Source: Candidatus Aegiribacteria sp.
Lineage (GTDB): Bacteria > Fermentibacterota > Fermentibacteria > Fermentibacterales > JCC-6
Length of the DNA: 49,207 bases
Assembly (NCBI GenBank): GCA_030613065.1
Contig: JAUWMQ010000005.1
Coordinates: forward strand, 1-49,207
Direction: 5' to 3'
A program made the position numbers and the translations under genes. Numbering within the stretch: position 1 is the first letter of the stretch; every line of letters starts with the position of its first letter. The notes under the pieces were generated by a model, which made no database searches, was not told the origin of the DNA, and was given only the letters and a program-made list of their open reading frames with translations. Shown here one piece after another: positions 1 through 49,207 of this stretch.

Positions 1-2
1 GT

Positions 3-110
3 GAAGCTCAGGAAACCCCCGAGAGAATCCCCCCTAAAATAAAGCTTCTTATCGCTATGCCAGACTTTCCAGAAAAGTTGGTGGCTATGATAAAGAAGGC
101 TATCGCCTGA
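3..110 (+). CDS. 3' end of a CDS truncated by the window start (…EAQETPERIPPKIKLLIAMPDFPEKLVAMIKKAIA*)
   Basis: Open frame from base 3 to TGA at 108-110; no start inside the window. Confidence 0.5.
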   Translation, partial: EAQETPERIPPKIKLLIAMPDFPEKLVAMIKKAIA

Positions 111-303
111 CCCCAAATCCAACCGGATTTTGCGGTAATAGCAATTAACTGATGGATGATTACATATCCATATTAAATTCAGTCTTTTTCCGCTGCTTTT
201 TCTCTGTTCCATTTCGTATGCTGCCGATCCTGTTATGCTGGCGGATTCTCTGTACAGCTTTGAATTATCCTGAACAGCTGAAATCGATTTTGACTGAACG
301 GCT

Positions 304-1116
304 TCAGGCGGTTTCTGATCTGATCCTCTCGATGATAAGCGAAACTACGTAAGCGAATGCCGCGATAAGTATGATTACGGCCCCCGGCGGCAGGTCCAGC
401 ATCCACGCGAGGGAGAGGCCTGCAAGGTTGAACAGTGCTGCCAGGATTGAAGCGAGCAGCATCATTTTCCAGAGGCTGCCGGTGAACATCAAAGCGATAG
501 CGGCGGGAATGGACAGCATCGCTATAACCATGATCAGACCCGTTATCTTCATAAGAAGTACCGCTGTCAGAGCTGTCAGTATCAGGAATAACCCCCTGAT
601 GAGGCTGGTCGGCACTCCCTGTAGCATGCTGAATTCCTGATCGAACGAAACCGAGAGGAATTCCTTGTACAATCCTGTGATTACAAGGAGAATAACTATG
701 TCTAATATGATCGCGAACGTAATATCAGAAGCGGATACCGCAAGCAGACTCCCGAAAAGCCAGCTCATCAGGTCCGCAGAATAGGTTCCTGACAGTTTTA
801 TGAAAACAAGCCCCGCAGCCATACCTGTTGCCCACATAGTTGCCATGGCTGTATCTGTTCTTTCCCGCTTTCTTGAAGATATGACTGCTATGCCGGCAGC
901 TGAAGCTACCGCGACACCGGTCGCTCCCAGCAAGGGGTCGAAACCTGCAAGATACGCGAGGCCAAGGCCTCCGAACGAGGCGTGTGCGATGCTCCCTGCA
1001 AAGGCTGACATTCGGTTAACTGTCACGAGTGTGCCGATTATGCCGCAGGCTATTGATCCAAGAACCGATACGATCAGCGCATTCTGCATGAATGTATAGC
1101 CCAGCGCGTCAATCAT
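304..1116 (-). CDS. znuB: Metal (zinc/manganese) ABC transporter permease, ZnuB/ABC-3 family
   Basis: Multi-TM protein of the ABC-3 permease type; overlaps the ATPase gene by 4 bp. Confidence 0.88.
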   Translation of the reverse strand: MIDALGYTFMQNALIVSVLGSIACGIIGTLVTVNRMSAFAGSIAHASFGGLGLAYLAGFDPLLGATGVAVASAAGIAVISSRKRERTDTAMATMWATGMAAGLVFIKLSGTYSADLMSWLFGSLLAVSASDITFAIILDIVILLVITGLYKEFLSVSFDQEFSMLQGVPTSLIRGLFLILTALTAVLLMKITGLIMVIAMLSIPAAIALMFTGSLWKMMLLASILAALFNLAGLSLAWMLDLPPGAVIILIAAFAYVVSLIIERIRSETA

Positions 1117-1871
1117 GTTTTCGATCCCTTCCCGAGAACCCTGTGGGGAATTCCACCGTGTGAAATCAGTTCGAATGGACAGCCGTAAGCCTTTTCTACT
1201 GATTCAGACGACAGTGTTTCTCCGTGACTAATAATTGTTCTGTTAATGCATGCGATGTTCTTAACATGTGCAGATACAGCGCCCACATCGTGAGTGACAA
1301 GCAGGATCGTCATCGTACTGTTCAGCTCCGCAAGAAGATTGAAAAAACTTTTCTGTGTATCGTGATCAACACTTGCTACAGGCTCATCAAGAAGTAGTAG
1401 CTTCGGATTTCCCGCAAGAGCTCTGGCTATCAGTACCCGCTGCTTCTGGCCCCCTGAAAGAGAGTTCATGTCCAGGTCGGCAAGGTCTCCCACATCAAGC
1501 CTTTCAAGGTTCATTTCAGCTATATTTCTGTCCCTCAGAGTAAATCTGCTGAACAGGCCGGAATCCTTCAGCCTTCCCATTAGAACCACATCCTTTACGG
1601 TAATGGGAAATGATTTCTCAGGTATAAGTTGAGGTACATAGCCGATTTCACAGCGGGTCTTCTCAGGAGATCCGCCAAGGACTACGGCGCTGCCTTCCCA
1701 GGGTGTAATCAGACCCAGGATCACTTTAAGAAGTGTTGTTTTCCCGCCGCCGTTGGGACCTATTACAGCCAGAAAATCGCTCTTCGGGACTGTAAGATCA
1801 ATGTTATGTATGACAGGGCTGCCCCTGCGGTAACCGGCAGTGACGCCGTCAAACCTGATTGCTTCGTTCAT
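1113..1871 (-). CDS. znuC: Metal ABC transporter ATP-binding protein
   Basis: Walker A GPNGGGKTTLLK, signature LSGGQKQR, Walker B LLLLDEP. Confidence 0.92.
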   Translation of the reverse strand: MNEAIRFDGVTAGYRRGSPVIHNIDLTVPKSDFLAVIGPNGGGKTTLLKVILGLITPWEGSAVVLGGSPEKTRCEIGYVPQLIPEKSFPITVKDVVLMGRLKDSGLFSRFTLRDRNIAEMNLERLDVGDLADLDMNSLSGGQKQRVLIARALAGNPKLLLLDEPVASVDHDTQKSFFNLLAELNSTMTILLVTHDVGAVSAHVKNIACINRTIISHGETLSSESVEKAYGCPFELISHGGIPHRVLGKGSKT

Positions 1872-2786
1872 TTAAGGGGTTACCGTTCCGGAAAGCTGTT
1901 CCGCCACATAATAGAGATTACTCTTCCAGTCCTCTGCAAGGGGGTCTATATAACTTACCTCAACGCCGATCTCCGTTGCGATGGCTTCCGCTGAGGAAGT
2001 GCTGAACTGCGGAGAGACAAAAATCGCAAGTATATCGTTCTCCCTGGCGTAATCGACAAGCCTGGACATTTCCCGAGGTGATGGTTCGCTGCCTGCTGTC
2101 TCAATCGGTATCTGAACAAGACCGAATTCATCGGCGAAATACCCCCAGGCTGGATGGAAGACAATGAAGCTTCTTGAGGATGAAGAACCGATCAATGAGC
2201 GGATACTCTTCTGAAGGGAATCGATCTCCGTGTAAAAACCATTCAGGTTTATCATGTATTCATCCGCTTTTAATGTATCAAGCAGTGAGAGTTCCTCGGC
2301 GATTACTGCCGCCTGGCTCCGGACCAGTTCCGGTGAAAGCCATACATGCGGATCCAGGGAGCCGTGTCCATGATGCTCAGATGATGTATCATGACCGGTA
2401 ACTGTGTACCTGTTGATGGGAAGTCTTTCGATGTTCTCTATAGTGCTTCTGACCCTCAGGTCAGGGTTGGTGCCTGTGAACCTTGGAAGCCATGGGGATT
2501 CAAAAGGAACTCCAACTGTGAACCATACGTCTACACTGCTCATGTCCCTCATGTCCGATGGTGACGGTTCGTAAGTGGCGGGATTTGCCCCTGGGGGTAC
2601 GACAACTACAATGTCAATTGAATCGCCTGCTATCATCTCCACGAAATACTTCTGCGGTAGTACGCTAACGGCTACTTTCAATTTTTCCCCTTCACCTGCG
2701 GATGCTCCTCCGCAACCCGATTGAAGAAGTACTGACAGAAAGGTAAGAGATGTCAGACAACCTGTGGTCATTCTACTGCTGCGCAT
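1872..2786 (-). CDS. znuA: Zinc ABC transporter substrate-binding lipoprotein
   Basis: Signal/lipobox-like N-terminus, short His-rich loop (GHDTSSEHHGHGSLDPHVW), conserved His residues of the ZnuA/TroA fold; adjacent to znuCB. Confidence 0.9.
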   Translation of the reverse strand: MRSSRMTTGCLTSLTFLSVLLQSGCGGASAGEGEKLKVAVSVLPQKYFVEMIAGDSIDIVVVVPPGANPATYEPSPSDMRDMSSVDVWFTVGVPFESPWLPRFTGTNPDLRVRSTIENIERLPINRYTVTGHDTSSEHHGHGSLDPHVWLSPELVRSQAAVIAEELSLLDTLKADEYMINLNGFYTEIDSLQKSIRSLIGSSSSRSFIVFHPAWGYFADEFGLVQIPIETAGSEPSPREMSRLVDYARENDILAIFVSPQFSTSSAEAIATEIGVEVSYIDPLAEDWKSNLYYVAEQLSGTVTP

Positions 2787-3193
2787 TTACTGCATTTCCC
2801 TTCAAGGAAGAAATCCGAATTTACTATTTGAAAGCTGCACGTGTTTTCAACCATTTTAATGAAATCGTCCGGGAGCTTGCAGGAAACCGGGAATCTTTTC
2901 CCACACTTCTCGCATTTGAAGTGGCCATGGTCGGGGTAGAAAGATCTGGAACACCGGTAACGCAGATTACCTTCGAAGCTTCTATCAGGCCTGAGAAAAC
3001 CGATTTGCTCCAGGGAACCGAGACACCGGTGAACTGTTGATATATGAGGACTGCAAGACAGTCTGTCATGAACATCTCTTGCGGAAAGGCCACAGGCACC
3101 ATTAATGAATAGCTCAACCACCTGTTTTTTGAGGGGGGTGATTCTCAGCCCCCTGTCTCTCAGTTTATTCAAGATACCTGCGGAATTCATCAT
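2768..3193 (-). CDS. Fur-family transcriptional regulator (probable Zur)
   Basis: Internal ATG (MMNSAGILNKLRDRGLRITPLKKQVVELF) gives a normal Fur length; two CxxC motifs (CEKCG, CSKC); overlaps znuA. The longer 271-aa ORF start is unlikely. Confidence 0.85.
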   Translation of the reverse strand: MMNSAGILNKLRDRGLRITPLKKQVVELFINGACGLSARDVHDRLSCSPHISTVHRCLGSLEQIGFLRPDRSFEGNLRYRCSRSFYPDHGHFKCEKCGKRFPVSCKLPDDFIKMVENTCSFQIVNSDFFLEGKCSKCAAVE

Positions 3194-3280
3194 CTTTTCC
3201 TTAATGCGAAACAGTTGCAATAATATGTACAGCATGCAGTGTGACAGCAAGCTTACCTTTACCCATATTTCTCCCTGGAG

Positions 3281-3988
3281 GTGAACGTGATTACTTCTGT
3301 TCAGACTATTGAAAACAATCTTCAGACTGCTGTGGAGCTGGTCGAGAATGCTCTCAATTCCTGCGGGGAGAGCGACCGTACGGTCGCAATAATGGCAGTC
3401 ACGAAAACACATCCTGTAGAAGTCGCAAAGATGGCTATCGAAGCCGGCATCGCGCTCCTCGGAGAAAATCGAGTCAGTGAGGGGGGACGCAAAATAAAAG
3501 CGCTGGGAAAGGCTGCTGCTGAATTTCATATGATCGGCCCCATACATACGGGAGAGGTTCGGCAGGCCGTACGGGATTTTCACTGGATAGATTCCGTTGG
3601 TAGATTGAAAATCGCCAGAGAAATAGCTCGAAAAACGGTTTCAAGAGGAGAGGAGCAGCCTGGTATCCTTGTAGAGGTGAATACATCCGGAGAAGAATCC
3701 AAACATGGCTTCAATCCAGACTATCACGAGCTCTGTGACGTTCTGGGTGAGATCAGTGAAACCGGTCTGCGTATTTCAGGATTGATGACGGTAGGGCCCC
3801 TTGGAGGAAGCGAACTGGATACCTCTGAAGCCTTCGCTCTTCTCAGGCAGCTCAGGGACCGTCTTGAAAGCAGCTCTGATTATGACCTCTCCGAACTTTC
3901 CATGGGGATGAGTGATGATTTCGTACTCGCGGTTAAAGAAGGGGCAACAACCATCAGGCTCGGCAGATACCTTTTCGGTCAAAGGTAG
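3281..3988 (+). CDS. YggS/PLPBP-family pyridoxal phosphate homeostasis protein
   Basis: AVTKTHPVEVAKMAIEAGIALLGENRVSEG, FHMIGPIHTG, LVEVNTSGEESKHGF, SMGMSDDFVLAVKEGATTIRLGRYLFG. Confidence 0.93.
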   Translation: MNVITSVQTIENNLQTAVELVENALNSCGESDRTVAIMAVTKTHPVEVAKMAIEAGIALLGENRVSEGGRKIKALGKAAAEFHMIGPIHTGEVRQAVRDFHWIDSVGRLKIAREIARKTVSRGEEQPGILVEVNTSGEESKHGFNPDYHELCDVLGEISETGLRISGLMTVGPLGGSELDTSEAFALLRQLRDRLESSSDYDLSELSMGMSDDFVLAVKEGATTIRLGRYLFGQR

Positions 3989-4099
3989 ACTCCTGAATAT
4001 GGAATTGACTTCAAATGAACAATAATTATCATTTATATATGTGTATACTCGAACACAGGGGGTCAGTTTCCCTGATCTCAGCGGAAATGGAGAATCACC

Positions 4100-4633
4100 G
4101 TGCGTATTACACCTCTTGATATTAGAAGACAGAATTTTCGCAAAACCATGAGAGGTTACGATGTAGATGAGGTTGAGGCGTTCCTTGAAATGGTCGCGTC
4201 CGCCTGGGAGGAACTTGTCGATAACCTTGAGAATGCTGAGAAAGAATTGATCGTCCTAAGAACCAGAGCAGCGGATTTTGACCGGATGGAAGGCGCTGTA
4301 AGGGATGTACTTGTACAACAGCAGCAGAGCGCTGCGCAGGCAAGAAAGGAAGCTGACCGAGAGGCTGAGCTTATTATCATGGATGCCGAGGTTAAATCAT
4401 CCAATCTTGTATCCGAAGCCAGGGAAAGGGTTCAGGTTCTGACTGAAACTATCCGTGAGCTGCAGGATAGAAGACTGTCAGTGCTGTCGCAGATAAGGTC
4501 ATTCGTTGATTCTCACAGAAAAATGCTGGATCTTGAGGAGGAAAGAATTAAATCAGAAATGATCCCTGATGAAGAAAGACTGCCCGGTGAAGAGGATGGC
4601 GACGTTCCCATACTTGAATTAACGGAGCTCTAG
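4100..4633 (+). CDS. divIVA: DivIVA domain-containing protein
   Basis: N-terminal MRITPLDIRRQNFRKTMRGYDVDEVEAFLEMV followed by coiled coil; GTG start. Confidence 0.9.
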   Translation: MRITPLDIRRQNFRKTMRGYDVDEVEAFLEMVASAWEELVDNLENAEKELIVLRTRAADFDRMEGAVRDVLVQQQQSAAQARKEADREAELIIMDAEVKSSNLVSEARERVQVLTETIRELQDRRLSVLSQIRSFVDSHRKMLDLEEERIKSEMIPDEERLPGEEDGDVPILELTEL

Positions 4634-4635
4634 AA

Positions 4636-7600
4636 ATGTCTGTCCTGCTCATTTTACTGCTAGGCTTAAACTCCATTTCATCTCCCTCAAGGCAGGCAAG
4701 CGATACGCCGGTACAGGTGGGAACATCCTCAACATTTCTCACATGGGTGTGTTCTGGGGTAGAGCCGATTGAATGGCTGCCGGAGGGCCTGACAGGTTAT
4801 TACGCGGACAACTGCGGCTTATCCGGATCTTCAGGTTCCGTACTGCTGCCAGGGGCGAACCTGTTTTTCGCGATACCACCTGGTGTTGAGCCGGAGCTGG
4901 AGATTATTCCCGAGGGGGTTCGTTACCTTTCGGGAGGTACCGTATCGAGCGTAAGTGTATCGTCAGACGGAATAGACATGTTTGATGCGGCAGCCGTTGA
5001 AGATATCCCGCGAACGTGGGGTCAGATAAAAGGTACCGGAACATTCAGAAGAGCAGGCTACGCTCATATTCAGCTGTATCCTGTAATAAGCCGTAATGGT
5101 GCTCTTTATACAGCCGACAGGTTCCAGGTACGCTTGAATTATCCCGATGCCGGACCATCGGTTTCCGCATCAGGGGTAAGCGGCACCATATTCGATGCCC
5201 TGTTCGAAGGTGGAAATCAGATATGGAAAACTCCTGAAGAAAGAATTGATTCAAGCCCCTTCTGGGGTCTTCCCTGGTATGCCCTGGATATTGATACGGC
5301 AGGAGTATACTGTATTACCGGAGCTGATATCCCTTTGGCGGATGGTACTTCATCGGCCAGTCTTTCGCTGTTCTGCGGCAGAGGACGCGAAATGGGGGAG
5401 GAACCCTGGCTGGATGAGTATATCCCAAGGCCTGTTCCAATATTGGTTGATGACGGTGGAGACGGTGTCTTCAATTCAGGAGACAGACTATTCTTCTTCG
5501 GAAGAGGGCTGGCATGGTGGGAACCCACCAATGACAGTCTTCCTGCCCACTTTAATCACAGGTTTGCAACCAGTAACACCTACTGGCTGACATGGGGCGG
5601 GGAAGACGGAGCCAGGATGAATGTTCAGAACGGGGAACTGACCGGTGCTCCGGCAATGCCCGACAGTTTTCTGTCAAGGCAGCATCTGGAACAAAACCAT
5701 ACCAGAACCCGTGGAATCGTAAATCTGTCGGATGACTGGGCATGGATCCTGTCCGAAGGCAGTTCTGACACCTGGCATTACCTTAATTTTGATGCTCCGG
5801 AGGCTGAAGGCAGCGCTCTCCTGAAGATTAAACTGATTTCAAACGTCGGTATCAGGCATCGCATCAGAATACTGCTGAATGGAACCGCAGTGTGCGATAC
5901 AACCTGGGACGATACAGGTGTATTCATGCCCACTGTGCCCATGGATGGGATTCTGGATTCGGGGAACTTGCTCGCCCTGGAATTAATAAGGATGTCAGGG
6001 AGTGATACGGTTTTCCTTGACTGGTTTGAAGTCTTCAGCTGGACTGATAATTCGCTTTCGGGTCAGGTTCAGGTACCCCTGGAATGGTGGCCTGTTTACG
6101 ATCGTCAGGAATTCACATGGGGAAATGATCTCAGTGATGCCCTGGTTTTCCTGGTGAGTGGTGATACACTTGCGGAGAACATCAGTGTTGACGACCCGCA
6201 TCAGTTCGAATTTGAAGTGCCTGTTTCCTGGGAGGCCAGGGAACTCTGGATCTCAGATTACGGTGATATGCGCTCTCCTGCAGAAGTACGGTATGAATCA
6301 CCGGGCAGGATCATCGGATCCCTGAATGGTGCCCGGTGCCTCTTCGTTGCGGCAGATGAGTTTTTCAATGACATAACCCCGCTGACGCAGCTGAGCGGAG
6401 ATCTGATCGCGGTCAGAGCTTCAGAGGTTTACAACGAATTCAACGGGGGTGTAAGAGATCCCCGGGCAATACAGGCGATGGTTTCAAATATCATCGATTC
6501 CTGGCACACGATACCGGAAAACCTGATTCTTGTAGGGGGCGGCAACTGGGATCCGCTCAATTTCGTTTCCAGCAAGATCTCTTACATTGATATTCTATAC
6601 ATAAGTAAATACTCAATATTTGTGTCGGATGATAAGTTTTCGATAGTTGAGGGATCCCATCTTCCTCAGATAGCGCTATCCAGAATGGGGATAACCAACC
6701 GTTCGGACCTGCAGCTGCTGGTCGACAGGAGTCTTTCATACCGCAGCAGCGAAAACTGCGGGGAATGGCAGACCGTTGTTCTGGGTGCTGCCGACGATGA
6801 GCGGTCACCTGAGGGCGGGGATGACGAAAGGTATCATACACAGAGTGTTGAGAGGCTATTGACTGATCATCTTCCCGATGTGCTTCGCCCCGAAAAGCTC
6901 TATCTTATTCTCTACAATTGGAACAGTTTATGGAAGAAACCCGAGGCACGGCTGGATTACATAGACCTCTGGAGCGAAGGGGCGCTTGTCTCACTCTACC
7001 TTGGACATGGCGGCTATGACCAGCTGGCGGACGAAGGTCTTCTCTACCTTGAAGACAGCGGGCTCCTTGCGTGTGAGAAGCGGCTTCCAGTGGCTCTTTT
7101 CGGTTCCTGCGATGTCGGGCAGTTTCAGAATCCTTCGTCCGAATGCCTGGCTCAGCAGGTCACAACTTCTCAGGCGGGGGGAGCGATACTCGGCCTTGGA
7201 GCCACGGGCTTAACATCCGGTCCCCAAAACGAAATTTTTGTAGCCTATATTCTGGATAACTTTTTCAGTGAACCGGATCTTTCGGTGGGCATGTGCGCAA
7301 TGCTCGGGAAGATCAGTGCGGGTTACAACTCTAATATGGCCAAGTACATACTTTTTGGCGACGGAAGCCTCAAGCTTGCTTTCCCCTGGGATTCGTTCAG
7401 CGTCTCTAGCGATACTGTTTTTGCGGGGGAAGAAGTTACTCTCACCGGCACGGCACCTTCTGATGGCATTATTTTCGTTGAATCATGGGAATCGTGCCGG
7501 CCGGATACACACTACACTTTAGGCTCTCATTTACCTATTGAATACCTGTCAGTTCCAGGTAGATTCTATTCCGGTACGGTTTACGCTGAACCAGGTTACA

Positions 7601-8382
7601 GCGCGAGCATGTTCGTACCGGTAGACAGTGATACAGGAGCCCTGGCCAGAACCCAGCTTACATTCCTCAGCAGCAACGGCTTTGCAGCTGCTTCAACCTA
7701 CCCCGCAATGCTTTTGTTGGGAAATCCCCTTCCGGATAACGAGGGCCCCTCGATAGAACTCTGGGTCGAGGGATACCGGAACGCAACTAATCCTGAGATC
7801 TCAGGCGATATTAATGTCAGGGCCATTCTTTCGGACAGTTCCGGCATTAACCTTCTGGGTAATGTGGGCCGTCAGCTTGCTCTTTATGTGGATGGCACAG
7901 CTGATGATGTTTCTGACTGTTTTCAGTATCACAACGGTTCAAGTACTACTGGTGAACTCAGGGTTGGAATCGGTGTTCTTGAACCCGGGGGCCATATCAT
8001 TCAGTTAAGAGCGTCAGACGGACTCCTGAATTCAACCATTGTCGAGATAGAGATCACCGTAACCGAGGATAATTCATTCGGGATCAGTGGTGTATTTCCT
8101 TATCCGAATCCATGTAACGACGGCACATCCATAAACTGGACACAGTCATCACCTGGAAAGGTTGATATTTCTGTATACACGATTGCCGGTAGAAGGCTGA
8201 TTTTGTTCGGGAACATTGAAGGAACAGACGGATATAACCAGTGCTGGTGGGACTGCAGAGATGTAGATGGAGATGCAGTGGCCAGCGGAACGTATATCTT
8301 TGTTGTATCTGCTGCTTCGATTTCCGATACTGGAGAGAATTCAGAGGCTACAGGAATAATAGCAGTTGTACGTAACCAGTAA
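4636..8382 (+). CDS. C25 (gingipain)-family cysteine peptidase, PorU-like, with C-terminal T9SS/FlgD-like domain
   Basis: YLGHGGYDQLADEGLLYLED…VALFGSCDVGQF (His/Cys dyad context of C25); C-terminal YPNPCNDGTSINWTQSSPGKVDISVYTIAGRRL…SGTYIFVV. Confidence 0.85.
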   Translation: MSVLLILLLGLNSISSPSRQASDTPVQVGTSSTFLTWVCSGVEPIEWLPEGLTGYYADNCGLSGSSGSVLLPGANLFFAIPPGVEPELEIIPEGVRYLSGGTVSSVSVSSDGIDMFDAAAVEDIPRTWGQIKGTGTFRRAGYAHIQLYPVISRNGALYTADRFQVRLNYPDAGPSVSASGVSGTIFDALFEGGNQIWKTPEERIDSSPFWGLPWYALDIDTAGVYCITGADIPLADGTSSASLSLFCGRGREMGEEPWLDEYIPRPVPILVDDGGDGVFNSGDRLFFFGRGLAWWEPTNDSLPAHFNHRFATSNTYWLTWGGEDGARMNVQNGELTGAPAMPDSFLSRQHLEQNHTRTRGIVNLSDDWAWILSEGSSDTWHYLNFDAPEAEGSALLKIKLISNVGIRHRIRILLNGTAVCDTTWDDTGVFMPTVPMDGILDSGNLLALELIRMSGSDTVFLDWFEVFSWTDNSLSGQVQVPLEWWPVYDRQEFTWGNDLSDALVFLVSGDTLAENISVDDPHQFEFEVPVSWEARELWISDYGDMRSPAEVRYESPGRIIGSLNGARCLFVAADEFFNDITPLTQLSGDLIAVRASEVYNEFNGGVRDPRAIQAMVSNIIDSWHTIPENLILVGGGNWDPLNFVSSKISYIDILYISKYSIFVSDDKFSIVEGSHLPQIALSRMGITNRSDLQLLVDRSLSYRSSENCGEWQTVVLGAADDERSPEGGDDERYHTQSVERLLTDHLPDVLRPEKLYLILYNWNSLWKKPEARLDYIDLWSEGALVSLYLGHGGYDQLADEGLLYLEDSGLLACEKRLPVALFGSCDVGQFQNPSSECLAQQVTTSQAGGAILGLGATGLTSGPQNEIFVAYILDNFFSEPDLSVGMCAMLGKISAGYNSNMAKYILFGDGSLKLAFPWDSFSVSSDTVFAGEEVTLTGTAPSDGIIFVESWESCRPDTHYTLGSHLPIEYLSVPGRFYSGTVYAEPGYSASMFVPVDSDTGALARTQLTFLSSNGFAAASTYPAMLLLGNPLPDNEGPSIELWVEGYRNATNPEISGDINVRAILSDSSGINLLGNVGRQLALYVDGTADDVSDCFQYHNGSSTTGELRVGIGVLEPGGHIIQLRASDGLLNSTIVEIEITVTEDNSFGISGVFPYPNPCNDGTSINWTQSSPGKVDISVYTIAGRRLILFGNIEGTDGYNQCWWDCRDVDGDAVASGTYIFVVSAASISDTGENSEATGIIAVVRNQ

Positions 8383-8503
8383 CTGGTAATGATGCTGGCT
8401 GTGGTAATGATGCTGCCTGACAGTTGGTCGGGATTGAAAAACCAAGCAGATGTAAATGATATGGATGATCCGGAAGAGCTTCCGGTTTAAAGCAGGAGGA
8501 ACA

Positions 8504-9508
8504 ATGAATAAAGGACTTCTTTTAATTACCATGATTCTTGCCCTGGCTTCGGTCTCGTTCGCTTCTACAGCAAGTGTTATCTGGATGACAATAACTCCGG
8601 GTGCACGCCCGAATGGTATGGGTGAAGCTTTTACTGCTCTGGCCAACGATGCAACCGCGTCGTACTGGAATCCGGCGGGGCTGGCTTTCGTCGACACCAC
8701 CGGAAATGAACTTACCCTGCAGCACAGCAACTGGCTTCCCCAGCTGGCTGATGACCTGTACTACGAGTTTCTGGGTTACGCCACGAACATTGAAGGGTGG
8801 GGCGGTGTTGGAGGGAACATCACTTTCATGTCAATGGGTGAACAGCTGGAAACGACCGAATCGGGACAGGAACTTGGATCATTCTATTCGTATGGTATCG
8901 CCCTGACTGGTTCCTTCGGAACCGAAGTGGCTCCCGGCGTTGCTGTGGGACTGGGTCTGAAATTCATTTACGATCATCTCTACTACAAGGATGAGGGCAA
9001 AGGTACGTCCTTCGCGGCTGACCTTGGAGTGCTGTACCATCTACCCATGGAGGCGCTCGGGCTTGAAAGCGCTGGTCAGGTGAACATAGGTGCGAGTCTG
9101 ACAAACCTTGGACCCAATGTAAGCTACGGGGGCAATGCCGAGAATAATCCCCTTCCGCGAACCATCAGAATGGGAATTGCCTACATCCCATTTGATTCTC
9201 ATCTGACACGTCTCAGGTGTACTGCAGATTACAGCAAGCTTCTGACCAACGTCGATGAAGGAATGGCAACGGAGTTCAACGAGAACAAATGGGGAGCCGG
9301 AGCCGAGTTCTGGTATTACGACCTTCTGGCTCTCAGGGCAGGATTCATCCACGACACGGAGGGCATTTCAACTATCCAGGGACCTACCTTCGGCGCAGGA
9401 CTTCAGTATGCCGGTTTCCAGCTTGATATGGCCTTCATACCCGTAGAGGAGAATCTGCAGGGTTCAGGGAAGTACAATTCCAAATACTCCCTTTCCGTAA
9501 GGTTCTAG
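8504..9508 (+). CDS. PorV/PorQ-like outer-membrane protein
   Basis: Signal peptide MNKGLLLITMILALASVSFA, then GARPNGMGEAFTALANDATASYWNPAGLAF; RBS aggagg upstream of ATG 8504; barrel-like C-terminus ending F. Confidence 0.85.
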   Translation: MNKGLLLITMILALASVSFASTASVIWMTITPGARPNGMGEAFTALANDATASYWNPAGLAFVDTTGNELTLQHSNWLPQLADDLYYEFLGYATNIEGWGGVGGNITFMSMGEQLETTESGQELGSFYSYGIALTGSFGTEVAPGVAVGLGLKFIYDHLYYKDEGKGTSFAADLGVLYHLPMEALGLESAGQVNIGASLTNLGPNVSYGGNAENNPLPRTIRMGIAYIPFDSHLTRLRCTADYSKLLTNVDEGMATEFNENKWGAGAEFWYYDLLALRAGFIHDTEGISTIQGPTFGAGLQYAGFQLDMAFIPVEENLQGSGKYNSKYSLSVRF

Positions 9509-9514
9509 ATAAAA

Positions 9515-12346
9515 ATGAGAAATCTCTTACCGATGCTGCTGTTCATCCTGATCGGAGCGGTTTCGGCTGCCCCGCCTATAATTCACGGAGCCGTACCGCC
9601 ACTGCATGAAAGACCCTCAGAAGGGGCCGCGATTGCCGGGCCTGGCAAGGTCGACAGCTCTGATGAAACTATGAATGTCTGTATGATAAGGGCGCAGTTT
9701 CTGGAGGATTTTACCGATGAAACCAGCGGGAACGGTAGAATTGATCTGAGCGCCGACCCGCCCCATAACAAGGATTATTTTCAGGGCATAGCAGACGATA
9801 TCGCTTCCTATTACGTGGATATAAGCGGAGGAGAACTGGTTCTTTCCATTGATGTATACCCAGCATCAATGAATGGTTCTTATACAATGCAGCACCAGAT
9901 GATGTATTATGGTAACGACGCGAACTACATGCAGGGGGCATGCCTGCTTCTGGAGGACGCTGTCCTGCAGGCGGATGAGGATATTGATTTTAGTCTGTAC
10001 GATGCGGTTATTGTCATTCATGCCGGTTCCGGTCAGGAAGCTGACATTTACAGGAACAGCCCGGGAGACATCGGATCGCTCTTCCTTACCCTGACTGATT
10101 TGATCTTTTACCTCCCCGGGGCAGGCCTGGGATTTCAGGGAATTCGCACATCCGACGGAGTTTTCGTCCGTGAGGGCATGATCGTACCCGAGCAGGAATC
10201 ACAGGACGGATTCGGCCTTGGCGTGCTTGGAACCATCTGCCACGAATTCGGACACCAGCTGGGGTTGCCGGATCTTTACGATACCAGTACGGGACATGTG
10301 GGAGTCGGCGGCTGGGACCTGATGGGTTACGGTCAGTGGATTATGAGCGGTTACTGGCCTGCGTCACTCAGCGCGTGGTCCAGGATATATCTCGGCTGGG
10401 ATACGGCTACGGAAGTATCCGATGGAACCTTCACACTGGCTTACAACGATTCGATTCTTAAAATTCCTCTTAACGGCTCGGAGTATCTGCTGGTGGAAAA
10501 CAGGCAGCGTGACCCTGATGGGAACGGGATGTGCGGAATACATGAGCACGATTTCGGCCTTCCCGGTTCAGGGGTTCTGATATGGCATATCGATGAAACT
10601 CGTCTGGGAGATTACCTCGCAATGAATATGGTCAATGTGGACCCCGAGCATAAAGGTGTTGATCTTGAGGAAGCTGACGGTATACAGGATTTTGACTATT
10701 CACTTCCCGATATATACGGTTACGAAGGCAGTGAGTTCGACCCCTGGTTCCCGAGTGGTTACGCCTGGGAGTTTTCTCCCACCTCCGAACCATCAAGCGA
10801 TGCCAGCTGGGGAGGTAAAACTTTTGTTACGGTAGAAGTCCTGGATGACCCGGCAAACGAAATGGATGTTCTGGTAACAAGAACAACAGTATGTGACGGG
10901 TGGCCCATTCAGGCATCTCTTATTAAATGGGGACCACTGATCTGGGAAGATGCCGATGCTTCAGGAGATCGGCTTGTAGTAACAACGATTACCGGGCACG
11001 TAAGCGCTTATATGCAAGATGGTTCCGGGCCATACCCCATGGGAAATGGAATTACTGCTCCTCCCGTGGCCGAAAACCCTTCTGGCGGTGCATCACTTCT
11101 GCTTGTATGCGGAAACGACGGACAGGTGCATTTAAGGGATATACAGTGGAACGAGCCTGATGGCTGGCCTGTTACTCTTTCGGGAGGCGGCACAGGTACA
11201 ACTGCTCTGATCAGTTCGGAGCTTGGTATTGTAGCGGTGGCCGATGATGTGAGTAAAGTACACCTTTACAATTCCGCCGGAATACAGCAAAGCGGATGGC
11301 CTGTTGATACCGAGGCTCAGGTAGCTGGTATGGCTGTATATCCCGATGATGAGTATCCTGGCATAGTTGCGTCAACGATTGATGGCCGTGTTTATCTCTG
11401 GAATATTGATGGAAGTGAAGCAGATGGCTGGCCCGTTACTCCGGGCGATGAAACAATCAGCATACCCCTATCCGCTGATATAAACCGTGACGGTTCTGCC
11501 GATATCGTCGTAGTCAGCGGTGATTACCTCTACGCATATGACATAGAAGGAGATATCCTTCCGGGATTCCCATCAATGCTTCCCGGTTCCCCTCTCTCTT
11601 CACCCAGTTTGAGTGACCTGAACAGTGATGGAAGACTGGAAACAGTTATCCCCACGGATTGTGGTGCAACTGCTGTTTGCGCCTCGGGTGTCACCCTTGA
11701 GGAGTGGCCCGTGAAGCTTGAACAGGACAGCCTGGTTTCCGGATTCAGCAGAAACAGAATGGGTATCGGAGGCAGCGGGTTTGTATTGATTTCAATGGAT
11801 GACGGCCGGATATGCATGTTCGACTCGGATGGTAAACAGTTCGGAGTATTCCCGGTATCCGTTGGAGACGAACCAATCGGGCGTCCCCTGCTGTGGGATC
11901 CTGAGAATACAGGGAACTGGAGGTTAGTCGCTGCCGACACGAACGGCAATGTCTGCTGCTGGAACATTTCGGTGAAGCCTGAGGGCTGGTTCACCGGTAT
12001 GGACATGTCCGGCAGCAACTGCTGGTGGAGTGAGGATCTTCCTCCTGCTCCGGTTTCCGGCTCCACACTCCGGGAGGGTTCCTTCTACGTTTATCCGAAT
12101 CCGGTTCAGCAGGGAAGCGGAATAATACGTTTCCAGCCCGGTGAGAATTGTTCCTGGGAGATAAGGATATTCAATATGGGTGGCGACCTTGTTGCCCATA
12201 AAACCGGAACAGCACCCGGAGGATCACCCTGGGAAGTACCCTGGAACACCGAGGATCTTGCCCCCGGTGTCTATTTTGTAAGCCTGCACATTTCGAGCCC
12301 AACCGGCTCAACTGATGCTTTATTCCATGCGGCGGTGATAAACTGA
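9515..12346 (+). CDS. M6-family metalloprotease with internal beta-propeller and T9SS-type C-terminal domain
   Basis: HEFGHQLGLPDLYD zinc motif; repeated (D/S)GWPV segments; C-terminal YPNPVQQGSGIIRFQPG…APGVYFVSLHI. Confidence 0.88.
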   Translation: MRNLLPMLLFILIGAVSAAPPIIHGAVPPLHERPSEGAAIAGPGKVDSSDETMNVCMIRAQFLEDFTDETSGNGRIDLSADPPHNKDYFQGIADDIASYYVDISGGELVLSIDVYPASMNGSYTMQHQMMYYGNDANYMQGACLLLEDAVLQADEDIDFSLYDAVIVIHAGSGQEADIYRNSPGDIGSLFLTLTDLIFYLPGAGLGFQGIRTSDGVFVREGMIVPEQESQDGFGLGVLGTICHEFGHQLGLPDLYDTSTGHVGVGGWDLMGYGQWIMSGYWPASLSAWSRIYLGWDTATEVSDGTFTLAYNDSILKIPLNGSEYLLVENRQRDPDGNGMCGIHEHDFGLPGSGVLIWHIDETRLGDYLAMNMVNVDPEHKGVDLEEADGIQDFDYSLPDIYGYEGSEFDPWFPSGYAWEFSPTSEPSSDASWGGKTFVTVEVLDDPANEMDVLVTRTTVCDGWPIQASLIKWGPLIWEDADASGDRLVVTTITGHVSAYMQDGSGPYPMGNGITAPPVAENPSGGASLLLVCGNDGQVHLRDIQWNEPDGWPVTLSGGGTGTTALISSELGIVAVADDVSKVHLYNSAGIQQSGWPVDTEAQVAGMAVYPDDEYPGIVASTIDGRVYLWNIDGSEADGWPVTPGDETISIPLSADINRDGSADIVVVSGDYLYAYDIEGDILPGFPSMLPGSPLSSPSLSDLNSDGRLETVIPTDCGATAVCASGVTLEEWPVKLEQDSLVSGFSRNRMGIGGSGFVLISMDDGRICMFDSDGKQFGVFPVSVGDEPIGRPLLWDPENTGNWRLVAADTNGNVCCWNISVKPEGWFTGMDMSGSNCWWSEDLPPAPVSGSTLREGSFYVYPNPVQQGSGIIRFQPGENCSWEIRIFNMGGDLVAHKTGTAPGGSPWEVPWNTEDLAPGVYFVSLHISSPTGSTDALFHAAVIN

Positions 12347-13008
12347 TGAAAAATTTCGCGCTTCTGCTCGCATCCGTTCTGATTCTTCTTCCCGGAATCT
12401 CGGAAGCAGATCTGAGCTCCCGAAAGGGAGCAATGCTGCGATCCGTCCTGCTTCCCGGATGGGGTCAGATGCACCTTGGACATTCAACAAGGGGGATAGT
12501 CTTCATGAGTCTTGATGTCCTGACCTGGACAGGAGTTGGACTCTCCTATCTTGAAGGTACCTTCAACAGAGACGATTACAGGTGGCTTGCAGTATCCGAA
12601 GCCGGTGTTTCCGTTTCCGGCAGATCAGGCGATTTCCTCGATGATATGTCAGATTTTGCTTCAAGCGCTGAATTCAACGATTACATTCACAGGCTCGCCA
12701 GGTACTATTACCCCGATGATCCCGATGCTCAGAGGGCATATTTTGAATCCCATGCCCTGTACGGCGGTGACAGTTGGGACTGGTCATCTGACGCGGCCAG
12801 GAACCAGTTCACCGACAGACTGAGAGACAGCAGGCAATGGTTCAGAAGAAGCATGTATATAGCCGCCTTTGCTGTGGTTAACAGGGTTGTAAGTGTGATA
12901 GACGCTTCTCTTCTGGATGAGAGCCAGCCGGGCGTTTACACCTCACTGTCTTTCCCCGAATTCCGTGACTTCTCATCAGTCAGGTTTTCGATAGGAGCCA
13001 GATTCTGA
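12346..13008 (+). CDS. DUF5683-like exported/membrane protein
   Basis: Signal peptide, SVLLPGWGQMHLGHSTRGIVFMSLDVLTW; 1-nt overlap (TGATG) with upstream gene. Confidence 0.6.
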   Translation: MKNFALLLASVLILLPGISEADLSSRKGAMLRSVLLPGWGQMHLGHSTRGIVFMSLDVLTWTGVGLSYLEGTFNRDDYRWLAVSEAGVSVSGRSGDFLDDMSDFASSAEFNDYIHRLARYYYPDDPDAQRAYFESHALYGGDSWDWSSDAARNQFTDRLRDSRQWFRRSMYIAAFAVVNRVVSVIDASLLDESQPGVYTSLSFPEFRDFSSVRFSIGARF

Positions 13009-14672
13009 TGGTATTACTTATTCTCTCGCTGATTCTTCAGAGTTCCGCCCCGGCATGGTGGATCGATGGAACACCTCTGGTTCCGGGTATCATGGAGATA
13101 GAAAGACGCCACGACCCCTCTTTTGAGCCCACTGGTCCCCTCAGTTCCGGCAAGGGTCACAACATAGGAGATACGATAAATTTCTGGTCGATCGATCACA
13201 GTACCCAGTACCCCATGTTCTATCTAACTTCCGCCACCTGCAGGTATGTTGGAGAAAGAACGTACATTTTTGTAGAGGATACTCAATGGGATATTGATAC
13301 GGTCACTCAGAGCTATGTTGACGAGTTTTCAGCCGCCCTGGAGGACAGCACTCCATCGGGGCCCGGAGGAATCGTTGAAACCGATATCGCAGTTTTCGGA
13401 CAACCGCCCGATGCCATCGACGGAGACCCGAAGATCTACTTCCTGGTGCTTGATATCAGGGATGGTTTTATCGATTCGCTGGGTGGTGCCTACATTGCCG
13501 GTTTCTTCAGCCCCTACAATCAGTTCACCGAGACCGAGGCGTATCTTTACTACGGTGGGCATTCCAACGAAGTTGAGATGCTTTACATAGATTGTCACCC
13601 GAGTAATCAGAGTGATGCGGCTTACACGGCATCTCATGAACTTGTGCACCTTATCCAGTGGGGAATTCAGCCCTTCAGCTACGAGGAGCTGTGGGTGATA
13701 GAGAACCAGGCCCAGTCAGGAACATTCGTATGCGGTTATCCCGCGTTCCAGATTGAAACATTCCTGGAGGTGGGGGGAATAACCCCTATCAAGTGGACGA
13801 ATCTGGAAGACATCATAGAATACGTTGCAGGCTACGGGGCAGGCTACCTTTTCTTCGCTTACCTGTACGAGAATTATGGTGGAGTGGATTTTCTTCATGA
13901 ATCCCTGAGATCCGCAGAGCGCGGAATTGCTGGAATAAGTGAGGCCATCCGCGACGTCACCGGTTCGAATCCCGATATGAACCGGATTCTCCTTGACTGG
14001 ATGCTGGCCTGCTGGATAGATGATCCGGACTTCGGCAATGGGAAATACGGATGGGAATCCTTCAGGATCGCTGATTATGATACGGTATCTCCTGGCAACA
14101 GACCCGGGCTTGATTACACTTTCGAGATAGCCACAGATCCTTTTACGCATTCAGGTGACCATATGTCCTCGTACCAGGGCAGATATTACAGCGTTGATGA
14201 ATTGCTTACAGGCAGCTTCCGCGCTGCGACCTCAGGTCTCGGAGATCTGGAGGCATTCCTGTACGACGACACATTGGGAACACTTGAGGAAGTGAATATC
14301 GGTTCAGCAAACGATGTTGCGATATCACTTCCTGTAGAAGCTGACATTCTACTTCTCTGCAGCTCATTCTCAGGACTTAACCTTGATGTTTCTGCAGGCT
14401 CAGTCCTCTCCTCCGGGGATGTATTCACGTTCTATCCGCAGCCATGCCGCGGTACACTCTACTTCCAGTTTATTTCTGATGGAGGAGATGTGGAACTTTC
14501 GGTATTCACTCTTGCCGGTGAATATGTGGAAACCGTGGGCTTCAGCAGCGTAAACAGCGGAGAAGTGACACTCGCCTATCCCGGTGCGGCCGATCTCTCG
14601 TCGGGTATCTATTTCTTCAGATTCAGCCAGAGCGGCAGCATGGAAACCGGCTCCTTCGCAGTTGTGCGCTAA
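13008..14672 (+). CDS. Secreted zinc metalloprotease (M30-like) with T9SS-type C-terminal domain
   Basis: ASHELVHLIQW HExxH motif; C-terminal FYPQPCRGTLYFQFISDGGDVELSVFTLAGEYV…SSGIYFFRF; TGATG coupling. Confidence 0.75.
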   Translation: MVLLILSLILQSSAPAWWIDGTPLVPGIMEIERRHDPSFEPTGPLSSGKGHNIGDTINFWSIDHSTQYPMFYLTSATCRYVGERTYIFVEDTQWDIDTVTQSYVDEFSAALEDSTPSGPGGIVETDIAVFGQPPDAIDGDPKIYFLVLDIRDGFIDSLGGAYIAGFFSPYNQFTETEAYLYYGGHSNEVEMLYIDCHPSNQSDAAYTASHELVHLIQWGIQPFSYEELWVIENQAQSGTFVCGYPAFQIETFLEVGGITPIKWTNLEDIIEYVAGYGAGYLFFAYLYENYGGVDFLHESLRSAERGIAGISEAIRDVTGSNPDMNRILLDWMLACWIDDPDFGNGKYGWESFRIADYDTVSPGNRPGLDYTFEIATDPFTHSGDHMSSYQGRYYSVDELLTGSFRAATSGLGDLEAFLYDDTLGTLEEVNIGSANDVAISLPVEADILLLCSSFSGLNLDVSAGSVLSSGDVFTFYPQPCRGTLYFQFISDGGDVELSVFTLAGEYVETVGFSSVNSGEVTLAYPGAADLSSGIYFFRFSQSGSMETGSFAVVR

Positions 14673-15420
14673 CACCTTAACCTTTCTGCTCGCAGCTCTG
14701 AGTGTTCTCTACGTTTCCGAAACAGCTTCACCACTGCCAGACAGTGATGAACGATACCTTACGGTTCCCGATGGGATAATTGACGCCGAGATAAACGGGG
14801 CAGGGGATATCTACGTGCTTCTGCCGGGGTTGCCTCACCTGCGCATCTACGCAGCGGGGGGGTCCATCTCCGAATATGACCTGTCCGATGTTCTTCTTCC
14901 AGGAGGAATGTGCATCGATGAAAGATGGGGATGGTTTATTACTGGTGAACTCACGGATATGGTTTACCTGTATGACAATGCAGGTGAGCTTACGGATTTC
15001 TGGGATTCCCGCGGCATGCCGGGTGATATATGTCTCAGGGGTTTATCCGTTCTGTACGTTTCACGGGCAAGCGGTACGATTACTCTGATTGATGAACCGG
15101 ATGATATTCTTGTAAGACTGAACGGTTCCGGTAATGGCCAGCTCACCGCGTCGGGAAATGAAGCGGTCTATTCAAGTGGAAACGAATCCCTGCTCCTCAG
15201 AAATTATTCCACCCCCGAATCTTTGCCCGATGCAGGCACTTGGACCGTTGCCGGAAGAGGGATGATGGTTCTGCAGGATTCCTGCGTACTTGACGGTAGC
15301 GGGGCTGTTCTGTTCCAACTGCCCGAACCGGGGGAATTCTCCAGGATATCCTGTTCGGCGAACGGCAATCACTGCCTGCTCTGGACACCGGGGAAAGGCA
15401 GAATTCTGGTGCTGCGATGA
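14662..15420 (+). CDS. Exported beta-propeller/NHL-like hypothetical protein
   Basis: Likely TTG start at 14662 (LCANTLTFLLAALSVLYVSETAS signal-like); overlaps upstream stop by 11 bp and downstream start by ATGA. Confidence 0.6.
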   Translation: MCANTLTFLLAALSVLYVSETASPLPDSDERYLTVPDGIIDAEINGAGDIYVLLPGLPHLRIYAAGGSISEYDLSDVLLPGGMCIDERWGWFITGELTDMVYLYDNAGELTDFWDSRGMPGDICLRGLSVLYVSRASGTITLIDEPDDILVRLNGSGNGQLTASGNEAVYSSGNESLLLRNYSTPESLPDAGTWTVAGRGMMVLQDSCVLDGSGAVLFQLPEPGEFSRISCSANGNHCLLWTPGKGRILVLR

Positions 15421-18400
15421 GCCTCTTCTCCGCCGCGATAATACTTCTTACATCAATGACCCTGGAGTTTGAAAGTGATGGTTCGGCTTTCTTCGAGACT
15501 CCCGATTCTATCTGGATTGCGCCAGGCTCGATTACAGCCATCGCTGACGGTGATACGCTGAGTGCGGTGCCCGGAACATCGGGAAGTAGGACAGGCGTCA
15601 TTTTCGATCCCCCCCCGCCAGCAGGCTGTACCGTTGAACTGGAATTTGAAGTGCTTCATTTGAGCATCCCTTCATCGACTTCACTTGATGTGGGCTTTTT
15701 AGAGAGGCGGATAATCGAGCAGCTTCGAGGGTATGAAACCGATCCTTTTCAGGAACATGGTCTTTACATATCAGGTTCAAAAAGAATAGGGTTTTCAGTG
15801 GGTGACGGAGGAGGACTGGATCAGGGAACAAGAATTTCGGTTGAAGGCAGCGCGGCTCCGGGAATCACGGTTTCAGGAAGCATAACCGACCGCAACCTGA
15901 CAGCCGGACCCACTTCCTCAGAACTTGTCTCACAGCTTGACAGGATATTTTTCATAGTTGATGGTGGATCATGGAGAGCCAGGCTGGGCGACATGGACTG
16001 GATAAGCGGTAACGGAGAGAACGGACCCCTTTCATGGAGACGGGAAGTAAGCGGAGTTGATGCTCAGGGGGATATCACCAGTTCCATCACCACCGGTGCC
16101 GGTTACGGAACATCGGGGGATTCCAGGCAGAGGTCCGTATTCTATACAGATGAGGGAATTCAGGGGCCATACGATGTGTCAACCGGATGGGAGATCGTCC
16201 CCGGCAGTGAGAAGGTATGGCTGGATGGACAGCTTATGCGCCGTGGCGCCACTGAAGACTACCAGATGGAATATACAGCAGGTCTGATAACTTTCACTGC
16301 AGTGCGACTCATAAGGTATGACCAGAGAGTGGAGATCACCTTCTTCCAGCGAGGTGATGGCTTCAGGAAGGATTTTGTGACCGCCTCCGCGCTCTACTCC
16401 CTAAGCGACCTTGAGATTGAATTCAAGGGTTTCCACAGTTTAGATGACAGGGAATCACCTCTGGGGTTCCTGCTGACCGAAGAGGCGGCTGAAGTTCTCC
16501 GCAACGCCGGCGAGGATCCTGCTGACGCATGGCTTGACGGGGCTACCAGCGTCGGGCAGGGGGAAGGCAGTTATACTCTGGATTCACTGGGACATTACGT
16601 GTATGCAGGACCGAATCAGGGCGACTGGAATGTCATTTTCGGAAGACCGCCATCCGGGAACGGAGATTACATTTTCGACAGTTCACTCGGAGGGTACTTA
16701 TGGGCAGGCGAAGGTAGTGGAACTCATCTGCCGCGTCAGTACGTGCAGATTCCTTCAGGCTACAGTACAGGCGGTTTTAAAGCGGAATACGCATCCGGCA
16801 GTATTGACATGGAGCTTGAAGCAGCCTTTTCCGGAAGAACCGGAAATCTGTACAACCCGGATAATACTTCAAGGGAGGGAACCTGTTTTATCGCTGCCGC
16901 CGAAATGGAATTCTGGGAAGACGGTCCGGGACTGGGTATCGGGGGAAGGATCGTTTCGTCCGGTTACGAACCTCCCGGAGAGCTCGAGCCGGACAGTGCT
17001 CTTTCCGCATGGTCCCTTCCCACACAATACGATGGCAAAGATAACGTCGTGGATGTGAGTCTTGGAGGAGACAGACTTCTTGCGTCTGCTTCGGGCAGAT
17101 TCATGGAATCCGGAGGTATCCTTGAGCGATATCGCATTGCTTCGAATCCTGTTGTGGGGAATATCAGTGTCCAGGCAGGAGGATTATTCCTCAGGAGGAA
17201 CGATACCCCTGAAATGGCTTTAGGTCAGACCTCATCCATCTCCGTATCAGCAATTCCGGTGACAGGTTCGCTCAAACCTTTCGTGGGCTGCAGCTTCTTA
17301 AAGGAGTTCTGGGAGGACAGCCTCTCAGGAGGAGTGAATACAGAATATGCAGGTCTCTCCTATTTCAGGAATACTACCGATGCTCTCCTCCGAATTGAGC
17401 TTCAGGACGACGGAAGGTCCGGTGGAGCTTCAGGCGGATCCTTCAACGTGTGGAGAGCCCGTCTCGAAGGATCCGGTCCCGCTGGTGAATTCAGATACAA
17501 AGGCAGCCTGGAGCATTCTTCAACCTCGTTCGATTCCGGTGGAGAACTCCAGGCGGATGCTATCAGGCTATCCATGACCGGAACATCGGGGGATATATGG
17601 ATGCAGGCGGTCTACAGTGGTTCAGGAACCGTAAGCAGGTCACTTGATGTTATGTTCGTATACGCGGGAGAGGGGGAAGGAAACTACAGCTACGATCCCG
17701 AAAGCGGTCAGTACTACGCTGACCCGGATGGCGATTACATTGTAATCTACCAGCCGGGAGCTGCAGGCGATGTTATTACTTCCGCATCTCTTGAGACTAC
17801 ATTATCCTCAACCGGAGCATCATCCGGCGTCAGTTCCGTTTTAAGGCTATCGGCCAGCAATTCCCTGGACAGAAAAAAATCTCTTCTGCTGTACGGCGCA
17901 TTTGACAGCAGCGAGGAGGGAGGATACAGCCTGGATATTTCACCGTGGTTTCGGTGGGAAACCGCTCTTCTGAGCAGGCTTAATTTCAGAGGGAGGCTGA
18001 GGAATGAAAGGATATCTTACAGTGGCGCGGGATTGAAGGATGAAAGGTTCTGGTCCATAAGGGCGGCGCCGGAGTTAAGCCTTTCGGATATTCTTCTGAT
18101 CGAATGCTCCGCTAAATTCTGGCGTGAGGAGGAGGAACTCTACTACCCTCGAGATACTCGTGGGTTGAGGCTGGAGATCGATCCGACCCTGGAGCTGTTT
18201 CCCGGCCTGAAATCCGGTATCATGACGGCTTACGAGTCCAGAAGAGAAGTGGTTTCAAGTCTGGATAAATACATGATTGAAGCCGGTCCGCATTTCTCCT
18301 GGATCGGTGGAGGCTGGAACGCGACAGCCCTCGTATCCGCGGGATATATACCCGGGGATGATCTGCTTCCCGCATGGTTCTTTGATGGAAACGACAGCGG

Positions 18401-18539
18401 TATCTCATGGAGAACATCTGCAAGGATAGGCAGGAGCCTTTCATCGGGGCTGGATATCAGTATTTTCTACTGGGGAAGAAAACCATCCGGAAGCAGCTGG
18501 AGTCAGAGGGCGGGCCTTGAGGGAACGGTGAATTTCTAG
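15417..18539 (+). CDS. Large predicted outer-membrane protein, probably beta-barrel C-terminus
   Basis: GLYISGSKRIGFSVGDGGGLDQGTRISVEGSAAPGITVSGSITDRNLTAGPTSSELVSQLDRIFF, and repeated 'PGSEKVWLDGQLMRRGATEDYQMEYTAGLITFT' type segments; alternating hydrophobic strands; ends in F. Confidence 0.55.
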   Translation: MSLFSAAIILLTSMTLEFESDGSAFFETPDSIWIAPGSITAIADGDTLSAVPGTSGSRTGVIFDPPPPAGCTVELEFEVLHLSIPSSTSLDVGFLERRIIEQLRGYETDPFQEHGLYISGSKRIGFSVGDGGGLDQGTRISVEGSAAPGITVSGSITDRNLTAGPTSSELVSQLDRIFFIVDGGSWRARLGDMDWISGNGENGPLSWRREVSGVDAQGDITSSITTGAGYGTSGDSRQRSVFYTDEGIQGPYDVSTGWEIVPGSEKVWLDGQLMRRGATEDYQMEYTAGLITFTAVRLIRYDQRVEITFFQRGDGFRKDFVTASALYSLSDLEIEFKGFHSLDDRESPLGFLLTEEAAEVLRNAGEDPADAWLDGATSVGQGEGSYTLDSLGHYVYAGPNQGDWNVIFGRPPSGNGDYIFDSSLGGYLWAGEGSGTHLPRQYVQIPSGYSTGGFKAEYASGSIDMELEAAFSGRTGNLYNPDNTSREGTCFIAAAEMEFWEDGPGLGIGGRIVSSGYEPPGELEPDSALSAWSLPTQYDGKDNVVDVSLGGDRLLASASGRFMESGGILERYRIASNPVVGNISVQAGGLFLRRNDTPEMALGQTSSISVSAIPVTGSLKPFVGCSFLKEFWEDSLSGGVNTEYAGLSYFRNTTDALLRIELQDDGRSGGASGGSFNVWRARLEGSGPAGEFRYKGSLEHSSTSFDSGGELQADAIRLSMTGTSGDIWMQAVYSGSGTVSRSLDVMFVYAGEGEGNYSYDPESGQYYADPDGDYIVIYQPGAAGDVITSASLETTLSSTGASSGVSSVLRLSASNSLDRKKSLLLYGAFDSSEEGGYSLDISPWFRWETALLSRLNFRGRLRNERISYSGAGLKDERFWSIRAAPELSLSDILLIECSAKFWREEEELYYPRDTRGLRLEIDPTLELFPGLKSGIMTAYESRREVVSSLDKYMIEAGPHFSWIGGGWNATALVSAGYIPGDDLLPAWFFDGNDSGISWRTSARIGRSLSSGLDISIFYWGRKPSGSSWSQRAGLEGTVNF

Positions 18540-19907
18540 ATGATTACCACTATCAGCGCTATACTCTGCATTACTTTTGCGGCGTCCCCTGCGGAGAGTA
18601 AACTCACCGTTGACATTGGTGGCAGTCCTCCCGTTCCCGCTTTGTACGAACTTGGAATTGATTCAGTTCTTGCTTCCGATTCATCAATCACAGTGCTGCA
18701 GGAAAGTGTCCTGCAATGGTATCTAGAAGAAGGATACCCATTTGCCGGTGCTGGTTACTACTTTATATCGGACGATTCCCTTATTGTGAATACTGTTCCC
18801 GGCAGGCACGCCCTCCTTGAAGAAGTTCGCATTGAGGGGGCAGAGGGAACCCGCAGTGAAGTTTTTGAAAGGCTGCTGGTAATTGAGCCCGGCGATCCCT
18901 ACAGCCGTGAGGAGGTTAACGCATGGGTTTCAAGGATCGAGCAGCTGAAGTTTATTAAAGTCGCGGGCACGACCGAGCTGTTCCTTGGAGAGGGCGGCAA
19001 TCTCGTCATCGTACAGCATATTCAGAAAGGGAGGGCAGGGCATTTCGCCGCGTCCATGGAGTGGCAGGGGGATTATCTTGAAGGTGCCGGAGAGGTTCTT
19101 TTCCTGAATCTGGCTGGAACCGCGCGGGAACTGGAGATATCCGGCAAGACTACCGAATGGGGAGGTTTTAACGCGTATCTCAGGTACAGAGAGCCATGGC
19201 TTTTCGGCATTCCCCTTTCAGCCCAGCTTGAAGTATCCCAGGAAATCCCCGAAAGCCTATGGGTCAACCGGGAGGGAATCCTTTCAATTATCTGGAGCTT
19301 TGACCGGTCCGAGATCATTGGAGGAGCCGGTATCTGGAGGGGATATCCCCCGGACGGAGAGCGGCAGAAGTACGATTACGGGCTTGCGGGAATAACATTC
19401 CGCACCGGTTCCAGAGTGCAGCAGGGCTGGGACGGAATTGAGATTCAACTGGAGGCTAGATCCGGCAACAGAACAGGGCAGGATTCTTCCGGTATTCTGA
19501 CAATGGCGGAACTGATAATTAATGGAAATATTTACAGAGGTGTAATTGGTTTCGGGGGTAGATTGCTGACAGGTGGAGTTATGCAGGGGGACTGGTTCGA
19601 AGGTCTTCTTGAACAGCTTGGCGGACAGGAAACCCTGAGGGGTTATCCCGAAAACGCTTTCAGAGCGGTACGATATGCAGTTGCAAGACCTGAGATCTCT
19701 CTGGGCGAAACCGAAACCAGACTATACCTGTTCTGTGATCTCGCTGCCGCTTTAACACCTTTCGATGGGATGAGATATCCCGTAGGCTGCGGGGCCGGAA
19801 TAAGGGGGATGAGCGGTATCTTCTATGCAGATGCAGCAGCCGGATTCCCGTTTCAGGAAGGGCTTGGCAGCGCCAGGCTCTATCTTCGCCTCACCGCTTC
19901 GATATAG
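18540..19907 (+). CDS. POTRA-containing Omp85/TpsB-like outer-membrane protein
   Basis: POTRA-like LLEEVRIEGAEGTRSEVFERLLVIEPGDPYSREEVNAWVSRIEQL and LRGYPENAFRAVRYAVARPE (V/LRGY motif). Confidence 0.8.
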   Translation: MITTISAILCITFAASPAESKLTVDIGGSPPVPALYELGIDSVLASDSSITVLQESVLQWYLEEGYPFAGAGYYFISDDSLIVNTVPGRHALLEEVRIEGAEGTRSEVFERLLVIEPGDPYSREEVNAWVSRIEQLKFIKVAGTTELFLGEGGNLVIVQHIQKGRAGHFAASMEWQGDYLEGAGEVLFLNLAGTARELEISGKTTEWGGFNAYLRYREPWLFGIPLSAQLEVSQEIPESLWVNREGILSIIWSFDRSEIIGGAGIWRGYPPDGERQKYDYGLAGITFRTGSRVQQGWDGIEIQLEARSGNRTGQDSSGILTMAELIINGNIYRGVIGFGGRLLTGGVMQGDWFEGLLEQLGGQETLRGYPENAFRAVRYAVARPEISLGETETRLYLFCDLAAALTPFDGMRYPVGCGAGIRGMSGIFYADAAAGFPFQEGLGSARLYLRLTASI

Positions 19908-20170
19908 ACCTGCAATCCCACGGACAGACCCGAAGTTAAGCGATAGGAATCTCACTCAGGGCACTTCAATGCGTCAACATCCCAGCCTCTCGTCAGGTGC
20001 CATATCAATCATGATCCGTTATTCACCTATTGGCGAAGCATACATTCATCAATGGCTCACCATTCCTCCTGTAATTCAGGTAGCATATTTGCACAATAAT
20101 GAGAATCAAATTCAGTAGAACTACAACAGGTAAAAATCGTATTGATCGCTTTCTACTGAATCAGCTTTTC

Positions 20171-23158
20171 TTATTCATCCAGCGCTTTTCTGACAATTCT
20201 TGCCAGATCTTTTCTGGAGAACGGCTTCTGAATGAACAAAACCCCTTCGTTCAGGACTCCGTGATGGGCGACGACATTGGCTGTATATCCAGACATGAAT
20301 ATGTACTTGATGTCCGGATAAATGGATTGGAACCTTTCTGCCAGTTCATGCCCATTCATTTCGGGCATGATCACATCGGTGATGAGCAGGTTAATCTCGC
20401 CGGCGTGTTCCTCAGCCAGGCCGATGGCCTCGGCTGGTGTGCCCGCTGTCAACACGGCGTAGCCCAGCCCGCCAAGGATTTTTTGGACGAGGTTCAGGAT
20501 CGAACGGTCATCCTCCACCAGCAGGACCATCTCACCGCGACCTTGCTGGATTTCCGCTGCGCTTGTCTCCCTGATCTCGACAGCTTTGCCCTCATGCCGG
20601 GCCAAGTATATCTTGAAGGTCGTTCCTTTACCCGGTTCGCTGTAGACATTGATGAACCCGTTGTTCTGCTTGACAATGCCGTAGATCGTTGCAAGCCCCA
20701 GGCCGGTGCCCTTATTCACATCCTTTGTAGTGAAAAACGGCTCGAAAATACTGTCCAGAATTTCCTTTTCCATGCCGCAGCCGTTGTCGCTCACGGCCAG
20801 TAGGACAAACTCACCGGGAACAAAACCGGCGTGATCGGCGCAGTAGGCCGCGTCGAAAGATGTGTTTCTCGTTTCGATAGTAACCTTGCCCACACCATCG
20901 ATGGCGTCCCGGGCGTTGACGCACAGGTTGGCCAGGATCTGGTCGAGCTGGGAGGGGTCTATTTTGACAGGCCATAGGTATGTCGCCGGCAACCAGGCAA
21001 GATTGATGTCCTCGCCGATGAGCTGACTGAGCATTTTAAGCATGCTCTCCACATTTTTGTTCAGCTCAATCACCCTGGGTGCGATGGTCTGCTTCCGGGC
21101 AAAGGCCAGCAGATGCCGGGTAATGTCAGCCGCACGTTTTGCGGCATTGAGGATTTCATCGAGATCTGCACGCAGCGGCCCGGTTGCGCCCACCTCATCC
21201 ATCGCCAGTTCAGTGAAGCCGATAATCACGCTGAGCGCATTGTTGTAATCATGTGCCACCCCGCCTGCCAGGCGCCCCACGGATTCCAATTTCTGGGCCT
21301 GACGAAGTTGGTCTTCAATTGAAGCCTTTTCTGCCTTAAGTTTTTTTTGAATTGTAATATCTTTGTCAAAACCGCGATACCCTATCATTTCTCCGTCGGC
21401 ATTAAGAATCGGAACAGCGTTTGTAAGAAGACAAACTTTGGTTCCATCTTTAGCAAGGTTCCAGTTTTCCAGATCAACAATCGGTTCTGAATTTGAAACG
21501 ATTTTGACGAATCTATCTTTGATTGTAGCCGCTTCTTCCTCTGGCATAAACTCAAATGGTGTTCTTCCTAACATCTCTTTTGCTGTATACTTAAGAACAT
21601 ATTCTACTGAATCGGAAATATATGTGTAAGTGCCGTTTATATCCACTTCCCAAATCCAATTCGCCATACTATGGGCAATATCCCGAAAGCGTCGTTCACT
21701 CTCCAACAGCTGCTCCTCTGCCAGCTTACGCTCGGTGATGTCCTCCACCGTCTCGTGGACAAAGATAGTTTTTCCATCAGGATCGATGAGCGGCGCTGCG
21801 GTGACGAACAGGGTCCGCATCCCCTGTTGCATGTTGGCTTCCCTTTCGAATGAATGCACCTGACCGTCCTGGAAAGCCATAATCACGGGACATCCCTCGC
21901 ACGGTTCCGTTCTGGGAGGAAGATTGAAAGCGCCATAACAGGGCAGATCCTTTCCGGAGTCGTCTTGGGGAAACCATTTGCGCGTGGTGGAATTGGACGC
22001 CAGAATTTCCATGTCCGGGCCGATGATCGAACCCCCCATCGGCAGGCTGTCGATAAGCACACGGAATTTCTCCTCGCTTTGCCGCAGGGAATCGGTCATC
22101 TCTCGCGCCAGTGAAATCGCACGGCTATGTGTGTTTTCCTGGCCCTGGATGAAAAGGAAGACTAACAGGCTGATGACAATCCCGGCGGCGAGGATAATCC
22201 AGGAAGCGAATTGATCAATGGTAGCCTCGAAAGACGGGCTGGACTCAAAGGACAGGGTCCATTGATGACCGCAAAGATCAAGCGTCTGTCGGCTGGAAAA
22301 CATGTGCTTGTGGTTCTCATCCGGGGCGATGGAATGTTCATTAAATTCATACATCAATCCTGCCGAAGAGACTGTAGTTCCATCGTAAATTTCAAATTCA
22401 ACATCATGCATGAGGTCCGGAAAGATTCCTTGCATGAGAGCGTCCATACGGAACGGGCTGTATACAAATCCGATGAGGGCCGCTCTCCTCTCTTGGGCGG
22501 TATTTAAGGACAAGCCCTTCGCGTAGATAGGGACATACAGCAGGAATCCCGCCTGAACCTGTTCGTCGATCTCCTGGACCAGCACAACCTTACCCGAAAG
22601 CGAGACCTCGCCGGTATCCCGCGCCCGCTCCATGGCGGCCCGCCGCATCGGCTCGGAAAACATGTCGTAGCCGAAAGAGTGCTGATTGCGCACGTTAAAA
22701 GGTTCCAGCAAGATGATGGCCGTGTACACGTCGCGTTCACCTTCGGGCCAGACCGTATAGTCGGAAAATCCCTCCGCCCTGATCCCTTGAATATGACGCT
22801 CAAGTTCCGACGGCTGGACGACTCTGGAATATCCGATGCCCTGGACGCCGGGGAAAAAGGTTTGGACTTCCCTGTATTCATAATATATCCGCCATTCATT
22901 CCGGGTCACGTCTTCGGAAACTGCAAAGAGCCCTGAAAATCCCTGAAGGGCAATCGCGTAATCATGAAATCGATGGGTGATATTCGAGGTAATCATTAAG
23001 GTCTTTTCGTCGAATCTGAGCCGTGCTTTTTCCATCTCCCGGTTGCTCCAAAACAGCCAGACAGAGATGGCAAGGGAAAGCGAAAGCGCCAGCACAACAT
23101 AGGGAAGGAGCTTTCTGAGCTTAATCGATTCGTGTATTTGGTGGAGAGATTCCTTCAT
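20171..23158 (-). CDS. Hybrid sensor histidine kinase: TM-CHASE-TM-PAS-PAS-HisKA-HATPase-REC
   Basis: CHASE-type periplasmic region, [21 protein letters not shown] (H box), [34 protein letters not shown]-terminal receiver LLVEDDRSI…[13 protein letters not shown]…QKPFS. Confidence 0.95.
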
Positions 23159-23541
23159 CTTCAGTTTCCTTAATAAATATTCAGGAATATTTGAAACTCG
23201 AACATTCTTGCATTAATACTATCAAATCAAATCCCAAAAGAAAAGAACTATTATAGAAATAAGTTTATTCAGCGAAAAAGAGTACTTCAAGTATCTTGCA
23301 GTGGGCAACATTCAGAATGTGGTTCCTGAATGAAAGATTCCTTTGCTGGAGAACACAAGCACCCTTCCAGCAACAGGCAGATATATCCTACCTTTTCAAG
23401 CGGAAGGAAAGCGATTGTGGCGCCTTTCGGCAGAAGGTGGATCTCCTTTATATTCTTCCGGTATGAAAAATATTCTCAGGTTCGTGTTTCACGAAATACT
23501 CAGAAACGAATGCATTCTTAATCATCTGAAAGGGGAGCGGT

Positions 23542-24771
23542 ATGTCATCCAGAAAGCAGACAATAATATCTGCCGATGTTCTCTACGACGGCCATAAGAA
23601 AGTCGAGAACTTCTCGATTATTGTTGAGGAAGATAAAATCGTTGATGTAGTTTATAAGAAGATGAAATCCGATTATCACGGCTTTGTGACTCCGGGATTC
23701 ATAGACGCTCATTCCCATATCGGGATGGACAGGGAAGGGGAGCCCTGGGCCGAATCCGAGACCAACGATACTCTCAGTCAGATTCTACCTGTTAATGACC
23801 CCCTTAACAGTATCTACTTCGATGACAGGGCTTTCAAAGATGCTGTTGATTTCGGTGTGCTTTACAGCTGCGTGGTCCCCGGGAGCGGGAATCTTCTCGG
23901 AGGAAAAGCAAAGGTTATCAGGAATTTCGAGCCGAACAGGAAGAACGCGGTTTTGAAGGACTACGGCTACAAGATGGCTCTGGGTTACAATCCGAGGTCC
24001 ACGACTGACTGGAAGGGTGACCGTCCCAGTACCAGAATGGGAGTATACGCCCTGCTCGAACAGAAATTCGATGAGGTTATCAACAAACGAGACTGCGCGG
24101 AACTCGATAAGGAGAGAAGTCTCCATAAGCTTCAGCATGACATAAAAAAGGAAAAACTGTCAAAGAAAGAGCAGGATTTTCAGAGAAAAGCAATTGATCT
24201 GGAATACCTGCACGAGTTCAACCCTGTTGAAGTAGCTATTATCGAACTGCTGGATGGTAAGAAAACCGCCAAGGTTCATGTTCACAAAGAAGACGATGTC
24301 CTCTACCTGATCTGGCTTGCAGAGAAATACGGTATCAAGGTTACCGCTGATCACACCTGTGATGTATTCCACAGAGAAATATTCGATGAACTGGCAAAGG
24401 CCGGTATTCCGGTTGTATACGGACCCATGGGTTCGGTGGGATACAAAGTCGAGCTGAAGCATGCCTATTATCAGAACGCCGGGCTTCTGATGAAATCCAG
24501 GGCATTCTACGGTCTGATGACCGATCATCCTGTAATATGGGCACCTGCCTTGAGAGACAGTCTCAAATTCTTCCTGATTGCCGGAATGAGCCCCGAGGAG
24601 GCCATCTCACTGATTACGTTCAAGAATGCGAAGATACTTGGTATTGATGATCAGCTCGGTTCCATCGAAGCAGGGAAGACAGCAAGTCTGATTGTATGGG
24701 ACCGCCATCCACTGGACCTCGCAGCTTTCCCGAGAATGGTAATGGCCGAAGGAAAAATCATCAGGAAGTAG
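23542..24771 (+). CDS. Amidohydrolase-family protein (imidazolonepropionase/dihydroorotase-like fold)
   Basis: VTPGFIDAHSHIGMDREG…ITADHTCDVFH…GSIEAGKTASLIVWDRHPLD; RBS ggggag. Confidence 0.88.
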   Translation: MSSRKQTIISADVLYDGHKKVENFSIIVEEDKIVDVVYKKMKSDYHGFVTPGFIDAHSHIGMDREGEPWAESETNDTLSQILPVNDPLNSIYFDDRAFKDAVDFGVLYSCVVPGSGNLLGGKAKVIRNFEPNRKNAVLKDYGYKMALGYNPRSTTDWKGDRPSTRMGVYALLEQKFDEVINKRDCAELDKERSLHKLQHDIKKEKLSKKEQDFQRKAIDLEYLHEFNPVEVAIIELLDGKKTAKVHVHKEDDVLYLIWLAEKYGIKVTADHTCDVFHREIFDELAKAGIPVVYGPMGSVGYKVELKHAYYQNAGLLMKSRAFYGLMTDHPVIWAPALRDSLKFFLIAGMSPEEAISLITFKNAKILGIDDQLGSIEAGKTASLIVWDRHPLDLAAFPRMVMAEGKIIRK

Positions 24772-24774
24772 TAT

Positions 24775-24797
24775 GGGGAGGTCCGGTCTGACCCCCC
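24775..24797. terminator. Hairpin between convergent amidohydrolase and OmpA-family genes
   Basis: GGGG-a-GGTC-CGGTCT-GACC-CCCC located between the two stop codons. Confidence 0.55.
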
Positions 24798-24804
24798 GAG
24801 GATA

Positions 24805-26790
24805 CTAAATGCTGAGGACTGTGAACTCGATTCTTCGGTTTTTGGCTTTATTGGCCGCGGAGTCGTTAGAAACAACAGGCATGGACTCACCGTAGCCCAC
24901 AGTGGTGAGTCTGTCACCTGAAATGCCAGTACTGACCAGATACTGGAAGACCGATTGAGCACGACGCTCGCTGAGGGTCTGGTTGGATGCCTCACTTCCA
25001 TCGCTGTCTGTGTGTCCTGCTATACGTATTCTTGCATTTGGATTATCTCTCAAGAGAATCGCCACACTATCCAGAATGCTGAAGCTTTCAGGTTTGAGAG
25101 TAGCGCTCCCGGAGGTGAAATAGATGTTGTCAAAGCTTAATACAGCACCCGCGCGGAGTGCATCTCGAAGATTAAATGAGACATTTACCGTTTCATTGGC
25201 AATAAGGCTTACAGACCGGTTATCTGAAATGTAACCATCCGCCTGAACAGTTATCGGCCAGGTTCCCGCTTCCACATCAGCAGTGAATACTCCAGCATCA
25301 TTGGTTGTTACAGTGACAGGTGTGGTGCTTCCGATCGTTACTGAAGCACCTGCGATGGGTATACCTGCTCCATCCCTGACAGAGCCTGTTATCGAACTAA
25401 GATTCGGAAGCAGCGCAAAGTCAAGGGTGGCAGCTTGATTGCGGCCAAGAACTATAGTTGCACTGGTATTTCCGTATCCGGGGGCAACAACAGTTACGGG
25501 AACTTCTCCAGAGGGGATTATATGTGTATAGAAACCGGTAACACCATCACTTGTGACATTGGCGATGGGCATACCAGGGAAGGTGATCGTTGAAAAGACA
25601 GCTTCACCGGTAAGAGAATCAGTCACTGTCCCACTCAAGGTTGCCGAATCGGTCTGCCCTTCATCGGTTACTATATCAGAAGAGAAACCCATTGCTACGC
25701 TTACACCCCAATCGAAAACTCCACCGATCGGCAGTGGAGCTCTCTCGGCGCGCTGATCCTCGGTAACAACACTGTCTGTCTGGTAGAGGCCATGACCGAG
25801 ATCGTAATATCCAGGATCAAATGTGCTGGTACTCAGATCGAAAATAACATTCAGGTATGTCCCTGAATTGTCCTTGAATCTGATTCCAGGCGTGAAGTAG
25901 GATACCGAAGCGTTGTCCCGGTCGATAAGTTTCTGATTTGTGTATTCCAGGAAGATATCAAGGTGGGAGGTTGGAATCTCAAGGCCGAAGCCCATGTTAA
26001 AAACACCGTCTGCAACTTCAATATATACAATCGTGGAATCGGAATAGGACCATCCAGCAACGACCGGCATAACTCTGAAGTCTGTGAAGTGGTAATTCTG
26101 CATATATTTTGCATAGCCGAAATTGAGATGTGCTTTTACCGGTGCCATTGGAAGCCAGCGGTTGAAATCACCGGTAATAAGGAGCTCCATTGCCAGACTG
26201 TTATTGCCTGTTGTGGTGAATGGTCTGCGAGCTGTGCTTATCAGCTGTCCCGAGTGCCAGATCCCATCAGGTCCATCTTCGTTACGCAGGAAGACCGTAT
26301 CCGCCGAAGAAAACCCAAGACGCAAATCTCCACCGAACCACACAACATCCTTCAGACTGGTGATAGGATTGTATCCGCCATGGAGAATCAGATTATATCC
26401 CTCGAACCCATAAATCTCCTCCCAGTGTCCTGTTGAACGCTCTTCAAACGAACCTCTTTCATAAAAGGTACTGGAGTAAGCTGCGTTCGCCGCTAGATCA
26501 ATATAGTCCCAGATTCCGTATGCAAGGCTGAATCTAGCCTGTCCAGTGTGCTCTACATCGGTCACCTCGGGGAACATAAGTGTATGTGGCAGAAAATGGC
26601 TGTGGTAAATGAAATTCTTGTACTCATTTACCGCTGTCCAGTAGGTCAGTCCCAGACCGAATGACATTTCATTAAAACCAATCGGTATGGCACTGTTCAC
26701 ACGGTGAAGGCCGGGGATCCCGTGGGTTGAAGGAGCCGCGAATGAAAGAGTAATTATTACTAACAGGATCAAAGGTGTAATTCTTTTCAA
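24805..26790 (-). CDS. OmpA-family protein with carboxypeptidase-regulatory-like repeats
   Basis: C-terminal FDNIYFTSGSATLKPESFSILDSVAILLRDNPNARIRIAGHTDSDGSEASNQTLSERRAQSV; TTG start at 26790 preceded by GGAGG gives a signal peptide (LKRITPLILLVIITLSFAAP). Confidence 0.88.
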   Translation of the reverse strand: MKRITPLILLVIITLSFAAPSTHGIPGLHRVNSAIPIGFNEMSFGLGLTYWTAVNEYKNFIYHSHFLPHTLMFPEVTDVEHTGQARFSLAYGIWDYIDLAANAAYSSTFYERGSFEERSTGHWEEIYGFEGYNLILHGGYNPITSLKDVVWFGGDLRLGFSSADTVFLRNEDGPDGIWHSGQLISTARRPFTTTGNNSLAMELLITGDFNRWLPMAPVKAHLNFGYAKYMQNYHFTDFRVMPVVAGWSYSDSTIVYIEVADGVFNMGFGLEIPTSHLDIFLEYTNQKLIDRDNASVSYFTPGIRFKDNSGTYLNVIFDLSTSTFDPGYYDLGHGLYQTDSVVTEDQRAERAPLPIGGVFDWGVSVAMGFSSDIVTDEGQTDSATLSGTVTDSLTGEAVFSTITFPGMPIANVTSDGVTGFYTHIIPSGEVPVTVVAPGYGNTSATIVLGRNQAATLDFALLPNLSSITGSVRDGAGIPIAGASVTIGSTTPVTVTTNDAGVFTADVEAGTWPITVQADGYISDNRSVSLIANETVNVSFNLRDALRAGAVLSFDNIYFTSGSATLKPESFSILDSVAILLRDNPNARIRIAGHTDSDGSEASNQTLSERRAQSVFQYLVSTGISGDRLTTVGYGESMPVVSNDSAANKAKNRRIEFTVLSI

Positions 26791-27029
26791 TTTATTCCTC
26801 CGCTTATTGACCGAAAAGAGATCTCTATTTCTTGTTAGATGAAGAATGTGCATATTGATCAATATAGTCAAGCAACTCAATTTCCACACTTGATTTCAAT
26901 GTTCTATCAAATTGCAGTTCAGCTATCTTCATGATTTACATGAAGAAATGAGAGAGGATTGACATGACTACGCTGAAGAAAGAGTATCCATCGGTATGAA
27001 ATGAGCTATTTATTTGTTGGAGGTTTTGA

Positions 27030-27818
27030 ATGAGAGTATCAGTGGCATCTCTTATCATGTTGGTTTCTGTTACTTTATACTCAAGCTGTGGTGATTCTGC
27101 TACAGAAATATCCGGTACGCTTCCTGTTGTGACAGGGATTACTGTTGATTCCGTTGCAAGTAAAGGTGATACTATTGTGGTTACCTGGACCGCATTGACC
27201 GGTACCCAGATAGAGGGGTATCTCCTCTGGTCCAGAGTAAAGATTGAAGATCCCTGGGAGTTACTTGAAGTAGTCTATCAGAATACTGGAATCCACATCG
27301 CTGACAGGTCGGCCTACTACACCGTCATGGCTTTCTATGGAGATAACACTTCATCCGATACAGGCTTGTCAGACAATACAAGAACTGAAAGTCTGTCAGA
27401 GACAAGACTGCCGGTTTCGACTGAACCAGTGGGCTTCCGTATTGACCTTGAGGGAGATTCTCTTATTTCCGGTAACCCCTCTTCTCCAGAATTCCATCAG
27501 CAATTCACAGTTGCCGTTGATTCACTCAGCGGAGAGAGGTTCATTTACCCGGGTACTGCTAATCCATGGCCCGGTGGAGCAAAAACGATGGTGTCATCAA
27601 GTGGTGGCTATGTTGCTCCAGCTCCCAATGACAGTATTCTATGGCAGGACAGTATCTCCTACGGTGCTAACTTCTTCCTTGCACTTGAGAGCGGATACTA
27701 CTGCAAGCTTAATGGCTTGGAAATATCCCCCGATACATTAACAGTGCCTGACACTCTGATCATTGATGGCCAGTATCAACCTATCCAAAGTGTCAGGGTG
27801 TTTAATCAGAACAGGTAA
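27030..27818 (+). CDS. Putative lipoprotein with fibronectin type III-like domain
   Basis: MRVSVASLIMLVSVTLYSSCGD lipobox; PVVTGITVDSVASKGDTIVVTWTALTGTQIEGYLLW. Confidence 0.6.
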   Translation: MRVSVASLIMLVSVTLYSSCGDSATEISGTLPVVTGITVDSVASKGDTIVVTWTALTGTQIEGYLLWSRVKIEDPWELLEVVYQNTGIHIADRSAYYTVMAFYGDNTSSDTGLSDNTRTESLSETRLPVSTEPVGFRIDLEGDSLISGNPSSPEFHQQFTVAVDSLSGERFIYPGTANPWPGGAKTMVSSSGGYVAPAPNDSILWQDSISYGANFFLALESGYYCKLNGLEISPDTLTVPDTLIIDGQYQPIQSVRVFNQNR

Positions 27819-27916
27819 TCGATTCCACGTGAGGAGTCGGCTTTTCCAACTTCAAGGGATTGATTTGCAGATGGCGAACTGCGTGCTGGTGAGGTAAGGC
27901 TTGCTGAAAATCTTCC

Positions 27917-29555
27917 AAGTAACTTAAATTTAACATATTGCTACAGCAGGAGATAGGTTTTCATTGATTTCAGACGGAATCAGCGTATATCCCATCTGAG
28001 ATGCCGTTCGCTTCAGGTTCTTCAAGACTCGATCTTTGTACTGGCTTTCATAGTAATCCTGACCCTGTTCAACAAATTCCATTCCGTTTTTCAGCATGCT
28101 GTAAATCAGTCTCGCCAGCTTGTGAGCTGTGGCGGTGATCGCTTTAGGTGATCCGTGCCTTGCCCGCATCCGGCGATGGTACGCTCCTATTGCACTCTTG
28201 GAGTTCGTCACTGCAAAAGCTGACATTCTCAGGGCTAAAGCGGCTCTGTTTGCCGTTCGTTTTGTTTTTTTGCTTAACACTTTTCCACCGGAGACATTCG
28301 TGCCCGGGCTGAGGCCGAGCCATGAGGAAAAATGCTTTTCTGTTTTCCATCGACTCATGTCTGTGCCTATCTCTGAAATTATCTTAAGAGCTGTAACTTC
28401 GCTGATACCGGGTATACTTGTAAGGTCTACTCCGGTTATCCGAAAAAGCTCCTCCCGAACATTGAATGATGGAGCGCTGGCTGACTTTCTGTCTTTGGAG
28501 GGTGGCAGTGAATTGGAGTCTGCATTTGATTCAAATGTATCCAAAAGCTTTGCGATCGCAAGGTCGCATTCATGAATCTTCCCCTGATAGGTCTCGTAAA
28601 GATCCAGAGATTGTTGCAGTGCCAGAATGTATTCATCACGGTAATGACCGTGCAGAGATTCCGATATTTCTTCTTCACTTTTCTTGCATCGCACATCTCT
28701 ATGAACCGCAAGTTTGTCAGGATCCCTTTCTCCATCCAGAATTGCACGGATAATGGTCATACCGGTTTTGCCGGTGATATCGCTGACAACATTGTCGAGC
28801 AACAGATTCATTTGCCGCAGAGCTTTCTGCATATGCTGAATATGAGCACTGGCATACTTTATCAAAGAATCCCTCTGCCGCATATAGGCCCGAAGTGAGG
28901 TAATATGTTCAGGTGGGCGAAAGGCTCCCTGCAGCAATCCGTATGTGTGCAACTGCTGCAGCCACTGACAGTCCAGCACATCACTTTTCCGTCCTGAAAC
29001 ATTCTTAACATTGCGTGCATTTACCAGAAGCACTTCAAGCCCTGACTCCTCAAGAATCTCATATGCCGGAATCCAGTAAATACCGGTTGATTCCATCGCG
29101 ACTGTCTCAACCCCTATTTTAACAAGCCAGGCAGCCATTTTCTTCAGGTCACCGGTGAAGCAGGAAAATGACCGTACAGGTTCTGTATCCAACCCCTCGG
29201 GAACGGCCACATAATGCATCTGCGAACCTATATCTATCCCTGCAGCATAAAGATTAACCTGCTCAAGATGTTTGCTCAGCCTGTTTCTTTTCCGGACAGC
29301 ATTCGGATCAGTCTTCTTCTTGCCTTTCATCGTACTTTCCTCCATAGTAAGGTGGTTAAATATGGGCGTGCAAGGGTGCGGAGTGATCGTAATGCGCACT
29401 CTTCCAAAACGGGATCGCAAAGCGTCACCGATGATGTTGTCGCTCACTCCAGACCACGCTATTTGTCGGGTATAATACGCCAATGATTAGACGGTCTTTG
29501 TACCCCTGCACGCTCTCTAAAGATAATCCATACAATGATAAGGCTCAAGTTACTT
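27917..29555 (-). mobile_element. IS110-family element, approximate bounds given by a 9-bp inverted repeat (AAGTAACTT / AAGTTACTT)
   Basis: Transposase plus ~200 bp 5' noncoding region; the 9-bp inverted match could be chance, so ends are provisional. Confidence 0.5.
27930..29330 (-). CDS. IS110-family transposase (DEDD + Transposase_20)
   Basis: AAGIDIGSQMHYVAVPEG…VAMESTGIYWIPAYEILEESGLEVLLVNARNVKNVSGRKSDVLDCQWLQQLHTYGLL…ITGVDLTSIPGISEVTALKIISEIGTDMSRW…SWLGLSPG; RBS GGAGGAAAGTACG before ATG 29330. Confidence 0.95.
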   Translation of the reverse strand: MKGKKKTDPNAVRKRNRLSKHLEQVNLYAAGIDIGSQMHYVAVPEGLDTEPVRSFSCFTGDLKKMAAWLVKIGVETVAMESTGIYWIPAYEILEESGLEVLLVNARNVKNVSGRKSDVLDCQWLQQLHTYGLLQGAFRPPEHITSLRAYMRQRDSLIKYASAHIQHMQKALRQMNLLLDNVVSDITGKTGMTIIRAILDGERDPDKLAVHRDVRCKKSEEEISESLHGHYRDEYILALQQSLDLYETYQGKIHECDLAIAKLLDTFESNADSNSLPPSKDRKSASAPSFNVREELFRITGVDLTSIPGISEVTALKIISEIGTDMSRWKTEKHFSSWLGLSPGTNVSGGKVLSKKTKRTANRAALALRMSAFAVTNSKSAIGAYHRRMRARHGSPKAITATAHKLARLIYSMLKNGMEFVEQGQDYYESQYKDRVLKNLKRTASQMGYTLIPSEINENLSPAVAIC

Positions 29556-29586
29556 ATAGATGTAGGCTCGTCCGCGGGCTGGGACG

Positions 29587-29607
29587 CTATTTGAACTTCA
29601 GGAGTGA
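29587..29607 (+). pseudogene. Putative remnant of a second mazF 3' end (LFELQE*)
   Basis: CTATTTGAACTTCAGGAGTGA matches 30288-30308 (CTATTTGAACTTCAGGACTGA) at 20/21. Confidence 0.45.
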
Positions 29608-29644
29608 GTGCTGTTGTTTATTGCCGTCAGACAAGATATTGATT

Positions 29645-29673
29645 TTGACATTGAATTCTGTGGTACCTATAAT
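29645..29673 (+). promoter_or_regulatory. Consensus sigma70 promoter for mazEF-like operon (TTGACA-N17-TATAAT)
   Basis: TTGACA 29645-29650, 17-bp spacer, TATAAT 29668-29673. Confidence 0.75.
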
Positions 29674-29703
29674 AGGGTCGTAGAATAGGTACTGATAATA
29701 GGG
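29662..29703 (+). repeat. Imperfect direct repeat GGTACCTATAATAGGG / GGTACTGATAATAGGG, 26-bp period; candidate operator
   Basis: 29662-29677 and 29688-29703, 14/16 identical, overlapping -10 and just past predicted +1. Confidence 0.6.
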
Positions 29704-29718
29704 ATCGAAAGGGGCCGT

Positions 29719-29952
29719 ATGCTGCAGGCGAAATTCAGTGTAGAAGAAATGCAGGCTGAATTCCTGAGTGAATTCAAGACCTACGGGTTTAAGGACAGGA
29801 GCGCCATGGTCAGAATGGCTATAACTCTTTTCAAGAAGAAAATGGAACTTGAAAGCCTTAAGAAATCTGCTGACCTGTATTCAGAGATCTATTCTCTGAA
29901 TGATGATCTTAAGGAATTGACCGAAACAGCAGTAACTGGATGGCCGGAATGA
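29719..29952 (+). CDS. Antitoxin (ribbon-helix-helix/MazE-like partner)
   Basis: Small ORF overlapping a MazF toxin start; RHH-like N-terminus then helical C-terminus. Confidence 0.7.
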   Translation: MLQAKFSVEEMQAEFLSEFKTYGFKDRSAMVRMAITLFKKKMELESLKKSADLYSEIYSLNDDLKELTETAVTGWPE

Positions 29953-30308
29953 CGGTGTTGAAAAGAGGAATGGTTATTGATGTAAATCTTGATCCTTCAA
30001 AGGGTTCGGAAACCGGGAAAATCAGACCCTGTGTAATTGTAACCAATGATATTTACAATGAAAGAGTTCCGGTTATTCAGGTTGTTCCGATTACTGAATG
30101 GAGTGCGAAAAAAGCACGGATAATGACCAATGTCGAAATTCTTCCCTCAGCGGAGAATGGGCTCTCGAAAAAATCAATTGCGGACTGCCTGCAGACACGT
30201 CCAATCGATCATAGTCACAGAATGGTTAGAATTCGCGGGAAACTATCATCTGGCGAAGTAAAGGAAATTAATAAATCACTCAGAATTCTATTTGAACTTC
30301 AGGACTGA
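29940..30308 (+). CDS. MazF/PemK-family endoribonuclease toxin
   Basis: KRGMVIDVNLDPSKGSETGKIRPCVIVTNDIYNE…LSKKSIADCLQTRPIDHSHR. Confidence 0.92.
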   Translation: MAGMTVLKRGMVIDVNLDPSKGSETGKIRPCVIVTNDIYNERVPVIQVVPITEWSAKKARIMTNVEILPSAENGLSKKSIADCLQTRPIDHSHRMVRIRGKLSSGEVKEINKSLRILFELQD

Positions 30309-30476
30309 ACGCCCATGAGAAACTCGAGTATGTAGATCTGAGTTGCAATGAATCAGAGCAGTACGATTGAATGCGCAGCTCGGATGAAATAAGCTTTGCA
30401 TTCTTCACATTTGAAAGGCACAAGAATCCGGGGCATGGATTCCTTAACTCGATACTGGAAAATACTGTTAATCGCT

Positions 30477-32327
30477 TTACCGTTCCGCGATTACTACTAT
30501 CCTTGTATCGATATCATCGGGTAATTCATCCGGTTTCCCAGGGTTCAGGCAGACCTCTGCTTCACAGCCAGTTCCGGTAAGCCAGCCTAGAACTATTTCC
30601 CCGCGTTCCAGACCCTCAGCCGATAGCTGAGCGAATGACCGGGAGCTGTAAGCGGAAAGGCATCTCAGCTGGATCTCACAGCCGGAGGGGTCGAATATCT
30701 CCTCGTATACGCTACCAAGACAGGGTTCCAGTACCAGTTGTGCCATTATCATACTGCATACCTCGTTGGATATGACAAAATCATCTATCCCGGCAGCGGA
30801 AGCAAGGAGTCTGTTCCTCGGATTCCTTATCTCGGAAACCACGGTGCCCTTCCATGAATCCCCCAGCTTATCAGCGATATTCCTCAGTATCAGGAGCGTG
30901 ATGATGCATTCCGAGTCTGCGCTTTCATCTGACATTCCCGCTGCTTTCCCGGATATCACCATGATGCTGTCATACTTTTCCGGATGAAGTTCTTCAAGCC
31001 GGTCGGGATCGGTTCTTTCCGTCTGCACATACTCGACGTTACAGTTTACTGTTCCAACTTCGGAGAGAAGAGCTTCTCCCTCTTCCTGTGGCAAAGATCC
31101 GGCAACGAGTATCCCGCCTCCCTCCATCGAGTAGGCGTCCAGAAGGCCAAGCATGAAACTGAATTTTCTGCTGTTTCCTGAGAAGATAAGCATGCTAAGC
31201 TGCTTCCTGCATGTATCCACGCTTGATCTCTCGAATTTCCCGGTTGAAACAGGCTCATCTTCAAAAGCATAGGATCTGGAGTTCTCCGCCAGAAGAAGAA
31301 GCCTGTCCCCCGGATTCAGCTTCATATAAGGTTCAGGATTGATCCATATCTTTCCGGCGGATTGTATACCGATGGCAATCCCACTATGGATTCTGTTCGC
31401 TATCTCCCTGAACGTGCAGTTCTCCACCTCGGGGCATTTGTTCAGATAGAACTCGTTCCGATCGAAGCTCAGTACTTCATTGTAGACCGCACTCAGTCCG
31501 GGCTGCCTGCTGACCTGCACGACCAGGCGCATGACGATCTCACGTACAGGGAGCCAGTGGATATCACTGTAAGCCATTTCTGCTATCCTTCTCGTTGGCC
31601 TGTTACGCAATTCACAGACTCCCACAGGATGGCTGTTCTTAATTATGGAATTAACGGCAACCAGGGTTTTAAGTATTTCACCGTCATCATCGCCTACGAT
31701 GACGAAACCCGCGCATTTCTGAAAACAGGGCAGCTGCAGGGAGTCAACATCGGTTGTATTGCCCGAGCGGCAGATGACCCTGCGTATACTCTTTCTTCCA
31801 AGGCGCTGAATGAGAGTCTCTTCAATCTCCTCGCGCGTAATACTTGAAAAGATCACGATCTTGCCCTTGATTGAATCTTCCTCGTGAGCTTTAATAAGTT
31901 CCCTGGTTACTTCGAAAAGCCTGTCTCCATCTCCGCATACGATGTAGTGGCCCTTCTCAAGGATCGGAGATTTCCCCCTTTTCAGGGCGTCAAGCTGTTC
32001 GGTGATCTTGGAGGAGAGAATGCCGATAAGAAGGGAGAGAACAAGAATGCCGCCAATAGTGACCAGAACACCCACCATTGCGATCTGTGGATTGCAGTTG
32101 TCGTTAATAAAGGTTCCCTGGTCCAGCAGTCTGGTGAATGACCACCAGAAGCTGTCGGGGGTAAGGTCACTCACCAGAACCATTCCTGTAACGATTATCA
32201 ATCCGGAAATTGTGAAGAGAACAAGTATCTGCCAGACAGGATTCCTGATCAGAAGATTGTTTATAAAGTATCTGATCCTGCTCCCGGGTGTATTGCTCCT
32301 CATTTTGTCCTTCTTGAGGAACATCAC
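30477..32327 (-). CDS. CASTOR/POLLUX-like ion channel protein with TrkA-N-type domains
   Basis: TM region, then GHYIVCGDGDRLFEVTRELI…IRRVICRSGNTTDVDSLQ…FVIVGDDDGEILKTLVAV. Confidence 0.8.
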   Translation of the reverse strand: MMFLKKDKMRSNTPGSRIRYFINNLLIRNPVWQILVLFTISGLIIVTGMVLVSDLTPDSFWWSFTRLLDQGTFINDNCNPQIAMVGVLVTIGGILVLSLLIGILSSKITEQLDALKRGKSPILEKGHYIVCGDGDRLFEVTRELIKAHEEDSIKGKIVIFSSITREEIEETLIQRLGRKSIRRVICRSGNTTDVDSLQLPCFQKCAGFVIVGDDDGEILKTLVAVNSIIKNSHPVGVCELRNRPTRRIAEMAYSDIHWLPVREIVMRLVVQVSRQPGLSAVYNEVLSFDRNEFYLNKCPEVENCTFREIANRIHSGIAIGIQSAGKIWINPEPYMKLNPGDRLLLLAENSRSYAFEDEPVSTGKFERSSVDTCRKQLSMLIFSGNSRKFSFMLGLLDAYSMEGGGILVAGSLPQEEGEALLSEVGTVNCNVEYVQTERTDPDRLEELHPEKYDSIMVISGKAAGMSDESADSECIITLLILRNIADKLGDSWKGTVVSEIRNPRNRLLASAAGIDDFVISNEVCSMIMAQLVLEPCLGSVYEEIFDPSGCEIQLRCLSAYSSRSFAQLSAEGLERGEIVLGWLTGTGCEAEVCLNPGKPDELPDDIDTRIVVIAER

Positions 32328-32530
32328 TTATTCCTTTTTCGCTCCCCAATGAAGTGATGCGCAAGGTATCCCATTGCAAAACCGATTATGGCAACGAAGA
32401 AGATAAGGATTATCATGGACATGCTCAGCTTCCAGAAGAGAAGATGAAGCTCCGCTACATTTGAATTCTGAACTACGATGACAGTAAGCAGGATCGCCAG
32501 GATTAGAATTGCGACCATCTTTGGCTTCAT
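32324..32530 (-). CDS. LapA/DUF1049-like small membrane protein
   Basis: MKPKMVAILILAILLTVIVVQNSNVAELHLLFWKLSMSMIILIFFVAIIGFAMGYLAHHF. Confidence 0.75.
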   Translation of the reverse strand: MKPKMVAILILAILLTVIVVQNSNVAELHLLFWKLSMSMIILIFFVAIIGFAMGYLAHHFIGERKRNK

Positions 32531-32829
32531 AACAAACCATCCTAACCTTGTTATACTGAAATGGGGACTGTTCCGGTTACCCGTCTGTTCGTACGATCAT
32601 TATAACTATCGATAATAATAAGTTTAATCCTGTCACGCACTCCGAACCTCTTACATCACACAAACGGGCCTGACTTATCAAGGGGGTCTACTAATTTATG
32701 TAGTCCTGAGTTTGTGTTAACCTGGAGAAGAGCCTAAGTAAACAAATATTCAAGCTTTGCTGACACCACTTGAGCACCAGATTCAAATTATTTTTGAAAT
32801 ACTGCTCTCTGTCAGCGTTGATGCTGTTA

Positions 32830-33897
32830 CTATGCATCTTCGAGTTCGCGGAGAAGCTCCTGAATAAGATCGGTAACAGTAGTAATTTCGTTAACGCGAT
32901 GCGCGTTCTGCCCGCAGAAAATGAGGCCGTTATCCACATCACCAAAATAGGAATTCAGAAGCGCCAGTGCGATACAATATCTCGCAGTTTCGACTTTGCA
33001 GGCAGTAAGGCATCTGTAAGGACAGGATATTTTTAGTTTTCCCTTAACTTCAAGATCCTTTAAAAATTGATTATTTATCGCCCGGCCAGGCATACCAACA
33101 GGACTTTTTATGATAACAATGTCCTCTTCTTTGGCATCAAGATAAGCCTGCTTGAATTGCGGTGACACACCGCATTCCTTGGTACAGACAAAGCGTGTTC
33201 CCATCTGAACACCTGAAGCTCCGAGAGAGAGCATTCGCGCAATATCTTTTCCGGTGTAAATACCGCCTGCGGTGATAACAGGAATTTTCTTTCCGTGTTT
33301 ATCTTCGTAAGGTTTAATAGTTTCCAAGACTTCAGGCAGAAGCTTTTCAAGAGAGTAATCCTCCGGATGTTCCAGTTGTTCAGCTGAAAAACCGAGATGT
33401 CCTCCGGCCAGAGGTCCTTCCAGGATCAACGCATCGGCGATTCTTTCATATCGTCTGTCCCAGGTTCGAAGGATTAATTCAGCTACTCTGGCGGAACTGA
33501 CTATGGGTACAAGGTTTACACCGGGGTCAGGGACTAATGTCGGAAGCCTCGTTGGTAATCCGGCGCCGAAGACGATCAGCTTAATTCCCTCTTGTACCGA
33601 AGCTCTGATAAGATCATCCACGTTGCTGAGCACACCCATGAAGTTTACCGCGATATGGCCATCTGTCATCCTCCTGGCTTTGCGGATCTCATTTATTAAT
33701 GCCTCCAGGGATGTTCTTTCACAGACCTCTGCCGAACCTTCTATATTCCCTAAACCGATACACGAAATTGTGCCGATCCCGCCTTGATTTGCAACTGCTG
33801 AAGCCAGCGAGGAAAGTGAAACCCTGACTCCCATACCCCCTTGAACAATAGGTAATTTTGCGGATAATTGCCCGATTCGAAGCTCAGGAATTCTCAT
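32830..33897 (-). CDS. Nitronate monooxygenase / FabK-like enoyl-ACP reductase family
   Basis: LPIVQGGMGVRVSLSSLASAVANQGGIGTIS…VITAGGIYTGKDIARMLSLGASGVQMGTRFV; overlaps fabF end. Confidence 0.85.
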   Translation of the reverse strand: MRIPELRIGQLSAKLPIVQGGMGVRVSLSSLASAVANQGGIGTISCIGLGNIEGSAEVCERTSLEALINEIRKARRMTDGHIAVNFMGVLSNVDDLIRASVQEGIKLIVFGAGLPTRLPTLVPDPGVNLVPIVSSARVAELILRTWDRRYERIADALILEGPLAGGHLGFSAEQLEHPEDYSLEKLLPEVLETIKPYEDKHGKKIPVITAGGIYTGKDIARMLSLGASGVQMGTRFVCTKECGVSPQFKQAYLDAKEEDIVIIKSPVGMPGRAINNQFLKDLEVKGKLKISCPYRCLTACKVETARYCIALALLNSYFGDVDNGLIFCGQNAHRVNEITTVTDLIQELLRELEDA

Positions 33898-35143
33898 ATG
33901 AATCTCCATATTTCTTTATCACAAGGCAGGCGTTGCCCCCGCCAAAACCAAACGAATTGCTCAATGCAGCATTTAGATCAAGTGATTCAGCGCCATTGGT
34001 AACATAATCAAGAGTGCAATCAGTATCAGGTTCTTCATAATGAATGGTAGGAGGGATCATACCGGTAAAAACACTCATTACGGTCGCCACGAACTCCACA
34101 GATCCAGCGCCTGCTAAAAGATGACCAATCATTGATTTAATTGAACTGACTTTCAAAATATCCGCATGTTCACCGAATACTTTTTCAATAGCTGTACTCT
34201 CACATTTATCATTTAAAACAGTTGAGGTTCCGTGAGCATTAATATAACCAATTTCTTCAGCATCCATACCAGCGTCATCCAGCGCTGCATTCATAACCCG
34301 GACCATTCCATCGCTCTCGGGTTCTGGTGCCGTAATGTGATAGGCATCGGCCGTGTTACCATAACCAACGATTTCAGCGTAGATATTCGCCCCTCGATTT
34401 AATGCGTGCTTCAGATTTTCCAGAATAACAATCCCTGCTCCTTCACCCATCACAAAACCATCACGGTTCTTATCAAAGGGTCTGGAGGCATTTTCCGGAT
34501 AATCATTGGAAGTCATGGATCGTGTAGCGCAAAAACATCCCCAGGGTAGCGGGTTTATACATGCTTCCGAACTGCCTGCGAGCATGATGTCGGCATCGCC
34601 TCTCTGAAGAATCCGAAAAGCATCACCGATAGCGTTTGATCCTGTAGAACAGGCCACAGAGGGAGCAGAGAGGGGACCTTTAAAACCGTATTTAATTGAA
34701 ACCATGCACGCTGCCATATTGATGAGCAGCCTGGAGACAAAGAACGGATTCATACTTCTGGGTCCTTTTTCAAGAAGTATGGTATAGCCATCTTCGATAG
34801 CCTGCGCACCACCAATCCCGGAACCGATGATCACACCCGCTCTATTATTGTCAAATGAGATTGTATCCAATCCCGCATCTTTAATCGCCATGGCGGATGC
34901 AGCGAGTCCAAACTGAGTGAATCGATCCATACGCCTCGACGATTTTCTGTCAATCCATTCTTCAACTTGAAAATCCTGTACCTCAGCCGCGAGCTTTGAA
35001 GTAAAATCCGTTACATCAAAATTAGAAACTTTCGCAATTCCATTTCGTCCAGCCATTAATCCTTCACAAAAATCCTTTACACCTATACCGATCGGTGTTA
35101 CAACACCCAAGCCTGTGACAACAACCTGATGTTCGTTCATCAT
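33884..35143 (-). CDS. fabF: Beta-ketoacyl-ACP synthase II
   Basis: VVVTGLGVVTPIGIG…SVACSTGSNAIGDAF…INAHGTSTVLNDKCE…SSIKSMIGHLLAGAGS…NSFGFGGGNACLV. Confidence 0.93.
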   Translation of the reverse strand: MMNEHQVVVTGLGVVTPIGIGVKDFCEGLMAGRNGIAKVSNFDVTDFTSKLAAEVQDFQVEEWIDRKSSRRMDRFTQFGLAASAMAIKDAGLDTISFDNNRAGVIIGSGIGGAQAIEDGYTILLEKGPRSMNPFFVSRLLINMAACMVSIKYGFKGPLSAPSVACSTGSNAIGDAFRILQRGDADIMLAGSSEACINPLPWGCFCATRSMTSNDYPENASRPFDKNRDGFVMGEGAGIVILENLKHALNRGANIYAEIVGYGNTADAYHITAPEPESDGMVRVMNAALDDAGMDAEEIGYINAHGTSTVLNDKCESTAIEKVFGEHADILKVSSIKSMIGHLLAGAGSVEFVATVMSVFTGMIPPTIHYEEPDTDCTLDYVTNGAESLDLNAALSNSFGFGGGNACLVIKKYGDSYENS

Positions 35144-35285
35144 TAGAAATTCCTTCTTATAGTGCCGAGCAACATCAAATCAATGCAAATTCTTCTGAAG
35201 ATTTGAATGAATTGTTCTGAAAAAACATACTGATAATATATGGCATTTTATCAACCATCGCCAAGAACTGCTCAACTCCAAGCCG

Positions 35286-35675
35286 TTAAACATGCTGTTT
35301 GACGATCTTGACCCACCGCCTTCTCCATTCAGGAGCTTCAAAGTTATCCGGCCAGAATTCTGTTTGTCTGGTGATTAACCCATTCTCTACTGTATGGAAT
35401 GTTATCGCTCTGGCACTGACTGTACCATCTGTAACATCAACATCACTTACCACTTGATTACCCTCAGAAATAATTGAATTGATGTGAAATTTCCATGTGT
35501 CCTTTGCAGGATAATTAGTATTTATCTCAGCGAAATTTATTCTGCCAACGATCAATTCTGAGGATTGAGGCCAGTAGCATTCGAAATCTTCAGAGAGCCA
35601 TTCACTTGCCTTGTAGAAGTCATTGCTTTCCGTTGCCTTCCAAAACGCGATTACCACTTCCTTAGCGCTCATCAT
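35286..35675 (-). CDS. NTF2-like/SnoaL-fold protein
   Basis: MMSAKEVVIAFWKATESNDFYKASEWLSEDFECYWPQS; GGAGGAAAT RBS before ATG 35675. Confidence 0.7.
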   Translation of the reverse strand: MMSAKEVVIAFWKATESNDFYKASEWLSEDFECYWPQSSELIVGRINFAEINTNYPAKDTWKFHINSIISEGNQVVSDVDVTDGTVSARAITFHTVENGLITRQTEFWPDNFEAPEWRRRWVKIVKQHV

Positions 35676-35704
35676 ATTTCCTCCTTGCTGCCCTGCATAT
35701 GAAA

Positions 35705-36025
35705 TCACCGCCGCTTGGTAGCGTCCGCATATCTTCCCCAGTTCAGGATGAAAACGAGAAGGGCAGTTGAAGCCGTTGCCAGGTTATTCAAGCCGGATTG
35801 GATCTGATACGCGCGATCAGGTTTATACCCGATCTTCTCAGAACCCGCCTCGCCCAGTATCAAAGATTCAAATGCAACCGTTCCTGACATGATAAGTACC
35901 ATGACAGGTCCCAGAATATGAAAAGTTGATACGGCATCGGTACCAAGATATTTTGCAAGAAAATACGTAAGCACGATAAGAGCAGGTCGAATCCACTCCA
36001 TCATCTTCGAAAGCTGTTTCTTCAT
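35705..36025 (-). CDS. Small membrane protein (DUF6790-like)
   Basis: Four hydrophobic segments; GGGGGAGAAA RBS. Confidence 0.55.
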   Translation of the reverse strand: MKKQLSKMMEWIRPALIVLTYFLAKYLGTDAVSTFHILGPVMVLIMSGTVAFESLILGEAGSEKIGYKPDRAYQIQSGLNNLATASTALLVFILNWGRYADATKRR

Positions 36026-36385
36026 TTTCTCCCCCTCTTAATTGCAAACTTGCAAGTTCTGGATGCACTTGAACAGTGCGAACGCCATTGCTTTATCTTA
36101 CAATACGAATTACAGTGAGTTAAAGTATTCGCTGAATATTAATATTATGCTTCTTCACATTAAATCCTTCTGAAGACCTCTACACCAAACGCTTCAAATC
36201 AGCAGACTGTGAATACATAGTTATCTGATTCTGGATTACAGTTCTACTGAATTTAGTATGTTCGCTATTCAACGCGTTCGAATCCAAATACTCGCTTATT
36301 CTACCTGATCATACATCCAAGAAGCATCAAATTTAAGCTTGGAGTAATCCTGCGAACAAAGGCAACATATTAAATATAACAATTT

Positions 36386-36634
36386 TTACAATTGGGTCGG
36401 ACAAGAATCGCTTTCAGGTAGTAAATTCTGCGGGAAACCCACATGACGTAAAAGGCGAAGTGCGTTGCTCCGGTCAACAATTCCCTCCTGCAGCTTATAA
36501 TCAAAGGCAATTGAACCCTCCTGTATTTCTTCAGTAAAATAGAAGTTATCATATTCCTTAGCAAGATTGCGTGAGATGTCCTGCTCATGTGTAGTAACTA
36601 TAATGAGTGAATCACTTCTAATCAGAGACAAATG
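36386..36634 (-). pseudogene. C-terminal remnant of a MutS-family ATPase
   Basis: LIIVTTHEQDISRNLAKEYDNFYFTEEIQEGSIAFDYKLQEGIVDRSNALRLLRHVGFP matches the MutS-like ATPase C-terminal pattern; in-frame stop just upstream, no Walker motifs. Confidence 0.65.
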
Positions 36635-36800
36635 TTATTCCGGTTCGCAGTGGATCACACTTTTTGTTACCGAAAATGAAACTGACGCTGGACACGGAGT
36701 ATAAAAGCATAGCGACTGCCAGAGTTATCATCCTGTGGTGAAGAGTATTAGGAGCTATGTAAGGAGCTACCTGGATTTGCAGGATGATGAATAGTATCCG

Positions 36801-36829
36801 TTGACGATATGAAGGTATTATCATATAAT
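36801..36829 (+). promoter_or_regulatory. Near-consensus promoter TTGACG-N17-TATAAT containing inverted repeat ATATGA-N8-TCATAT
   Basis: -35 36801-36806, -10 36824-36829; IR 36807-36826. Confidence 0.65.
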
Positions 36830-36836
36830 CATATCT

Positions 36837-37763
36837 ATGAAAAACCTATTCGATGCTCTGGCGAATACAAATAGATTGAGAATGACCCGCATACTTCTGC
36901 GGGGGCCGCTTAATGTAAGTGAGATAACCATTGTTCTGGGGCTGAGCCAGTCCAATGTAAGCCACAGTCTTCGTAAGCTGCTGGATGCCGGAATTGTATT
37001 AAGGAAGGGGAGGGGCAGCTGGGCTTATTACAGTCTGAATAGAAAATATCCAGTTCTGGAGATAATTCTTGATGGTATTTCCTTCGGCAGTAAGGAGATC
37101 GAGAATTATGAAAATGACATGTCCGAACTCAGGCTTTGTTATGATAAAAGAAAGTCCGAGGCCATCGAATTCTTTAACCGTGTGGCCTCAGAGCTTGATG
37201 AGGTGTCTTACCTTATGCCTGATCCTGAGGCTTACATTACGGATGTCATTGATTTGTATCCTGCAGAAAGCGCAATTCTTGATGCCGGGTGCGGCAGCGG
37301 CGAACTGGTTCTGAGACTTGCCAGAAGAGGTATGACCGTCATTGGGGTGGACCAGTCCCGGGAGATGCTGTCACAGGCGGGAAAGAGAGTAGAGTCCGAC
37401 GGTAACGGAAGAAACGTTGAGCTCCGCCTTGGTAGTGCCGAACACCTTCCCCTTGCGGACTCTTCAGTTGACGGAGTAATTGCCCATATGCTTCTTCATC
37501 ATTTAAGTGAACCTTCCATGTTTTTCAAGGAGGCTTCAAGGGTATGTGAGGAGAACGGAAGGTGCACTGTCATAGAGCTTGCGCCGCATGAGAATACCGA
37601 TCTTAAACGGATGCAGGGTGACCTCTGGCCGGGTCTTGACCGGGATGAAGTCAGAGTCTGGATGTCCTTTGCGGGATTCAGCGGAATTGAAGAAATTGTA
37701 ATTGATGATGCAAGAGTGTTCATTCTTTCAGGAGTTCTGGATGAGAGGAATTTTAATGGTTGA
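36837..37763 (+). CDS. ArsR-family HTH fused to class I SAM-dependent methyltransferase
   Basis: N-terminal [83 protein letters not shown] motif. Confidence 0.92.
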
Positions 37764-39165
37764 CTACAAGGTTGCTGATATATCTCTGGCGGATTTCGGT
37801 CGTCGGGAAATAGAGATCGCCGAAAAAGAGATGCCCGGGTTGATGGCTGTCAGGGAAAAGCATGGAAAGAGCAGACCCCTGGATGGATTGAGGGTCACAG
37901 GTTCGCTTCACATGACCGTGCAGACCGCTGTACTGATAGAGACTCTGGTCGAGCTTGGAGCTGATGTAAGGTGGGCAAGCTGCAATATCTTCTCCACTCA
38001 GGATCATGCCGCAGCAGCGATTGCTGTGACGGGCATTCCTGTTTTTGCATGGAAGGGTGAGAGTCTTGACGAGTACTGGTGGTGTACCAGGAAGGCACTG
38101 AGTTTCCCAGGGGGGAAGGGACCCAGCCTGATAGTCGATGACGGCGGTGATGCTACCCTTATGGTTCACAGGGGATTTGCGCTGGAGCGTGACTTTGCAG
38201 AAACAGGTAAGCTTCCGGAGGTTATTGAAGGGTCGGTGGATGAAGTAGTCCTTGCTGCTAATCTCGTTGAAGGAATCCGTGAAAACCCGGGATACTGGAC
38301 TTCTATTGTTCCTGAGATAATCGGGGTTTCAGAAGAGACAACAACTGGTGTTCACAGACTCTACAGCATGTTGAAGGCAGGAATCCTGCTTTTTCCCGCA
38401 TACAATGTTAACGACTCAGTTACGAAGAGCAAGTTCGATAATTTTTACGGATGCCGGGAATCTCTTGCGGACGGGATCAAACGAGCCACGGATATTATGG
38501 TCGCCGGAAAGACCGTCCTCATCTGCGGGTACGGAGACGTGGGCAAAGGCTGTGCTCAGAGCATGAAAGGTTTCGGGGCAAGAGTCCTGATAACCGAGAT
38601 CGATCCTATCTGCGCTCTTCAGGCGGCAATGGAGGGCTTTGAAGTTACTACCGTTGAGGATGCATTGCCGGAGGTTACCATATTCGTAACAGCAACCGGC
38701 AACTACAACGTGTTAACCGCAGAGCATATGAGCATGATGAAAGACCAGTCCATAGTATGCAATATCGGTCACTTTGATAACGAGATCGAAGTTGCGGGGC
38801 TGGAGGCTCTGCCAGGTGTAATTAAAGAAGAGATCAAGCCGCAGGTTCACAGGTTCCGTTTTGCGGACGGTAATTGCATCTTCCTTCTTGCTGAGGGAAG
38901 GCTGGTCAATCTTGGATGCGCAACGGGGCATCCAAGCTTCGTGATGTCCAGCTCCTTCACCAACCAGTGTCTGGCACAGATAGTTCTGGCTGATGAGAGA
39001 CCCGGAATCGGTGTTTACATGCTCCCGAAGCTTCTTGATGAGGAAGTGGCCAGGCTGCATCTTGATAAGCTGGGAGTCAAATTGACAAAGCTGACTCCTA
39101 AGCAGGCAATGTACATCGGTGTTGAGCTGGAGGGTCCCTACAAACCGGAGCATTACAGATACTGA
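37756..39165 (+). CDS. ahcY: Adenosylhomocysteinase
   Basis: [84 protein letters not shown], ends KPEHYRY; 8-bp overlap with methyltransferase. Confidence 0.97.
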
Positions 39166-39268
39166 TTATTTGTGTTGACCGATGTGGCGGGGGAGAGTAC
39201 GGAATGCTTATATTCCCCGTCCTTCATGAGAGAAGTATGACCGGCAGTTTTAGACGAAAGGTAAAACA

Positions 39269-39667
39269 ATGGCAGACAAGATCAGAGTATTGCTGATTGA
39301 CGATGATTCAGATTTCATTGAAGCAAACAGCATTGTCCTTGAAGCCATCGGATTTGAGGTTCTGACTGCACTCAGCGGTGCTCGGGGCCTTGAAATGGTC
39401 AAGGAAGAAAATCCGGATGTTGTAGTGCTGGATGTGATGATGGAGCAGACAGATGAGGGTTTCGCGGTTGCCAGGAGAATTCGCACTAAATTGAGAAGCA
39501 ATGTTCCGATTCTGATGCTTACATCTGTGGGTAAAGTTACCGGTTACGATTTTAATCCGGAAGAGAATCCTGATTTCTTCCCGGTGGATATTTTTCTTGA
39601 GAAGCCTGTTCCTCCAGATGTGCTGGTTCAGAAGATCAAAGATCTGCTTGCGAAAGGAGACCGGTAA
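39269..39667 (+). CDS. Single-domain response regulator receiver protein
   Basis: VLLIDDDSDFIEAN…VVVLDVMME…FLEKPVPPDVL; TAATG coupling to NuoE-like gene. Confidence 0.9.
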   Translation: MADKIRVLLIDDDSDFIEANSIVLEAIGFEVLTALSGARGLEMVKEENPDVVVLDVMMEQTDEGFAVARRIRTKLRSNVPILMLTSVGKVTGYDFNPEENPDFFPVDIFLEKPVPPDVLVQKIKDLLAKGDR

Positions 39668-40128
39668 TGCCACGCAATCCCGAAGAGATTGTCGCTGATG
39701 GTATTAGAGAATTCGGCGAAGGGCGTGAGAAGGTATTGCAGCTTCTCAATAAGGTCAACGAGGAGCTCAGCTGGATTCCGACAGCAGCGATCAATGCAAT
39801 AGCACAGGCAACTGGAATCAGTGTTGCCGAGGTATACAGTGTCGTAAGTTTCTACAGTTTTTTCAGCACCGAACCACGGGGCAGGAATATAGTTCGTCTT
39901 TGCAGCACCATCAGCTGCGCTATGACAGGACAGCGTGAAATTCTTGAAGCCCTGATGGACGAGTTCGGTATCGAACCATTTGAGACCACGGATGACGGCC
40001 GCCTTACCATTGAAACAACACCCTGCATCGGTCTTTGTGACCAGGCTCCGGCAATGCTGGTGAACGGTGAACCTCATGTAAAACTCACACCCGAAAAGGC
40101 GTGCGAGATCGTACGCGGACTGGGATAG
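39667..40128 (+). CDS. NuoE-like [2Fe-2S] subunit
   Basis: Thioredoxin-like ferredoxin; VRLCSTISCAMTG…TTPCIGLCDQAPAMLVNGE. Confidence 0.92.
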   Translation: MPRNPEEIVADGIREFGEGREKVLQLLNKVNEELSWIPTAAINAIAQATGISVAEVYSVVSFYSFFSTEPRGRNIVRLCSTISCAMTGQREILEALMDEFGIEPFETTDDGRLTIETTPCIGLCDQAPAMLVNGEPHVKLTPEKACEIVRGLG

Positions 40129-40137
40129 GAGGCTTCA

Positions 40138-41343
40138 ATGGAAAAGAAAGTGTTGCTTGCTGAAAACCAACCCGAATTCGGTGCAGGATTTGAACTGGCT
40201 CTAACGATGTCTCCTGCGGATGTTGTCTTCATAGTGCGTGATTCCGGAATAAAAGGTCGCGGCGGGGCAGGATTTCCTACAGGAATCAAATGGAACCTTG
40301 CAGGTGCTGCCTCGTCCGATGTTAAATACGTGGTCTGTAACGCTGATGAGGGTGAACCGGGAACTTTCAAGGACAGGATCCTTCTGGAGAAGTATTCCGA
40401 AAGGCTTCTGGAGGGGATGGCTATCGGCGGGTATGCCATCGGCAGTTCCCATGGAATCATATACCTCAGGGCTGAATATCCCTACCTCATTCCGGCCATT
40501 AAAGAGGCCAGGAAGAACATGATTAACAGGGGGTTTCTTGGTAAGAACATCGGTGGCAAAGGATTTGACTTCGATGTGGAGATCAGAATCGGTGCGGGAG
40601 CATACATCTGCGGAGAGGAAACTTCTCTGATCGAGAGTCTTGAAGGCAAGAGTGGTTACCCTAGAAATAAGCCTCCCTTCCCGGTGAACAGCGGTTATCT
40701 TAACAAACCCACCATCGTTAACAATGTTGAGACCTTCTGTAACATTCCCCATATTGTTCTTAACGGACCTGAATGGTACGCTGATCTGGGAATCGGAGAC
40801 TGTTCTGGAACCAAACTATTCAGTATTTCCGGTAATGTTGAGAAACCCGGGGTGTACGAGCTTCCTCTTGGAGCACCCCTTAAGGATCTCCTTGAACTCG
40901 CAGGAGCGGGCGATATCCAGGCTGTTCAAGTTGGCGGTGCAAGCGGAAGGACTATCCCCGCATCCGAAATTCACAGGTCCCTCTCCTTCGGCGATCTTCC
41001 ACCTGGAGGCTCCGTGATCGTGTTCGACAGCACTGTGAACATGCTGGAAGTATTGGAGAACTTCATGGAGTTCTTTGTTCACGAGTCATGTGGACAGTGC
41101 GTTCCATGCCGTGAAGGAACTCTTCAGCTTATGAACGCTGTTGATGATCTGATCTGTGGTGATATATGCTGCAGAGAGGATCTGGACAACTGCTTCAGAC
41201 TGGCTGAGGTAATGAGGATCACCAGTAAATGTGGTCTGGGTCAGACAGCGGTCAACTGCTTCGTAGATATCATTAACAACTTCGTAGATTTCACAGATGA
41301 ATGCCTCAGCGAAGAGTGCTGCTGCGAAAGAGGTGATCAATAG
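40138..41343 (+). CDS. NuoF-like NAD(P)H-binding flavoprotein subunit
   Basis: GRGGAGFPTGIKW, CNADEGEPGTFKDR, GAGAYICGEETSLIESLEGK, ESCGQCVPCREGT. Confidence 0.95.
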   Translation: MEKKVLLAENQPEFGAGFELALTMSPADVVFIVRDSGIKGRGGAGFPTGIKWNLAGAASSDVKYVVCNADEGEPGTFKDRILLEKYSERLLEGMAIGGYAIGSSHGIIYLRAEYPYLIPAIKEARKNMINRGFLGKNIGGKGFDFDVEIRIGAGAYICGEETSLIESLEGKSGYPRNKPPFPVNSGYLNKPTIVNNVETFCNIPHIVLNGPEWYADLGIGDCSGTKLFSISGNVEKPGVYELPLGAPLKDLLELAGAGDIQAVQVGGASGRTIPASEIHRSLSFGDLPPGGSVIVFDSTVNMLEVLENFMEFFVHESCGQCVPCREGTLQLMNAVDDLICGDICCREDLDNCFRLAEVMRITSKCGLGQTAVNCFVDIINNFVDFTDECLSEECCCERGDQ

Positions 41344-44030
41344 TGCATAACATTTCAATCAAGATCAACGGCCAGGCGTACAGCATCCGTGAAGGTTCCA
41401 CGATCCTTGAAGCCTGTCGGGAAGCCGGCATTGAAGTACCGACTTTGTGTCATCATCCCAAGGTGAATATTTCGGGTAACTGTCGTATCTGTGTTGTTGA
41501 GATCGAGGGTTGGAACACACTTGCTACAGCCTGTGTGACACCAATAATACCCAACATGATCGTCAGAACTCATAGTTCAAGAGTAATCGAATCCAGGAAA
41601 GTCGTGGCGAACCTTCTGCTTGCCGCGCACAACTGTGACTGCATGGTTTGTGATACTGCCGGTATCTGTGAACTGCAGGATCTTGCATACGATCTTGGGA
41701 TAGACTCACGCTCAAGAATGTTCGACAGTTTCGATAGATCTCTGGAACTAGTTGACGATTCATCACCTGTACTGAAATACGATCCTTCGAAGTGCATCAT
41801 GTGCACGAGATGTGTAAAAGCATGCAGGGACATCCAGGGTAAGGGAATAATAGCTGTTCTGAACCGCGGAGCGGACATGAGAGTCGGCACTGGTGTAAAC
41901 CTCTTGGATATATCAGACTGCGATGGATGTGGTGAGTGTGTTCAGATCTGTCCTACTGGCGCTCTTTCCGCGAAGGTTTCAACCGGTGTTAGAAGCTGGG
42001 AAGTCGAGAAAACCCGCACCAGCTGCTCCTACTGTGGAGTCGGATGCCAGCTGGACATGTGGGTTCATGGTAACAAGCTTGTAAAAGTTGAAGGTTCAGA
42101 TATAGTTCCCAACTACGGATCGACCTGCGTGAAGGGCCGCTATGGCCATACGTTCATCGACAGTGATGATCGACTCAAGACACCTCTGATCAGGCGTAAT
42201 GGAGCATTAGTCGAAGCCACCTGGGATGAGGCTATTTCGCATATTGCGGAGAAAATCGGGAAGATCAGGGAAGAGAACGGTCCTGACGCGATTGCAGGTC
42301 TTTCTTCCGCCAGGGTTACCAACGAGGAGAACTACCTTTTCCAGAAGATGATGCGTGCGGCTGTGGGAACCAACAATGTCGACCATTGCGCAAGACTGTG
42401 TCATGCTTCGACTGTTGCTGGCCTGGCGGCAGCTTTCGGATCGGGAGCGATGACCAACTCTATTGCAGAGCTTGAGCACGCGAAATGTATTCTGGTTACA
42501 GGTTCGAACACAACCGAGACTCATCCGGTAATTGCGACAATCATCAAACGTGCTGTCCGTGAACACGGTGCAAAGCTCATAGTAGTGGATCCCAGAAGAA
42601 TAGATCTGGTGGAACATGCAACCCTCTGGCTGAGACAGAAGAACGGTACCGATGTAGCATGGATGAATGGTTTGATGAATGTGATCATCAGCGAGAACCT
42701 TCAGGATAAAGCGTACATCAGCGAAAGAACGGAAGATTTCGAAGCCGTGAGCAAGATGGTTGAGCGTTTCACTCCTGAAATGGTAGAAGAGATCACAACC
42801 ATTCCTGCTGAGAAGATAAGGCAAGCAGCAAGGATCTTCGCAACTGCTGAAGTGTCGTCCATCGTTTATTCGATGGGTATCACCCAGCACATAACGGGAA
42901 CGGACAATGTCCTCTCCACGGCGAATCTTGCCATGCTTACCGGAAATGTCGGGAAACCCTCCGGTGGTGTTAATCCACTCCGAGGTCAGAACAACGTTCA
43001 GGGTGCCTGCGATCTTGGAGCGCTTCCCAACGTCTACTCGGGATACCAGAAGGTTGCTGATCCTGCTTCACAGGAGAAGTTCGAAAAGGCATGGGGAAGA
43101 AAGTTATCGAAAGATAACGGGCTCACGGTTGTGGAGATCATCAACGGTCTGGAAAGCGGTGATGTGAAGGGCCTCATCATTATGGGTGAGAACCCCATGG
43201 TTTCTGATCCCAATCTCAACCATGTGGAGAAAGCTCTGGAGAGTGCTGAGTTCCTGGTTGTCTGTGATATCTTCCTTACTGAAACTGCAGAGAAAGCGGA
43301 CGTTGTTTTACCTGCTGCTTCCTTTGCCGAGAAAGAGGGAACTTTCACAAACACCGAACGTCGGATTATCCTTCTCAGGAAATTTCTCGATGCTCCTGGT
43401 GAGGCCAGACCCGACTGGAAGATAATCTGCGACCTGTCCACATCTTTTGGATACCCCATGAGCTATGCGGACCCCGCTGAGATCATGGATGAGATCGCCA
43501 GTGTTACTCCCATTTACGGTGGCATTCATCATAACAGAATCCAGGAGACAGGCCTTCAGTGGCCCTGTCCTGATGATACACATCCCGGGACGATGTATCT
43601 GCATAAAGGTGAATTCAAGCGAGGCAAAGGAAAATTTCACCCGGTTGATTTCATTCCCCCGGCAGAACTTCCGGATGCAGAGTATCCTTTCATCCTATCC
43701 ACCGGCAGGATACTATTTCACTACCATACCGGAAGCATGTCCCGGCGGGCTCCAGCGCTTAACGAATATGTGAGCGGTGGATACGCTGAAATTCACCCGG
43801 CTGATGTTAAACGCCTTGAGCTTGTAGATGGAGGACCGGTCAGTATCAGTACAAGAAGAGGTCAGATAGAAACAACTGTTAAATCGACGGAAAAGGTAGA
43901 AATAGGTTCTGTTTTTGTCCCGTTCCACTTTGCGGAAGCTGCTGCGAACAGGCTCACGAACGATGCTCTTGATCCCAAGGCAAAGATTCCTGAGTTGAAG
44001 GTAGCAGCATGTCAGGTATCAAAAATTTAA
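41343..44030 (+). CDS. fdhA: NAD-linked formate dehydrogenase alpha subunit, cysteine form
   Basis: N-terminal [2Fe-2S] and [4Fe-4S] ferredoxin domains; CSYCGVGCQLDMW; VDHCARLCHASTVAGLA (Cys at the Sec/Cys position); GTG start. Confidence 0.93.
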   Translation: MHNISIKINGQAYSIREGSTILEACREAGIEVPTLCHHPKVNISGNCRICVVEIEGWNTLATACVTPIIPNMIVRTHSSRVIESRKVVANLLLAAHNCDCMVCDTAGICELQDLAYDLGIDSRSRMFDSFDRSLELVDDSSPVLKYDPSKCIMCTRCVKACRDIQGKGIIAVLNRGADMRVGTGVNLLDISDCDGCGECVQICPTGALSAKVSTGVRSWEVEKTRTSCSYCGVGCQLDMWVHGNKLVKVEGSDIVPNYGSTCVKGRYGHTFIDSDDRLKTPLIRRNGALVEATWDEAISHIAEKIGKIREENGPDAIAGLSSARVTNEENYLFQKMMRAAVGTNNVDHCARLCHASTVAGLAAAFGSGAMTNSIAELEHAKCILVTGSNTTETHPVIATIIKRAVREHGAKLIVVDPRRIDLVEHATLWLRQKNGTDVAWMNGLMNVIISENLQDKAYISERTEDFEAVSKMVERFTPEMVEEITTIPAEKIRQAARIFATAEVSSIVYSMGITQHITGTDNVLSTANLAMLTGNVGKPSGGVNPLRGQNNVQGACDLGALPNVYSGYQKVADPASQEKFEKAWGRKLSKDNGLTVVEIINGLESGDVKGLIIMGENPMVSDPNLNHVEKALESAEFLVVCDIFLTETAEKADVVLPAASFAEKEGTFTNTERRIILLRKFLDAPGEARPDWKIICDLSTSFGYPMSYADPAEIMDEIASVTPIYGGIHHNRIQETGLQWPCPDDTHPGTMYLHKGEFKRGKGKFHPVDFIPPAELPDAEYPFILSTGRILFHYHTGSMSRRAPALNEYVSGGYAEIHPADVKRLELVDGGPVSISTRRGQIETTVKSTEKVEIGSVFVPFHFAEAAANRLTNDALDPKAKIPELKVAACQVSKI

Positions 44031-44050
44031 TGAAACTAGGAGGATATTCA

Positions 44051-44869
44051 ATGGACGTGAACTGCACTCCGCCAGCAGCTGTTGCAGAAGCGCTGGCGAA
44101 CAATATTGGTGTCAAAAAGGCACAGAACAGCTTCAAGAATCTGCTCATCCTGGGCATTTTCGCTGGTGTTTATATCGCTTTTGGAGCGCAGCTGGCAACA
44201 ATAGTAGGGCATGATATCTCCCAATACCTTGGAGTTGGAATCGCCAAACTCGTTATCGGTTCAGTTTTCAGCGTTGGCCTGATGCTTGTTGTCATTGCCG
44301 GTGCTGAACTTTTCACCGGCAATAACCTGATCATGATGTCCGTTCTTAACAAACAGACATCTCTCGGATCATTGCTTCGGAATTGGGGTATAGTCTTTTT
44401 CGCCAACCTTATCGGTTCACTGCTGATCGTATGGCTTATTCACAGCTCAGGGCTTCTGAACGTAAATGACGGAGCTGTCGGAGCTAAGGCTGTCGCTATT
44501 GCAAATGGCAAAGTGAACCTGGGTTTCATGGAGGCTTTTTCAAGAGCCATTCTCTGTAACTGGCTTGTATGCCTCGCAGTATGGCTTGCCGTTGCGGCCA
44601 AGACTGTCATTGGAAAGATATTCGCATGTTTCTTCCCGATCATGGCTTTCGTAGCCAGCGGTTTTGAGCATAGCATCGCTAACATGTACTTCATTCCCAT
44701 CGGAATACTTAACAAGGGTATGGCTGCTGTCGGGATGGATGTTTCCAACCTGAACATAGGTGGATTCATTAGTAATCTTATCCCTGTGACTCTTGGCAAT
44801 ATTGTCGGTGGAGCATTTTTCGTCTCAACACTTTACTACATCGTGTTCCTCAAGGGAAAGAAAGCGTAA
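44051..44869 (+). CDS. focA: Formate/nitrite transporter family protein
   Basis: FNT-like multi-TM protein; AGAELFTGNN motif; RBS aggagg before ATG 44051. Confidence 0.92.
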   Translation: MDVNCTPPAAVAEALANNIGVKKAQNSFKNLLILGIFAGVYIAFGAQLATIVGHDISQYLGVGIAKLVIGSVFSVGLMLVVIAGAELFTGNNLIMMSVLNKQTSLGSLLRNWGIVFFANLIGSLLIVWLIHSSGLLNVNDGAVGAKAVAIANGKVNLGFMEAFSRAILCNWLVCLAVWLAVAAKTVIGKIFACFFPIMAFVASGFEHSIANMYFIPIGILNKGMAAVGMDVSNLNIGGFISNLIPVTLGNIVGGAFFVSTLYYIVFLKGKKA

Positions 44870-44875
44870 ACGCTT
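44862..44875. other. Small palindromic hairpin AAGCGT-AA-ACGCTT overlapping focA stop
   Basis: 6-bp perfect stem, 2-nt loop. Confidence 0.45.
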
Positions 44876-44881
44876 CCTGTA

Positions 44882-44914
44882 AGGGAAGGGCTGCTGACTC
44901 AGCAGCTCTTCCCT
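44882..44914 (+). terminator. Strong hairpin between focA and fdhD (possible attenuator/processing site; no T-tract)
   Basis: AGGGAAGGGCTGCTGA-c-TCAGCAGCTCTTCCCT, 16-bp stem with one G.U pair. Confidence 0.6.
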
Positions 44915-44932
44915 CGAAGTGAGAACAAAATA

Positions 44933-45631
44933 ATGTCAGTGACAGACAGAATAATAATTACGACGATCAAAGACGGAAAAACTGTAGAGCGCGAGGACAC
45001 TCTCGTTCAGCAGATGACATACACTCTGGAATTGAACGGGGTACACGCCATTACTTCTGTCTGTTGCCCGGGAGATCTTCAGTCTCTTGCCTATGGATAC
45101 CTGGCAACACAGGGTTACATATCGCGAGGTGACAAGCCCTCATCTATGAAACAGATCGGATGTACTGTAAGAATTGCATTTGGTGAAACCCCGGTCGTAA
45201 AGGAACTGGTACCGGTAGCGTCAGATTACAGGGTCACACCGGAAATCATAGTGAAACAGGTAGTTGAATCTGTTAAGGCAGGAGTAATCTTTAATGAAAC
45301 AGGTGCAACACACTCTGCTTCAATAAGCCGGGAAGATTCTATTGAGTGTTACGTAGAGGACATAAGCCGCTCGGCTGTGTTAGAAAAAGTTATCGGTTCC
45401 GCATACCTGAAGAATCTTGAGATCCATCGATCATTCATTATTCTGTCATCTCGTGTTCCATCAGCTTTTGTCAGAAAGATAGCAAGGGTTGGTGTTCCGA
45501 TCATTGCTGCTATTTCTGCACCTACTGTGCAAGCTGTCAATGAGGCGGATAAGCTGGGTATATGTCTTTGCGGTTTTGTCCGGGGTAATCGAATGAATGT
45601 ATATGCAAACAAATGGCGCCTGGGTCTATGA
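44933..45631 (+). CDS. fdhD: FdhD-family formate dehydrogenase accessory protein (divergent)
   Basis: CCPGDLQSLAYGYLATQGYI, FNETGATHSASI, VEDISRSAVLEKVIGSAYL, SSRVPSAFVRKIARVGVPIIAAISAPTVQAVNEADKLGICLCGFVRG. Confidence 0.88.
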   Translation: MSVTDRIIITTIKDGKTVEREDTLVQQMTYTLELNGVHAITSVCCPGDLQSLAYGYLATQGYISRGDKPSSMKQIGCTVRIAFGETPVVKELVPVASDYRVTPEIIVKQVVESVKAGVIFNETGATHSASISREDSIECYVEDISRSAVLEKVIGSAYLKNLEIHRSFIILSSRVPSAFVRKIARVGVPIIAAISAPTVQAVNEADKLGICLCGFVRGNRMNVYANKWRLGL

Positions 45632-46215
45632 TCTTCAAAGAGACTTCACTGCTTATCCTTGCGGGTGGAGCATCCAGCCGTATGGGTTGTCCGAAGCATC
45701 TTCTACCGGTTTTCGGCGGGACGATGATGGATAGCATAATAAACCGTCTCGGAGGGATGTTCGCAGAAACCATTGTTGCCGGCAGGGGTATTGAACTTAA
45801 TCACAGAGACGCAAGGATCGTGGAGGATATCAGGCCTGAGCAAAGTCCATTGGTCGGGATACTATCGGGTTTGAAGGCATCGAGTACGTCAAATGTATTC
45901 GTGCTGGGGTGTGATATGCCTTTCGTTAAGCCCGGTTTAATACACCTTCTTACCTCCAGAAAAGATGATACAAGTGATGTAGTAATTCCTGTCATAAGGG
46001 GGTATTTTGAGCCTCTTTGCGCGATTTACAGCTGCAGGACTTCAGATAGAATCGCGCAGTACATTGATTCGGGAGGTAGAAAAGTAACAGGTTTTTTTCA
46101 GACTGTGAACGTAGCGGAAGTCCGGGAATCCGAGATCAGATTATTCGACCCTCTTCTCAAATCGTTTACTAACCTTAATACACCCAACGACTATCGCAAT
46201 TACTATCTTTCATAG
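45628..46215 (+). CDS. mobA: Molybdenum cofactor guanylyltransferase
   Basis: LLILAGGASSRMGCPKHLLPVFGG, VFVLGCDMPFVKPGLI, YFEPLCAIYS; ATGA overlap with fdhD. Confidence 0.9.
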   Translation: MIFKETSLLILAGGASSRMGCPKHLLPVFGGTMMDSIINRLGGMFAETIVAGRGIELNHRDARIVEDIRPEQSPLVGILSGLKASSTSNVFVLGCDMPFVKPGLIHLLTSRKDDTSDVVIPVIRGYFEPLCAIYSCRTSDRIAQYIDSGGRKVTGFFQTVNVAEVRESEIRLFDPLLKSFTNLNTPNDYRNYYLS

Positions 46216-46282
46216 TTCCCGAAAGAACCCTCTCAAGCATTAATGTCATGAACTTCAGACCCAGGAGGCAGCATTTCGTATT

Positions 46283-46385
46283 CTATTTCCTGTGCTTCAT
46301 GCACTTCTCAATATCCCTGTAGTAATTCGCGTGTGGGCCGATCATGATTAATTCAAGAGTATCGGCATCCTTCCCTTATCAGGCG
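46283..46385 (-). pseudogene. Frameshifted C-terminal remnant of a RelE/ParE-superfamily toxin
   Basis: …RLIREG(frameshift)ADTLELIMIGPHANYYRDIEKCMKHRK*. Confidence 0.5.
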
Positions 46386-46625
46386 GCTGGTTCATACAGT
46401 TATTCTAGACTTCATTGCATTCAATAATTCATTGCTTCGTACTTAAGAATTACAATAGCGTGAAGTGACAGGTAGCACAAGACATCAGTATCAGGTTTAT
46501 CTGTACCATTTTGCCCGAATTAATTCGTACCAGCCTGTTGTCGTCAGGATTGTTGTATACCGGGGGATTGAGCGATTGCTTCGATGACTTTCAGAATTCT
46601 CTTTTCACCCTTCAGATTTACTGGA

Positions 46626-46654
46626 TTGACGTATGACGTAATGCGTAATAGTAT
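46626..46654 (+). promoter_or_regulatory. Promoter-like TTGACG-N17-TAGTAT in front of higB remnant
   Basis: -35 46626-46631, -10 46649-46654; predicted +1 falls at or next to the ATG 46661. Confidence 0.5.
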
Positions 46655-46660
46655 TCTATA

Positions 46661-46852
46661 ATGATTAAATCATTCAAGTGCAGGGACACGAAAAAGCTTT
46701 TCAACGATATTGATGTTCCCAAATTCAGGAGTATCAATAGGGCTGCAAGAATAAAACTTGAAGTCTTGCATGCGACCGTTTCTCTTCAAAGCCTGCGAGT
46801 TTCATCGGGAAACAGACTTGAGCAATTGCAAGGTAAGAGGAAAAGGCAGCAT
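46661..46852 (+). pseudogene. HigB-like (RelE/HigB) toxin truncated by mobile element
   Basis: MIKSFKCRDTKKLFNDIDVPKFRSINRAARIKLEVLHATVSLQSLRVSSGNRLEQLQGKRKRQH resembles HigB; family-like sequence ends at ~46852. Confidence 0.7.
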
Positions 46853-46870
46853 AACGAGTTAAGGATTCGT

Positions 46871-46886
46871 AGCGCACGTGTGCGCT
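46871..46886. other. Hairpin AGCGCAC-GT-GTGCGCT near the inferred 3' end of the IS91-like element
   Basis: 7-bp perfect stem, 2-nt loop. Confidence 0.5.
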
Positions 46887-47146
46887 GCAATTCTGTGTTG
46901 AATTAAGCGGTGCGTCTATTTGGATTTTCTATTCGTGGCGTATGGTGATCATAGTCTCTTGAAAACAGTCAAAAACAGTAAAGTATCCGGTCGGACTTGT
47001 GGAGTTCAGGCCGGTTCTCTTGTATTTCCGGGTAGCATCGGTCATCAGGATTGATGGCTCAGAGATTTTGGGTAGACCGGTTCCTGGCCGCTTCATTGTG
47101 GTTTTCAGCGGCATATACCATGTGGGATAGTACAATCTCTCTTCTC

Positions 47147-48208
47147 TCACGGTGGTGCCCTCATCCGTTGCAGCGCGAGAACATGTATGAGCTCCGTACC
47201 ACAATACAGGCAGTTAAGTATTCGCGGTCTCTCAACCAGAAGCAGAACAGGTGGCAGCCCCAGTTGTTCGCGAAGAGCATTCAGTTTTTCCGTACATCGT
47301 TGATGGAGGAATCCGTAGTATCGTACTTTGCAGAAGCCTTTCGGCAGCACATGCTGAAGGAAGCGAGCCATGAACACAAGGACAGGAAGTGTCATCGGCT
47401 TCCAGTCCTTTGTACCAACCGGCTGGTATCGGAACGTGACTTCATTATTTTGGAGAGAGAGAATGCGGCTGTTCGTTATTGCCACACGATAGATATAGCG
47501 TGAGAGATAGCGAATTACTTCAGGTCCCTTTCCCACAGGTTCACAGTGTACAACCCAGTTCTTTTTCCAGACTCCTGCCGGAACAGAGTCATAAAGCCCG
47601 AGAGCTTTTACTCCATCGCGGAATTTACCACGGTAGATGGGTGAGAGTGCCCTGACGGGCAGGAAGAAGTCTTCATAAGGAGTTCTAACCCATTTTCCGC
47701 TCTCATTGATACCGCCACCGGGAACCAGGTAATGAACATGTGTATGATATGAGATATCACGACCCCATGTATGCAGAACGCCGAACATGCCGGGCTGCGC
47801 TCCGAGATGACGGGGATCAGCCGCAAGCTTCTTTAGAGCGTTTGATGAGGCTCGGAACAACAGCCCGTAACAATCCTTCTGATTACTCCTGACGACTTTG
47901 TTCAGCTCATGTGGTAAGGTGAAGGTTATCAGGAAGCACTGGACTTCGGGAATACGAGCTGACTGTTTTTCCACCCACCGTGTCGCATCATCGTTACCGC
48001 ACTTCGGACAGTGTCGGTTACCGCATGAATGGTAGCTGTACTTCTTCTTCCCGCAGGAGGGGCAGCTGTAGAGATTGCCGCCGAGCGCGGGAGTACGGCA
48101 CGCGATGATATCATCTATTGCTCTTCTGTGACTCGGTAGAACCTTATCACCGAACTTTCTGAGATATTCACCCCTGTACTGGCGGAAGATATCCGCCATC
48201 TCGATCAT
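47147..48208 (-). CDS. IS91-family transposase (zinc-binding N-terminus, HUH domain)
   Basis: YSCPSCGKKKYSYHSCGNRHCPKCG; HTHVHYLVPGGG (HUH); VIRYLSRYIYRVAITNSRI. Confidence 0.95.
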   Translation of the reverse strand: MIEMADIFRQYRGEYLRKFGDKVLPSHRRAIDDIIACRTPALGGNLYSCPSCGKKKYSYHSCGNRHCPKCGNDDATRWVEKQSARIPEVQCFLITFTLPHELNKVVRSNQKDCYGLLFRASSNALKKLAADPRHLGAQPGMFGVLHTWGRDISYHTHVHYLVPGGGINESGKWVRTPYEDFFLPVRALSPIYRGKFRDGVKALGLYDSVPAGVWKKNWVVHCEPVGKGPEVIRYLSRYIYRVAITNSRILSLQNNEVTFRYQPVGTKDWKPMTLPVLVFMARFLQHVLPKGFCKVRYYGFLHQRCTEKLNALREQLGLPPVLLLVERPRILNCLYCGTELIHVLALQRMRAPP

Positions 48209-48219
48209 TGTTCGTCAGA

Positions 48220-49101
48220 TCAGGGAAGTTCATTCATGATTTCATCCAGATTTACTCTGGCTTTTTCTTGAGCAATACCAGTCAGATGCGTGTAAATAGC
48301 TGTAGTTGCCGGGCTGTTGTGACCGAGATTTGTCTGGATTTGTCGCAGGTTAACACCAGCTTCAAGTAAGTGAGTTGCATAGCTGTGGCGCAGCGAATGC
48401 ACCTGTGCCTTTTTACGGATACCACTGGCAAGAAGGGCTTCTTTGAAGGCCATCTGAATAACTGCTATTGAAAATGGCTCATTGATCGGATTGGTTTTGT
48501 TGTAGCTGCCGTGACAGCCCCGGCCAACTCTGGGAAACAGCCATTCCTCATTTCGGTGAATCAACCAGAATTCCCGCAGAAGTTTGAGAGTTCGCTTGGG
48601 TAAGGGCACATAGCGATCCTTACCTCCTTTACCATTGTGTACATGAACTACCATCCGGGCACTGTCTATGTCACAAATCTGTAATCTGGTACCCTCGCCC
48701 ACACGCAATCCAAGGGAGTAGATTGTTTCAAGACACGCCCTGTAACGGAAGAATCTTACATTCTGCATTATGGTAATAACTTCGCCACGAGAAAGAACTA
48801 CCGGCAGCTTGCTCTCCCGTGCAGGCCGAATCAACCCCAGAATTGACCAATCCCGTTTCAATGTCTTTTCCCAGAAGAATTTGATACCGCATATCGCTAT
48901 CGTACAGGTAGCACGAGCCCACTTCTTTTCATTCTTCACATAGAGAAAGTACGCTCGAATCTCTTGCTCATCAATCTTGTCAGGTGATTTACCGTAGTAT
49001 TCAGCAAGCTGCCTAACCGACCGGACATATGATTCCTGTGTTCTTGGATTCAACCCAGCGAGCTGAATATCCTCGATCATTCTCTTCTGCAGTGCTGTCA
49101 T
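48220..49101 (-). CDS. Tyrosine recombinase / site-specific integrase associated with the IS91-like element
   Basis: LYSLGLRVGEG, GKGGKDRYVPLP, HSLRHSYATHLLEAGVNLRQIQTNLGHNSPATTAIYTHL: full R-K-HxxR-H-Y set. Confidence 0.95.
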   Translation of the reverse strand: MTALQKRMIEDIQLAGLNPRTQESYVRSVRQLAEYYGKSPDKIDEQEIRAYFLYVKNEKKWARATCTIAICGIKFFWEKTLKRDWSILGLIRPARESKLPVVLSRGEVITIMQNVRFFRYRACLETIYSLGLRVGEGTRLQICDIDSARMVVHVHNGKGGKDRYVPLPKRTLKLLREFWLIHRNEEWLFPRVGRGCHGSYNKTNPINEPFSIAVIQMAFKEALLASGIRKKAQVHSLRHSYATHLLEAGVNLRQIQTNLGHNSPATTAIYTHLTGIAQEKARVNLDEIMNELP

Positions 49102-49183
49102 GACATTCTCCCTATTTTACGGGAGTACTTGATTGCACTCCCTAGAGGAAGTATGCTACAAAGGATGTATGTTGTTTTTATCT

Positions 49184-49196
49184 GCGCGGTACGCGC
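49184..49196. other. Hairpin GCGCG-GTA-CGCGC at the window edge, likely near the 5' end of the IS91-like element
   Basis: 5-bp perfect stem, 3-nt loop. Confidence 0.35.
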
Positions 49197-49207
49197 TTAG
49201 TTCAACA

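Follow-up and report, generated by a model that had tools for sequence, protein, structure and literature searches.

In the type IX secretion system (T9SS), passage through SprA, shuttling by PorV and cleavage by PorU are established in Porphyromonas gingivalis and F. johnsoniae (PMC10994853, PMC5562754, PMC8545088). One account confines the system to Bacteroidota (PMC4793230), and a more recent one allows that some other FCB phyla may have it (PMC11285876); our search of the available literature for a T9SS in either Fermentibacteria or Zixibacteria retrieved no report. The described systems closest to the locus analysed here are the PorU-PorV-PorQ-PorZ attachment complex of P. gingivalis, the SprA/Sov translocon, a putative second sorting set defined in NCBIfam and, for a single gene, BamA/TamA.

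The locus lies in a stretch of 49,207 nucleotides (hereafter, the window), which is a 49-kb contig of a Candidatus Aegiribacteria sp. genome (Fermentibacterota; 2.8 Mb, 93% complete). It comprises eight genes at 4636-19907, all on the plus strand, preceded by a conserved neighbour:

4100..4633, plus strand: DivIVA-family protein, conserved neighbour upstream of PorU (PF05103, 101 bits)
4636..8382, plus strand: PorU-type C25 sortase with signal peptide and type A tail (NF033707, C25)
8456..9508, true start probably 8504, plus strand: PorV-type outer-membrane shuttle barrel (NF033709; match to 6h3i)
9515..12346, plus strand: M6 metalloprotease with FG-GAP/propeller region and type A tail (TIGR03296, NF052323)
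12346..13008, plus strand: DUF5683-like small protein with signal peptide (weak DUF5683 match)
13008..14672, plus strand: M30/lugdulysin-like HExxH metalloprotease with type A tail (profile matches to 7bb8 and 8glj_D)
14662..15420, TTG start at 14662, plus strand: fast-evolving secreted propeller-like protein (hhalign to NHL-propeller homologues)
15417..18539, plus strand: SprA-related large outer-membrane barrel of 1040 aa (family conservation; hhalign to SprA; AlphaFold)
18540..19907, plus strand: minimal Omp85/BamA-like protein with one POTRA, barrel and LRGY motif (POTRA; BamA model)

The original prediction of eight co-directional, coupled genes was confirmed. The M6 and DUF5683 genes overlap at 12346, and the DUF5683 and M30 genes at 13008; the M30 and propeller genes overlap by 11 nt, with the TTG start of the latter within TTGTGCGCTAA. 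The propeller and barrel genes share an ATGA overlap at 15417, and a stop-ATG at 18540 joins the barrel and Omp85 genes. The sole looser junction is that between PorU and PorV, with 73 nt to the first ATG or 121 nt with the PorV start at 8504. DivIVA and PorU are 2 nt apart in the window and close together in most relatives, and the DivIVA gene may share a transcript with the operon. YggS and DivIVA (window 3281-4633) are found upstream of PorU across the phylum, wherever the contig extends far enough. The window also contains, on the minus strand at 304-3583, Znu-type metal-uptake ABC genes adjoining an ORF (2768-3583) that is Fur-like as judged from its sequence only, as well as an IS110-family transposase (27933-29483) and a protein with a Castor/Pollux-type ion-channel domain (30480-32327).

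In each of the 19 loci from the phylum, all genes that were detected lie on one strand and in the same order, so the arrangement is not due to chance, and the expectation of a fixed operon was upheld. The supposition that it is a lineage-specific variant was not, because a core of PorU-PorV, DUF5683, propeller, barrel and Omp85, with M6 in some cases, recurs in Zixibacteria, Latescibacterota, Krumholzibacteriota and Eisenbacteria, whose loci were found via a PorV scan of genomes. The order in Zixibacteria is PorU-PorV-PorV'-M6-DUF5683-(MA-clan peptidase with propeller repeats)-DUF5683-propeller-barrel-Omp85, and that in Latescibacterota is PorU-PorV-DUF5683-DUF5683-propeller-barrel-Omp85; Krumholzibacteriota and Eisenbacteria have similar gene sets, partly cut by contig ends. 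The eight-gene run is thus a real, deeply conserved operon. Its two halves can nevertheless be separated, since the PorUV part lies apart from the barrel part in KSB1, Cloacimonadota and Chlorobiota; joint function is therefore not obligatory. This separation fits an alternative in which the operon merely co-expresses two unrelated outer-membrane units, a PorU-PorV-protease T9SS unit and a propeller-barrel-Omp85 unit for envelope biogenesis or transport, although five phyla keep the two halves together; we return to it with the barrel below.

The identification of the first two genes as C25/PorU-like and PorV-like was borne out by the PorU and PorV models, a tree and a match to a solved PorV. 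The PorU model NF033707 aligns with residues 214-1238 of the window protein at 311 bits, below its equivalog cut-off of 420, and the C25 domain scores 168 bits; the catalytic GHG His and GSC Cys are invariant in 11 sequences. Proteins in the same cluster position pass the equivalog cut-off in Zixibacteria (751 bits) and Latescibacterota (555 bits), as does a Chlorobiota PorU adjoining PorV-PorV-M6 (958 bits). For PorV, the PorV/PorQ family NF033709 gives 227 bits (cut-off 90), and the match to the PorV of the SprA complex 6h3i has E=2e-31. The source genome contains 18 C25 matches, most of them presumably cargo, which could suggest a plain secreted-protease operon whose C25 member serves digestion in the manner of a gingipain and is not a sortase. 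We give this reading hardly any credence: the window protein matches the PorU model over its full length, whereas the cargo C25 proteins of the source genome match it only partially; it clusters in the tree with PorU from other phyla, apart from cargo C25s; and its pairing with PorV is fixed. The assignment of both proteins to the T9SS kinds is sound. Elsewhere in the source genome (C2, 3-7998), a Sir2-like ORF has a further full-length PorU paralogue on either side of it, in the same orientation (394 and 388 bits); these paralogues may be the main sortases.

The two predicted HExxH proteases are an M6 and an M30/lugdulysin-like protein, both tail-bearing; together with PorU, they are the three operon proteins with type A tails, in agreement with the three tailed proteins originally noted. 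The M6 protein scores 118 bits with TIGR03296 and 341 bits with the T9SS M6 family NF052323, and its HExxHxLGLPD zinc motif is intact in nearly all relatives. The profile of the M30 protein matches lugdulysin (7bb8; 3.5e-10) and the T9SS sorting domain 8glj_D (0.0026), and the HExVH motif is invariant across 17 sequences. The DUF5683-like character of the small protein was likewise recovered, with a weak match in the window (E 0.0038) and a match of 7e-5 in the Zixibacteria homologue. The propeller claim stood in part. A Pfam search with the window gene gave no match, but its profile matches NHL-propeller proteins at the same position in other phyla (hhalign 84%, E=7e-6), which indirectly supports a propeller identity for 14662..15420. 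The gene was recovered in all 19 relatives, by tblastn in all but four and in those four as an open frame matching it in size and character. The PorV cluster of Zixibacteria, KSB1 and Cloacimonadota has, after M6, a ca. 1040-aa protein that joins an MA-clan peptidase domain to TolB-like propeller repeats (loci L158, 10549-13782; L098, L099 and L100). Proteins of ca. 320–346 aa directly 5' of the barrel gene in Cloacimonadota and Chlorobiota were considered as propellers and rejected, being metabolic enzymes; the propeller-barrel pair is therefore not universal.

The 1040-aa barrel is covered by no Pfam or NCBIfam family, its sole match being to a short SprA segment. The SprA HMM aligns only over positions ca. 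600–651 of 2319, and hhalign extends the similarity over 83–105 columns (95–96%; E 1.5e-8 and 4.2e-9), so that barrel and SprA have a segment of ca. 100 residues in common. We accordingly rejected that the barrel is itself SprA, as it matches one segment and not the full-length model. Homologues occur in 38 of 42 genomes of the phylum, and full-length ones also in other FCB phyla. An AlphaFold model built from an FCB-wide alignment (mean pLDDT 77) has a long C-terminal barrel; structure searches with the barrel models yielded nothing beyond outer-membrane barrels of a generic kind, at low TM-scores, the model resembling no particular solved one, and a sequence search for a solved relative found none.

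For Bacteroidota, we compared 80 evenly drawn genomes, 62 SprA-positive and 18 SprA-negative. The barrel was found in 56 of the 80, nearly always as one full-length copy, and all of these were SprA-positive (56/62 versus 0/18; Fisher p=4e-13, uncorrected for relatedness); six genomes contained SprA alone, 18 neither and none the barrel alone. Because of this distribution, we propose the barrel family as a candidate overlooked T9SS component, potentially an important one, although a few shared losses could account for much of the pattern. Most Bacteroidota loci place the barrel amid unrelated genes, such as NUDIX, PfkB kinase and MacB-type transporter genes, as would be expected if it belonged to a separate envelope unit. 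Its SprA-specific segment and its confinement to SprA-positive genomes in the Bacteroidota sample argue instead for a connection with T9SS, and we consider two merely co-expressed units unlikely, if the most serious of the alternatives.

The last gene, predicted to encode a POTRA/Omp85 protein, does so: its 455-aa product contains a detectable POTRA domain, scores 41.8 bits with the BamA model and belongs to a family with a conserved LRGY motif, thus combining the POTRA and the barrel with VRGF/LRGY motif that define the Omp85 superfamily. The suggestion that the operon, with its own Omp85, secretes its own proteases fared less well. The protein aligns with residues ca. 310–490 of BamA (best E 9e-19), that is, with the last POTRA and the first barrel strands, and for this reason an assembly factor is likelier than a translocon or secretion pore.

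As originally noted, SprA is not encoded in the window; a full SprA is found on another contig of the source genome (C156; 428–436 bits, cut-off 200). The genome also contains 84 type A tail matches, three of them in the operon, so that the suggested link to T9SS holds, with translocon, tailed cargo, PorU sortase and PorV shuttle all present in one genome. Neither outcome named beforehand as refuting the original reading was obtained, as the gene order recurs in relatives and a T9SS core protein is encoded in the genome. SprA exceeds the cut-off in 24 of 25 Fermentibacterota genomes searched, and in 38 of 41 FCB genomes. Profile searches detected GldM in none of 42 genomes of the phylum and none of 12 from other FCB lineages, and GldL in none of 20 non-Bacteroidota FCB genomes, including eight of the phylum; both were clear in a Hymenobacter control. 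At profile sensitivity, the GldL/PorL-GldM/PorM motor was therefore not detected, and Fermentibacterota may have a strongly diverged one. No true GldK was found over the cut-off either, and the matches to its model were rejected as GldK because they cover a shared domain only. With GldL, GldM and true GldK not found, this would be an unusual T9SS. In Fermentibacterota, sprA lies between a divergent lptF and pilB-pilB-pilT in all 11 loci compared (L062, which is G000:C156 of the source genome, and L181-L190), followed by pilC and a histidine kinase where the stretch extends; pil genes are absent from this position in the sprA loci of other phyla. Speculatively, with GldLM undetected, the pilus ATPases could be an energy source or partner for type IX export.

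The presence of a large barrel and an Omp85 next to tail-bearing proteases could also be taken to mean that the operon secretes autonomously, with either or both serving the M6 and M30 proteases as a SprA-independent pore. Indeed, one relative (G014, 98% complete; locus L051) has the full operon and no detectable SprA, although that genome may simply be incomplete. The wide occurrence of SprA in the phylum, and in the source genome on a contig other than the operon's, speaks against self-containment, as do the operon tails, which are of the same kind as those across the genome, and the BamA-like, single-POTRA nature of the Omp85; we thus hold an autonomous system to be very improbable.

The reading that we favour, and with reasonable confidence, is that the operon encodes an outer-membrane sorting/attachment module of a type IX secretion system. 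From the computed gene content, order, conservation, families, SprA, tails and co-occurrence, we infer all interactions and functions of its proteins as follows. Type A-tailed proteins would reach the periplasm via Sec and cross the outer membrane via SprA, encoded on another contig; PorV would take them from the SprA pore and hand them to PorU, which would remove the tail and anchor the protein at the surface. Both proteases, M6 and M30, would themselves be tail-bearing cargo, and the M6 protein, with a PorZ-like combination of propeller region and tail, may sit in the attachment complex. The DUF5683, propeller, SprA-related barrel and small Omp85 proteins would be outer-membrane companions. 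Among them, the Omp85 most likely aids insertion of the barrel, and perhaps of PorV, and the barrel most likely stands beside SprA/PorV as an anchor or second pore element.

Translocon, sortase, shuttle and many tailed proteins in Fermentibacterota and related phyla, with GldLM undetected, make a differently powered type IX export testable, and a barrel family lying outside those of Pfam and NCBIfam tracks SprA in Bacteroidota. Compared with the PorU-PorV-PorQ-PorZ complex of P. gingivalis (PMC5562754, PMC8545088), the operon likewise has a PorU sortase, a PorV shuttle and tail-bearing surface proteins, and its M6 protein shares with PorZ the propeller-plus-tail architecture. It differs in that no operon protein passes the PorQ or PorZ equivalog cut-offs, and in the addition of the M6 and M30 proteases, DUF5683, the SprA-related barrel and the Omp85. 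With respect to the SprA/Sov translocon (PMC10994853), the barrel has the SprA segment but, at roughly half the length, is without most of the SprA regions, and it forms a separate family alongside SprA. Gene 8 has the POTRA, barrel and LRGY of BamA/TamA, and keeps the last POTRA only. Like the putative second sorting set of NCBIfam, PorU2/PorV2/T9SS M6i (NF052324, NF052325, NF052323), the operon encodes PorU-, PorV- and M6-type proteins; however, the window proteins score as PorU (311 versus 21.5 bits for PorU2) and PorV (159 versus 57 for PorV2), and the window M6 protein retains an intact zinc motif, in contrast to M6i, which is described as inactivated.
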